From Streptomyces sp. NBC_00162 (GTDB lineage: Bacteria; Actinomycetota; Actinomycetes; Streptomycetales; Streptomycetaceae), in the NCBI RefSeq assembly GCF_024611995.1, contig NZ_CP102510.1:124001-188000 (forward strand): 64,000 nt of DNA, given 5' to 3'. The notes under the pieces are model-generated. The model was not told the origin of the DNA and ran no database searches. It was given only the letters and a program-made list of their open reading frames with translations. Position 1 is the first letter of the stretch, and the number at the start of each line of letters is the position of its first letter. Shown here in pieces: positions 1 through 64,000 of the stretch. Both the position numbers and the translations under genes were made by a program.

Positions 1-3000
1 CCGGCTTCCCCGGCCAGCTGCACTTCTCGGGCCCCGGCCTCGCCGACGGCTACCTGCACCGGCCGGAGCTCACGGCGGCGGCCTTCCCCGCCGCGCCGGA
101 GCAGCCCGGCGGCCGGCGCTACCGCTCCGGCGACCGGGGCTGGTGGCAGCCCAACGGCACCCTGCAGTTCCTCGGCCGCGCCGACGACCAGGTCAAGATC
201 CGCGGCAACCGGGTCGAACTCGGCGACGTGGAGGCCGCCCTGGCCGCCCTGCCCGCCGTGGAGGCGGCCGTCGCCGTCGTCTGCCGGGGCGCGGGCGACC
301 GGCCCTCGCTCGTCGCCTTCGTCACCGGCCCCGCCGCCGCGACCACCGCGGACGTCCACGCGTACGCGGGCACCGTGCTGCCCGCGCCCCTGGTCCCGGA
401 CCGCATCCTGCCGCTGGACCGGGTGCCGCTCACCACCAACGGGAAGATCGACCGGCGGGAACTGGCCGAGCGCGCCCAGGCGGCCGCGCCGGCCGACGAG
501 CCCGTGCCGGCCGAGGCGCCCGAGTCCCCGCAGAGCCTGGAGGAGCGCGTCGGCGCCGTCTTCCGGGAGATCCTCGGCGTCGACGAGATCGGCCCCGACG
601 ACAACTTCTTCGCCTGCGGCGGCCACAGCCTGCTCGCCATCGACGTCATCGCCGCCCTCGAACAGCGCCACGGCCTGGTCCTGGGGATCGACGAACTCCT
701 CGACGGCCCCTCGGTCAACGAGGCCTGCGCGGCCCTGCGCGGCCGCGGGGCGGACGACGGCGGCCCCGGGGCGGCCGCCCCGGCCGAGGAGGGCGAGGAC
801 CACCCACTGTCCGCCGCCCAGCGCCAGCTGTGGACCCTCGCCCGGCTCGACGACGGCGCGGACAGCGTCCACCACCTCACCGACGTCTTCCGGATCGACG
901 GGCCGCTGGACGAGCGCCAGGTCGCCCAGGCCCTCGCCGACGAGGCCGCCTGCGCGCAGCTGCTGCGCGCCCGCTTCTTCGTCCGCGACGGCGAACCCCG
1001 CCAGCGCTTCGTCTACGGGGACCGGCCGCCGCTGACCGTCCTGTGGCCCGCACCCGGCACGGACACCGCCGCGACGCTGCGCGGCGAGGCCCGGCGCCCC
1101 TTCGACCTGGAGCGGCAGCCGCCGCTGCGCGCGGTCCTGCTGCGGCTCTCCCCGACCAGCGCGCTCCTCGCGCTGACGGTCCACCACATCGCCTGCGACG
1201 GCGAATCCGCCGTCCTGCTGGCCGACCGGGTCTTCGCCCGGCTGCGGGCGCTGCGCACCGGCGCGGCCGCCCCCCGGCCCGCCGACGGCAGCTACCTCAC
1301 GCACATCGCCCGCGAGGCCGCCGCCCTCGCCGGCCCCGAGGCGGAGCGGGACCGCGCCCACTGGCACACCGAGCTGGCCGGCCCGCTGCCCTTCCCGCTG
1401 CTGCCGGCCGACGGCGAGCGCGGCGCCGCGCCCGGCCCCGGCGGCTCGAGCCGGATCCGGCTCTCCGCAGGCGACAGCCGGGCCGTACGGACGCTGGCGC
1501 GCACCTGCGGCACCAGCATGTACGGGACCGGGCTGACCGCCCTGGCCGAGCTGCTCCAGCGGTTCACCGCGGAGCGCCGGATCCTCGTCGGCACGCCCGT
1601 CACCCGCCGCGACGATCCCTCGTACGCGGGCGTGATCGGTCCCTTCCTCAACACGGTGGTGCTGACCTGCGAGGTGGCAGCGGACCTCGGCTTCGCCGAG
1701 CGCGCCGCCGCCACCCGCTCCGCCGTGGCCTCGGCCATGGCCCACCGGTCCCACCCCTTCGAGCGGCTCGTGAACGAGCTGCCGGGAGCCCGCGACGGCG
1801 GCCGCACGCCGCTGTTCACGGTCATGTTCACCGCCGACGAGCGCGGCGCGGCCGGCACCGGCGACGGCAGCGAACTGGACGCCGGGCCCGGACTGACCGT
1901 ACGGCGGGAGCAGTACGCCGATCACGCGGCCGAGTTCGAACTCAGCTTCCACCTCGACAACTCCGCCGAGCTCCTCGAGCTCACCGCCGAGTACGACGGC
2001 GCGCTGTTCAGCGCCGCCCGCGCCACCCGGCTGCTGCGGCACTGGGCCGACCTGCTGCTGCGCGCCGCCGCCGACCCCGGCCGCACCCCGGCCGGTACGC
2101 CGCTGCCCGACGCGGAGAGCGCGGAACTGGCCGCGCTGGCCGACAACTGCGCGGACCGCCCCGGCGCCCGGATCACCGACGCCGCCGGGCGGCCCGTACC
2201 GGTCGGCGTCCCCGGCGACCTGAGCACCGGAGCCGGGGCGACCGGGCTGCGGGCCCACTGGTCGGAGCGGGGCGAGCTGGTGCCGCGCGGCCGCGCCGGG
2301 CGCCTGGTGCCCGACCCGGACCGCCCCGGCACCCACCTCGACCCGGCCGAGGCCGAACTGCTGCTGCTGGCCCACCCGTCGGTGCGCGCCGCCGAGGTCC
2401 GCGCCGCGGCTCCCGGCGAGCCGGGGCCCCTGACCGCCCACGTCACCGCGCACCCCGGGCACACCGTGAGCCCCGGAGCGCTGCGTACCCTGCTGCGCCG
2501 GGCGCTGCCGCTGCGGCTGACCCCGGCGACGGTCCACGTCACGGCGGAAGCGGACCAGCAGACGCAGACGCAGACGCCCGCCCCGGCTCCGGCGCAGGTG
2601 GCGCCGCCGGTCGCGCAGCCCGCCGCGGGTCCCGTCGAACTCGTCGCGCAGGCCGTCGCCGAGGCGCTCGGGCACGCGCGGGTGGGGCCGGACGAGGACT
2701 TCTTCGACCTCGGCGGCGGGTCCCTGGACGCCGTCGCCGTGGCCGCCCGGCTGCGGATCGCCCTCGGCCGGGACGTGTCGCCCCGGCTCGTGTTCGACTC
2801 CCGCACCCCGGCAGCCATCGCCGAGGCCATCGCGGCGGTCACCCCCGCCCCCGGCCAAGCCGCCGCCCCCGATCAGGCCACTGCCGTCGGGCACGACGAC
2901 GGGCCGGTACGCGGATCGGTCACCGGCCCCGCACCGCTCAGCACCGAACAGACCGAAATCTGGCAGGCCCTGCAAGGCGGCGCCGCCCCGGCCGCGTTCG

Positions 3001-4244
3001 TCGTGTTCGAGGCGCTGCGCGTCACCGGCCGGACCGTCGACCCGCACGCCCTGCGGCAGGCGGTCGAGCACACCGCCGCCCGCCACGACGCCCTCACTTC
3101 CCGGCTCGTCGTCACCGGCGCCGGACCCCGGTGGCAGCCGCTGACCGTGCCCCGCACCGGCTGGGCCGAGGACGACCTCTCGGCGCTACCCGAGGCCGAC
3201 CGGGCCGCCGCACTCGACGCACTGGCCCAGCGCCACCTGGAGCAGCCCTTCGACCTCGCGGCCGGGCTGCTGCTGCGGGCCCGGCTGGTACGCCTGGCCG
3301 ACCACGAGCACGTACTGCTGCTCGCCGTGCACCACATCGCCGTCGACGGCCGCTCCATGGAGCTGCTGGTACACCAGACGGCCGCCGCCTACGAGGAGTT
3401 CGCCGCCGGAGGCTGGCCCGCGGACCCCGCCGGTGAGCCCCCGCTGCGGCTGGCCGACGTGGCCCGCTGGCAGCAGGAGCGCACCCCGGCCGATGCGGAC
3501 GGCGACTGGCGCCGTGCGCTGGCCGCGGGCCCGCCGCCGCAGCTCCCGCTGCCGTACGACCGGCCCCGCCTGGTGCGCGGCGCGCTGATGCCGACGGAAC
3601 TGCCCTTCGCGTTCCCGGCCCCCGGCGCCGGGTCCTTCGGCCGCGCCGACGGCCTGAGCCCGTTCACCCTCGGCCTCACCGCGCTGGTCGCGGCCCTGGC
3701 CCGGGGCGGCGAGGACACGGGCGGGACCCCGGACGAGGTGTGGCTCGCCACGGTCCTGAGCACCCGGTCCCGGCCCGGCCTCGCGGACGTCGTCGGTCCG
3801 CTCACCGGCACCGCCCTGCTGCGCGTGCCGATCGCGGGCGCCCGTACCCACCGCGAGCTGGCCCGCGCCGTCGGGCACGCCCTGCTCGCCGCCCACGACG
3901 ACCCGGCCGCGGCCCTGGGCGCCGTGGCCGGCCTCGCCGAGGGCGAGTTCGGCGTGGACCGGGCCCGGCTCAGCCAGATCCTCGTGGTCGCCCAGGAGGA
4001 CGCGGCCCCGGCCGCCGGCGCCCTGTTCACCCCGGACGGTTCGATCGCCGCCACCCGCCCCACCGCCACCGCCTTCGACCTCGTCTGGTCGCTGCGCACC
4101 GGTGAGGACGACGCGGACGGCGTCCTCACCTACAAGGGGGAGCTCTTCGACGACGCGACCGCGCGGGGGCTCGTGGACCGCACCCGGCAGGCCCTCGAGG
4201 CCCTGATCGCCCACCCCGACGAGCCCTGGCAGGAGCAGCGGTGA
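1..4244 (+). CDS. Nonribosomal peptide synthetase, 5'-truncated by window edge
   Basis: The reading frame is open from base 3. Domains by nucleotide position: end of an adenylation (A) domain, about 3-470 (A7 YRSGD, A8 around QVKIRGNRVELGD, A10 TTNGKIDR); carrier T1, 540-750 (GGHSL serine); condensation C1, 800-2090 (HHIACDG); a shrunken A-like remnant, 2100-2550; carrier T2, 2640-2840 (GGGSL); condensation C2, 2920-4200 (HHIAVDG). The remnant keeps only the stretch after the A5 core (around PVPVGVPGDL, then a relic of the A8 region) and lacks the A3 P-loop, the A4-A6 cores and the A10 lysine, so it cannot activate an amino acid. T2 must be charged by another enzyme or be passive. The C2 domain pairs with the A-T of the next protein; the two genes share a GTGA overlap. 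Domain calls are firm; the product is unknown. Confidence 0.95.
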   Translation, partial: GFPGQLHFSGPGLADGYLHRPELTAAAFPAAPEQPGGRRYRSGDRGWWQPNGTLQFLGRADDQVKIRGNRVELGDVEAALAALPAVEAAVAVVCRGAGDRPSLVAFVTGPAAATTADVHAYAGTVLPAPLVPDRILPLDRVPLTTNGKIDRRELAERAQAAAPADEPVPAEAPESPQSLEERVGAVFREILGVDEIGPDDNFFACGGHSLLAIDVIAALEQRHGLVLGIDELLDGPSVNEACAALRGRGADDGGPGAAAPAEEGEDHPLSAAQRQLWTLARLDDGADSVHHLTDVFRIDGPLDERQVAQALADEAACAQLLRARFFVRDGEPRQRFVYGDRPPLTVLWPAPGTDTAATLRGEARRPFDLERQPPLRAVLLRLSPTSALLALTVHHIACDGESAVLLADRVFARLRALRTGAAAPRPADGSYLTHIAREAAALAGPEAERDRAHWHTELAGPLPFPLLPADGERGAAPGPGGSSRIRLSAGDSRAVRTLARTCGTSMYGTGLTALAELLQRFTAERRILVGTPVTRRDDPSYAGVIGPFLNTVVLTCEVAADLGFAERAAATRSAVASAMAHRSHPFERLVNELPGARDGGRTPLFTVMFTADERGAAGTGDGSELDAGPGLTVRREQYADHAAEFELSFHLDNSAELLELTAEYDGALFSAARATRLLRHWADLLLRAAADPGRTPAGTPLPDAESAELAALADNCADRPGARITDAAGRPVPVGVPGDLSTGAGATGLRAHWSERGELVPRGRAGRLVPDPDRPGTHLDPAEAELLLLAHPSVRAAEVRAAAPGEPGPLTAHVTAHPGHTVSPGALRTLLRRALPLRLTPATVHVTAEADQQTQTQTPAPAPAQVAPPVAQPAAGPVELVAQAVAEALGHARVGPDEDFFDLGGGSLDAVAVAARLRIALGRDVSPRLVFDSRTPAAIAEAIAAVTPAPGQAAAPDQATAVGHDDGPVRGSVTGPAPLSTEQTEIWQALQGGAAPAAFVVFEALRVTGRTVDPHALRQAVEHTAARHDALTSRLVVTGAGPRWQPLTVPRTGWAEDDLSALPEADRAAALDALAQRHLEQPFDLAAGLLLRARLVRLADHEHVLLLAVHHIAVDGRSMELLVHQTAAAYEEFAAGGWPADPAGEPPLRLADVARWQQERTPADADGDWRRALAAGPPPQLPLPYDRPRLVRGALMPTELPFAFPAPGAGSFGRADGLSPFTLGLTALVAALARGGEDTGGTPDEVWLATVLSTRSRPGLADVVGPLTGTALLRVPIAGARTHRELARAVGHALLAAHDDPAAALGAVAGLAEGEFGVDRARLSQILVVAQEDAAPAAGALFTPDGSIAATRPTATAFDLVWSLRTGEDDADGVLTYKGELFDDATARGLVDRTRQALEALIAHPDEPWQEQR

Positions 4245-7200
4245 CCACCTGGCGGCAGACCCTGGAGACGCTCAACGACACGGCCGCGCCCGTCCCGGAC
4301 GGCCCGGTGGCCGAGCTGCTCGCCGCCCGCGCCCGCCCGTTCGCGGACCGGCCCGCCGTACTGGCCCGCGACCGGACGCTCACCCACGGGCAGCTGCACG
4401 GCCTCGCCGAGGCGCTCGCCGTGCGGCTGCGCGAGCACGGCGCGGGGCCGGGGGTCCTGGTGCGGGTCTGCCTGCCGCGCTCCGCCGAACTGGTCGTCGC
4501 CGTCCTCGCGGTGCTGCGCGCGGGAGCCGCGTACGTACCGCTGGACCCGGACCATCCGGCCGAGCGGCTCGCCCAGCTCGTCGACGGCGCCCCCGCGCCG
4601 ATCACCCTGACCACGGCCCGGCTCGCCCACCTCCTGCCGCCCCAGGGCCTGATGACGGTGGACCTCGACGAGCTCGACGCGCTGTCGCCGCTCGTGGACC
4701 CCGCGCTGTCCGTACCGCCGCCGTCCGGCCCGGCGCCGGGCCCGGCCGATCTCGCGTACGTCATCCACACCTCGGGCTCCACCGGCCGCCCCAAGGGCGT
4801 GGCCATCGAACAGCGCTCCCTGGCCAACCTGCTGGAGGCCACCGCCGTCCCCTTCGGGCTCGGCCCGGACCGGCGCGTGCTGCAGTTCGCGAGCCCCGCC
4901 TTCGACGTCTCGGTGTGGGAGATCCTCGCCCCGCTGTGGGCCGGCGCGGCCGTCGTCGTCTTCGACGAGCCCGTCGCCTCCGCCGAGGCCCTGGCCGCGC
5001 TCGTCCGCGAACGCCGCGCCGACACCGTCTTCCTGCTCGCCGCGCTGCTGGCCCAGCTGGACCCGGCCGCCTTCCCGGACGTACGGACGGTCGTGACCGG
5101 CGGCGAGTCCTTCAGCCGGGCGCTGGTGGACCGCTGGGCCCCGGGCCGCGACCTGATCTACGTCTACGGGCCCACCGAGGCGACGGTGTTCCAGTCCTGG
5201 CACCGCTGCCCGCCCGGAGTCCCGGGGGAGCCGCCCACCATCGGCCGTCCCATGGCCAACCTGCGCTACTTCGTGCGCGACGCCTCGGGCGCGCAGGTCG
5301 GCCCCGGCGTCGAGGGCGAGCTGTGGATCGGCGGCATCGGCGTGGGCCGCGGCTACCTGGGCCGCCCCGACGCGGGCGCGGCACGCTTCGTGCCCGACCC
5401 CGGCGACCCCCGCCCCGGGGCCCGGCTCTACCGGACCGGAGACCTGGCCCGCCACCGCGCGGACGGCACCCTCGACTTCCGCGGGCGCGCCGACCGGCAG
5501 GTGAAGATCCGCGGCTTCCGCATCGAGCCCGGCGAGGTGGAGACGGCGCTCGCCGCACTGCCGGGCATCGCGGCCGCCGCCGTCGTCGTACCCGAGGGGA
5601 CGGCGCAGCCGCTGCTCGCCGGATACGTCGTCACCGACGGCCCGCTGCCCGCCGACTGGCGGGCCCGGCTGGCGCAGCGGCTGCCCTACTACATGGTGCC
5701 GGCGGCCGTGATCCCCGTGGAGCGGATGCCCAGCACCCCCAACGGGAAGATCGACCGCCGCGAACTGGCCGCCCGGCCGCTGCCGGACACCCCCGCCGGG
5801 CAGCCGTCCGGTGACGCCGGGGGCGAGAGCGGCGAAGTGGCCGACGAGGTACGGACCGTGCTGCGCGCCCTGTTCACCGAGGCGCTCGGCCGGCCCGTCG
5901 CGGACGACGGCGACTTCTTCCTCCTCGGCGGCACCAGCCTCAAGGCCGCCTCCCTGGCCGCGGCGGCCGCACGGCGGCTGTCCGCGCCGGTGCGGATCCG
6001 CGACGTGTTCGACTGCCCGAGCGTCGCCGCCCTCGCGGCGAGCCTCGCGCCCCGCGTCGGCACCGCCGCCACCGGCGCCGACTCCCCGGCCGCGACCGCC
6101 GGGGCCCCGCAGCGCGCCTCCGCGGTCCAGCGCTGGCTCTGGCTGGAGGACCGCACCCGGTCCGCGGGGACGGCGGGCACCGCCGCCTACCACGTGCCGA
6201 TGCTGCTGGACTGCCACGGCGCCGCCGATCCCGCGGCGCTGCGCGCCGCCTTCGCCCGGCTCCAGGAACTCCAGCCGCAGCTGCGCACCGTGTTCCGCGA
6301 GGAGCGGGGGGAGCCGGTACCCGGCCCCGCGCCCGAGCCCGCCCGCCTCGAGGTCCTCGACCTGCCCGACGAGCCCGCCCGCGAGGCCGTCGTACGGGAG
6401 TGGTCCCACCGGCCCTTCGACCTGGCGGCCGGGCCGCTGGTGCGCGCGGCCCTGCTGCGCCGGCCGGGCGGCCGCGACCGGCTGCTCGTCGTCCTGCACC
6501 ACATCGTCGCCGACCAGACCTCGCTCGAGGTCGTCGCCCGCGCCCTGGCCGGGGCCGGGGGGCACGCGGCAGAAGCCGCCCCCGAGCTGCCCGTCCCCGG
6601 GCCGCACGAGCAGTCGTACGACATGCAACTGGACTACTGGAAACGGCAGTTGACCCCGGCATCCGATCCGCTCCCGCTGCCCGTGGACCATCCGCGCAAC
6701 GGCCCGGCCGGGCGCGGCACCGCCGTCACCTCCGTCCGTCTCGGCCCTGAGGAGCTCGGTGCGCTGGAGGAGCTCGCGCGCGGCCACCGCACCGGCCTGT
6801 TCGGCGTACTGGCCGCAGCCGTGGCCGCCACCCTGCACGAAGCGACCGGCGCCGCCGACATCAGCCTCGGCACCGCCGTCAGCCGCCGCCCTGCCCTCGG
6901 CCGGGCCGACGCGGTGGGCTGCCTGGTCAACACCGTGGTCCTGCGGACCGCAGTCCACGGGGAGCTGCCCTGCGCGGAGCTGATCGCGGACCTCGCCGAC
7001 AAGACGGTCGGCGCGCTGGACCACGGCGGGCTGCCCTTCAGCGAGCTGGTCGGCGCCCTGGACCCGCCGCGCCGCCCGGGGCGCAACCCGCTCTTCGACG
7101 TGTGGGTGACCCTCTGGGACGAGATCGACACCGGGCCGGGGGAGCTGCGGCTGACGGGCGGTCCGATCCCGCTGGACGAGGGGCTTTTCGACCTCTCGTT

Positions 7201-7435
7201 CCAGTTCGCGCGTTCCCCGCGCGGCCTGAGCCTGCTTCTCCAGTACGACCGCGCACTCTACGAACCGGGCACGGCCCGGGACCTGGCCGAGAAGGCCGCC
7301 GATGCCGCGCGCCGGCTCACAACGGCCGGTCCGCAGGCCCGGGTCTACTCGCTCGCACCCCCGGCCCCGGCGCCGCAGAGCCCCACCGGCGGCCCGGCGT
7401 TCGCGGGATTCTCCTGGGGCGCTCCCCGACCCTGA
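4241..7435 (+). CDS. Nonribosomal peptide synthetase, A-T-C
   Basis: This 1064-residue protein starts with GTG at 4241, overlapping the previous stop (GTGA). Domains: A, about residues 20-510 (A3 HTSGSTGRPKG, A4 FDVSVWE, A5 YVYGPTEATV, A7 YRTGD, A10 NGKIDR); carrier, about 535-605 (GGTSL serine); terminal C, about 620-1050. It supplies the A-T for the C domain that ends the preceding protein. Hand alignment of the specificity pocket gives D-V-W-F-V-G-V-V-F(-K), which points to an aliphatic or hydrophobic residue; it is not the serine code (no H at the fourth position). The terminal C domain reads HHIVADQ where HHxxxDG is usual. Both histidines and the aspartate are kept, so it may be active, with a downstream partner in another protein or as a transfer/cyclisation domain. 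No thioesterase is attached. Confidence 0.95.
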   Translation: MTTWRQTLETLNDTAAPVPDGPVAELLAARARPFADRPAVLARDRTLTHGQLHGLAEALAVRLREHGAGPGVLVRVCLPRSAELVVAVLAVLRAGAAYVPLDPDHPAERLAQLVDGAPAPITLTTARLAHLLPPQGLMTVDLDELDALSPLVDPALSVPPPSGPAPGPADLAYVIHTSGSTGRPKGVAIEQRSLANLLEATAVPFGLGPDRRVLQFASPAFDVSVWEILAPLWAGAAVVVFDEPVASAEALAALVRERRADTVFLLAALLAQLDPAAFPDVRTVVTGGESFSRALVDRWAPGRDLIYVYGPTEATVFQSWHRCPPGVPGEPPTIGRPMANLRYFVRDASGAQVGPGVEGELWIGGIGVGRGYLGRPDAGAARFVPDPGDPRPGARLYRTGDLARHRADGTLDFRGRADRQVKIRGFRIEPGEVETALAALPGIAAAAVVVPEGTAQPLLAGYVVTDGPLPADWRARLAQRLPYYMVPAAVIPVERMPSTPNGKIDRRELAARPLPDTPAGQPSGDAGGESGEVADEVRTVLRALFTEALGRPVADDGDFFLLGGTSLKAASLAAAAARRLSAPVRIRDVFDCPSVAALAASLAPRVGTAATGADSPAATAGAPQRASAVQRWLWLEDRTRSAGTAGTAAYHVPMLLDCHGAADPAALRAAFARLQELQPQLRTVFREERGEPVPGPAPEPARLEVLDLPDEPAREAVVREWSHRPFDLAAGPLVRAALLRRPGGRDRLLVVLHHIVADQTSLEVVARALAGAGGHAAEAAPELPVPGPHEQSYDMQLDYWKRQLTPASDPLPLPVDHPRNGPAGRGTAVTSVRLGPEELGALEELARGHRTGLFGVLAAAVAATLHEATGAADISLGTAVSRRPALGRADAVGCLVNTVVLRTAVHGELPCAELIADLADKTVGALDHGGLPFSELVGALDPPRRPGRNPLFDVWVTLWDEIDTGPGELRLTGGPIPLDEGLFDLSFQFARSPRGLSLLLQYDRALYEPGTARDLAEKAADAARRLTTAGPQARVYSLAPPAPAPQSPTGGPAFAGFSWGAPRP

Positions 7436-7467
7436 ACCCCGGACTCGGCCGTGTGGCGCGCCCCGGG

Positions 7468-8223
7468 TCAGCCGGTGCGGCGGTAGCTGGTCAGCAGCAT
7501 GTCGCGGTAGCCGTACGCGCGGCCGGCCGCCGGGTCCAGGCGCACCGGTTCGGTGCCGTGCAGGATGCGGCGGTCGTCCGCGTACAGCGAGTCCAGCGGC
7601 GCGGCCAGCAGCGGCCGGGCCAGCGGGCGCTCGGCCGGATCGCAGATGATGCTGCGCCCGCCGGTCACCCCGGACCGGCCGATCAGGTGCAGCGAGATGT
7701 AGTCGAAGCCGTCCCGGTGCACGCCCTCGGGGGAGGGCAGCCCCTCCTCCTGGGCCGTGGCCCGGATGCGCACCAGATGCACGTCCAGCTCCCAGTCCAG
7801 GGTCCGCCCGGCCTCCGCGCCGGCCAGCTCGGAGAACACGCCGACGCCGTGCAGCAGCAGCCGCTGCAGGAACGGGTTGACCCGTATCGCCCCGGTGACG
7901 GGCGCGAACCAGCGCGGCGAGCCGCCCGCGAACGGGTTCACCTCGGCGCTCTGGTGGTAGGGGCCCGGCGGATGCGCGCGCAGCACCCCCGCCGAGGCGG
8001 CCCGGTGGGAGTAGCGGACGTGGCGGCGGAAGCGGTACGCCCCGCCGTCGGCCAGGTATCCGTCCGGCTCGAGGTTCTCGTAGGCCTGGCTCAGCTGCCG
8101 GAACGCCTGAGCCCCGGAGCCGGCGTCGAAATCGGTCCCAGGGGCGAACACCCAGCCGTGCTTGCGGATCCCCTCCCCGATGTCCGTGCGGGTCAGCGGG
8201 CCGGGAAGAACTGCGGAGGGCAT
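7468..8223 (-). CDS. Fe(II)/2-oxoglutarate dioxygenase, amino-acid-hydroxylase-like
   Basis: This is a 251-residue protein. The ATG at 8221-8223 has AAGGAG eight bases upstream. The iron facial triad is visible as HRD in GVHRDGFDY and a distal H in RILHGTEPV, and a downstream Arg (RLDP) could bind 2-oxoglutarate. The overall pattern (HRDGFDYISLHLIGR, then GGRSIICD) resembles the 2OG-Fe dioxygenase family that includes the bacterial isoleucine dioxygenases, which hydroxylate free aliphatic amino acids. It ends 32 bases from the convergent NRPS gene, whose A domain looks aliphatic-selective. The inferred role is making a hydroxylated amino acid building block or tailoring the bound peptide. The family call is fairly secure; the substrate is a guess. 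Confidence 0.8.
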   Translation of the reverse strand: MPSAVLPGPLTRTDIGEGIRKHGWVFAPGTDFDAGSGAQAFRQLSQAYENLEPDGYLADGGAYRFRRHVRYSHRAASAGVLRAHPPGPYHQSAEVNPFAGGSPRWFAPVTGAIRVNPFLQRLLLHGVGVFSELAGAEAGRTLDWELDVHLVRIRATAQEEGLPSPEGVHRDGFDYISLHLIGRSGVTGGRSIICDPAERPLARPLLAAPLDSLYADDRRILHGTEPVRLDPAAGRAYGYRDMLLTSYRRTG

Positions 8224-8466
8224 GTGAGGTCTCCTTGCGTCAGCCTCGTCGAATACGGAGAAATTCGGCCGGACGGCATGGGAAGTCGACCCTGAGTCGC
8301 CCGTCGGCCGGTTTCCCGATCGATTCCGGCTCGCCGCCGAGAGTCGTGTTCTGTATCTTCGGTGGGTGCGAGTCGAGCGTGTTGCCGTAGCCGCTGTAGG
8401 TCGGTGAGCTGCATCGACTGGCTCCGTTCGCTCGTTCTCGGTCCTGCCCGAAGAAATGGAAAAGGA
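8224..8466. promoter_or_regulatory. Divergent intergenic region between oxygenase and peptidase operons
   Basis: About 240 bases lie between the oxygenase start (minus) and the putative leader ORF (plus), so promoters for both directions should be here. The composition is noticeably less GC-rich towards 8440-8466. One SARP-like heptamer, TCGAGCG, occurs at 8373-8379 but without an 11-bp partner. I cannot place a convincing -35/-10 pair. Confidence 0.45.
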
Positions 8467-8577
8467 ATGCACAAAACGCAGGGACGGCGTCGTGGGAATT
8501 TCGCCCGCTGCCCTGTGGCTCGAATTGGATATTCGCTCTTCCTAGGCCTGTCGGTCATCTGCATAATGGCCTGGTGA
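8467..8577 (+). CDS. Putative 36-residue leader peptide coupled to the peptidase gene
   Basis: ATG at 8467 has a weak ribosome site (GGA at 8458-8460). The frame ends in TGA at 8575-8577, which overlaps the GTG start of the next gene at 8574 as GTGA. The next gene has no ribosome site of its own, so coupled translation would explain its start. The N-terminal half is basic (MHKTQGRRR) and the C-terminal half is hydrophobic (IGYSLFLGLSVICIMAW), like a short membrane-interacting leader. Codon use is less GC-biased than in neighbouring genes, which weakens the case. The next three junctions also overlap by four bases, which strengthens it. No homology is recognised. Confidence 0.38.
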   Translation: MHKTQGRRRGNFARCPVARIGYSLFLGLSVICIMAW

Positions 8578-10394
8578 CTTTCTATACTGCGGCGCTCGAG
8601 TCGGAGTCGAGACCGGTGGACCGGTGCACCGCACCCGCCGTCGAGCTCCCCTTCTGGGGCCGGCTGCGGCCCGAGGTCTGCGCGCTGCGGGGCAACGCCA
8701 CCGGCACCGCGCAGTTCTACCTCTGGGACCGGGCCGGCGGAGGGATCCGCCAGCTCACCGACGCCCCGCACGGTGTCGAACTCGGCCTGCTCGACCCGGC
8801 CGGACGCTGGCTGTGGTGGTACCACGACGAGGACGGCACCGAGCACGGCACCTGGATGCGGGCCCCGCTGCGCGGCGGTCCCGCCGTCCCCGCCCTGCCC
8901 GGCGTCCCGCCCGGCACCCCCGAGGGCCTGGCCGTCGGCGCCTCGGGCCTGGCCGTCGCCGGGGTCACCGCCGCGGACGGCCGTACGGACATCCACCTGC
9001 TGCGGGCCGGCGCGGACCGGGCCGAGGTGCTGTACGGCGCGGACACCCCGCTCTACCTCGGCGGCCTCAGCGACGACGAGGCGTACGTGCTGGTGCTGCA
9101 CGCCGAGTACGGCGATCCGCAGCGGCCCTCGCTGCGCGTACTGGACCAGGGCGGCGCGCTGGTGGGGGAGCTCCGCGACTGGCCGCACAGCGGGCTGCAC
9201 GTCGTGCCCTACGGCTCCCCCTTCCTGCCCGGCGGCCGGCTCGTGCTGGCCACGCACACCCGGGGCGGGCGCCCCGCCCCCCTGCTGTGGGACCCGGTCA
9301 CCGGTGAGGTGCGGGAGATCGCCACCGGCCTGCCCGGTGACGTACGCGCCCGGTTCGTGCCCGACGGCACCGCGCTGCTGCTCCACCACCGCACGCACGG
9401 GCGCAGCGAGCTCTACCGCTACCGGCTCGCCGACGGGCACCTGGAGCAACTGCCCGTGGCGCCCGGCACCGTGCACGCCGCCGTGGCCCGGCCCGACGGC
9501 GACTGCTGGTACACCTTCTCCTCGGCCTCCACCCCGCCCGTCCTGCGCGACCTCGCCGGCAAGGAGCTGCTGTCCGTTCCCGGCCCGGTCGTCCCGGCTG
9601 CCCCGGTCACCGAAGTCCCCGTGCCGCACGGGGAGCTGACGGTCCCGGCCTTCCTCAGCGTGCCGGCCGCCGGCGAAGCCCCGTACCCGACGGTCTTCCT
9701 GCTGCACGGCGGCCCGCACATCGCCGACGGGGACGAGTACAACGGCCCCGCCGCCGCCTGGAACGACGCCGGCTACGCGGTGGCCCGCGTCAACTACCGG
9801 GGCTCCGCCGAGAACGGCACCGCCTGGCAGTTCGGCCACCGCGAGGCCGTCGGGCACACCGAACTCTCCGACGTCGCCGCCGTCCGCGCCCACCTGGTCG
9901 AGGCCGGCGTGGCCGACCCGGACCGCTGCGTACTCGCCGGCAGTTCCTGGGGCGGCTACCTGACCCTGCTCGGCCTCGGCACCCAGCCCGGGCTGTGGGC
10001 CTGCGGGCTCGCCGAGGGCGCCGTCGGCGACTACCCGGCCGCCTACCGCGAGCAGTTGCACAGCCTGCGCTGGGTGGACCGGGCCATGTTCGGCGGCACC
10101 CCCCACGAGGTGCCCGAGCGCTATGCCGCCGCCTCCCCGCACACGTACGCCGACGCCGTCCGCGCACCCCTGCTGGTGCTGGCCGGCGACCACGACGCGC
10201 GCTGCCCGGTCGGCCAGATCGAGTCGTACGTACGGGCGCTGGCCGCCCGCGGCGCGGACGTCGACCTCCGGCTGCGCTCCACCGGCCACGCCAGTGCCCG
10301 CGCCGAGGTCGGCGCGGACGCCATGTCAGCACAGATCGCCTTCGTGCGGAGCCGCATCGGCGACGCCGCACCCACCGGAAAGCAGGACGCATGA
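8574..10394 (+). CDS. S9 family (prolyl-oligopeptidase-type) serine peptidase
   Basis: This protein of about 606 residues has an N-terminal beta-propeller-like half (about residues 25-345) and a C-terminal alpha/beta-hydrolase half. The catalytic triad is visible: Ser in GSSWGGYL, Asp in AGDHDARCP, His in STGHAS. The oxyanion-type motif HGGPH sits ahead of the serine. There is no signal peptide, so the enzyme should be cytoplasmic. Related enzymes cleave short peptides or N-terminal acyl-aminoacyl groups. The GTG at 8574 overlaps the putative leader stop; GTG at 8616 is an alternative start, and conserved sequence only begins near PAVELPFWG. The stop overlaps the 57-residue peptide gene by ATGA. 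Possible roles are processing that peptide, trimming the NRPS product, or self-protection; the sequence does not decide. Confidence 0.88.
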   Translation: MTFYTAALESESRPVDRCTAPAVELPFWGRLRPEVCALRGNATGTAQFYLWDRAGGGIRQLTDAPHGVELGLLDPAGRWLWWYHDEDGTEHGTWMRAPLRGGPAVPALPGVPPGTPEGLAVGASGLAVAGVTAADGRTDIHLLRAGADRAEVLYGADTPLYLGGLSDDEAYVLVLHAEYGDPQRPSLRVLDQGGALVGELRDWPHSGLHVVPYGSPFLPGGRLVLATHTRGGRPAPLLWDPVTGEVREIATGLPGDVRARFVPDGTALLLHHRTHGRSELYRYRLADGHLEQLPVAPGTVHAAVARPDGDCWYTFSSASTPPVLRDLAGKELLSVPGPVVPAAPVTEVPVPHGELTVPAFLSVPAAGEAPYPTVFLLHGGPHIADGDEYNGPAAAWNDAGYAVARVNYRGSAENGTAWQFGHREAVGHTELSDVAAVRAHLVEAGVADPDRCVLAGSSWGGYLTLLGLGTQPGLWACGLAEGAVGDYPAAYREQLHSLRWVDRAMFGGTPHEVPERYAAASPHTYADAVRAPLLVLAGDHDARCPVGQIESYVRALAARGADVDLRLRSTGHASARAEVGADAMSAQIAFVRSRIGDAAPTGKQDA

Positions 10395-10564
10395 CCGAGC
10401 AGACCACCCCCAACAACGACGACGCCACCACCCCCGGCGACAACGCCGCCCCGGCCGCCGCCCCGGCGCCGCGCCGCCGCTTCACCGTCCAGCGCGGCGG
10501 CTGCGGCTGCGAGGGCAAGCCCTCCCCGACCGCCCAGGCCAAGCCCACGCAGGACAGCCGATGA
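10391..10564 (+). CDS. 57-residue Cys-containing peptide of unknown function
   Basis: This ORF is linked by ATGA overlaps at both ends, to the S9 peptidase before it and to rsgA after it, so it is almost certainly translated. The N-terminal half is acidic and Thr/Asn/Ala/Pro-rich (MTEQTTPNNDDATTPGDN) and looks disordered. The middle is basic (PRRRFTVQRGG), followed by the pair of cysteines CGCEG and a Pro/Lys/Gln tail. I recognise no family. A leader-like half, a compact Cys core and an adjacent peptidase resemble a ribosomal-peptide precursor, but no RiPP cyclase or dehydratase is visible here. A small metal- or nucleic-acid-binding protein is equally possible. Confidence 0.7.
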   Translation: MTEQTTPNNDDATTPGDNAAPAAAPAPRRRFTVQRGGCGCEGKPSPTAQAKPTQDSR

Positions 10565-11661
10565 CGCCGGAACCCGACTTCGCCGCACTCGCCCCGCTCG
10601 GCTGGCGCGGCGACCTCGCCGAGGCCTGGCCCGAGCGGCTGGCCGCACTCGACGGGGCCGCACCCGGCCAGACCCGCTTCGCCGGCCGCGTCGGCCAGGT
10701 CGACCGCGGCGCCGCCACCGTGCTGACCCCCGACGGCGAGCTGCGCGCCCAGCTCGGCCCCCGGCTGTTCCGGGACGGCGAACCCCCGCTGGGCGGGGCC
10801 CAGCTGGCCACCGGCGACTGGGTCGTGGTGGGCGGACCCGCCCCGTACCTGATCCTCGACGTCCTGCCGCGCCGCTCGGCCTTCGTCCGCGGCACCGCGA
10901 ACCGCAGGACCGAGTCCCAGATCGTCGCCACCAACGTCGACACCGTCTTCGTGGTCGCCGCCCTCACCGGCGAGCAGCGGCTGCGCCGCATCGAGCGCTA
11001 CCTGGCCGTCGCCTGGCAGAGCGGCGCCCAGCCCGTCGTGGTGCTGAGCAAGGCCGATCTGCACCCCGATCCGGCCGCGGCGGCCGAGGAGGTGGAGCGC
11101 ATCGCGCTCGGCTCCCCCGTCCACACCGTCTCCTCCCGCACCGGCGAGGGCCTCGACGCCCTGGACCGGTACGTCGAGCCGGGCCGCACCGTCGCCCTCG
11201 TGGGCCTGTCCGGCGTGGGCAAGTCCACGCTGACCAACCGGCTGCGCGGCGAGGAGGTGCTGTCCACCCAGGAGGTCCGATCGGACTTCAAGGGCCGGCA
11301 CACCACCACGCACCGCGAGCTGGTCCCGCTGCCCGGCGGCGGCCTGCTCATCGACACCCCCGGCATGCGGGCGCTGGCCGTGTGGGACGCCGAGGAGGGA
11401 ATCGACAAGGCCTTCGCGGACGTCGAATCCCTCACCGGCGACTGCCAGTTCCGCGACTGCGGCCACCAGGACGAGCCGGGCTGCGCGGTCCGGGGCGCGG
11501 TCGTCACCGGCTCCCTGGACGCGGACCGGCTCGGCAACTGGGAGAAGCTGCGCCGCGAACAGCGCATGCTGGAACTGCGCCAGGACGCCCGCGCCCGTTC
11601 CGAGGACAAGCAGCGCATCCGCACCCGGGCCCGCGCCCTGAAGAAGCGCCCCCACCGCTGA
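10561..11661 (+). CDS. rsgA: Ribosome small-subunit-dependent GTPase RsgA
   Basis: This is a 366-residue circularly permuted GTPase. The motif order is G4 (SKAD), then G1 (GLSGVGKST), then G3 (DTPGM), as in RsgA/YjeQ. The C-terminal zinc site is C-x4-C-x-H-x5-C within CQFRDCGHQDEPGC, followed by a basic tail. An OB-like N-terminal domain precedes the GTPase (about residues 40-115). Known RsgA proteins bind the 30S decoding region and help late subunit maturation. The ATG at 10561 overlaps the stop of the preceding peptide gene (ATGA), so it is produced from the same operon. A ribosome-maturation factor inside a biosynthetic locus may be incidental, or may help cells tolerate a ribosome-targeting product. 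Confidence 0.93.
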   Translation: MTPEPDFAALAPLGWRGDLAEAWPERLAALDGAAPGQTRFAGRVGQVDRGAATVLTPDGELRAQLGPRLFRDGEPPLGGAQLATGDWVVVGGPAPYLILDVLPRRSAFVRGTANRRTESQIVATNVDTVFVVAALTGEQRLRRIERYLAVAWQSGAQPVVVLSKADLHPDPAAAAEEVERIALGSPVHTVSSRTGEGLDALDRYVEPGRTVALVGLSGVGKSTLTNRLRGEEVLSTQEVRSDFKGRHTTTHRELVPLPGGGLLIDTPGMRALAVWDAEEGIDKAFADVESLTGDCQFRDCGHQDEPGCAVRGAVVTGSLDADRLGNWEKLRREQRMLELRQDARARSEDKQRIRTRARALKKRPHR

Positions 11662-11780
11662 CCCGGTCCCGGTTCACGGTTCCACGGCCGGGGCTCGAGC
11701 GTCCCTCAGGTCGCCCACCAGCGGCTTTTCCCCGGACCCCGGCACACTGCCGGGAGCGGCACCGCACGGGGGGAGAGCCG

Positions 11781-14072
11781 ATGACACCGAGGCCGCAGGA
11801 ACTGGTGCGGCGGGACCGGGAGCTCGGCAGGCTCCGGGAGCTGCTCGCGGTGACCCGGCGAGGCGAGGGCCGGGCCGCCCTGGTCACCGGCAGCCCCGGC
11901 ACCGGCAAGAGCGCGCTCGTCCGGGCGTTCACCGCCGAGGCGGCGGCCGCCGGAGCCTTCGTGCTGCACGCGTCCGCCTCCCCGGCGGAACAGGGCATCC
12001 CGCTCGGCGTCGCCGGGCAGCTGCTCAGCGCCGTACCCGGATTCACCGGGCCCGATCCCGATCCCGACGCCGCCCTGCCGGTGGTAAGGGACGTCCTGGT
12101 GGAGCTGGCCGCCACCGCCCCGGCCGTCGTCATCGCCGTCGACGACATCGAGTACACCGACGAACTCTCCGCGCGCTGCCTGCTCCACCTGTGCGGCCGG
12201 ATCGGAGCCGCGCGCATCATGCTGCTCGGCGCGGGCTCCACGTACCAGCCGCCCCACCCGCCGGCCGCCGCCCTGCCGGTCGCCGAACTCGCCCGCCACC
12301 CCCGGTGCCTGGCCATCGCCCTCACCACCCTCGACGAGGACGGCGTCGCCGGGTTCCTGCGCACCCCGTACGGCGGGGCCGTGGACCCGGCCGAGGCCCG
12401 GCTGCTCGCCTCCGCCTGGCACCGGGCCACCGGCGGGAACCCCCGGCTGCTGCACGCCCTCGCCGAGGACCGGTCCCAGTGCGGACCGCTGCGCTCCGCC
12501 CGCCCGGTGGCCTCCGCCGCCTTCAAACGGGCCGTCACCGGCTGCCTGCGCCCCGGCGGAACCCGGGACGCGGCCCGGGCGCTCGCCGTACTCGGCCGCT
12601 CCGCCACCCTCACCACGCTCGCCCGGCTGCTCGGTGTCCACGAACGGGCCGTGGGGCCGCTGATGGACGTCCTCACCGACACCGGGCTGCTGGAGTCGGG
12701 ACGGTTCCGCCACGAGGCGGCGCGGGCCGCCGTACTGGAGGAACTCCCGCCCCGCGAAAGCGCCCGGCTGCACATCGAGGCCGTCGAGCTGCTGCGCGCC
12801 GACGGAGCCGGAGCCGAGACCGTCGCCCGGCACCTGGTCGCCGCCGACGGGCCGGGTCCCGCGTCCGCGCAGCCGTGGGCCGTCGACGTACTGGCCGAGG
12901 CGGCCGAGCAGGCCCTGCGGGCCGTCCGGCCCAAGGCGGCCGCGGGATTCCTCGACGCCGCGCACCGCCGCTGCCCCGACCCGGTCCGCCGGGCAGCCCT
13001 GCTCGACGCACTGGCCGGCGCCGAATGGGAGAGCGACCCCGCCGCCGTGACCCGCCATCTCCCGGCCCTCGAACAGGCCCTGGACGCGGGGAGGTTCGAA
13101 GCGGACCGGGCCGCGGGCCCGCTCGGGCTGCTGCTGTGGCACGGCCGTCCGGACGCCGCGGCCCGCGCTCTCGACACCTTCGACGCCGTCGGCGCGGGCG
13201 AGCGGGCACGCGGGCTGAGGGCCGGGGCGGCGTACGTCTACCCGGAACTGGGCCCGGCGGACGGGCAGGCCGCCGAAGCAGACCGCACGGCCGCCGTGGA
13301 ACGGGCCGCCGAGGCCCTCGTATCGCGCCAGCACCCGGCTCCCGGTGTGACGGCGGCCCTGTGCGCCCTGCTGTACGTGGGCGAGAGCGACCGGGCCGAG
13401 CACTGGCACGCCTTGCTGCGCGAGACGCGGACCACGCCGGGAGCCCTGGACACCCCGGCCCGCCGGGCGGTGACCGCGGCGGCCGCCGCCCTGGTGCACG
13501 GCCGGCTGGGCCGGCACGCGGAGGCTGCCGGCGAGGCGGAGCGGGCACTGGGCCTGCTGGCGCCGGAGGCCTGGGGGATCGCCGTCGGGATGCCGCTGGC
13601 CGCGGCCGTGCTGGCCGCGACCGGGCTCGGCGACCACGAGGAGGCGGCCCGGCTGCTGCGCATCCCCGTTCCGGAGGCGATGTTCCGCACCCGCGCCGCT
13701 CCCCACTACCTGCTCGCCCGCGGCCGGTTCCGGCTCGCCGCGGAGCAGCCGGTGGCCGCCCTCGGCGATCTGCACGCCTGCCGCGACCTGATGGCCCGCT
13801 GGGGCATCGAACCCTGCGAGGCCCTCGACTGGAGCACCCCGGCGGCCCGGCACCAGGACCCCGTCGCACGGCTGAGCCGGGCGGAGCGGCGGGTGGCGGT
13901 ACTGGCCGCCCAGGGCTGCACCAACCAGGTCATCGCCGCCCGGCTGTTCGTGACCGCGAGCACGGTCGAGCAGCATCTGACGAAGGTCTACCGCAAGCTG
14001 CGCGTGCGCTCGCGGACCGACCTCGCCGAGCTGGTCGGCCCGGGCCGCCCGGCCCAGGGAGTGCCGTCGTAG
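11781..14072 (+). CDS. LAL-family LuxR-type transcriptional regulator
   Basis: This is a 763-residue protein. ATG at 11781 has a GGGGGAGAG ribosome site. The N-terminal ATPase has Walker A (GSPGTGKSAL, about residues 38-47) and Walker B (VVIAVDDIEYTD). A long helical middle region follows, with a C-terminal LuxR helix-turn-helix (LSRAERRVAVLAAQG through TASTVEQHLTKVYRKL). This is the layout of large ATP-binding LuxR regulators, which commonly activate polyketide clusters. It lies 119 bases after rsgA and ends convergently with the dehydrogenase gene. It is the only regulator in the window and a likely pathway activator. Its binding sites cannot be recognised from the sequence. Confidence 0.92.
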   Translation: MTPRPQELVRRDRELGRLRELLAVTRRGEGRAALVTGSPGTGKSALVRAFTAEAAAAGAFVLHASASPAEQGIPLGVAGQLLSAVPGFTGPDPDPDAALPVVRDVLVELAATAPAVVIAVDDIEYTDELSARCLLHLCGRIGAARIMLLGAGSTYQPPHPPAAALPVAELARHPRCLAIALTTLDEDGVAGFLRTPYGGAVDPAEARLLASAWHRATGGNPRLLHALAEDRSQCGPLRSARPVASAAFKRAVTGCLRPGGTRDAARALAVLGRSATLTTLARLLGVHERAVGPLMDVLTDTGLLESGRFRHEAARAAVLEELPPRESARLHIEAVELLRADGAGAETVARHLVAADGPGPASAQPWAVDVLAEAAEQALRAVRPKAAAGFLDAAHRRCPDPVRRAALLDALAGAEWESDPAAVTRHLPALEQALDAGRFEADRAAGPLGLLLWHGRPDAAARALDTFDAVGAGERARGLRAGAAYVYPELGPADGQAAEADRTAAVERAAEALVSRQHPAPGVTAALCALLYVGESDRAEHWHALLRETRTTPGALDTPARRAVTAAAAALVHGRLGRHAEAAGEAERALGLLAPEAWGIAVGMPLAAAVLAATGLGDHEEAARLLRIPVPEAMFRTRAAPHYLLARGRFRLAAEQPVAALGDLHACRDLMARWGIEPCEALDWSTPAARHQDPVARLSRAERRVAVLAAQGCTNQVIAARLFVTASTVEQHLTKVYRKLRVRSRTDLAELVGPGRPAQGVPS

Positions 14073-14091
14073 GGGGTGTCGTGCCGGTCCC

Positions 14092-15846
14092 TCAGCCGCG
14101 GCGCTCCCCGGTACGGAAGCCCCGCCGGTTCTTGCGGCCCAGCGCACCCGCCGCGACCAGCTCGGCCAGGGCCGGCGAGGGCGCCAGCTCCGGCAGCTCG
14201 AAGCTCTCGAAGAGCCGTTCCTGGATGGCGAGCGAGACGTCCAGCCCGATCGTGTCCAGCAGGGCGAACGGCCCCATCGGGTAGCCGTATCCCTCCTCGA
14301 CGGCCGCGTCGGTCGCGGCGATGTCCGTGTCGGCACGCTCCAGCAGGTCCAGCGCGTCACCGAGGTACGGGAACAGCAGCCGGTTGACGATGAACCCGGT
14401 CCGGTCCGGGCACTCCACGGCCGTCTTGCCCAGGTCACGGCAGAGCGCCCGGGCGGTCGCCAGCGCGTCCGCATGCGCGTCCGGCGTGTGAGCCAGCTCC
14501 ACCAGCCGCATGACCGGGGCCGGGTTGAAGAAGTGCAGGCCGATCACGTCGGCCGGGCGGCCCGACGCCTCGGCGCAGGCGGTGACGGACAGGCTCGAGG
14601 TGGTGGTGGCCAGGACCGTGCCCGGTGCGCAGACCTCACCGAGGCGCCCGAACAGCGCCTGCTTCGCGTCGAGCTCCTCGACGATGGCCTCCACGACCAG
14701 GTCGCGGTCGCCGAGCGCCGCCAGGTCGTGGGACGTCTCCAGCCGGCCGAGCGCCGCCTCCCGCTCCGCGGGAGTGATCCGGCCCCTGCGCACCCGGCGG
14801 GTCAGCGAATCGCCGACCGCTTCCAGGGCCCGCGCGGCCTGTTCCGCGCCGCGCGCCACGAGCACCGTGTGCCGGCCGCCGACCGCCATGACCTCGGCGA
14901 TGCCGCGGGCCATGGCGCCCGAGCCGACCACGCCGACGCGGGTGACCGGCCGGGCCGTGCCCGCGCTCGCGCCGCCTGCCGGCGGCGTCACCACGGCGCC
15001 CAGCTCGTCGTACGCGGCGAAGCCCTCGCCGCTCTTGCGGCCCAGGCGGCCGGCCGTGACCATCCGGCTGAGCAGCGGCGACGGTTCGAACGCGCAGTCC
15101 CCGGTGCGCCGCCAGCGGGAGAGGAGCGCCGCGTGGACCGAGTCGACGCCCATGAGGTCGAGCGTCTCCAGCGGGCCCAGCGGAAGACCGCAGCCCAGCC
15201 GCATCGCGGTGTCGATGTCCCGGGCGCTCGCGTAGCCCTCGTCGCACAGGATCGCGGCGCGGTTGAGGTAGGCCAGCACCAGGTCGTCGGCGTCCGCCGC
15301 CGACGGGACGGTGACGGGGACGGGCCGCAGGCCGAGCTCCGCCACGAGGGCGTCGAGCGCCGCCGCGGTGGCGGCCGAGGCCAGCGGGGAGTGGACGGGG
15401 CGGACGGGCCCACCGGAGGCGGGCGGAGTGAAGAACCGCAGGCCCGCGACCGATCCCGGGCTGCCCGAGGCGATGGCCAGCCGGGGCACGGACAGCGTCG
15501 TGGTGGTGGTCAGCACGGGCACGCCGGGCGCGCACCGGGCGACGATGTCGCACAGCACGGCCTTCTTGACGGCCTCGTCCTCGGATACGGCCTCGATCAC
15601 CAGCTCCGCCCGGGAGAGGGCGGCCGGGTCCGTGGTCAGGGTGACGGCGGGCCGGGCGGGCCCGTCGGTCTCGTCCTTCCGCGCGGCGTCGGCGGCCTTG
15701 AGCCGCCGGGCGGTGCGGTCCAGCGCGTCCAGGGTCGTGTCGACCGCGATGACCTCGTGCCCGGCCTCGTGGGCCAGGCGCAGCAACGCCTCGCCGACCG
15801 TGCCCAGTCCGACGATCCCGGTGATCGGCTTGCGCTCCGTGGTCAC
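14092..15846 (-). CDS. Duplicated (two-copy) 3-hydroxyacyl-CoA dehydrogenase
   Basis: This 584-residue protein is built from two full 3-hydroxyacyl-CoA dehydrogenase repeats. The first Rossmann start is GIVGLGTVGEAL and the second VGVVGSGAMARG, near residue 300. The second copy has the expected catalytic HFFNP (GLHFFNPAPVM). The first copy reads GLRFFTPP, losing the catalytic His and the Asn, so it is probably inactive or structural. The start overlaps the CCR stop by ATGA, so the two are co-transcribed and coupled. The likely reaction is acetoacetyl-CoA to 3-hydroxybutyryl-CoA (NADPH), feeding crotonyl-CoA to CCR. A crotonase is needed and is not seen here. It is distinct from the single-copy dehydrogenase at 28708. 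Confidence 0.9.
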   Translation of the reverse strand: MTTERKPITGIVGLGTVGEALLRLAHEAGHEVIAVDTTLDALDRTARRLKAADAARKDETDGPARPAVTLTTDPAALSRAELVIEAVSEDEAVKKAVLCDIVARCAPGVPVLTTTTTLSVPRLAIASGSPGSVAGLRFFTPPASGGPVRPVHSPLASAATAAALDALVAELGLRPVPVTVPSAADADDLVLAYLNRAAILCDEGYASARDIDTAMRLGCGLPLGPLETLDLMGVDSVHAALLSRWRRTGDCAFEPSPLLSRMVTAGRLGRKSGEGFAAYDELGAVVTPPAGGASAGTARPVTRVGVVGSGAMARGIAEVMAVGGRHTVLVARGAEQAARALEAVGDSLTRRVRRGRITPAEREAALGRLETSHDLAALGDRDLVVEAIVEELDAKQALFGRLGEVCAPGTVLATTTSSLSVTACAEASGRPADVIGLHFFNPAPVMRLVELAHTPDAHADALATARALCRDLGKTAVECPDRTGFIVNRLLFPYLGDALDLLERADTDIAATDAAVEEGYGYPMGPFALLDTIGLDVSLAIQERLFESFELPELAPSPALAELVAAGALGRKNRRGFRTGERRG

Positions 15847-17252
15847 TGGCCGGCCTCCTCGGTGCCGGCGTCGGCATCGGCGTCAGTCCGGCTGGCTGGA
15901 TTGGTCCGCTCCGCTGGCGCGTCACGGAACCGGTTGATGGCGTCGAGGTGCGTGGCGCGCAGCTCGTGGTTCCGTACGCCCAGGCCTTCCCCCGGGGCCA
16001 GCGCGAGGACGCCGACCTTGCCGTGGTGGAGGTTCTGGTGGACCTCGTACGCGGCCTGGCCGGTCTCTTCCAGGGAGTGGACCTTCGAGAGGGTCGGGTG
16101 GATCTTGCCCTTGGCGACCAGGCGGTTGGCCTCCCACGCCTCGCGGTAGTTCGCGAAGTGCGAGCCGACGATCTTCTTCAGCGACATCCACAGGTAGCGG
16201 TTGTCGAACTCGTGCCGGTACCCGGAGGTCGAGGCGCAGGTGACGATCGTGCCGCCCTTGCGGGCCACGTAGACGGAGGCGCCGAAGGTCTCGCGGCCCG
16301 GGTGCTCGAAGACGATGTCCACGTCCTCGCCGCCGGTCAGCTCGCGGATGCGCTTGCCGAAGCGCTTCCACTCCCGCGGGTCCTGGGTGTCCTCGTCCTT
16401 CCAGAACCTGTAGCCCTCGGCGCTGCGGTCGATGATCGCGGTCGCGCCCATCCTCCGGCAGATCTCGGCCTTCTGCGGACTGGACACCACGCACACGGGG
16501 TTGGCGCCGCCCGCCAGGGCCAGCTGGGTGGCGTAGGAGCCGAGTCCGCCGCTGGCGCCCCAGATCAGGACGTTGTCGCCCTGCTTCATGCCGGCGCCGT
16601 TGCGGGAGACCAGCTGGCGGTAAGCCGTGGAGTTGACCAGACCGGGGGAGGCGGCTTCCTCCCACGTCAGGTGCTCGGGCTTGGGCATCAGCTGGTTCGA
16701 CTTCACCAGCGCGAGCTCCGCCAGGCCGCCGAAGTTGGTCTCGAAGCCCCAGATGCGCTGCTCGGGGTCGAGCATCGTGTCGTTGTGCCCCTCGGCGGAC
16801 TCCAGCTCCACGGACAGGCAGTGGGCCACCACCCGGTCGCCGGGCTGCCAGCGGTTCACGCCGGGGCCGGTGCGCAGCACCACGCCGCACAGGTCGGAGC
16901 CCAGCACGTGGTACGGGAGGTCGTGACGCCTGGTCAGTTCGCTGAGCCGGCCGTAGCGCTCCAGGAACCCGAAGGTCGGCAGCGGCTCGAAGATCGACGA
17001 CCACACGGTGTTGTAGTTGACGGCGCTCGCCATGACCGCGACCAGCGCCTCGCCCGGCCCCGGTTCGGGGGTCGGCACGTCCTGGAGGTGCAGGGACTTG
17101 CGGGGGTCCTTGTCCGCCGTCGCCATGCCTTCGAACATGCCGGTGTCTTCCTTGCGGACCACATTGCCGCGGTAGCTCTCCGGCAGCCGGAGGTTCCGGA
17201 AGTCACCCGGGGCCGCTTCCTCGGAGAGCAGAGCACTGATGATCTCGTCCAC
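15843..17252 (-). CDS. ccr: Crotonyl-CoA carboxylase/reductase (CCR)
   Basis: This is a 469-residue zinc-less medium-chain dehydrogenase of CCR type, with the characteristic long N-terminal segment (YRGNVVRKEDTGMFEG), SAVNYNTVWSSIFEP, LGSDLCGVVLRTG, the NADPH motif WGASGGLGSYATQLA, and FEHPGRETFGASVYV. It reductively carboxylates crotonyl-CoA to (2S)-ethylmalonyl-CoA; without CO2 such enzymes also make butyryl-CoA. GTG at 17252 was chosen because AAGGGA lies seven bases upstream; a TTG at 17288 would add 12 residues but has no ribosome site. It is the first gene of a two-gene minus-strand operon. A polyketide synthase AT at 33918-34808 has the TAGH motif associated with ethylmalonyl selection, a plausible destination. 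Confidence 0.94.
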   Translation of the reverse strand: MDEIISALLSEEAAPGDFRNLRLPESYRGNVVRKEDTGMFEGMATADKDPRKSLHLQDVPTPEPGPGEALVAVMASAVNYNTVWSSIFEPLPTFGFLERYGRLSELTRRHDLPYHVLGSDLCGVVLRTGPGVNRWQPGDRVVAHCLSVELESAEGHNDTMLDPEQRIWGFETNFGGLAELALVKSNQLMPKPEHLTWEEAASPGLVNSTAYRQLVSRNGAGMKQGDNVLIWGASGGLGSYATQLALAGGANPVCVVSSPQKAEICRRMGATAIIDRSAEGYRFWKDEDTQDPREWKRFGKRIRELTGGEDVDIVFEHPGRETFGASVYVARKGGTIVTCASTSGYRHEFDNRYLWMSLKKIVGSHFANYREAWEANRLVAKGKIHPTLSKVHSLEETGQAAYEVHQNLHHGKVGVLALAPGEGLGVRNHELRATHLDAINRFRDAPAERTNPASRTDADADAGTEEAGQ

Positions 17253-17435
17253 GTGATGTCCCTTGAAGTCGAGGAGCGCCTCAGCCAAACGTAGGAACGG
17301 GCCCCGGGCCCCGGCACCCCAGACGTTCCCCTAGGCCCGGACGGCGTCGGGGCCAGGGGGGTCCCAGGGGATCCGGACCCGGCCGCCGCACCCGCAGGCT
17401 GGGTATCGAGCTCTGTCCGGGAATGAGGAGATCCG
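17253..17435. promoter_or_regulatory. Divergent promoter region, CCR operon versus thioesterase/KS operon
   Basis: The 183 bases between the CCR start (minus) and the thioesterase start (plus) must hold promoters for both operons. A GAGGAG ribosome site precedes 17436. A single TCGAGCT heptamer at 17406 lacks an 11-bp partner. No clear -10/-35 pair or perfect inverted repeat was found by eye. Confidence 0.5.
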
Positions 17436-18203
17436 ATGACGCGAACGACCGACGGAAGTCCCTGGTTCAGGAACTACCGGCCCGCCCCGCAGGCGCCCGT
17501 CCGGCTGTTCGCCCTGCCGCACGCGGGCGGATCCGCAAGCTACTTCCACCCCCTGGCCACCGTGCTCTCGCCCGCCGTGGACGTGCACGGCGTCCAGTAC
17601 CCGGGCCGCCAGGACCGCCGCTCCGAACCGGGCGAGACCTCCCTGGAGCGGCTCGCCGACCGGGTCACCGCCGAGCTGCTGCGGCTCGACGACGGCCGCC
17701 CGTACGCGCTGTTCGGGCACAGCATGGGGGCGATGCTGGCCTTCGAGGTGGCCCGCAGGACGGAAGCGGCCGGGCAGGGCCCGGCCCACCTGTTCGTCTC
17801 CGGCCGCCCGGCCCCCTGCCAGGACAGCTACGAGGCATGGTTCCCCCGCACCGACGAGGAAGTCGTCGAGGAACTGCGTGCCCTGAACGCGACGGACGAC
17901 GGACTGCTCGACGACCCGGAGGTGCGGCGGATGCTGCTGCCGCCCCTGCGCACCGACTACCGGGCGGTGCGCGAGTACCGCTTCCGGCCCGGGCCGCCGC
18001 TGCGCACCTCGATCACCGCCCTCACCGGCGACGACGACCACATGGCCCAGGTCGGCGCGGTGGACGCGTGGCGCACCCACACCGACGCCGGGTTCGAGCT
18101 GTGGGTGCTGCCGGGCGGCCACTTCTTCCTGAGCGACCGCCTCGAGGAGGTGGCGGCCGCCGTCACCGACGCGCTGGCGCGGCCCTCGGCGGTGGCCGCG
18201 TGA
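17436..18203 (+). CDS. Type II (editing) thioesterase
   Basis: This is a 255-residue alpha/beta-hydrolase thioesterase. It shows FALPHAGGSASYFHPLA near the N-terminus, the nucleophile motif GHSMGAM, an Asp in TGDDDHM and the catalytic His in PGGHFFL. This pattern is typical of stand-alone thioesterases that remove stalled or wrong acyl groups from PKS and NRPS carrier domains. ATG at 17436 has a GAGGAG ribosome site. The stop overlaps the KSIII start (GTGA), making it the first gene of the operon that continues into the type II PKS genes. It may serve both the modular and the type II enzymes. Confidence 0.93.
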   Translation: MTRTTDGSPWFRNYRPAPQAPVRLFALPHAGGSASYFHPLATVLSPAVDVHGVQYPGRQDRRSEPGETSLERLADRVTAELLRLDDGRPYALFGHSMGAMLAFEVARRTEAAGQGPAHLFVSGRPAPCQDSYEAWFPRTDEEVVEELRALNATDDGLLDDPEVRRMLLPPLRTDYRAVREYRFRPGPPLRTSITALTGDDDHMAQVGAVDAWRTHTDAGFELWVLPGGHFFLSDRLEEVAAAVTDALARPSAVAA

Positions 18204-19222
18204 GCGTCCACTCGCCCGTCCTGGGATCCGTCGGCATCCTCGGCACCGGCTCGTACCTGCCCGAGCGGATCGTGCCCAACGAGACGATCGCCGCCCGCGT
18301 CGGCGTGACCCCGGCGTGGATCGAGCGCAAGACGGGGATCAGGGAACGGCGGTACGCGGCCCCGCACGAGGCCGCCTCCGACCTGGCCGTCGAGGCCGCC
18401 CTGCGGGCACTGGAGGACTCCGGCACCGACCCGGAGGACCTCGCCTGGATCGTGGTCGCCACCTCGACGCCCGACCACACCCAGCCGGCCACCGCCGCGC
18501 TGGTGCAGCACCGCCTCGGCGCCCACCGGTCGGCCGCCTTCGACGTGAACGCCGTGTGCAGCGGCTTCGCCGTGGCCCTGCACACCGGCGCCCGGCTCCT
18601 CGCCGCCCCCGAGGCGGACGGCCGGCGCCGCCCCGTGCTGGTCGTCGGAACCGACGTCTACTCCCGCATCGTCGACCCCGCCGACCGCAGGACCGCCCCC
18701 CTGTTCGGCGACGGCGCGGGCGCCGTCGTCCTCGGCCCGGTGCGCGAGGGGTACGGGCTGCTCGGTACCGGCCTGCGCACCGACGGCAGCCTGCACGGGC
18801 TGATCGGGGTCGGCGCCGGCGGCAGCCGCAAGCCGGCCGCCCTGAAGACGGTCGCCCGCGGCGAGCACTACTTCGCGATGCGGGGGCGCGACGTACGGGA
18901 CTTCGTCGTACGGGAACTGCCCGGTGCGGTCGAGGAGACCCTTCGCACCTTCGGGTTCGGGCCCGAGGAAGTGGCCCACTTCGTCCCGCACCAGGCCAAC
19001 GGCGAGATGCTCCGCTCCCTGGCGGGATCGCTCGGCCTGACCCGGGCCACCGTCCACCTGCCCGTGGAGTTCCACGGCAACACCGGCGCCGCCTCCATCC
19101 CGCTGGCGCTGGACCACGCCGTGCGCGGCGACGGGGGACCGGCCGACGGGGACCTCGTGCTGCTCGCCGGATTCGGCGGCGGCATGAGCGTGGGGACCGC
19201 GCTGGTGCGCTGGGGTGGCTGA
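18200..19222 (+). CDS. Ketoacyl-ACP synthase III (FabH-like priming enzyme)
   Basis: This 340-residue protein begins at GTG 18200, overlapping the thioesterase stop (GTGA). The KSIII triad is visible: Cys in NAVCSGFAVAL, His in PHQANGEML and Asn in HGNTGAAS. KSIII enzymes start chains by condensing an acyl-CoA with malonyl-ACP. In aromatic type II clusters (for example frenolicin, R1128 and benastatin systems) they bring in non-acetate starters. Placed between the ethylmalonyl/butyryl-CoA genes and the KS-alpha/chain length factor pair, it suggests an alkyl or short acyl starter for the type II synthase. The CoA substrate cannot be read from the sequence. Confidence 0.93.
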   Translation: MSVHSPVLGSVGILGTGSYLPERIVPNETIAARVGVTPAWIERKTGIRERRYAAPHEAASDLAVEAALRALEDSGTDPEDLAWIVVATSTPDHTQPATAALVQHRLGAHRSAAFDVNAVCSGFAVALHTGARLLAAPEADGRRRPVLVVGTDVYSRIVDPADRRTAPLFGDGAGAVVLGPVREGYGLLGTGLRTDGSLHGLIGVGAGGSRKPAALKTVARGEHYFAMRGRDVRDFVVRELPGAVEETLRTFGFGPEEVAHFVPHQANGEMLRSLAGSLGLTRATVHLPVEFHGNTGAASIPLALDHAVRGDGGPADGDLVLLAGFGGGMSVGTALVRWGG

Positions 19223-19351
19223 TCGCCGCTTTGCACGGATCTTCTAGCCGTGCTCCAGACCGAGCGGGGAGGCTCGCAGGACGGAAGCCGTTCCGCGGTG
19301 CGAGCCCGCCCGGCGCCGGGGGCCTGGAGGAAACACAGTGAAGGACAGTCG

Positions 19352-20617
19352 ATGAGACGGGTAGTCATCACCGGAATCGGGGTCGTCTCCCCAGGCGGAG
19401 TGGGCACCAAGGAGTTCTGGGAGCTGCTCACGGCCGGCCGGACGGCGACCCGTGCCATCACCCTCTTCGACGCGTCCTCCTTCCGGTCCCGGATCGCGGC
19501 CGAGGCCGACTTCCACCCCGCCGCCCACGGTTTCGACGCGCAGGAGGCCGCCCGCCTGGACCGCGCCGCCCTGTTCGCGCTCACCAGCGCCCGCGAGGCG
19601 ATCGCCGACAGCGGCGTCACCGACGGGCTGGACCCGCTGCGCACCGGTGTCAGCCTCGGCAGCGCCGTCGGCTGCACCACCGGGCTCGACAACGAGTACG
19701 CGGCCGTCAGCGAACTGGGCCGGCTCTGGAACGTGGACCACACCCGGGCCGTCTCCCACCTCTACGACTACTTCACCCCCAGCTCCCTGGCCGCCGAAGT
19801 GGCCCGGGACAGCGGCGCGCAGGGACCCGTCGCGCTCGTCTCCACCGGCTGCACCTCCGGACTCGACTCCATCGGCCACGCCGTCGAGCTGATCCGCGAG
19901 GGCACCGCCGACGTGATGGTCACCGGCGCCACCGAGGCGCCCATCTCGCCGATCACCGTGGCCTGCTTCGACGCGATCCGCGCCACCTCGACCCGCAACG
20001 ACGACCCGGCGACCGCCTCGCGCCCCTTCGACCGCACCCGCAACGGCTTCGTCCTCGGCGAGGGCTCCGCCGTGCTGGTGATCGAGGAACTGGAGCGGGC
20101 CCGCCGCCGCGGCGCCCGGATCTACGCCGAGATCTCCGGTTTCGCCAGCCGCAGCAACGCGTACCACATGACGGGACTGCGCTCCGACGGCACGGAGATG
20201 GCCGAGGCCATCACCGCCGCGCTCGCCGAGGCTCGGCTGGACGCCTCCGCCATCGACTACGTCAGCGCCCACGGCTCGGGCACCAAGCAGAACGACAAGC
20301 ACGAGACCGCGGCCTTCAAGCGCAGCCTGGGACAGCGGGCCTACGAGGTGCCCGTCAGCTCCATCAAGTCGATGATCGGGCACTCGCTCGGCGCCATCGG
20401 CGCCCTGGAGGTGGCCGCCAGCGCCCTGGCCATCGTGCACAACACCGTGCCGCCCACCGCCAACCTGCACGAGGCGGACCCGGACTGCGACCTGGACTAC
20501 ACCCCGCTCACCGCCCGCGAGCAGCGCACCGACGCCGTCGTCAGCGTCGGCAGCGGCTTCGGCGGCTTCCAGAGCGCCATGGTCCTCAACCGCCCGCGCC
20601 TGAAGGAATCCGCATGA
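19352..20617 (+). CDS. Type II PKS ketosynthase alpha (KS-alpha)
   Basis: This is a 421-residue condensing enzyme. Active-site Cys is in [11 protein letters not shown], and the catalytic histidines are in [13 protein letters not shown] and in [26 protein letters not shown] is characteristic of aromatic-polyketide KS-alpha subunits. ATG at 19352 is preceded by GAAGGA. The stop overlaps the next start (ATGA), giving the usual coupled KS-alpha/chain length factor pair. It carries out iterative decarboxylative condensation of malonyl-ACP on the carrier proteins at 21920 and/or 22248. The 129-base gap upstream has only degenerate heptamers and no clear promoter. Confidence 0.95.
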
Positions 20618-21858
20618 CCACGCCCACGCTCGACCCGTCCGGTGCCCCGGCGCGGACCGCCACCGCCGTCTTCACCGGCATCGGCGTCACCGCCCCCAAC
20701 GGGCTGGGCGCCGAGGCCTGGTGGGACGCCGTCCTGCGGGGCGAGAGCGGCATCCGGCCGGTGACCCGGTTCGACGCGAGCGGCTACCCCGTACGCCTCG
20801 CCGGCGAGATCCCGGGCTTCGTCGACGCGGACCACGTCCCCAGCCGGCTGCTGCCGCAGACCGACCGCGTCACCCGGCTCTCGCTCGCCGCCGCCAAGGA
20901 GGCCCTCGACGACGCGGGCGCCGACCCCGAGCAGCTGCCCGCATACGGCGCCGGCGTGGTCACCGCCTCCGCCGCCGGCGGCTTCGAGTTCGGCCAGCGC
21001 GAGCTGGAGGCCCTGTGGAGCAAGGGCGGCCAGTACGTCAGCGCGTACCAGTCCTTCGCCTGGTTCTACGCCGTCAACTCCGGCCAGATCTCCATCCGCC
21101 ACGGGCTGCGCGGCCCCAGCAGCGTCATCGTCACCGAGGGCGCGGGCGGCCTGGACGCCGTCGCCCAGGCCCGGCGCCAGCTCCGCAAGGGCGCCTCCCT
21201 GATGGTGACCGGCGCCGTCGAGGCCACGATCTGCCCGTGGGGCTGGGCCGCGCACCTGGCCGAGGGCCGGATGAGCCAGGTCCCGGACCCGGCCCGCGCC
21301 TATCTGCCCTTCGACGCCGAGGCCTCGGGCCACATCGTCGGCGAGGGCGGCGCCCTGCTCGTCCTGGAGGACGCCGAGGCGGCCCGCGCCCGCGGCGCAC
21401 GTACGTACGGCTCCTTCGCCGGATACGCGGCCACCTTCGACGGCCCGGACACGCCCCGGCTCGCCGACGCGGCCCGCCTCGCGCTCGCCGACGCCGGCCT
21501 GGACGCCGCCGACGTCGACGTCGTCTTCGCCGACGCCGCGGGCGAACGCGCGGCGGACCGCGCCGAGGCCGAGGCGATCACCGCCCTGTTCGGCCCCCGC
21601 GGGGTCCCGGTCACCGCCCCCAAGTCGATGACCGGACGGCTGCTCTCCGGCGGCGCCTCCCTCGACCTCGCGGCCGCCCTGTTCACCCTGCGCGACCAGG
21701 TGGTCCCGCCGACCACCGGCACCGTGCGGCCCGCCGACGACTGCCCGCTCGACCTGGTCACCGGTGCCCCGCGGACCGGTACCGCCCTGCGCACCGCCCT
21801 GGTGCTGGCCCGCGGCCGGGGCGGCTTCAACGCCGCCGCCGTGGTCCGCGCCGCCTGA
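20614..21858 (+). CDS. Type II PKS chain length factor (KS-beta)
   Basis: This is a 414-residue KS-like subunit overlapping KS-alpha by ATGA. The active-site Cys region reads [13 protein letters not shown]. There is no Cys, and where most chain length factors have Gln (EQAGG) this one has Gly. The second catalytic His is also lost ([14 protein letters not shown] replaces the AHGTxT region), as expected for a partner that shapes the cavity and chain length. The [12 protein letters not shown] segment is typical. Chain length cannot be assigned without comparison of the cavity residues. The Gln-to-Gly change may affect decarboxylation/priming, which fits a system primed by KSIII. Confidence 0.94.
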
Positions 21859-21919
21859 CACCGCACGCCGCGTGCCGCCCCGCCCGTCACGAACCCCGAA
21901 CCGCCAAGAGGAGATCCCC

Positions 21920-22186
21920 ATGCGGCACCTGGAGCTGACCGACCTGACCCGCCTGCTGCGCGACTGCGCCGGTGCGGAGGAGGGCGTGGACCTGGACGGC
22001 GCCAACGTCCTCGACACCCTCTTCTACGACCTCGGCTACGACTCGCTGGCCCTCCTGCAGACCACCGGGCTCATCGAGCGCAAGTACGGGATCACGCTCG
22101 ACGAGGAGGCCATGGACGAGGCCGAGACCCCCCGCAAGTACCTCGAGCTCGTCAACCGGGTGCTCTCCGCCCGCGTCAGCGCCTGA
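21920..22186 (+). CDS. Type II PKS acyl carrier protein
   Basis: This is an 88-residue carrier protein. The phosphopantetheine serine is in DLGYDSLALLQT. The N-terminal start MRHLELTDLTRLLRDCAG and the acidic helix II are typical of aromatic-PKS carrier proteins. ATG at 21920 follows AAGAGGAG. It sits directly after the KS-alpha/chain length factor pair in the usual minimal-PKS order, so it is the likely chain-elongation carrier. Confidence 0.94.
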   Translation: MRHLELTDLTRLLRDCAGAEEGVDLDGANVLDTLFYDLGYDSLALLQTTGLIERKYGITLDEEAMDEAETPRKYLELVNRVLSARVSA

Positions 22187-22247
22187 ACCCGCCGGGCCCC
22201 GGGCCACCCCCTCGCGCCCCGTACCCACCTCACCAAGGAGAACTGAC

Positions 22248-22511
22248 ATGCCACGCATCCAGGCCATCAAGGAGTTCATGGTCCGCGAGTTCCTGCCGGA
22301 CGTCCCCGCCCGTGAGCTGGACGCGGACCTCGACTTCCTGGAGGCGGGCATCGTCGACAGCCTCGGCCTGCTCAAGGTGATCGCCTGGCTGGAATACGCC
22401 CACCACATCAACACCGACGAGTTCGACCTGCACCCGGAGGCATTCCGCTCGGTCGCGGCCATCGACGAGTTCATCACGGACGCGTCCCGGCAGCAGGCGG
22501 AGGCCGCGTAA
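22248..22511 (+). CDS. Second small carrier protein, GIVDSLGLLK type
   Basis: This is an 87-residue carrier protein with the serine in GIVDSLGLLKVIAWLE and an N-terminus of the form IKEFMVREFLPDVPARELD. It differs clearly from the ACP before it and belongs to the stand-alone carrier proteins that hold a single building block or a starter. ATG at 22248 has AAGGAG. Two dissimilar carriers after one KS pair suggest one for elongation and one for the KSIII starter or for off-loading to another synthase. The role is inferred from position only. Confidence 0.88.
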   Translation: MPRIQAIKEFMVREFLPDVPARELDADLDFLEAGIVDSLGLLKVIAWLEYAHHINTDEFDLHPEAFRSVAAIDEFITDASRQQAEAA

Positions 22512-22526
22512 CCATGCACGACGCCC

Positions 22527-23438
22527 ATGCCTGAGCCGGACGCCGCCACCACGGAGATCGCGGACGGCGTGTACGCGTACGTCCAGGGCGACGGCGGCTG
22601 GTGCCTGAACAACGCGGGCCTGGTCACCGGCGGGAACGGGCAGAGCCTGCTCGTCGACACCGCCGCCACCGAGCGGCGCGCCCGGAACCTGCGCGACCAG
22701 GTGCTGCGGCTGGTCCCCGAGCCCCCGCGCCTCCTGGTCAACACGCACTTCCACGGCGACCACACCTTCGGGAACCACCTCTTCCCCGAGGCCGTCGTCA
22801 TCGCCCACGAGCAGACCCGCACCATGATGGACCTGGCCGGACTGCACCTGACCAGCCTGTGGCCGGACGTCTGCTGGGGCGACCTGGAGCTCGCGCTCCC
22901 GGACGTCACCTACCGCGACGCGCTGACCCTGCATATCGGCGGCGTACGGGCCGAACTGCTGCACCTGGGACCGGCCGCGCACACCACCAACGACACCGCG
23001 GTGTGGCTGCCGGAGCAGCGGGTGCTGTTCGCCGGCGACCTGGTGATGTCGAACGCCGCCCCCTTCTGCCTGATGGGGTCCGTCTCGGGGTCCCTCGCCG
23101 CGATGGAGCGGCTGCGCGCCCTGGGCGCCGAGACCGTGGTCCCCGGCCACGGCCCGGTCGGCGGACCCGAGCTGATCGACGCCAACGAGGCCTACTTCCG
23201 CTGGATCGCCGAGCTCGCCGAGGGCGGCGCGGCGGCCGGGCTGACCCCGCTCGAGCTGGCCGCCGAAGCGGGGGAAAGCCCGTTCGCGGACCTGCTCGAC
23301 GCGGAGCGCCTCGTACCGAACCTGCACCGGGCGTACGCCGAGCTGGCCGGGGCGGCCCCCGGGGCCCCGCTCGACGTGGGCGCCCTCTTCCGGGAGATGG
23401 CCGAGTTCAACGGCGGGCTGCCCGCCTGCCACGCCTGA
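22527..23438 (+). CDS. Metallo-beta-lactamase-fold cyclase/thioesterase
   Basis: This is a 303-residue metallo-hydrolase. Zinc ligands are visible in NTHFHGDH (HxHxDH), AAHTTND, FAGDLV and PGHGPVG. Proteins of this fold in aromatic type II clusters (ActIV-like) close later rings and/or release the chain from the carrier protein. The start at 22527 is the first suitable ATG; an ATG at 22514 gives only a six-codon frame. It lies 15 bases after the second carrier gene, so it is the last gene of the KS operon and is followed by a strong terminator at 23459-23507. Confidence 0.9.
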   Translation: MPEPDAATTEIADGVYAYVQGDGGWCLNNAGLVTGGNGQSLLVDTAATERRARNLRDQVLRLVPEPPRLLVNTHFHGDHTFGNHLFPEAVVIAHEQTRTMMDLAGLHLTSLWPDVCWGDLELALPDVTYRDALTLHIGGVRAELLHLGPAAHTTNDTAVWLPEQRVLFAGDLVMSNAAPFCLMGSVSGSLAAMERLRALGAETVVPGHGPVGGPELIDANEAYFRWIAELAEGGAAAGLTPLELAAEAGESPFADLLDAERLVPNLHRAYAELAGAAPGAPLDVGALFREMAEFNGGLPACHA

Positions 23439-23458
23439 TCTTCCCGCGCCACGGGAAC

Positions 23459-23507
23459 AGACCGGCGGGGCCGCAGCCGCACTCCGCGGCTCCGGCCCCG
23501 CCGGTCT
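23459..23507. terminator. Bidirectional hairpin terminator
   Basis: Perfect 15-bp arms at 23459-23473 and 23493-23507 (AGACCGGCGGGGCCG and its complement) enclose a loop with a further small GC stem. It lies between the converging ends of the metallo-hydrolase gene (23438) and the NTF2-like gene (23548), so it can stop transcription from both sides. Confidence 0.85.
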
Positions 23508-23547
23508 GCTTGTGTTCGCGGACCGGGCCAGGTCCGGTCAGGTCAGG

Positions 23548-24000
23548 TCAGGCCAGGTCGTCGCGGGTCACCCGGCGGGTCGCGACCTGCAGCGCGCCCT
23601 CGACGCGCACCAGGACGTCCTCGCAGACGCACACCCGGTGCACCTGGGAGCCGCCGCCGATGGCGGAGGCGTAGACGATCGCGTACGAGCGGACGTCCAC
23701 GGCGCCGTCCGGGCGCTCGGAGACGTCGAACATGCCCATGAAGTGGCGGTGGCGCAGGCCGGCCTCGGCCAGCTGGTCGGCGGTGCGGCTGGTGGCGGCG
23801 ACCAGGCCCGCCCGGCCGCGCACCGGCTCCGGCAGCGTCGGCACGTCGAAGACGGCGTCCTCGGTGAACGTCTCGGCCCAGCGCTGCGACTCACCGAGGT
23901 CCAGCAGCTGCATCTGGTGGGCGTAGAACTGCTGGACCTCGGCGTAGAGGGCGCCGAAGGCCACGGCGGCCTGCTGTCCGATGCCGGCCTGGACGGTCAT
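23548..24000 (-). CDS. NTF2/SnoaL-like small protein
   Basis: This is a 150-residue protein. ATG at 23998-24000 was chosen over one 36 bases upstream because GGAG lies just ahead of it. The pattern (QQFYAHQMQLLDLGESQRWAETFTEDAVFDVP, then GLRHRHFMGMFDV) is that of the NTF2-like alpha+beta barrel fold. Members in aromatic polyketide clusters act as ring cyclases, hydroxylation partners or dehydratases. It is transcribed away from the ketoreductase, with SARP-like repeats in the shared promoter region, so it is probably co-regulated with the pathway. The exact reaction is unknown. Confidence 0.8.
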   Translation of the reverse strand: MTVQAGIGQQAAVAFGALYAEVQQFYAHQMQLLDLGESQRWAETFTEDAVFDVPTLPEPVRGRAGLVAATSRTADQLAEAGLRHRHFMGMFDVSERPDGAVDVRSYAIVYASAIGGGSQVHRVCVCEDVLVRVEGALQVATRRVTRDDLA

Positions 24001-24045
24001 GGAGGACTCCGATCTGGTCGATGGCCCCACCGTCACCGCTCAGGG

Positions 24046-24074
24046 TCGAGCGGGATTCGAGGACACCTCGAACC
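24046..24074. promoter_or_regulatory. SARP-type heptamer repeat array (three repeats, 11-bp period)
   Basis: TCGAGCG (24046), TCGAGGA (24057) and TCGAACC (24068) recur exactly every 11 bases with 4-base spacers. This is the arrangement bound by SARP activators such as ActII-ORF4 and DnrI. The last two repeats also form a perfect inverted repeat, TTCGAGG-ACA-CCTCGAA (24056-24072). The array lies in the divergent region between the NTF2-like gene and the ketoreductase, so it could act on either. No convincing -10 hexamer is visible eight bases beyond the array. Confidence 0.7.
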
Positions 24075-24181
24075 GACCGCCGCACCGTGCCGTCCACGAC
24101 CGGTCCTCAAGCGGCGTTCGTGCGGGCGTCAAGGGGACCAGGACACGGTCGGAGCATCAACGCCGTTCTGGAGGTTCACCG

Positions 24182-24967
24182 ATGACGACCGAGACGAAGC
24201 GCGTAGCCCTGGTTACCGGGGGTACGAGCGGGATCGGACTGGCCGTGGTCCGCGATCTCGCCCGCCGCGGACACCGCGTCTTCCTCTGCGCCCGTACCGA
24301 GCAGAAGGTCAAGCAGACGGTCGAGGACCTGCGGGCCGAGGGCCTGGAGGTCGAGGGCGCCGCCGCCGACGTCCGCGACGCCGCGTCCGTCAAGGCCCTG
24401 GTCGCCGCCGCCGTCGAGGCCTTCGGACCGATCTCCGTCCTCGTCAACAACGCCGGCCGCAGCGGCGGCGGCCCGACCGCCGACCTCACCGACGAGCTCT
24501 GGTACGACGTCATCGCGACCAACCTCAACAGCGTCTTCCTGCTGACCCGCGAGGTGCTCAAGAACGGCGGCCTCGAGGGCGCCCCGTACGGCCGGATCAT
24601 CAACATCGCCTCCACCGCGGGCAAGCAGGGCGTGGTGCTCGGCGCCCCCTACTCCGCCTCCAAGCACGGCGTCGTCGGCTTCACCAAGTCGCTCGGCAAC
24701 GAGCTCGCCCCCACCGGCATCACCGTCAACGCGGTCTGCCCCGGATACGTCGAGACCCCGATGGCCCAGCGCGTGCGCACCGGCTACGCGGCCGCGTACG
24801 ACACCTCCGAGGACCAGATCAAGCAGAAGTTCATCTCGAAGATCCCGCTCGGCCGGTACTCCACCCCCGAGGAGGTGGCCGGCCTCGTCGGCTACCTGAC
24901 CACCGACGTGGCCTCGTCCATCACCTCGCAGGCGCTCAACGTCTGCGGCGGCCTCGGCAACTTCTGA
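24182..24967 (+). CDS. Type II PKS ketoreductase (C9-type, ActIII-like SDR)
   Basis: This is a 261-residue short-chain dehydrogenase, the same length as ActIII. It has the NADPH motif TGGTSGIG, the NNAG motif, the catalytic Ser in NIASTAGK, Tyr-Lys in YSASKHG, and the C-terminal part GRYSTPEEVAGLVGYL. ATG at 24182 follows GGAGG (24170-24174). Enzymes of this group reduce one carbonyl of the nascent poly-beta-ketone, usually C9, and this sets the first-ring cyclisation. It is followed after 23 bases by the aromatase/cyclase, the usual partner. It probably depends on the SARP-like array upstream. Confidence 0.95.
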   Translation: MTTETKRVALVTGGTSGIGLAVVRDLARRGHRVFLCARTEQKVKQTVEDLRAEGLEVEGAAADVRDAASVKALVAAAVEAFGPISVLVNNAGRSGGGPTADLTDELWYDVIATNLNSVFLLTREVLKNGGLEGAPYGRIINIASTAGKQGVVLGAPYSASKHGVVGFTKSLGNELAPTGITVNAVCPGYVETPMAQRVRTGYAAAYDTSEDQIKQKFISKIPLGRYSTPEEVAGLVGYLTTDVASSITSQALNVCGGLGNF

Positions 24968-24990
24968 ACCGGAAAGCAGGAAACTCCACG

Positions 24991-25953
24991 ATGTCCGCTG
25001 AGCGTGTGCACCGCACGACGCACGAGGTGACCGTCGCCGCCCCCGCCGGAGTGGTCTACGGCCTCATCGCCGACGCGGCCAAGTGGCCGCTGTACTTCCC
25101 GCCCAACGCCCACGTCGAGCAGCTGGAGTCCGACGGCACCCGCGAGCGCCTGCGCATGTGGGCCACCGCCAACGGCGAGATCAAGTCCTGGACCTCGCGG
25201 CGCACCCTGGACGTGGCGCAGCGCCGCATCGAGTTCCGCCAGGAGGTGCCCGCCTCCCCGCTGGAGTCGATGGGCGGCACCTGGATCGTCGAACCGCGCG
25301 GCGCGGCCACCTGCCGGCTGGTCCTGCTGCACGACTTCACCGTCGCCGGTGACGACGCCGCCTCCGTCGCCTGGGTCGAGAGCGCCACCGACACCAACAG
25401 CCGCGCCGAGCTCGGCAACATCAAGCAGCTCGCCGAGGGCTGGGAGCGCCTCGACGACCTGGTGATGTCCTTCGAGGACTCCGTACGCGTCGACGGCCCG
25501 GCCGACCTCGTCTACGAGTTCCTGCACCGCGTCCAGGACTGGCCCACGCTGGTCCCGCACGTCTCGCGCCTGGACGTGGCCGAGCCCGAGCCGGGCGTGC
25601 AGGTGATGTCCATGGACACCCTGACCGCCGACGGCAACTCCCACACCACCGAGTCGGTCCGGGTCTGCTTCCCGCACGCCCGGCGCATCGTCTACAAGCA
25701 GACGGCGACGCCCCTGCTGATGTCGGCCCACACCGGCGAGTGGTCGCTCGTCGAGGACGAGACCGGCGTGACCGTCACCTCGCAGCACAGCGTCGTGCTG
25801 CGCGAGGAGAACATCACCCGGGTACTCGGCCCCGAGGCCGGCGTCGCAGAATGCCGCCGCTACGTCCGCGAGGCGCTCGGCCGCAACAGCACGGCGACGC
25901 TCAACCTCGCCAAGGCCTACGCCGAGTCCAAGGTTCCGACCCGCGCCGCATAG
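24991..25953 (+). CDS. Didomain aromatase/cyclase
   Basis: This is a 320-residue protein made of two START/Bet v1-like halves. The first begins THEVTVAAPAGVVYGLIADAAKWPLYFPP and the second FEDSVRVDGPADLVYEFLHRVQDWPTLVPH, near residue 160. The length and duplication match ActVII-type aromatase/cyclases, which close and dehydrate the first ring of C9-reduced aromatic polyketides. ATG at 24991 is preceded by a purine-rich ribosome site. Together with the ketoreductase this means the type II product should contain a reduced, aromatised first ring. It is the end of the type II block; a terminator follows. Confidence 0.94.
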   Translation: MSAERVHRTTHEVTVAAPAGVVYGLIADAAKWPLYFPPNAHVEQLESDGTRERLRMWATANGEIKSWTSRRTLDVAQRRIEFRQEVPASPLESMGGTWIVEPRGAATCRLVLLHDFTVAGDDAASVAWVESATDTNSRAELGNIKQLAEGWERLDDLVMSFEDSVRVDGPADLVYEFLHRVQDWPTLVPHVSRLDVAEPEPGVQVMSMDTLTADGNSHTTESVRVCFPHARRIVYKQTATPLLMSAHTGEWSLVEDETGVTVTSQHSVVLREENITRVLGPEAGVAECRRYVREALGRNSTATLNLAKAYAESKVPTRAA

Positions 25954-26072
25954 CTCCCGGTGGCCGCGTCCACCGCTGCTCCGGCTCTGCTCAAGCAGTC
26001 CTGACCAGGCTGGTCACGACGGAATCCTCGGACAGATACCAGGGCGGCACGCGGGGCGCTCCTCACACATGT

Positions 26073-26101
26073 GCAGCCCCGGTCACCCAGGCCGGGGTTG
26101 C
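26073..26101 (+). terminator. Hairpin terminator after the aromatase/cyclase gene
   Basis: Ten-bp arms with one G-T wobble (GCAGCCCCGG at 26073-26082, CCGGGGTTGC at 26092-26101) are followed by TTTG. It separates the type II genes from the methoxymalonyl operon. The remaining bases of the 237-base gap probably carry the promoter of the gene at 26191, but no clear hexamers were found. Confidence 0.65.
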
Positions 26102-26190
26102 TTTGCGTGCACCTGCGGCACCCGCTGCTTTGGCCTGAGCGGCCGCGCGTCGGCCGTTCACCCGGTTTTCCGACACACCCAAGGAGAGGT

Positions 26191-28692
26191 ATGACCCCCA
26201 ACACGATCACCGCCGAGGAGAGGCACGGAGCGGCGGTTGCGCCGACCGGTCCGCTCCCGTTCCACCTCGACCTGGTCAGCGGGACCAACGGTGCCTCCCT
26301 CGACGCGGGACTCGCCACCCTCAAGGGCGCGAGCGCCGCGGCCCCGGCCACCGCCGCCCCGGTCACCCGGCGCACCATCGGCGCCGGCTCCGGCACGCAC
26401 CGCGGCGCCGTCCTGACCGGCCCCGAGGGCCCGGCCGAACTGGGCGCCAAGGAGACCGGCGCCACCGCCGCGCCGCTGGCCTTCCTCTTCCCGGGCCTGG
26501 GCGACCACTACCTCGGCATGGGCCGCGACCTGTACCGGGATTTCCCCGTCTTCCGCGCCGAGGTCGACCGCTGCGCCGAACTGCTCGCCCCCGACCTCGG
26601 TCTGGACCTCCGCGAGGTGATCTTCGCGGCCGCCGCCGAGTCGGCCGCCACGGAGCCGGCCGGCGAGGGCGCGAAGGCGCCCGCCATGGACCTGCGCCGC
26701 ATGCTCGGCCGCGACAGCGGACCGGTCAGCGCCGAGGAGCGCCGGCTGAACGCCACGAAGCTGGCCCAGCCCGCGCTCTTCGTCATCGAGTACGCCCTCG
26801 CCGGACTCTGGCGCAGCTGGGGCGCCCGCCCGGCCGTCCTGACCGGCTACAGCCTGGGCGAGTACGTCGCCGCGACGCTGGCCGGGGTGCTCTCCCTCAA
26901 GGACGCGCTGACCCTGGTCGCCCGCCGTGCCGCGCTCATCGACGCGCTGCCGCAGGGCGCCATGCTCGCCGTCATGCTGCCGGAGCAGGACGTACGCGCC
27001 CTGCTCGGACCGAACCTCTCGCTGTCCGCCGTCAACGGCGACGCGTTCTGCGTGGTCGCCGGACCCGAGGAGGACATCGCCGCGCTGGAGACCTCCCTGC
27101 GCACGCGCGAGGTCATCAACCGCCGGGTCACCACCACGCACGCCTTCCACTCCACGATGATGGAGCCGATCGCGGGCGAACTGACCGCGCTCGCGCGGAC
27201 CCTGACCCTGAACGCGCCGAGCATCCCGTACGTCTCGAACGTCACCGGCGCGCTGATCACCGACGAGCAGGCCACCGACCCCGGCTACTGGGCCCGCCAC
27301 CTCGTCAGCCCGGTCCGCTTCGCCGACGGCCTGCGCGTCATCGGCGAGGACCACGTCCTGCTCGAGGCCGGCCCCGGCCAGACCCTCGCCAGCCTCGCCA
27401 CCGAGGTCCGCGGCGTCGGCAACGGCGCCGTCGTCGCCTCGATGCGCCACCCGCTGGAGCGCCGCTCCGACACCGCCGTCGCCCTCAAGGCGCTGGGCCG
27501 GGTGTGGCTGGCGGGCGGCGCCGTGGACTGGACGGTCCACCCCGCCGAGAACCTCACGGCCGACGGCGCCGCCGCCCCGGCCCCGGCGCCCGCCGCCGAG
27601 GGCGAGCCGAGCGCCACCGAGCAGGAGCTGCACGCCCTGTGGGCCCGGCTGCTGAAGACCGAGGAGCAGCTCCCGCGGGACGTCTCCTTCTTCGAGCTGG
27701 GCGGCAACTCGCTGCTGGCCACCCGCCTGATCCTGCGCATCACCCGCGCCTTCTCCGTAGAGCCGACGCTGCGCCAGATCTACGAGTGGGCCACCCTCGC
27801 GCGGACCGCGACCGCCGTCGACGCGCTGCGCGCCGGCCGGGACCCGCAGGAGGCGCTGGCCGGGGACGGGTCCGGCTCCTCGCACACCGGAAGCTCGCTC
27901 GCCCGCTTCCAGCTCCCCAACGGCCTGATGATCTCCCACCAGAACGAGGCGGAGACCCTCCACTTCTACGAGGACATCTTCGACCACCGCGTCTACGCCA
28001 AGAACGGGATCACCCTCCCCGACGGCGCCACCGTGGTCGACGTCGGCGGCAACATCGGCCTGTTCACGCTCTTCGCGCACTACGAGGCCAAGGACGTGAC
28101 GGTCTACACCTTCGAGCCGGCCCCGCCGCTGTTCGAGCTGCTCAGCCGCAACGCCGCCGAACACGGCGCCGACGCCCGGCTGTTCAACATCGGCATCTCC
28201 GACACCGAGTCCGAGGCGCAGTTCACCTTCTACCCGCGCAGCTCCGGCATGTCCTCCTTCCACCCCGACGAGGCGGAGGAGAAGCACAACCTGCGCACCA
28301 TCATCGCCAACCAGCGCGAGGCCGGCGGGGACGAGGCGGCCGACCAGCTCGCCGAGTACACCGAAGAGCTCATGGACGTGCGCTTCGAGGCCATCGAGTT
28401 CACCGCGAAGCTGCGCCCGCTGAGCGCGGTCATCCGCGAGCAGAACATCGAGCGCATCGACCTCATCAAGATCGACGTGCAGAAGAGCGAGCGCCAGGTC
28501 ATCGACGGCATCGCCGACGAGGACTGGCCCAAGATCCAGCAGATGGTGCTGGAGGCGCACGACGCGGACGGCGAGGTCGCCCGGCTCGTCGCGCTCCTGG
28601 AGAGCCGCGGCTTCACCGCGCACGCCGAGCAGGACGAGCTGTACGCCGGCACGGACATCCACAACATCTACGCCGTACGCGGCGCACGCTAA
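26191..28692 (+). CDS. AT - carrier - FkbM methyltransferase trifunctional protein
   Basis: This 833-residue protein has AAGGAGAGG before ATG 26191. AT (about residues 95-400): FLFPGLGDHY, catalytic Ser221 in GYSLGEY, Arg246 exactly 25 residues later for carboxylate binding, and HAFH. A PCP-like carrier follows (about 470-545) with Ser507 in ELGGNSL. FkbM-type O-methyltransferase (about 575-830) has the SAM loop VVDVGGNIGLFTLFA. The methyltransferase half is expected for making methoxymalonyl-ACP. The fused AT and carrier are not part of the classical FkbG-K set. The AT has GYSLGE and an Ala/Glu-rich insertion, so it is of a different lineage from the modular ATs here. It may hold the unit during O-methylation and pass it on in trans. 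It heads the five-gene operon. Confidence 0.9.
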   Translation: MTPNTITAEERHGAAVAPTGPLPFHLDLVSGTNGASLDAGLATLKGASAAAPATAAPVTRRTIGAGSGTHRGAVLTGPEGPAELGAKETGATAAPLAFLFPGLGDHYLGMGRDLYRDFPVFRAEVDRCAELLAPDLGLDLREVIFAAAAESAATEPAGEGAKAPAMDLRRMLGRDSGPVSAEERRLNATKLAQPALFVIEYALAGLWRSWGARPAVLTGYSLGEYVAATLAGVLSLKDALTLVARRAALIDALPQGAMLAVMLPEQDVRALLGPNLSLSAVNGDAFCVVAGPEEDIAALETSLRTREVINRRVTTTHAFHSTMMEPIAGELTALARTLTLNAPSIPYVSNVTGALITDEQATDPGYWARHLVSPVRFADGLRVIGEDHVLLEAGPGQTLASLATEVRGVGNGAVVASMRHPLERRSDTAVALKALGRVWLAGGAVDWTVHPAENLTADGAAAPAPAPAAEGEPSATEQELHALWARLLKTEEQLPRDVSFFELGGNSLLATRLILRITRAFSVEPTLRQIYEWATLARTATAVDALRAGRDPQEALAGDGSGSSHTGSSLARFQLPNGLMISHQNEAETLHFYEDIFDHRVYAKNGITLPDGATVVDVGGNIGLFTLFAHYEAKDVTVYTFEPAPPLFELLSRNAAEHGADARLFNIGISDTESEAQFTFYPRSSGMSSFHPDEAEEKHNLRTIIANQREAGGDEAADQLAEYTEELMDVRFEAIEFTAKLRPLSAVIREQNIERIDLIKIDVQKSERQVIDGIADEDWPKIQQMVLEAHDADGEVARLVALLESRGFTAHAEQDELYAGTDIHNIYAVRGAR

Positions 28693-28707
28693 CGGAGTCG
28701 ACCACCA

Positions 28708-29559
<852 letters not shown>

Positions 29560-29624
29560 CCGGGCGCGCGTACGCACCGACCGCCCCCCGCCCCCCCGCA
29601 TCGAAGACGACAGGACGGAACGAG

Positions 29625-29879
29625 ATGAGCACGGACAACAAGGCCAGGATCGCGGAGTACCTCTCCCGCTTCATCCCGGTGCAGGACCTCAAGGACGACC
29701 AGGACATCTTCGAGCTCAGCTTCGTCAGCTCGATGTTCGCGATGCAGCTCGTCTCCTTCGTGGAGCACGAGTTCGGCATCACCGTCGAGAACGAGGACCT
29801 GGAGCTGGAGTACTTCCGCTCCATCAGCGCCCTCGACGCGTTCGTCAGCCGCAAGCTGGCCGCGTCGGTCCCCCAGTAG
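29625..29879 (+). CDS. Methoxymalonyl-pathway acyl carrier protein (FkbJ-like)
   Basis: This is an 84-residue carrier protein. The attachment Ser lies in FVSSMFAMQLVSFVEHEFG; the residue before it is Ser rather than the usual Asp, as is common for this carrier class (SLFAMQLV type). It lies between the 3-hydroxyacyl dehydrogenase and the acyl-CoA-dehydrogenase-like gene. It is expected to carry glyceryl- through hydroxymalonyl- to methoxymalonyl-thioester. The 65-base gap upstream has a run of C residues but no obvious hairpin. Confidence 0.92.
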   Translation: MSTDNKARIAEYLSRFIPVQDLKDDQDIFELSFVSSMFAMQLVSFVEHEFGITVENEDLELEYFRSISALDAFVSRKLAASVPQ

Positions 29880-29900
29880 GCCGAGCGGAGCCGACCCCAG

Positions 29901-31079
29901 ATGACGACGATGCTCACCGCGGAGCAGGCGCAGGCCCAGAAGGAGTTCCGGGCCTTCGCCGACACCCGTGTCGCCCCGTACGCCGATGCCTGGCACCGGG
30001 CCCAGCGCACCCCGCCCGAGGCCGTCCGGCTGCTCGCCGACGAGGGCCTGCTCGGGCTGCCGGTCCCGGCCGAGTACGGCGGTGGCGGCTGCGACGCGGT
30101 GACGCTCGGCCTGCTCGCGGCCGAGCTCGGCCGCGCCTGCTCCTCGCTGCGCAGTCTGCTGACCGTGCACACGATGGTGGCGCACGCCGTCGCCCGCTGG
30201 GGCACCCGCGCCCAGAAGGACACCTGGCTGCCCCGGCTCGCCCGCGGCGAGCGCATTGCCGCGCTCGCCGTGTCCGAGCCGGGCACCGGCAGTGACGCCT
30301 CCGCCGTCACCACCCGGGTCACCCGTGACGGCGAGGACTGGATCCTCGACGGCCACAAGAAGTGGATCACGTACGGCGAGACCGCGGACCTGTTCCTCGT
30401 CGTCGGGCGCGGCGAGCAGGGCCCCACCGCCCTGCTCGTCGAACGGGACACCCCGGGCCTGCGCACCGAGCTGATCGAGGACATGATCGGCATCCGCGCC
30501 TCGATGACCGCGCACGTGTACTTCGACAACTGCCGCGTCCCCGGCACGAACCTGCTGGCCCGGCCGGGCCTCGGCGTCTCCCACGTGACCGGCGCGGCCC
30601 TCGACCTCGGCCGGTACACGGTGGGCTGGGGCTGCGTCGGCATCCTCGACGCCTGCCTGGACGCCGGCACCGACTATGCGTCCGAGCGGGTCCAGTTCGG
30701 CGTCCCCATCCGGGAGCACCAGCTGGTCCGCCGCATGATCAGCGACATGTACACCTCCGCCCGGGCGGCCCGGCTGCTCTGCCTGGAGGCGGGCCGGCTG
30801 CGCGACGCGCGCGACCCGGGGGCACTGGCCGCCACCTCCATGGCCAAGTACTTCGCCTCCACCGCCGCCGCCCGCGCCGCCACCGACGCCGTGCAGATCC
30901 ACGGCGCCAACGGATGCGGCCCCGACTACCCCGTACAGCGCCTGCTCGGTGACACCAAGGTCATGGAGGTCATCGAGGGCAGCTCCCAGCTCCACCAGGT
31001 CGGCCTCGCCGAGTACGCCTTCCAGGAGCGGGCCCCGTTCCGCCGCACCCCCGCCGCCGCAGCCCGTGGAAGTGAGTGA
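29901..31079 (+). CDS. Acyl-CoA dehydrogenase-like enzyme of methoxymalonyl pathway (FkbI-like)
   Basis: This is a 392-residue flavoprotein of the acyl-CoA dehydrogenase fold. FAD/substrate motifs are AVSEPGTGSDAS and WITYGETADL. The catalytic Glu is in MEVIEGSSQLHQ, and QIHGANGCG is near the C-terminus. In methoxymalonyl-ACP formation this enzyme and the 3-hydroxyacyl dehydrogenase together oxidise the ACP-bound C3 unit to the malonate level. It starts 22 bases after the carrier gene and ends four bases before FkbH, so the operon is tight. Confidence 0.93.
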   Translation: MTTMLTAEQAQAQKEFRAFADTRVAPYADAWHRAQRTPPEAVRLLADEGLLGLPVPAEYGGGGCDAVTLGLLAAELGRACSSLRSLLTVHTMVAHAVARWGTRAQKDTWLPRLARGERIAALAVSEPGTGSDASAVTTRVTRDGEDWILDGHKKWITYGETADLFLVVGRGEQGPTALLVERDTPGLRTELIEDMIGIRASMTAHVYFDNCRVPGTNLLARPGLGVSHVTGAALDLGRYTVGWGCVGILDACLDAGTDYASERVQFGVPIREHQLVRRMISDMYTSARAARLLCLEAGRLRDARDPGALAATSMAKYFASTAAARAATDAVQIHGANGCGPDYPVQRLLGDTKVMEVIEGSSQLHQVGLAEYAFQERAPFRRTPAAAARGSE

Positions 31080-31082
31080 CCG

Positions 31083-31140
31083 ATGACGACGACCACCGAG
31101 ACGACGACCACCGAGACGACCACCACCAAGACGACCACCG
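31083..31140 (+). repeat. Imperfect ACGACCACC/GAGACG repeat encoding a Thr-rich tail
   Basis: The first 58 bases of the FkbH gene consist of imperfect units built from acgacgaccaccgag-like blocks. They encode TTTTE TTTTE TTTTK TTT. It looks like replication slippage at the 5' end of the gene and is length-variable in principle. Confidence 0.75.
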
Positions 31141-32156
31141 TCAAGTGCGTGGTGTGGGACCTCGACAACACCGTCTGGGACGGCGTCCTGCTGGAGGACA
31201 CCGAGGTCACCCTGCGCCCCGAGGTCGTGGAGACCCTGCGGATCCTCGACGAGCGCGGCATCCTGCACTCCGTCGCCAGCCGCAACGACCACGGCGCGGC
31301 CATGGCCAAGCTGGAGGAGTTCGGCATCGCCGAGTACTTCCTCTACCCGCAGATCAACTGGGGCAACAAGTCCGAGTCCGTGCAGGCCGTGGCCAAGGCG
31401 ATCAACATCGGCATCGACACCCTCGCCTTCGTCGACGACCAGCCCTTCGAACGCGACGAGGTCGCCTTCGCCCACCCCGCAGTGCGCTGCATCGACGCCG
31501 TCGACGCCGCGGGCATCCCCGGCCTGCCCGAGATGCACCCCCGGTTCGTCACCGCCGACTCCCGCGAGCGCCGCCACCTCTACCGCGCCGACGCGCAGCG
31601 CAACGCCGCCGAGGAGTCCCACGAGGGCACCTCGGAGGAGTTCCTCGCCTCGCTCGGCATGAGCTTCACCATCAGCCCCGCCGAGGAGCGCGACCTCCAG
31701 CGCGCCGAGGAGCTGACGGTCCGTACGAACCAGCTCAACGCCACCGGCTACACCTACTCGTACGAGGAGCTGGACGCGTTCCGCCGCTCCCCGGACCACG
31801 ACCTGCTGGTCGCCGGTCTGGAGGACAAGTACGGCACCTACGGCAAGATCGGCCTCTCGCTCGTTGAGCGCGGCGAGGACGTGTGGACCGTCAAGCTGCT
31901 GCTGATGTCCTGCCGCGTGATGTCCCGCGGCGTCGGATCCGTGCTGCTCGGCCACCTGATCCGCGAGGCCCACCGGGCCGGGGCCAAGCTGCGCGCCGAG
32001 TTCGTGCCCACCGACCGCAACCGGACCATGTACATCACCTACAAGTTCGCCGGCTTCCGCGAGATCGCGAAGAAGGGCGACATCTCGGTCCTGGAGAACG
32101 ACTTCTCCCGGATCCCCGAGTTCCCCCCGTACATGGACGTCACGCTCGGGAACTGA
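31083..32156 (+). CDS. fkbH: FkbH-like glyceryl-ACP forming enzyme
   Basis: This is a 357-residue protein. The HAD-type phosphatase domain has VVWDLDNTVWDGVL and FVDDQPFERDEV. A GNAT-like C-terminal domain follows (CRVMSRGVGSVLLGHLI). FkbH proteins take a glycolytic C3 intermediate (1,3-bisphosphoglycerate), dephosphorylate it and load it on the carrier protein, the committed step to methoxymalonyl-ACP. The family core starts at about residue 20. The first 19 residues are an almost pure Thr/Glu/Lys tail from a DNA repeat (see 31083-31140) and are probably a recent, dispensable extension. Confidence 0.95.
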   Translation: MTTTTETTTTETTTTKTTTVKCVVWDLDNTVWDGVLLEDTEVTLRPEVVETLRILDERGILHSVASRNDHGAAMAKLEEFGIAEYFLYPQINWGNKSESVQAVAKAINIGIDTLAFVDDQPFERDEVAFAHPAVRCIDAVDAAGIPGLPEMHPRFVTADSRERRHLYRADAQRNAAEESHEGTSEEFLASLGMSFTISPAEERDLQRAEELTVRTNQLNATGYTYSYEELDAFRRSPDHDLLVAGLEDKYGTYGKIGLSLVERGEDVWTVKLLLMSCRVMSRGVGSVLLGHLIREAHRAGAKLRAEFVPTDRNRTMYITYKFAGFREIAKKGDISVLENDFSRIPEFPPYMDVTLGN

Positions 32157-32213
32157 CCCGGCGGCCCACCCCCTCCCGCAGACCCCTACCGGCAGTGCCA
32201 AAGAACGAGACGG

Positions 32214-43935
<11,722 letters not shown>

Positions 43936-43943
<8 letters not shown>

Positions 43944-44793
43944 GACCGTGCGCCCGGACGGGGCGCGGATCCACTACGAGGTGCGCGGCACCGGCTTCCC
44001 CGTCCTGCTCATCGGCCCCGGCGAGGTCCCCGGCCAGTGCGACACCGAGCGGGCCGCCTTCACCGAGACCGCCGAGGCCCTCGCCGGGCAGTTCCAGGTG
44101 ATCACGGTCGAGGCCCGCCACAACGGGCGCAGCACCGGCCCCGCCGAGCCCTTCTGCTACGGACGCACCGCCGCCGACCTGCTGGCGGTCCTCGACGAGC
44201 TCGGCATCGAGCGCGCCCACGTCGCCGCCTCCGGCGCAGGCACCGCCCAGGCCTGGCGGCTGGTCCAGGACGCCCCCGAGCGGATCGGCGCCGTCGTCGC
44301 CCACGCGCCCGTCGGGCTCGCCGAGGGCAACACGCTCGGCGACTTCCTGGCGACCTTCGACGAGGCGATGCGCCTGGCCCGTGCCGAAGGCATCGACGGT
44401 GTGATCGAGGAGGCCTCCCTGGGCGGCGGTTTCGCGGCCCGGCCCGGCGCCGGACCGTACGCCCGTCAGCTCCACGAGGTGCCCGACTTCCGCGAGGAGC
44501 TCCTCGCCCTGCGCCGGGAGCGCTACATCGTGCGCGTCGTCCGGTTCCGCGACGGCATCTGGCCGCAGGGCTCCGCCTGGTTCTCCGTACCGGAGGAGTC
44601 GATGACGCGGTTCCCCGCGCCGCTGCTGGTGCTGCCGGGCAACAGCCCGCTGGCCCCCGCCGCGCTCGCCAAGCGGCTCGCCGCCGACGTGCCCGGCGCC
44701 CGCCTGCTCGACGGCGCCGCCGACACCGCCGACCGCCGGACGGAGACCCTCGCGTCGGTCGTCTCCTTCCTCCTCGAGACCACCGCACGCTGA
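43936..44793 (+). CDS. Alpha/beta-hydrolase-fold protein, possibly non-hydrolytic
   Basis: This is a 285-residue protein starting with ATG 43936, overlapping the PKS stop by eight bases. The fold pattern is clear: [22 protein letters not shown], then the nucleophile elbow AASGAGTA. The C-terminal segment that normally carries the catalytic His (GH...) reads [12 protein letters not shown], with no His in place. The enzyme may therefore have lost hydrolysis and act as a binding or cyclisation protein, or use another His. It is co-translated with the terminal PKS and precedes the P450 by 15 bases, so it is probably a tailoring or release partner. Confidence 0.85.
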
Positions 44794-44808
44794 AGGAGAC
44801 GTACCGTC

Positions 44809-46104
44809 ATGCTCACTCTCGAGAACCTCGACATCACCGATGAGTCCGCGTACGCGGCGAACGGCGGCTACCCGCACGCCGAGTTCGACCTGCTGCGCCG
44901 CGAGGAGCCGGTGTTCTGGTACCGGCGCCCCGGCTTCGAGCCGTTCTGGGTGCTGACCCGGCACGAGGACATCGCCTACGTCTCGCGCAACCCGAAGCTC
45001 TTCTCCAGCGCCCAGCGCGTCACCCTCGACACCCCCGAAGCCGTGGAGATGTTCGAGGCCCAGCTGGAGGCGCGGGCCGAGATGTTCGGGCACGCCCCGG
45101 ACATGCCGCCGGCCCTCTCCTACATGGACGCGCCGCACCACCGCCACCTGCGCCAGGTCATGGCGCCCTGCTTCACGCCCAAGGCGATCAACGAGCTGGA
45201 GGAGCGGTTCCACGAGCTCGCCGGCGAGTACGCGCAGGCGTTCACCCGCCTGATCGACGAGAACGGCACCGCGGACGTGGCCAAGAGCCTGTCCGCGCGG
45301 CTGCCCGTCGCGGCGATCTGCGAACTGGTCGGGGCGCCCCTGAAGGACTGGGACGACATCTTCGAGTGGACCGAGGGCACCACGGGGGCCGCCGACCCGG
45401 ACAACCAGCGGGACGGCGAGGACGCCGAGGCCACCTTCAACCGCAACATGGGCGCCCTCAACGGCTATGTCGCGGGCCTGGTCCAGCAGCGCATGGCCGA
45501 GATCGACGGCACCGGCACGGACGTGCTCAGCCGTCTGGCCCGGGCGCGGATCGACGGCGAGCCGCTGTCCTTCCACGAGATCCTCTACACCATCTTCAAC
45601 CTGCTCGTCGCGGGCATCGGCACCACCCGCAACGCGACGACCGGCGGCATCCAGGCCCTCCTCGAGAACCCGGACCAGGTACAGAAGCTCATCGAGGACC
45701 CCTCGCTGATCGACGGCGCGGTCGAGGAGATCCTGCGCTGGACGTCGATCGCGGTGAACTTCGTGCGCACCGCCACCCAGGACACCGAGATCGGCGGTCG
45801 GCTCATCCGCAAGGGCGAGACCGTCGCGATGTGGTACCCGGCGGCCAACCGCGACGAGGCGGTCTTCGAGGACCCGCACCGCTTCGACGTCACCCGGGAC
45901 GCCACCGCCCAGATCGCGTTCGGCGGGCACGGCGAACACGTCTGCCTCGGCCACCACCTGGCCCGGCTGGAGCTGCGGGCCATCCTGCGCGCCGTCCTGC
46001 CGCTGCTCCCGGAGCTGGAACTCGTGCGCAAGCCCGAGTTCGCCGTGCTCCACCTCCAGGCCGCGGAAATCAAGCGGCTTGTCGTACGACGCAAGGAACG
46101 GTGA
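44809..46104 (+). CDS. Cytochrome P450 tailoring monooxygenase
   Basis: This is a 431-residue P450. The heme loop is FGGHGEHVCLGHHLAR (Cys ligand) and the ExxR motif lies in EEILRW. The I-helix reads LLVAGIGTTRN; where most P450s have Glu/Asp before the Thr (AGxET), this one has Gly, so proton delivery may use water or substrate, or the chemistry may be unusual. ATG 44809 follows GAAGGAG. It is soluble bacterial class and needs ferredoxin partners, none of which are present here. Its position after the terminal PKS suggests hydroxylation or epoxidation of the released product. Confidence 0.93.
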   Translation: MLTLENLDITDESAYAANGGYPHAEFDLLRREEPVFWYRRPGFEPFWVLTRHEDIAYVSRNPKLFSSAQRVTLDTPEAVEMFEAQLEARAEMFGHAPDMPPALSYMDAPHHRHLRQVMAPCFTPKAINELEERFHELAGEYAQAFTRLIDENGTADVAKSLSARLPVAAICELVGAPLKDWDDIFEWTEGTTGAADPDNQRDGEDAEATFNRNMGALNGYVAGLVQQRMAEIDGTGTDVLSRLARARIDGEPLSFHEILYTIFNLLVAGIGTTRNATTGGIQALLENPDQVQKLIEDPSLIDGAVEEILRWTSIAVNFVRTATQDTEIGGRLIRKGETVAMWYPAANRDEAVFEDPHRFDVTRDATAQIAFGGHGEHVCLGHHLARLELRAILRAVLPLLPELELVRKPEFAVLHLQAAEIKRLVVRRKER

Positions 46105-46112
46105 AACACCCA

Positions 46113-46655
46113 ATGTCCGAGAATTCAGCACCGCAGCCGCGGCCGGTACCGGTTTCCCTCCGGGAATTCGCGGCCGGGGACGAGTCCGACCTCAATGTGG
46201 TCGCCCCGTGGGTGGGGCCCGCGGTCGACGAGGAAACCGGCCGACTGAAGGAGCCGCTACGCAAGCGGCACCTGATCGCCACGTCCGTCGGCTGGCCGAA
46301 ACCCGGACACGAGCCCGCCGCAATCGCCCTGAACGAGGCCATTCTCGCCGAGCTGTACGTCCGCTCTGGCCTGCTGGCCGTGACGCTCGCGATATCCGAG
46401 AAGAACTTCAACAGCACGCGGAGCCTCAGCATCTGGGAAGACGAAGACGCGCTGAAGGGATTCCTGAAATCGGGTCCGCACATGGCGGCGGCGCGCCAGG
46501 TGAGGGAGCTCATGTACGACTGGGAAGGCGCGAACTGGGTTTCCGAGGAAACCCTGGAACTGCCGACCTTCGACGATGCGAAAGCAAAACTCGACGAGGT
46601 CCGGGCGCCCGGCCCGAGCGCATTCGAGTCGTACGACGGGGACCGTTCCGCCTGA
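46113..46655 (+). CDS. ABM-like (dimeric alpha+beta barrel) protein
   Basis: This is a 180-residue protein. ATG at 46113 is eight bases after the P450 stop. The segment NFNSTRSLSIWEDEDALKG followed by GPHMAAARQV matches the antibiotic-biosynthesis-monooxygenase-like dimeric barrel pattern (W-x-s-x-ea-l...F...gpH). Codon use is less GC-biased in its first half (for example aattcagca, atatccgag) than in the neighbours. It could be a cofactor-free oxygenase or a cyclase helper. SARP-like repeats follow immediately. I do not recognise a specific function. Confidence 0.65.
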   Translation: MSENSAPQPRPVPVSLREFAAGDESDLNVVAPWVGPAVDEETGRLKEPLRKRHLIATSVGWPKPGHEPAAIALNEAILAELYVRSGLLAVTLAISEKNFNSTRSLSIWEDEDALKGFLKSGPHMAAARQVRELMYDWEGANWVSEETLELPTFDDAKAKLDEVRAPGPSAFESYDGDRSA

Positions 46656-46660
46656 GATCA

Positions 46661-46700
46661 CCGAGGACCGCTCGAGGACCCCTCGAGCCCCACTCGAGAA
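46661..46700. promoter_or_regulatory. SARP-type heptamer repeat array (four repeats, 11-bp period)
   Basis: CCGAGGA (46661), TCGAGGA (46672), TCGAGCC (46683) and TCGAGAA (46694) recur every 11 bases with 4-base spacers ccgc, cccc and ccac. TCGAGGA is shared with the array at 24046-24074. The array sits in the short gap before the DinB-like gene (ATG 46723). Room for a -10 box between the array and the ribosome site is tight and none is obvious. Three of the repeats lie inside CTCGAG palindromes, so the array could be read in either direction. Confidence 0.65.
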
Positions 46701-46722
46701 CGACAAGAGAAGGAGCAACCGC

Positions 46723-47235
46723 ATGACCGTGACCGCCGAGGCGCCGGCGCAGCCCCTGACCACCCATTTCCTGCACCATTTCGACCTCGCCTACGGCATG
46801 GTGCTGGAGCTCGCCGAGGACTTCGACAACGAGACCGCGCGCCTCGCGCCGGCCCCGCACAAGCCGCTGGTCTGGTTCCTCGGGCACCTCATCTGTGCCA
46901 CGGACTACTTCTCCACCCTGCACCAGGGCACCGAGTCCCTCGTCACCGAGGAGTTCTCCCGGCACTACGCGGGCAACGACAACAACGACTGGTCCTGGGG
47001 GCCTTCGCTGGCGGAGATGATCGAGCTCTACCAGCAGGTGCACGCGCGGATGCGGGCCTTCGTGGCCGGGCTGCGCCCCGAGGACCTCGACAGCGAGTCC
47101 CCGCTCGAGCCGTTCGGCGACGACCGCCTGAAGAACCTCGGCAAGGCGCTGTCCATCATCCAGATGCACGACGCCTACCACTGCGGGCAGATCGGCTGCC
47201 TGCGCGTCGCGCTCGGCAAGTCGGTGCCGTTCTAG
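46723..47235 (+). CDS. DinB-like metal-binding protein
   Basis: This is a 170-residue protein with a four-helix DinB-type pattern. Metal-ligand candidates are His in WFLGHLICATDYF and the two His of MHDAYHCGQIG. The DinB superfamily includes thiol-dependent S-transferases and detoxifying proteins, and several act in antibiotic pathways or resistance. ATG 46723 has AGAAGGAG. It lies between the ABM-like protein and the glycosyltransferase, so a protective or tailoring role is plausible but unproven. A long hairpin follows. Confidence 0.82.
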   Translation: MTVTAEAPAQPLTTHFLHHFDLAYGMVLELAEDFDNETARLAPAPHKPLVWFLGHLICATDYFSTLHQGTESLVTEEFSRHYAGNDNNDWSWGPSLAEMIELYQQVHARMRAFVAGLRPEDLDSESPLEPFGDDRLKNLGKALSIIQMHDAYHCGQIGCLRVALGKSVPF

Positions 47236-47261
47236 CCATATCTCCTCCGGCTGGCCGGAAA

Positions 47262-47303
47262 GCTCCGGTATCCCGGATCCGTGCGGATTCGGGATACCGG
47301 AGC
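47262..47303 (+). terminator. Long hairpin between DinB-like and glycosyltransferase genes
   Basis: The 19-base arms (47262-47280 and 47285-47303) pair with one mismatch around a GTGC loop; the core is GCTCCGGTATCCCG. There is no T-run, as is usual for GC-rich actinomycete terminators. Its position, 27 bases after the DinB-like stop and 57 before the glycosyltransferase start, fits a terminator or an attenuator. Confidence 0.7.
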
Positions 47304-47360
47304 CACTGCTACCGTGGCACACGGTTCGCCCGTACCGCGGTTCCAGGAAGAGGGGTTTTC

Positions 47361-48545
47361 ATGCCTTCGCACATTGCGTTCTTCAATTTTCCGGCCATCG
47401 GCCACGTGAATCCGACGCTCGGCGTCGTCGAAGAACTGGTCAAGCGGGGGCATCGGGTCACCTGCACGGTGACCGACCACTTCGTGCCCGCAATAGAGGC
47501 CGTCGGCGCCGAGGCCGTCCGCTTCGACTCCGTATTCGGTGAGTTCTACCGCTCCCCTTACACGGAGGAGTCCAACGCGGGCGAGGGAATGCGTTGTCTC
47601 GATGACGCGACCGGCCTCGTCGAGCAGGTCAGCCCCTTCTACGAGAAGGACCGCCCCGACGTCATCGTCCACGACTTCATGTCGTGGGGCGGGCGTTTCT
47701 ACGGCGGTAAGCACGACATTCCGCTCGTCCGTCTCTACCCCACCTACGGGGCCAACGAGCACTTCTCCATCCAGGAGAAGTTCCCGCTGGCCCAATACGC
47801 CGACCCGCAGGTCATGGAAATGTTCGGCAAGCTCGCCGGTCTCCTTCCGGAATTCAACCTGCCGGCCGACCCGATGGCCTTCTTCCAGAACATCGAGAAG
47901 CTCGGCGTCATCTTCCTGCCGCGCGACTTCCACTACGACGGCGACACCTTCGACGACCGCTTCGTCTTCGCCGGCCCCTGCCTGGGCGACCGCTCCTTCC
48001 AGGGCTCGTGGGAGCCCGCCTCCGCGGACCGCCCGGTCCTGCTGATCTCCCTCGGCACCGCCGCCACCGGCTGGGCCGAGTTCTTCCGCACCGCGGTCAC
48101 CGCGTTCGGCGACACCGAGTGGGACGTCGTCATGGCCGTCGGCGACCACATCGACGCCGCCGACCTCGGCCCGCTGCCCGCCAACTTCGACGTGCGCCGC
48201 CACGTGCCGCAGCTCGAAGTCCTGCGCCACGCCAAGCTGTTCGTCACCCACGGCGGCATGAACAGCGTCATGGAGTCCCTGTACAACGGCGTGCCCATGG
48301 TCGTGATCCCCCAGATGAACGAGCAGAAGGCCAACGCCCTGCGCGTCGACGAGCTGGGCCTGGGCCGCCACCTGACCAAGGACGACACCACCGTCGACAG
48401 CCTGCGCGACGCCGTCGCGGCCGTGGCCGGCGACGGCGAGGTCACCGCCCGCGTGGAGCGCATGGGCGCCGAGATGCGCAAGGTCGACGGCCCCGCGGTG
48501 GCCGCCGACGCCATCGAGAAGTTCCTCGCGCAGAACGCCGGCTGA
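47361..48545 (+). CDS. Macrolide-type (GT1) glycosyltransferase, probable self-resistance
   Basis: This is a 394-residue GT-B enzyme. The N-terminal acceptor domain has FPAIGHVNPTLG with the catalytic His. The donor domain has THGGMNSVMESLYNGVP then PQMNEQKANA, the UDP-sugar signature of the OleD/OleI/MGT group. Such enzymes inactivate macrolides inside the cell by glucosylation. ATG 47361 follows GGAAGAGGGG. It is followed by a strong terminator and then by a secreted glucosidase gene, the same pairing as OleI with OleR in oleandomycin producers. No deoxysugar genes are visible in the window, which favours a resistance role over structural glycosylation. Confidence 0.93.
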   Translation: MPSHIAFFNFPAIGHVNPTLGVVEELVKRGHRVTCTVTDHFVPAIEAVGAEAVRFDSVFGEFYRSPYTEESNAGEGMRCLDDATGLVEQVSPFYEKDRPDVIVHDFMSWGGRFYGGKHDIPLVRLYPTYGANEHFSIQEKFPLAQYADPQVMEMFGKLAGLLPEFNLPADPMAFFQNIEKLGVIFLPRDFHYDGDTFDDRFVFAGPCLGDRSFQGSWEPASADRPVLLISLGTAATGWAEFFRTAVTAFGDTEWDVVMAVGDHIDAADLGPLPANFDVRRHVPQLEVLRHAKLFVTHGGMNSVMESLYNGVPMVVIPQMNEQKANALRVDELGLGRHLTKDDTTVDSLRDAVAAVAGDGEVTARVERMGAEMRKVDGPAVAADAIEKFLAQNAG

Positions 48546-48576
48546 CCCTCCGGGTCACACCCGAACCAGACGCGAC

Positions 48577-48626
48577 GCGAAAGACCCGCGCCCCCGGCCA
48601 TCCGGCCGGGAGCGCGGGTCTTTCGC
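48577..48626 (+). terminator. Strong hairpin terminator after the glycosyltransferase
   Basis: The 23-base arms (48577-48599 and 48604-48626) have a single mismatch around an ATCC loop, with GCGAAAGACCCGCGC at the base of the stem. It is the strongest hairpin in the window. It isolates the glycosyltransferase transcript from the glucosidase gene. Confidence 0.88.
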
Positions 48627-48713
48627 GCTGTACGGCGCCTCCAGCGCCTTTCGAGACGGTCTCACGAGGGTGGGGGCGGACGACTCAGCCCTCGGCCCCC
48701 TCTGGAAGGCATC

Positions 48714-50354
48714 GTGAAACGACTGTTGCAGACCGCGGCGGCGGTGATCCTCACCGCAGGACTCCTGGTTCCCACGGCGGCCGCCGAGGAAGCCTCCTCC
48801 CTGACCCAGCGAACGGCGAGGTTCGCCCAGCCGGGCTCCCTCTCCTCGCCGTTCGGCAAGGGCAGCTTCCGGTTCGGTGTCTCGAGCTCCGCCACCCAGA
48901 TCGAGGACCAGAACACCAACACCGACTGGTACAAGTGGACCCAGCCCGTCTCCGAAGGCGGCATGGGCAAGAGCCCCGCCGTCGGTGAGGGCGTCGACGG
49001 CTACACGCTGGCCATCGAGGACATCGACCTCATCGCCGCCCTGAAGGTGGACTCGTACCGCTTCGGCATCGAGTGGGCGCGCATCGAGCCGCGCCGCGGC
49101 CAGCTCGACGAACAGGCGATCGCCCACTACAACAAGGTGATCAACGCCCTCGTCGCCCGCGGCATCCGCCCGGTCGTCACCATCCACCACTTCGCCAACC
49201 CGGTGTGGGTGGACAACCCCGACGACCTCACCTGCGCCAACGGCCCCTCGGACACCAACCTCTGCGGGCTCGACCACCCCCAGGGCGGACCGCTCGTGGT
49301 CAAGGCCATGGCCGACCACTCCAAGCTGCTCGCCGAGCGGTTCGGCGACCGGGTCCACGAGTGGGTGACCCTCAACGAGCCCGGCGTCTACATGATGTTC
49401 TCGCACGCCTTCGGCGCGGGCCCGCCCGGCAAGGCCAACCTGCCCACCAACTTCGACACGAAGTTCGCGCCCGCCGTGCGCACCTACATCGACGCCCACG
49501 CCGCCATGTACAAGGCGATCAAGAAGGTGGACCCGGGCGCCAGCGTCGGACTGACCGCCAGCGTCAAGCAGTACGAGGCCGTCCGCGACGGCAAGATCAG
49601 CACCGAGCCGCGCGACATTGCCGCCCGCGACCGCTTCCGCCGCTTCTTCGAGCTGAACTTCCTCGACTCGCTGCGGAACGGCACCTTCGACGCGAACTAC
49701 GACGGCACCCCCGACGAGCAGCACCCCGAGTGGAAGAACACCCTCGACTGGCTCGGCATCCAGCTCTACGACCGCACCGGCGTCACCGACCCGACCACCC
49801 CCGGGCCGACCACCCTGCCGGTCATCAACGTCGACGTGTGCGGCGCACCGCCCTGCTTCCCGCTCAAGGACCCGACCTACTTCATCCCCGACATGGGATA
49901 CGAGTCGGACCCGCAGGGCCTCTACCCCGTCCTCAAGGACTTCAGCCGCCGCTACAAGGGCCTGCCCCTGCTGGTCTCCGAATCCGGCATGGCCACCGCC
50001 TCGGGCAAGCGCCGCGCCGAGTTCATCGTCCGCGCCCTGGAGCAGATCCAGCGGGCCCGGGCCGAAGGCGTCGACGTCCGCGGCTACTACCACTGGAGCC
50101 TGATGGACAACTTCGAGTGGCTCGGCGGCTACAAGCCGCGCTTCGGCCTCTACGCCGTCGACCGCACCACCATGAAGCGCACCCCCACCGAAGCGGTGGG
50201 CGTCTACGCCCAGATCGCCGGGTCCCGGAACCTGAGCCCGGCCCTGCGCGCCCAGTACGGCGGCAGCGGCCCGCTCACCCCGGAGCCGGGCAACTCACCC
50301 GCCTCACCCCCGGCCGGCACCGCCGGCCCGGCCGTCACCGGCCGCCGGGACTGA
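48714..50354 (+). CDS. Secreted GH1 beta-glucosidase, probable prodrug activator
   Basis: This is a 546-residue protein. GTG 48714 has GGAAGG before it. A Sec signal peptide is clear: MKRLLQT, a hydrophobic core, and a cleavage site near AAAEE, residues 24-25. The GH1 barrel has acid/base Glu in TLNEPGVY and nucleophile Glu in LLVSESGMA, where the usual family motif is (I/V)TENG. The C-terminus is Pro/Gly-rich. In oleandomycin producers OleR, a secreted glycosidase, removes the protective glucose outside the cell. Sitting directly after an OleI/OleD-like glycosyltransferase, this enzyme should play that part. A general cellobiase is a less likely alternative. Confidence 0.92.
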   Translation: MKRLLQTAAAVILTAGLLVPTAAAEEASSLTQRTARFAQPGSLSSPFGKGSFRFGVSSSATQIEDQNTNTDWYKWTQPVSEGGMGKSPAVGEGVDGYTLAIEDIDLIAALKVDSYRFGIEWARIEPRRGQLDEQAIAHYNKVINALVARGIRPVVTIHHFANPVWVDNPDDLTCANGPSDTNLCGLDHPQGGPLVVKAMADHSKLLAERFGDRVHEWVTLNEPGVYMMFSHAFGAGPPGKANLPTNFDTKFAPAVRTYIDAHAAMYKAIKKVDPGASVGLTASVKQYEAVRDGKISTEPRDIAARDRFRRFFELNFLDSLRNGTFDANYDGTPDEQHPEWKNTLDWLGIQLYDRTGVTDPTTPGPTTLPVINVDVCGAPPCFPLKDPTYFIPDMGYESDPQGLYPVLKDFSRRYKGLPLLVSESGMATASGKRRAEFIVRALEQIQRARAEGVDVRGYYHWSLMDNFEWLGGYKPRFGLYAVDRTTMKRTPTEAVGVYAQIAGSRNLSPALRAQYGGSGPLTPEPGNSPASPPAGTAGPAVTGRRD

Positions 50355-50361
50355 CCCCCAC

Positions 50362-50386
50362 GGCCGGGCGCACACCGCGCCCGGCC
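50362..50386 (+). terminator. Hairpin terminator after the glucosidase gene
   Basis: A perfect 10-bp stem, GGCCGGGCGC/GCGCCCGGCC, with an ACACC loop is followed by a pyrimidine-rich stretch. It lies 7 bases after the glucosidase stop and 50 bases before the next PKS start. Confidence 0.75.
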
Positions 50387-50436
50387 CTCCCGTCTTCTGC
50401 CGAGGCCTCGGTTCAACGATCTCCAAGGATGCCCAG

Positions 50437-53400
50437 ATGAGCAACGCCCAGGTGAACAGCGGCACCGCTGCCGCACCCGTGCCCGTCGCCGCGGACATAG
50501 CCGCCCGGCTGCGGGAGACGATCGCCGGACTCCTGGAGATCGGCCCCGGCTCGGTGGACGAGAACCGCTCCCTCCGGGACCTGGGCATGACCTCCGTCTC
50601 GATCGTGGCCATGCTGGAGAGCGTCTCCGCCTGGCTGGGCCGCCCCGTCCCCGCCTGGGTCGCCTGGCAGTACCCCACCGTGGCCGCCCTCGCCGGCCAC
50701 CTCGCGGGCGACGAACGGCCCGCCGCGCCCGGCGCCGCAGCCGCCCGCGCCCGCGGCCGCGCGCACGCGCAGGAGCCCATCGCCGTCGTCGGCCTCGGCT
50801 GCCGGCTGCCCGGCGGCATCGAGACCCCCGACGCGCTGTGGCAGAGCCTCCTGGACGGCGTCGACGCCGTACGCGAGGTCCCCCGCGACCGCTGGAACGC
50901 CGACGAGTGGCTCGACCCCGACCCCCGCGCCCCGGGCCGGATGACCACCCGGTGGGGCGGCTTCCTCGACGACGTCGCAGGCTTCGACGCCGAACTGTTC
51001 CGCATCTCGCCCGCGGAAGCCCGCCAGATGGACCCCCAGCAGCGCATGGCCCTCGAAAGCGCCTGGGCCGCCATCGAGGACGCCCGGATCGTCCACGGCG
51101 ACCTCGAGGGCACCCGCACCGGCGTGTTCATGGGCACGATGGCGCAGGAGTACCACCTGGCCACCGGCGCCGACCCGCAGAACATCGAGACCCACTCCGC
51201 CACCGGCTGGGACAACTCGATCATCCCGGCCCGCATCGCCTACACCCTCGGCCTGCACGGCCCCGCCCTCGCCGTCGCCACCGCCTGCAGCTCCTCGCTG
51301 ACCGCCACCCACCTCGCCGTCCAGAGCCTGCGCTCCGGCGAGTCCGACCTCGCCCTCGCGGGCGGCGTCAACGTCATGCTCAGCCCGAACACCACCGTCG
51401 CCATGACCAAGTTCGGCGGCATGAACCCCGACGGCCAGTGCCGCGCCTTCGACGCCGGCGCGGGCGGCTACGTACGCGGCGAGGGCTGCGGCGTCGTCGT
51501 CCTGCGCCGCCTGTCCGACGCCCTCGCCGAGGGCGACCGGATCTACGCCGTCATCCGCGGCAGCGCCGTCAACAACGACGGCGCCTCCAACGGCCTCACC
51601 GCCCCCAACCCCCGCGCCCAGGCCGAGGTCCTGCGCGCCGCCTGGCAGGACGCCGCCGTCGCCCCCCGGCACGTCTCCTACGTCGAGGCCCACGGCACCG
51701 GCACCCTCCTCGGCGACCCCATCGAGGCCGAGGCGCTGGGCACCGTGTTCGCGGAAGGCCGCGAGGAACCCCTGCGCATCGGCTCGGCCAAGACCAACTT
51801 CGGCCACCTGGAACCCGCCGCGGGCGTCGTCGGCCTGATGAAGACCGCCCTCGCCCTGCACCACGGCGAACTCCCCGCCAGCCTCCACTTCGAGACCCCC
51901 AACCCGCACATCGACTTCGAGGCCAACCGTCTCGAGGTCGTCGCCGACCGCCGCCCCTGGCCGCACGCCGGCCGCCGGTACGCGGGCGTCAGCGGCTTCG
52001 GCTTCGGCGGAACCAACGCCCACGTCGCCCTCGAGGAGGCCCCCTACCGGCGGCGCCTGCTCGTACCGCTGGCCGCCGACACCGACGAGGAGCTGCACGA
52101 GGCCGCCGAGGCCCTGGCCGCCCGCGCCCGCGGCGGCCACGGCTGGTACGCCCCCGAACTCCTCGCCCGCGCCACCGGAGCCCAGCGCATCGTCGCCGCC
52201 GTCACCCACCCCGACGAGCTCGCGGACGCCCTGCGCGAGGGCCTCGACACCCGCACGCCGCGCACTCCGGGCACCCGCCCCTCGCTGGCCTTCTTCTTCT
52301 CCGGCCACGGCTCCCAGTGGCTCGGCATGGGCCGCGACCTGCTCGCCGAACCCGCCTTCCGGACCGCACTGGACGCCTGCGACACCGCGATCTCCGAGGT
52401 CACCGGCTGGTCCGTCACCGAGGAACTGCTCGCCGGACCCGACACCTCCAGACTGGACCGCACCGACGTCGTCCAGCCCGTCCTGTTCGCCGTCCAGGTC
52501 TCCCTCGCCCGTACCCTGGAGGCCTGGGGCCTGGAGCCGTGCACCGTCTTCGGCCAGAGCATCGGCGAGGTCGCCGCCGCCGTCGTGGCCGGCGCCCTGC
52601 CGCTGACCGAAGGCGCCCGCCTCATCGGCACCTGGTCGCAGCTCATCGCCGAACGCGCCGCCGGCCAGGGCACCCTCCTGCTCTGCGAACTCCCGCTGGA
52701 GCGCGCCCGCGAGCTCGTCGCCCGCCACCCCGGCCGGATCTCCCTCGCCGGCCACCTCGCCCCCGGCCAGACCGCCCTGTCCGGGCCGCTGGACGCCGTG
52801 GCCGCCGTGGAACGCGAGCTCGCCGACGCCGGAGTGCGCTGCCAGCGCGTCCACATCGACTACGCCTCCCACAGCGAGCAGCTCACCGCGCTCGCCCCCG
52901 AACTCGAACGCCGGCTGGGCGCCCTGCGCACCGCCCCGGCCGCCATCCCCTTCTGGTCGACCGTCACCAACGGCTTCACCGACGGCACCGCCCTCGACGC
53001 CGCCTACTGGGCCCGCAACATGTGCGCCCCCATGCTGATCGCCGAGGCCGTCACCGCCCTCGCCGACGAACGGGGCCTCGCGATCGTCGAGATCGCCCCG
53101 CACCCCGTCGCCCGGCACTCCCTCAAGCGCACCCTGACCGCACTCGCCGAGGCGGACGCCGCCGGGAGCACGACCCCCGCCCCCGGCCCCTCCTCGGTGC
53201 TGGTCACCGGCCGCCGCGACTGCCCCGCCCGCCGCTCCCTCGAGGACGTCGCGGTCCGCCTGTGGTGCGAGGGCTACGACGTCGACTGGGGCGCCGTCAC
53301 CGGCCGGCCCCAGCGCCCCGCCCCCACCGCGCCCGTCGCCCTGACCGTCTCCGGCAAGAGCGCCGCCGCCCTCGCCGCGAACGCCGCCGCCCTCGCCGAC

Positions 53401-56400
53401 CACCTGGCCGGCGCCTCCACCGCCACCCTCCTCGACACCGCGTACACGGCCGCCGGCCGCCGCTCGCACCTGGAACACCGGGCCGTGGCCGTCGCCACCA
53501 CCGCCGACGAGGCCGCAGACGCGCTGCGCGCCCTGGCTCAGGGAGCGCCGCACCGGGCCCTGACCGAGGGCACCGCCCGCCGGGGCGATCTGGCCGTGCT
53601 GTTCACCGGGCAGGGCAGCCAGCGTCTCGCCATGGGACGCGTCCTGTACGGGGCCTTCCCCGCCTTCCGCCAGGCCTTCGACGAGGTGTGCGCGGAACTC
53701 GACCGCCACCTGCGGATCCCGCTCGTCGCCGTCCTGTTCGCCGACCCCGACGGCGCCGACGGCGCGCTCGTCCACGAGACCGAGTTCACCCAGCCCGCCC
53801 TGTTCGCCGTCGAGGTCGCCCTGTTCCGGCAGTGGCAGGCCTGGGGCGTGGAGCCGCGGGTCCTGGCCGGCCACTCGGTCGGCGAGCTCGCCGCCGCGCA
53901 CGCGGCCGGCGTGCTCGGTCTGACCGACGCGGCCCGCCTGGTGGCCGCCCGCGGCCGCCTCATGCAGGCCTGCGAGCCGGGCGGGGCCATGGCCTCCGTC
54001 GAGGCGTCCGAAGCCGAGGTGCTGGCCGTCCTCGCCGACGTGGACGGCCGGATCGCGGTCGCCGGCCTCAACGGGCCGGCGCAGACCGTCGTCAGCGGCG
54101 ACACCGCGGCCGTCACCGCCGTCATCGGCCGGTTCGCCGACCGGGGACGCCGAACGCGAAGGCTGGAGGTCTCCCACGCCTTCCACAGCCCGCACATGGA
54201 CGCGATGCTCGACGCCTACCGGGACGTGGCCCGCGAGTGCGCGTTCGACGCACCGCGGATCCCGCTCGTCTCCACCGTCACCGGCACGTGGACGGACACG
54301 GACCTCGCACCGGGCGAGGGCATGCGCTCCGCGGAGTACTGGGTCCGCCAGGTCCGCGAACCCGTCCGCTTCCTCGACGCCATGGCCACCCTGGAGCGGG
54401 CCGGCATCGCCCGCTACCTCGAATGCGGCCCCGCCGCCGTGCTGTCCGCGACGGGCGCCGGCTGCATCGAGCGCGAGGTCCCCTTCATCGCCTCGCAGCG
54501 CGCCGACGAGAGCGACGAGGCCCGCACCCTCGTCCAGGCCCTCGGCGCGCTCCACGTCAGCGGCCAGGACATCGACTGGTGCAAGGTGTTCACCGGCACC
54601 TCCGCAACCGTCACCGACCTGCCCACGTACGCCTTCCAGCGCGAACGCCACTGGATCGACGCCCCCGAGCGGGCCCGAGGCGGCCGGTCGGCCGCCGACG
54701 ACGCGCTGTGGCAGGCCGTCGGGAGCGGTGCGGCCGAGCGCGTCGCCGAACTCCTCGGCGTCGGCGACAGCGTCACCGACAGCACCGCCGTCGCCGCCCT
54801 GCTGCCCCACCTGGCCGCCTGGCGCGAACGCCAGGACCACGCCGACACCGTCGCCGACTGGCTGTACGAGCAGACCTGGGAGCCCGCCCGGGCGCTCCCC
54901 GCAGCCCCCGCCGCCTCCGCAGGCGACTGGCTGCTCGTCGCCCCCGCCGCGGCGCAGGAGCTGGCCGCCGCCGTCGCCGAGGCGCTCACCGCCGCCGGCG
55001 CCACCGTCCACCGCCTCCCGGCCCACGACGACCGCACCGCCTACGGGGCCCCGCTGGCCGCGCTCACCGCGGAACTCGGCGACCGGCACTTCACCGGCGT
55101 CGTCGCCCTCACCCCCGCCGACACCACCGCCCACCCCGCCCACCCGGCCACCACCACGGGCGCAGCCCAGAGCCTGGCCCTCGTCCAGGCCCTCGGCGAC
55201 GCCGCCGTCCGCGCCCCGCTGTGGATCGTCACCCAGGGCGCCGTCCACGCCGCACCCGCAGACCCGGCGGCCCGGCCCGAGCAGGCCCTCGCCTGGGGCC
55301 TGGGCCACGTCATCGCCCTGGAACACGGCACCCGCTGGGGCGGCCTCGTCGACCTCCCGGCCGACCCGGCCCAGGCCCTGGCCGAGGCCCCCCGTCTCGC
55401 CGCAACTGTTAACGGCGTTAACGCCGTTAACGCTCCGGGCACCGGCTCCGCCGGGGCCGAGGAGCACCTGGCCCTGCGTCCCACCGGCGTGTACGTCCGC
55501 AGGCTGCGCCGGGCCACCGCGCCGGCCGCCACCCCCTGGACCCCCCGCGGCACCGTCCTCATCACCGGCGGCAGCGGGGCCCTGGCCGGCCACCTCGCGC
55601 AGCGGCTCGCCGAGCGCGGCGCCGAACACCTCGTCCTCGTCTCCCGGCGGGGCCCCGCGGCCGAGGGGGCCGCCGAGCTCACCGCCCGCCTCGAAGCCGC
55701 CGGCGCCCGCGTCACCTTCGCCGCCTGCGACCTCACCGACCGCGGCCAGACCCAGCGGCTGCTGGACGCCCTCGACGCCGAGCAGCCGCCCCTGCGCGCC
55801 GTCTTCCACACCGCGGGCATCCTCGACGACCGGCTGCTGGACCGCCTCGACACCGAGGCCCTGGCAGCCGCCGCCGCGCCCAAGCTCGGCGCGGCCCGCC
55901 TGCTGGCCGAGCTCACCCGCGACCACGCCCTCGACGCGTTCGTCCTCTACTCCTCCGTCGTCGGAGTCTTCGGCAACCTCGGCCAGGCCAACTACGCCAT
56001 GGCCAACGCCGCCCTCGACGCCCTCGCCGAAACCCTGCGTGCCGGCGGCGTCCCCGCCCTCAGCCTCGCCTGGGGCCCCTGGGCCGACGGCGGCATGACG
56101 CACGGCGCCGCCGAAGCCCAGCTGCGCGCCGCCGGACTCGCCCCCATGGCCGTGGCCCGTGCCCTGACCGCCCTGGACTCGGCCCTCGCCTCGGGCCGCT
56201 CCCTCGTCGTCGCCGACATCGACTGGCAGAAGGCCGCCGCCGGCTACGGCGAAGCCCGCCCGCGCCGTTTCCTCGACGAGATCGCGGAGGCCCGTACCGC
56301 ACCGGACACCGCCGCCGCGGGCACCGCCCCGGCCGAAACCGAGACGAACCCGTTCCTGAGCAGCGTCCTGGCCCTGCCCGAGGCCGACCGCGCGGCCCAC

Positions 56401-59400
56401 GTCACGGCCGTGCTCGCCGCCGAGGCCGCCGCCGTCCTCGGGATCAAGGACCCGCAGGCCCTCGACCCCGAACGCGGCTTCAAGGACCTCGGCTTCGGCT
56501 CGATGATGTCCATCGACTTCGCCGCCGGCGTCCAGAAGCGCACCGGCGTCACCACCCCCAAGACGCTCGCCTTCGACTGCCCCAACCTGCTCACCGCCAC
56601 CGACTGGCTGCTCGCCAAAATCGCCCCCGCGGCCCCCGCGGCCCCCGCGGCCCCCGCGGCCCCCGCGGCCGCCCCGGCCGGCCCTCAGGCCGCCCCCCGG
56701 TCCGGCCGCGGCGACGAGCCGCTCGCCATCGTCGGCGTCGGCCTGCGCATGCCCGGCGGCGCCCACGACCTCGACAGCCTGTGGACCGTCCTCGCCGAAG
56801 GCCGCGACACCGTCGGCACGGTGCCCGCGGACCGCTTCGACATCGAGGCCTTCTACGACGCCGACCCGGACGCGGAGGGCCGTACGTACGCCCGCCACGC
56901 CTCCTTCCTCGACGACGTCGCCCACTTCGACGCCGCCTTCTTCGGCATCAGCCCGCGCGAGGCCGAGCCGATGGACCCCCAGCACCGCCTGCTCCTCGAA
57001 GCGGCCTGGACCTCCCTCGAGGACGCCGGCATCCGGCCCCGCGAGCTGCGGGACTCCCGTACGGGCGTGTTCGTCGGCGCCGGCGTCGGCGAGTACGGCA
57101 AGTACCGGCAGGGCGGCGCCCCCGACACCTACACGCTGACCGGCACCCTGCCCAGCTTCAACGCGGGCCGCCTCTCCTACCACCTCGGCCTCCAGGGCCC
57201 CGCGCTGTCCGTGGACACCGCCTGCTCCTCCTCCCTGGTCGCCCTGCACCTGGCCTGCGAGGCGCTGCGCAGCGACGAGTGCGAACTCGCCCTGGCCGGC
57301 GGCGTGCAGGTGCTCGCCGACCCTGGTGCGTTCATCGCCCTCAGCCGTTCGCATGCGCTGTCCCCGGACGGCCGCAGCAAGACCTTCTCCGCCGAGGCGG
57401 ACGGCTACGGCCGCGGCGAGGGCGTCGGCGTACTCGCCCTCATGCGGCTCTCGGACGCGCAGGCCCAAGGCCGCCCCGTCCTCGGCGTCATCCGGGCGAC
57501 CGCCATCAACCACGACGGCGCCAGCAGCGGCATCACCGCCCCCAACGGCACCTCCCAGCAGAAGGTCATCCGCGCCGCCCTCGCCTCGGCCGGCCTCGCG
57601 CCCGCCGACGTCGACTACGTCGAATGCCACGGCACGGGCACCTCGCTGGGCGACCCGATCGAGGTACAGGCGCTGGCCGCGGTCTACGGCGAAGGCCGCA
57701 CGCCGGGGCGCGAGCTCGGGCTGGGCACGGCCAAGAGCGTCATCGGGCATCTGGAGTCGGCGGCCGGTGTCGCGGGCGTCTGCAAGATGCTCGCCTCCTT
57801 CCGGCAGGACGCCCTCCCGGCGACCCTCAACAGCTCCCCGCGCAACCCGAACATCGCCTGGGACGAACTCCCGGTCCGGGTCGTCGACTCGCACACGCCG
57901 TGGGAGCGGGACCTGTCGCGTCCGCGCCGCGCGGGCGTCTCCTCCTTCGGCCTGAGCGGTACGAACGCCCACGTGGTGCTGGAGGAGCCCCCGGCCGCCG
58001 CGCCGACCGCCGCCCCGGACACTGAGGTGACCGCGTCCTTCCACCCGGTGGTGGTGTCGGGGCGTGACGAGGCCGCGCTGCGGGAGCAGGCCGGCCGTTG
58101 GGCGGACTGGGCCGAGGAACGCCCCCAGGTTCCGGTGACCGATGTGGCGGCCACCGCCGCCCGCCACCGTTCGCACTTCGAGTCGCGGGCGAGTGTGGTC
58201 GCGGCTGATTCCGCCGCTCTGGTGGAGGCGCTGCGTGCGCTGGCCGAGGGCGTCTCGCACGACGCGGTGGTGACGGGCTCGGCCGCACGGCGCGGCAAGG
58301 TCGTCTTCGTGTACCCGGGTCAGGGCTCGCAGTGGGTGGGCATGGGCCGTGCGCTGCTGGCGGAGAACGAGGCCTTCCGTCAGGCGATCGACGCCTGTGA
58401 TGCCGCGCTGCGTCCGTTCACGGGCTGGTCGGTGCGTGAGGTGCTCTCCGGTGAGGAGGGTGACCACCCGCCGTTCGACCGGGTGGACGTGGTCCAGCCC
58501 GCCCTGTTCGCCATGGGAATCGGCCTCTCGGCGCTGTGGCGTTCCCTCGGGGTCGAGCCGTCGGCGGTGGTCGGTCACTCCCAGGGCGAGGTCGTTGCCG
58601 CTGTGGTGAGCGGTGCTCTCACTCTGGAGCAGGGCTCGCAGATCGTGGCGCAGCGCTCGCAGGCGGTCCTGGCCTGCGCGGGTCAGGGCGGTATGGCTCT
58701 GATCGAGCGCCCGGTGGCCGAGGTCGAGGAGTTCCTCGCCCCCTACGGTGATGCGCTGTCGGTGGCCGCGGTGAACACCTCCGGCTCGACGGTGATCTCC
58801 GGGCAGGCCGACGCGATCACGAAGATCGTCGCGGACCTGTCGGACCAGGGCGTCTACGCCCGCAAGATCAACGTGGACTACGCGTCCCACAACGCCCAGA
58901 TGGACCCGCTGCTCCCCGCCCTTGCGGAGGGCTTCAAGGGGATCCGTCCGCAGTCCGCAGAGATCGCCTTCTACTCCACGGTGACCGGTCAGGTGGCCGA
59001 CGGCGCCGAGCTGGACGGCACGTACTGGTGCCGGAACCTGCGTGAGCCGGTCCGCTTCGACCGGGCCCTGAACCAGCTCCTCGACGACGGCCACGGCGTG
59101 TTCGTCGAGATCTCGGCGCACCCGGTCCTGTCCATGCCGTTGACCGACGGCAGCGCGGAGCGCGGCGGCATCGTCGTCGGCTCGCTCAGCCGCCGCGACG
59201 GCACCCCGGCCCAGCTGCTGCGCAACCTCGGCCTCCTCCACGTCCAGGGCCACGACCTCGACTGGGACCTGGTCCTGGGCGCCGGAAGCCTCGTACCGCT
59301 CCCCTCGTACGCCTTCCAGCGCGAGCGCTTCTGGCTCCCCGTCTCCCAGGCCTCCGGTGACGCCGGCTCCCTGGGCCTGGAAGCCTCCCGGCACCCCTGG

Positions 59401-62145
59401 CTCGGCGCGGGCATCGAACTCGCCGACGCCGACGGCCACGTCTTCACCGGCCGCCTCTCGCTCACCGACCAGCCCTGGCTGCGCGACCACGGCGTCTTCG
59501 GCTCGGTCATCGTCCCCGGCACCGGCCTGCTCGAACTGGCCACGGCAGCCGCCCACGAGGCCGGGGCCGTCGGCATCGCCGAACTCACCCTCGCCGAGCC
59601 GCTGGTGATCGAGGACGCCGTACGCCTCCAGATCACCGTGGGCGCCCCGCACAACGGACGCCGCCCGATCACCCTCCACAGCCGCCCCGACGCTCCCGGC
59701 CGCGCCTGGACCCGCCACGCGAGCGGCGAACTGCTGCTCGACCCCGCCGGCCTGGATGCCCCCAGCACCCCGGACGGGTTCGCCGACCTCCGCAGCTGGC
59801 CGGTGGCCGGCGCCGAGCGGGTCGGCCTCGACGGGTTCTACGACCGCTTCAGCGCCCAGGGCATCGACTACGGCCCGGCCTTCCGGGGCCTGACCGAACT
59901 CTGGCGCAAGGGCAGCACGGCGTACGGGCTCGTACGTCTCCCCGACCCGGCCGCAGGCGCCGAGTACAACGTGCACCCGGCCCTGCTCGACACCGCCCTG
60001 CACGTGATGAAGGGCGCGACGGCGGGACAGGACGAACCCGAGGGCGCGCTGCTGCCGTTCGAGTGGACGGACGTCGAGCTGTTCGCGGCCGGCAGCGGAG
60101 AGCTCCGCGTCCGCATCGACGTGGAGCAGTCCGCCACCGGCCAGTCCGTCCAGGTCTGGGCCGCCGACGCGGCGGGCTCGCCCGTCGTCCGCGTCGGGGC
60201 GCTCCACCTGCGGCGGGCCACCGCGGACCAGCTGCGCGCCGCCCGTTCCACCGGCGCCCAGGACCTGCACCGGCTGGCCTTCCAGCCCGTACCGGCGGCC
60301 GCCGCAACCTCCGGGCGCCGCACGGCCGACCTCGTGGTCGGCGGCACCGGGGAACTCGCCTCGCTGCTCGGCATCGAGGCGGTGTCCGGCGTCGAGGCCC
60401 TGTCCGTCCGGCTGGCCCAGGGCGGCCCGGCACCCGCCCGAATCATCGTGGACACGACCGGCCGGGCGCCCGCCATGAGCCCGTCCGAGGCCGTGTTCCG
60501 CGGCGGCGAGTACGCACTCGTCCTGCTCCAGGCCCTGCTGGCCGACGAGCGGCTCGCCGGCACCGAACTCGTCTTCGTCACCCGCGGCAGCATCGGCGCC
60601 GCGGAAGGCGACCTGCTCGACGGACTCGCCTACGCACCCCTGTGGGGCCTGGTCAGGTCCGCCCGCGCCGAACACCCGGGCCAGAGCCTGCGCCTGGTGG
60701 ACCTCGGCCAGGAGAGCACCAAGGACGCCGTCGAGACCGCCCTGGCCTGTGCCGACGAGCCGGAACTCGCCCTGCGCGGCGGACAGCTGCTGGCGGCCCG
60801 CCTGGTCACGGCCGCCCGGCCCACCGCCACCAGCACCGGCGCCGGCGAGATCCGCACGCTCGATCCGCAGGGCACCGTCCTCATCACGGGCGGCGTCGGG
60901 GAGCTCGGCCGCGAGGTCGCCCGCCACCTGGTCCGCCGGCACGGCGTCCGGCACCTCGTACTCACCTCACGGCGCGGCGCCGAGGCGCCCGGAGCCGCGG
61001 AACTCATACAGCAACTCACGGAAGAAGGCGCGGAATGCGTGCGGGTAGAGGCCTGTGATGTCGGTCGTCGCGATGACGTGGAGAAGGTGCTCGGTCTTGC
61101 TGAGGAGGGTCGGCCCTGGACGGCCGTCCTGCACCTCGCGGGCGTCCTGGACGACGGTGTACTCCTCGGCCAGGACGCACAGCGGCTCGCTCATGTGATG
61201 GAGCCCAAGATCACCGGCGCCGTCCACCTCGACGAGCTGACCGCCGGCCTGGGCCTGGACCTGGCCGCGTTCGTGTTCTTCTCCTCCGCCGCCGGCACCG
61301 TCGGCACGGCGGGACAGGGCATCTACGGCGCGGCCAACGCCTGCCTCGACGCGTACGCGGCCCGCCGCCGCTCCGAGGGCCGCCCGGTCACCAGCCTCGC
61401 CTGGGGCCTGTGGCACCAGGCCGGGGTCGGCATGACCTCGCACCTGGGCACGGCGGAACTGGACCGGATGCGCCGCCAGGGCATCGCCCCGCTCAGCTTC
61501 GAGCACGGCCTGGACCTGCTGGACGCGGCGCTCGCCCGCCCGGCCGGCAACTTCGTCCCCCTGCAGCTCGATCTGCGGGCCGCGCAGGCCGAGGTGGACC
61601 AGGGCAGGCCCGCCCCCGCCCTGTTCCGGTCCCTCGTACGGACCCGGCCGCGCCGTGCCGAGGCCCCGGCCGCCGCCTCCGGCGGGCCGGCCGGTCTGAG
61701 GGAGCGCCTGCTGGCGGTGCCCGACGACCAGCGGGCCGACCTGGTGACGGAGCTGGTGCTGCGCGAGGTGGCCGCCGTACTGGGCCTGACCTCGACCGGA
61801 TCCCTCTCCCCGCAGGAAGTGCTCAAGGGCCTCGGCCTCGACTCGCTGATGGCCGTCGAGCTGCGCCGGCGCCTGGCGACGGCGAGCGGGGTACCGCTGC
61901 CCGCGACCCTCGCCTTCGACCACCCGACGCCCGAACACATCACGCGGCTGATCCTGAGCCGGCTGGACCTCCCGGCTCCGGCTCCGGCCGCGGCGGCGGA
62001 TGCGGATGCGGCGGCGACGATCGGGGATCTCGGCGGCGCTGACAACGGCGCTCACAACGGCGCGGACGACGACGAACGGTCCGTCGACGACCTCAACGCC
62101 GAGCTCGACGCCCTGTTCGCGGCCGAGGGATTCGGCCTCGACTAG
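50437..62145 (+). CDS. Modular PKS: ACP-KS-AT-AT-KR-ACP-KS-AT-DH-KR-ACP (initiating)
   Basis: This is a 3902-residue protein. ACP0 (20-95, Ser53); KS1 (113-538, TACSSS, so not KSQ); AT1 (612-918); AT2 (1048-1360); KR1 (1703-1935, LDD, B-type); ACP1 (1988-2058); KS2 (2094-2518); AT3 (2621-2908, YASH, methylmalonyl); DH (2984-3200, DHGVFG plus Asp in HPALLDTA); KR2 (3481-3712, LDD); ACP2 (3768-3842); C-terminal docking helix. AT2 has Ser1147, Arg1172 and HAFH: malonyl. AT1 has Ser708 in GQSIGE but Trp733 at the position of that Arg, and His624 in place of the Gln of GQGSQ. Loss of the Arg is typical of loading ATs for monocarboxylic starters. With the N-terminal carrier, AT1 probably loads ACP0 and AT2 serves module 1. 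ATG 50437 follows AAGGATG. Confidence 0.95.
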   Translation: MSNAQVNSGTAAAPVPVAADIAARLRETIAGLLEIGPGSVDENRSLRDLGMTSVSIVAMLESVSAWLGRPVPAWVAWQYPTVAALAGHLAGDERPAAPGAAAARARGRAHAQEPIAVVGLGCRLPGGIETPDALWQSLLDGVDAVREVPRDRWNADEWLDPDPRAPGRMTTRWGGFLDDVAGFDAELFRISPAEARQMDPQQRMALESAWAAIEDARIVHGDLEGTRTGVFMGTMAQEYHLATGADPQNIETHSATGWDNSIIPARIAYTLGLHGPALAVATACSSSLTATHLAVQSLRSGESDLALAGGVNVMLSPNTTVAMTKFGGMNPDGQCRAFDAGAGGYVRGEGCGVVVLRRLSDALAEGDRIYAVIRGSAVNNDGASNGLTAPNPRAQAEVLRAAWQDAAVAPRHVSYVEAHGTGTLLGDPIEAEALGTVFAEGREEPLRIGSAKTNFGHLEPAAGVVGLMKTALALHHGELPASLHFETPNPHIDFEANRLEVVADRRPWPHAGRRYAGVSGFGFGGTNAHVALEEAPYRRRLLVPLAADTDEELHEAAEALAARARGGHGWYAPELLARATGAQRIVAAVTHPDELADALREGLDTRTPRTPGTRPSLAFFFSGHGSQWLGMGRDLLAEPAFRTALDACDTAISEVTGWSVTEELLAGPDTSRLDRTDVVQPVLFAVQVSLARTLEAWGLEPCTVFGQSIGEVAAAVVAGALPLTEGARLIGTWSQLIAERAAGQGTLLLCELPLERARELVARHPGRISLAGHLAPGQTALSGPLDAVAAVERELADAGVRCQRVHIDYASHSEQLTALAPELERRLGALRTAPAAIPFWSTVTNGFTDGTALDAAYWARNMCAPMLIAEAVTALADERGLAIVEIAPHPVARHSLKRTLTALAEADAAGSTTPAPGPSSVLVTGRRDCPARRSLEDVAVRLWCEGYDVDWGAVTGRPQRPAPTAPVALTVSGKSAAALAANAAALADHLAGASTATLLDTAYTAAGRRSHLEHRAVAVATTADEAADALRALAQGAPHRALTEGTARRGDLAVLFTGQGSQRLAMGRVLYGAFPAFRQAFDEVCAELDRHLRIPLVAVLFADPDGADGALVHETEFTQPALFAVEVALFRQWQAWGVEPRVLAGHSVGELAAAHAAGVLGLTDAARLVAARGRLMQACEPGGAMASVEASEAEVLAVLADVDGRIAVAGLNGPAQTVVSGDTAAVTAVIGRFADRGRRTRRLEVSHAFHSPHMDAMLDAYRDVARECAFDAPRIPLVSTVTGTWTDTDLAPGEGMRSAEYWVRQVREPVRFLDAMATLERAGIARYLECGPAAVLSATGAGCIEREVPFIASQRADESDEARTLVQALGALHVSGQDIDWCKVFTGTSATVTDLPTYAFQRERHWIDAPERARGGRSAADDALWQAVGSGAAERVAELLGVGDSVTDSTAVAALLPHLAAWRERQDHADTVADWLYEQTWEPARALPAAPAASAGDWLLVAPAAAQELAAAVAEALTAAGATVHRLPAHDDRTAYGAPLAALTAELGDRHFTGVVALTPADTTAHPAHPATTTGAAQSLALVQALGDAAVRAPLWIVTQGAVHAAPADPAARPEQALAWGLGHVIALEHGTRWGGLVDLPADPAQALAEAPRLAATVNGVNAVNAPGTGSAGAEEHLALRPTGVYVRRLRRATAPAATPWTPRGTVLITGGSGALAGHLAQRLAERGAEHLVLVSRRGPAAEGAAELTARLEAAGARVTFAACDLTDRGQTQRLLDALDAEQPPLRAVFHTAGILDDRLLDRLDTEALAAAAAPKLGAARLLAELTRDHALDAFVLYSSVVGVFGNLGQANYAMANAALDALAETLRAGGVPALSLAWGPWADGGMTHGAAEAQLRAAGLAPMAVARALTALDSALASGRSLVVADIDWQKAAAGYGEARPRRFLDEIAEARTAPDTAAAGTAPAETETNPFLSSVLALPEADRAAHVTAVLAAEAAAVLGIKDPQALDPERGFKDLGFGSMMSIDFAAGVQKRTGVTTPKTLAFDCPNLLTATDWLLAKIAPAAPAAPAAPAAPAAAPAGPQAAPRSGRGDEPLAIVGVGLRMPGGAHDLDSLWTVLAEGRDTVGTVPADRFDIEAFYDADPDAEGRTYARHASFLDDVAHFDAAFFGISPREAEPMDPQHRLLLEAAWTSLEDAGIRPRELRDSRTGVFVGAGVGEYGKYRQGGAPDTYTLTGTLPSFNAGRLSYHLGLQGPALSVDTACSSSLVALHLACEALRSDECELALAGGVQVLADPGAFIALSRSHALSPDGRSKTFSAEADGYGRGEGVGVLALMRLSDAQAQGRPVLGVIRATAINHDGASSGITAPNGTSQQKVIRAALASAGLAPADVDYVECHGTGTSLGDPIEVQALAAVYGEGRTPGRELGLGTAKSVIGHLESAAGVAGVCKMLASFRQDALPATLNSSPRNPNIAWDELPVRVVDSHTPWERDLSRPRRAGVSSFGLSGTNAHVVLEEPPAAAPTAAPDTEVTASFHPVVVSGRDEAALREQAGRWADWAEERPQVPVTDVAATAARHRSHFESRASVVAADSAALVEALRALAEGVSHDAVVTGSAARRGKVVFVYPGQGSQWVGMGRALLAENEAFRQAIDACDAALRPFTGWSVREVLSGEEGDHPPFDRVDVVQPALFAMGIGLSALWRSLGVEPSAVVGHSQGEVVAAVVSGALTLEQGSQIVAQRSQAVLACAGQGGMALIERPVAEVEEFLAPYGDALSVAAVNTSGSTVISGQADAITKIVADLSDQGVYARKINVDYASHNAQMDPLLPALAEGFKGIRPQSAEIAFYSTVTGQVADGAELDGTYWCRNLREPVRFDRALNQLLDDGHGVFVEISAHPVLSMPLTDGSAERGGIVVGSLSRRDGTPAQLLRNLGLLHVQGHDLDWDLVLGAGSLVPLPSYAFQRERFWLPVSQASGDAGSLGLEASRHPWLGAGIELADADGHVFTGRLSLTDQPWLRDHGVFGSVIVPGTGLLELATAAAHEAGAVGIAELTLAEPLVIEDAVRLQITVGAPHNGRRPITLHSRPDAPGRAWTRHASGELLLDPAGLDAPSTPDGFADLRSWPVAGAERVGLDGFYDRFSAQGIDYGPAFRGLTELWRKGSTAYGLVRLPDPAAGAEYNVHPALLDTALHVMKGATAGQDEPEGALLPFEWTDVELFAAGSGELRVRIDVEQSATGQSVQVWAADAAGSPVVRVGALHLRRATADQLRAARSTGAQDLHRLAFQPVPAAAATSGRRTADLVVGGTGELASLLGIEAVSGVEALSVRLAQGGPAPARIIVDTTGRAPAMSPSEAVFRGGEYALVLLQALLADERLAGTELVFVTRGSIGAAEGDLLDGLAYAPLWGLVRSARAEHPGQSLRLVDLGQESTKDAVETALACADEPELALRGGQLLAARLVTAARPTATSTGAGEIRTLDPQGTVLITGGVGELGREVARHLVRRHGVRHLVLTSRRGAEAPGAAELIQQLTEEGAECVRVEACDVGRRDDVEKVLGLAEEGRPWTAVLHLAGVLDDGVLLGQDAQRLAHVMEPKITGAVHLDELTAGLGLDLAAFVFFSSAAGTVGTAGQGIYGAANACLDAYAARRRSEGRPVTSLAWGLWHQAGVGMTSHLGTAELDRMRRQGIAPLSFEHGLDLLDAALARPAGNFVPLQLDLRAAQAEVDQGRPAPALFRSLVRTRPRRAEAPAAASGGPAGLRERLLAVPDDQRADLVTELVLREVAAVLGLTSTGSLSPQEVLKGLGLDSLMAVELRRRLATASGVPLPATLAFDHPTPEHITRLILSRLDLPAPAPAAAADADAAATIGDLGGADNGAHNGADDDERSVDDLNAELDALFAAEGFGLD
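55408..55434 (+). repeat. Triple 9-bp GTTAACGSY repeat inside the PKS
   Basis: Three in-frame units GTTAACGGC, GTTAACGCC and GTTAACGCT encode VNG-VNA-VNA in the linker ahead of KR1. GTTAAC is strikingly AT-rich for this locus, and neighbouring units form two overlapping 15-base near-palindromes around one central base. It is either a slippage product in a tolerant linker or a protein-binding site. Confidence 0.75.
56623..56667 (+). repeat. Five tandem copies of a 9-bp GCCCCCGCG repeat
   Basis: Five exact units encode the flexible Ala/Pro linker (APAAPAAPA...) between ACP1 and KS2 of the PKS. The copy number is probably variable by slippage. Confidence 0.85.
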
Positions 62146-62232
62146 GCCCCTGCGCCAAGGCCTCACGGCCGCGCCACCGGGCACACCAGGCCTCGTTGAC
62201 CCGGGCTCAAGTGTTTGCCGATTGGCTGATCC

Positions 62233-62259
62233 GGTCCCCGTGTTGTGTCCGCGGGGACC
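62233..62259 (+). terminator. Hairpin between consecutive PKS genes
   Basis: An 8-bp stem, GGTCCCCG/CGGGGACC, has an 11-base loop (62241-62251) within the 147-base gap between two PKS genes. It has no T-run. It may be a weak terminator or processing site; the next gene may have its own promoter here. Confidence 0.5.
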
Positions 62260-62292
62260 TGAAAGCTCGCGGTGGCCGCGCAGAGAGGCTCG

Positions 62293-64000
62293 ATGGTGTC
62301 GAATACAAACCAGGACCGGATGCAGGCTGCCTTGCCGGCGATCCGCGCGTTGCAGAAGCGTGCGGCGGACCTCGAGGCGAAGCAGTCCGAGCCGATCGCG
62401 GTCGTGTCGATGGCATGCCGCCTCCCTGGTGGTATCGACACCCCGGAGGGCTTCTGGGAGCTGCTCGCCTCGGGCGGCGACGCCGTCGGCGGCCTGCCCT
62501 CGCGCTGGACCGGGCTGGACCTGTACGACCCGGATCCCGAGGCCGTCGGCAAGACGTACTCCCAGGACGGCGGATTCCTCGACGGAGCCGAGGACTTCGA
62601 CGCCTCGTTCTTCGGCATCTCGCCGCGCGAGGCCGTCTCCATGGACCCGCAGCAGCGCCTCGTCCTGGAGGCCTCGTGGGAGGCCCTCGAACGGGCCGGC
62701 ATCCGCCCGGACTCGCTGATGGAGAGCCGTACGGGCGTCTACCTCGGCACGATGAGCTCCGACTACGGCCACCTGGGCCGCGATCTGGACGCCCTCGACG
62801 GCTACGTGAGCACGGGCAAGGCGTCCAGCGTGGTGTCCGGCCGCGTCTCCTACACGCTGGGCCTCCAGGGCCCGGCCGTCACCGTCGACACGGCCTGCTC
62901 CTCCTCGCTGGTCGCCCTGCACCTGGCGGTGCAGGCCCTGCGGCAGGGCGAGTGCGAACTCGCCCTCGCGGGCGGCGTCACCATCATGAGCGCCCCCTCC
63001 CTCTTCGTGGAGTTCTCCCGCCTGAAGGGCATGGCGGCCGACGGCCGCTGCAAGTCCTTCTCGGCGGGCGCCGACGGCGCGGGCTGGGCCGAGGGCGTGG
63101 GCGTGATCGCCCTCAAGCGGCTGTCGGCCGCCCAGCGGGACGGCGACCGCGTATTGGCCGTGATCCGCGGCTCGGCCGTCAACCAGGACGGTCGCAGTCA
63201 GGGCCTGACCGCGCCGAACGGTCCCTCGCAGCAGCGGGTGATCCAGGACGCGCTGGCCGCCGCCCGGCTGACCCCGGCGGACATCGACGCGGTCGAGGCG
63301 CACGGCACGGGCACCTCGCTGGGCGACCCGATCGAGGCGGGCGCGCTCGCCGAGGTCTTCGGGCCGGGGCGCGAGGCGGACCGGCCGGTCTACCTGGGCT
63401 CGTCGAAGTCGAACATCGGGCACGCGCAGGCGGCTGCCGGTGTCATCGGTGTGATCAAGATGGTTCTGGCGCTGGAGCACGGCGTGCTCCCGAAGACCCT
63501 GCACGCCGAGGAGCCCAGCCCGCACATCGAGTGGAAGAGCAGCGGGCTCGAGCTGCTGAACGACGCGCGTGCGTGGGAGCGGGGCGCGGAGCGCACCCGC
63601 CGCGCGGGCGTCTCGTCCTTCGGCCTGAGCGGTACCAACGCCCACGTGGTGCTGGAGGAGGCCCCGGCCCGGGAGGCCGCCGAACCGGCTGCCGACGTGC
63701 CGGCCGGTCCCCTTCCGCTGGTCGTCTCCGGCCGTGACGAGGCTGCCCTGCGCGAACAGGCGGGCCGTTGGGCGGACTGGCTGTCCGGGCGCACCGAGCT
63801 TCCGCCGGCTGATGTGGCGGTGACGGCTGCCCGTCACCGTTCGCACTTCGAGTCGCGGGCGAGTGTGGTCGCGGCCGACACCGAGGGCCTGGTGGAGGCG
63901 CTGCGCGCGCTGGCCGAGGGCACTGCGCACGACGCGGTGGTGACGGGCTCGGCCGCGCGTCGCGGCAAGGTCGTCTTCGTCTACCCGGGTCAGGGCTCGC
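62293..64000 (+). CDS. Modular PKS, 3'-truncated by window edge: docking-KS-(AT)
   Basis: The frame starts with ATG 62293, with AGAGAGG upstream, and stays open to the window end (569 codons). An N-terminal coiled docking helix ([22 protein letters not shown] region, split here by description only) precedes a complete KS (about 36-460) with [15 protein letters not shown] and [10 protein letters not shown]. The window ends at the start of the AT (VFVYPGQGS). It probably follows the 50437-62145 protein, whose C-terminal acidic helix is a typical docking partner. The KS-AT linker is almost identical in DNA to the one at about 58050-58340. Confidence 0.95.

Follow-up and report, generated by a model that had tools for sequence, protein, structure and literature searches.

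A probable starter-loading acyltransferase next to an extender acyltransferase in the first module of a Streptomyces type I polyketide synthase

The 64,000-nucleotide stretch of Streptomyces sp. NBC_00162 DNA analysed here as a whole (the window) carries a type I polyketide synthase (PKS) gene preceded by the following gene groups:

18200..25947, + strand: type II PKS cassette coding for KASIII, KS, CLF, two ACPs at 21920-22183 and 22248-22508, an MBL-fold hydrolase, a KR and an aromatase/cyclase, with a SnoaL-like protein on the minus strand
26071..32156, + strand: AT-ACP-FkbM, 3HCDH, acyl-CoA dehydrogenase and HAD genes, presumably a methoxymalonyl-ACP type set
32214..43943, + strand: terminal PKS-NRPS, ordered KS-AT-ACP-C-A-PCP-KS-AT-KR-ACP-TE
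47361..50354, + strand: macrolide-type glycosyltransferase and GH1 glycosidase

The order of domains encoded by the type I PKS gene, established with Pfam and with phmmer using domains from the window itself as queries, was ACP-KS-AT1-AT2-KR-ACP-KS-AT-DH-KR-ACP. Pfam recovered three PP-binding, two KS, three AT and two KR domains and one DH, and phmmer placed those of module 1 at residues 16-95 (ACP), 109-535 (KS), 613-935 (AT), 1051-1385 (AT), 1701-1890 (KR) and 1986-2080 (ACP), followed by the second module. The ACP-KS-AT-AT-KR-ACP order proposed by the sequence-only reading was borne out by these analyses, and the residues that it had named (Ser708, Trp733, His624, Ser1147 and Arg1172) were all found as stated in the translation. 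The features of the gene are:

50437..62145, + strand: type I PKS gene, 3902 aa, with a loading module and two extension modules
50482..50721, + strand: ACP0, N-terminal, putative starter carrier, with Ser53 present in the motif GMTS
50761..52041, + strand: KS1, with Cys284, HGTGT and the second His all intact
52042..52281, + strand: KS-AT1 linker, compared by BLAST with other linkers
52273..53241, + strand: AT1, predicted starter acyltransferase, with His624, Gln707, Ser708, Trp733 and His812
53290..53586, + strand: AT1-AT2 linker, an ordinary KS-AT linker
53587..54591, + strand: AT2, extender AT, with GQGSQ, GHSVGE, Arg1172 and HAFH
55537..56106, + strand: KR of module 1 (Pfam, phmmer)
56392..56676, + strand: ACP1 of module 1 (Pfam, phmmer)

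From its residues, KS1 looks like an active condensing KS and not a KSQ, and the HAFH motif of AT2 is taken here as a mark of malonyl-type specificity. The linker between the two ATs was 43-46% identical to those of PKS genes B, C and D and 38% identical to that of module 2 in the same gene, and by BLAST the KS-AT1 linker matched none of the linkers with which it was compared. As read from these comparisons, AT1 is an inserted unit carrying its own linker, with the ordinary linker staying with AT2.

AT1 matched the PF00698 profile and presented the Ser/His catalytic pair, His812 being retained alongside Ser708, and its nucleophile is preceded by Gln707, giving GQSIGE in place of GHSxGE. The carboxylate-binding Arg found 25 residues after the nucleophile (+25) is absent from AT1, which has Trp733 there. 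In a single alignment, this position was Arg in all 55 extender ATs (thinned from 82 collected, with one kept per locus beyond the window) and in 21/21 AT2s, and Trp in 9 of the 10 classical loading ATs; one of these nine is avermectin AVES1 (PDB 4rl1), which shares this residue with AT1. The 10 classical loading ATs include L064, placed among them with its Trp already known and despite a partial upstream KS (240 bits); the count is 8/9 when it is left out, and upstream KS hits were only weak (19-34 bits) for L055, L057, L068 and L072. Since Trp was seen in none of the extender ATs or AT2s, the earlier proposal of a starter-type pocket residue in AT1 held.

Among 25 AT1s, in a tally that excludes the near copies L038 and L044, the +25 residue was Trp in 14, Arg in 6 (Pyxidicoccus, Polyangium, two Enhygromyxa, Plesiocystis and G389), Met in 2, Tyr in 2 and Leu in 1; one of these rows, L015, was classed as AT1 by similarity alone, its contig stopping before AT2. 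The AT2 rows number 21 because those of L013, L015, L016 and L040, being truncated, frame-broken or degenerate, were excluded. The six Arg-bearing AT1s indicate that the layout by itself is no proof of a non-dicarboxylic starter. Two further proteins, neither of them in the tally, speak against a strict rule: L123, a lone Sorangium AT, has Glu at +25 together with GVSPGA, and L119, a double AT lacking a KS, has Gln there. It had also been pointed out that AT1 has His624 for the Gln of GQGSQ. This His is indeed present, and was found in 22/25 AT1s, 2/10 classical loading ATs, 1/21 AT2s and 2/55 extender ATs; it occurs as well in 5 of the 6 AT1s bearing Arg, and these counts show that it follows the AT1 position and not starter specificity.

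The two-AT layout, described earlier as unusual, is a real recurring design and not singular, since another 25 actinobacterial and myxobacterial loci were found to have ACP-KS-AT-AT. For example, the linear plasmids of Streptomyces sp. NBC_01546 (AT1 97.9% identical) and NBC_01296 (AT1 85.5% identical) carry this gene as well, complete with the two ATs and their motifs, and its presence on these two other plasmids ruled out a frame or assembly artefact. The dN/dS values between the window and NBC_01296 were 0.37 for AT1 and 0.34 for AT2, indicating that selection holds AT1 about as strictly as AT2. At E<=1e-75 no match was found in 99 other genomes among the best candidates scored (up to 21 per genome), and the per-genome scan scored the best 5 candidates of each (the best 5 of 146 in the genome of the window), from which no occurrence rate is derivable.

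Variants of the module were also encountered. In S. monashensis, a free-standing protein homologous to AT1 is encoded ahead of a PKS that starts at a KS, without an N-terminal ACP. Three plasmid records (L046-L048) have an ACP0-like domain in an ACP-KS arrangement with a single AT; thus, an ACP ahead of the KS has no need of AT1. In L024, L026 and L027 the KS Cys is changed to Ser and the AT2 motifs are damaged. Moreover, cut-down ACP-KS-AT-AT genes are decaying on pSGRIFU1, where the ACP Ser, KS Cys and AT2 Ser are all lost, and in S. cellostaticus, where the AT1 His is lost. The idea that pSGRIFU1 had retained only ACP0 and AT1 was dropped, because its ACP Ser is lost too and its KS region is unconstrained relative to L014 (dN/dS 1.37).

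In the AT phylogeny, 15 of the 18 actinobacterial AT1s formed one clade (100/100), comprising 14 with Trp and one with Leu at +25, the latter from S. solincola and yet inside the clade; AT1 remained constant as one clade while AT2 was swapped around it. A joint clade of AT1s and classical loading ATs was rejected (p-AU 0.00024, and 0.00058 after adding AVES1), in a test whose AT1 clade (16 rows in the AVES1 set) was chosen after tree inspection and on a tree whose bootstrap was not yet settled. Descent of AT1 from a DEBS/avermectin-type loading AT is therefore not supported, and the rejection implies separate gains of Trp at +25 in AT1s and in classical loading ATs; most likely, to judge from these sequences, PKS acyltransferases acquired the starter-type Trp on two or more occasions. 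Grouping of all actinobacterial and myxobacterial AT1s as one clade was not rejected (p-AU 0.225, or 0.508 with AVES1 added), and the sister branch was weak (88/60).

These observations make it very probable that AT1 is the loading acyltransferase of the assembly line, housed within its first extension module and transferring a non-dicarboxylic starter to ACP0. Ser708 of AT1 would accept an acyl group that lacks a free carboxylate, either monocarboxylic or aromatic, and hand it to the N-terminal ACP0, while AT2 would place a malonyl-type extender on ACP1; KS1 would then receive the starter from ACP0 and condense it with the extender on ACP1, and the KR of module 1 would reduce the product. The layout, the intact active-site residues, the starter-type +25 residue, the separate linker, the purifying selection and the recurrence are directly seen, and from them we infer the substrate class, ACP0 as the acceptor and the order of events. 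The earlier reading of AT1 as a starter AT was in this way partly supported.

The source of the starter could lie in the neighbouring type II cassette. In six clusters, such a cassette and the tandem module share a contig. The KS, CLF, ACP, MBL-fold, KR and aromatase/cyclase proteins of S. monashensis, S. cellostaticus and pSGRIFU1, where the tandem module shares the contig, were 59-78% identical to those of the window; identity reached 98-100% in NBC_01546 and, for CLF, 90% in NBC_01296. As a tentative possibility suggested by this gene context, AT1 may be a handover point between PKS types, moving an aromatic acyl group built by the cassette, and delivered as a CoA ester or by a type II ACP, to ACP0 and so priming the type I PKS-NRPS. 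Under this reading, S. cellostaticus and S. griseofuscus would preserve remnants of the relay in the degenerating ACP-KS-AT-AT genes that stand next to their copies of the cassette. If AT1 does accept the product of the cassette, a direct bridge would exist between aromatic and modular polyketide synthesis. A narrower version, rather doubtful, makes AT1 a starter gate that draws its acyl group from another carrier, such as the type II ACP of the 18-26 kb cassette, and not from CoA, by VinK-type ACP-to-ACP transfer. It is favoured by the linkage just described and by the aromatase/cyclase gene adjoining the ACP-KS-AT-AT gene in S. cellostaticus and pSGRIFU1; in addition, inspection of the 18-26 kb genes revealed no CoA ligase. 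Against it, no type II CLF was found at E<=1e-40 in four plasmids carrying AT1 (W02, W04, W06 and W07), the CLFs in the genomes of L015-L021 were on contigs other than that of AT1 (draft assemblies, in which linkage is still possible), and decay is evident in two of the loading genes that are linked to a cassette.

It is very unlikely that AT1 is a second extender AT, by which the module would choose extender units for ACP1. Tandem ATs with Arg in both copies do exist (L116, L025 and L029), and the AT1 model fits extender ATs as closely as loading ATs; however, AT1 has Trp where all tallied extender ATs have Arg, it forms one stable clade while AT2 is swapped, and the N-terminal ACP would be left unexplained. 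A reading of AT1 as an insert with no function, or with a structural role alone, is also very unlikely; the decay of the related pSGRIFU1 and S. cellostaticus proteins might suggest it, but Ser708 and His812 are intact, AT1 is constrained to a similar degree as AT2 and its motif is conserved across genera.

With its own linkers and a free-standing homologue, AT1 could plausibly serve in engineering as a portable part for starter loading, and the exchange of AT2 while AT1 stays the same amounts to a natural experiment separating starter from extender choice.

The closest known systems are the split ACP-KS-AT-AT loading modules of myxobacterial PKSs, such as those of soraphen (SorA), stigmatellin (StiA), myxothiazol/melithiazol and spirangien, in which starter loading is presumably the task of the first AT. 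The window shares with them an N-terminal ACP, a KS, two ATs and a second ACP within one module, and seven myxobacterial loci with this layout were collected (L022, L024-L027, L029 and L121, the frame of L029 stopping after the second AT). Unlike the actinobacterial AT1 clade with its Trp or Leu at +25, the AT1s of these myxobacterial loci have Met (the two from Sorangium) or Arg (the remaining five); the Gln preceding the nucleophile Ser is also found in L022, L025 and L121, for which a position as sisters of the clade has weak support (88/60). The classical AT-ACP loading didomain, as in AVES1, resembles AT1 in its AT fold, its Trp at +25 and its catalytic Ser/His. However, in classical didomains, one of which occurs in a pSGRIFU1 PKS presumably of lankamycin type by its gene context, the AT lies ahead of the first ACP and KS; these ATs mostly keep GQGxQ and GHSxG and are nested, unlike AT1, in methylmalonyl-type ATs. 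KSQ-AT-ACP loading modules, such as those of GfsA and pikromycin, likewise have KS-AT in the first module, but KS1 of the window has Cys284 (ATACSSS) and not Gln, for which KSQ loading was rejected, and an ACP precedes it. Finally, VinK-type acyltransferases, which catalyze ACP-to-ACP transfer, are discrete, whereas AT1 of the window is in cis; the free-standing S. monashensis homologue indicates that a discrete form is possible in the AT1 lineage as well. In actinobacteria as well, the ACP-KS-AT-AT loading layout is a module type that recurs and is maintained by selection.

The paired acyltransferases (ATs) were found in the first module of a type I PKS gene, which is followed downstream by two further PKS genes of two modules apiece:

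50437-62145, + strand, type I PKS gene, 3902 aa, ACP-KS-AT1-AT2-KR-ACP then KS-AT-DH-KR-ACP

All active-site residues listed in the sequence-only reading were correct when read from the translation. AT1 presented GHGSQ, GQSIGE, Trp733 and YASHS, and AT2 GQGSQ, GHSVGE, Arg1172 and HAFHS; since KS1 preserved its Cys and both His and the N-terminal ACP (ACP0) its Ser, the module is equipped for loading plus one extension. The same reading had taken Trp733, which stands 25 residues after the catalytic Ser (+25), where extender ATs have the Arg that binds the malonyl carboxylate, as the sign of a starter-type AT, and this proved sound for the window AT1. In one alignment, Arg occupied +25 in 55/55 extender ATs and 21/21 AT2s, while the classical loading ATs (those of AT-ACP didomains) had Trp in nine of ten cases and Cys in one, and the avermectin loading AT (PDB 4rl1) had Trp exactly 25 residues past its Ser. 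The 25 AT1s of this alignment carried Trp (14), Arg (6), Met (2), Tyr (2) or Leu (1), and a free-standing AT1 homologue carried Trp. The ACP-KS-AT-AT layout by itself is no guarantee of a starter-type residue.

Two cases were kept apart from this tally, a single Sorangium AT (Glu) and a KS-less double AT (Gln). The former, a GVSPGA AT that is perhaps inactive, belongs to a KS-AT-ACP module of Sorangium So0157-2 (loci L122 and L123 joined, 29250-33251) placed downstream of the tandem-AT gene; the latter lies in a 1250-aa frame (locus L119, G493:C2:160000-170000) with two adjoining ATs, Gln and Arg at +25, and no KS match. A starter-type AT in mid-protein, with Trp at +25 and after an ACP and a partial KS, was observed in a 9059-aa frame (locus L064, G110:C108).

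Most likely, AT1 would load a starter without a free carboxylate onto ACP0, KS1 would condense it with the unit placed by AT2 on the second ACP (ACP1), and the KR would then reduce the product. That ACP0 is the partner of AT1 is inferred, helped by the co-occurrence of the two domains: 14 plasmid records had an ACP0 match, and these comprised the 11 top-ranking records for AT1 similarity plus three that had ACP-KS with a single AT.

The segment preceding AT2 was an ordinary KS-AT linker (43-46% identity with its counterparts in PKS genes B, C and D), and that preceding AT1 had no match among the linker segments compared; AT1 and the linker before it therefore seem to be one inserted unit, which separates KS1 from the linker-AT that originally followed it. 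A 466-aa protein of S. monashensis, with a 50% alignment to the window running from the KS1 end through AT1 to the post-AT linker, is likely a split-off AT1, and precedes a PKS that carries a single AT and whose first domain is a KS belonging to the tandem group:

L120:8114-9514 (comparison locus, G100:C135), free-standing AT1 homologue, S. monashensis, GASIGE, Trp at +25

In a tree of 85 ATs, whose bootstrap was not fully settled, 15 of the 18 actinobacterial AT1s (all except those of L023, L115 and L116) and the free-standing AT1 formed one clade (100/100), and the ten classical loading ATs a separate group (93/96) among methylmalonyl-type ATs. Forcing both together cost 93 log-likelihood units and was rejected (p-AU 0.00058; 0.00024 in the first version of the test), so that two or more separate gains of Trp at +25 are most likely. 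Uniting all AT1s in one clade was not rejected (p-AU 0.225 in the first version and 0.508 in the later one), and thus a single old AT1 origin is possible. The AT2s were spread across the tree (8 changes); the KSs of modules with clade AT1s also grouped together (100/99), with two single-AT relatives within.

The window's contig is 388,840 bases long and belongs to a 9.0 Mb genome; the window spans its positions 124001-188000. Streptomyces sp. NBC_01546 and NBC_01296 carry nearly the same cluster on linear plasmids. Around the PKS genes there were a methoxymalonyl-type gene set, a glycosyltransferase, a GH1 glycosidase, a P450, a type II cassette (KASIII, KS, CLF, two ACPs, MBL hydrolase, SnoaL-like protein, KR, aromatase/cyclase) and the terminal gene:

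32214-43943, terminal PKS-NRPS with TE

In its first AT, as in NBC_01546, NBC_01296 and S. monashensis, GSSQGE replaces GHSxGE; this may be the AT that handles the unusual extender.

A type II product is a possible starter for the cassette-bearing subgroup. Some 9-40 kb separated the AT1 gene from a close type II CLF in six clusters (the window, NBC_01546, NBC_01296, S. monashensis, S. cellostaticus and S. griseofuscus pSGRIFU1). In two of them, a decaying ACP-KS-AT-AT gene adjoins the aromatase/cyclase gene:

L040:10273-14082 (comparison locus), S. griseofuscus pSGRIFU1, decaying ACP-KS-AT-AT gene beside type II cassette
L014 (comparison locus), S. cellostaticus, the same

Against a general link, no CLF was detected at the threshold used on four AT1 plasmids, and the CLFs found in the genomes of L015-L021, seven in all, sit on contigs other than that of AT1, as do the cassette-like genes of S. 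thermovulgaris and WC-3742, although these draft assemblies may hide a linkage. The WA1-19 plasmid cluster carried KASIII, CCR and hydroxyacyl-CoA dehydrogenase, with citramalate synthase nearby and no CLF at that threshold, so its starter should differ from the type II product.

The ACP-KS-AT-AT layout is not due to chance. Among 24 loci fetched by AT1 similarity it was present in 15, L015 was cut by the contig end and eight lacked it; together with seven plasmid loci and L115, L116 and L121, this gave 25 loci besides the window, including near copies of the window (L038) and of L039 (L044), one locus with only the start of the second AT visible (L013), two with a frame-broken (L016) or degenerate (L040) second AT, and one ACP recognised by motif alone (L115). 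The hosts were Streptomyces, Actinophytocola, Crossiella and myxobacteria. L115 (G000:C2:74001-92000, minus strand, 1984-aa ORF) is a second tandem-AT module on the window's contig, outside the window, ordered ACP-KS-AT-AT-ACP with GHSLGE and Tyr at +25 in its first AT, and related (52%) to one in S. olivoverticillatus (L023), where Cys takes the place of Ser in the first AT. The Nannocystaceae modules (L024, L026, L027) presented the reverse pattern, with an intact, Arg-bearing first AT, damaged second ATs, HGPGT and the KS Cys changed to Ser. Characterised myxobacterial PKSs, such as that of soraphen, reportedly have ACP-KS-AT-AT loading modules, and the window module would join this already known type.
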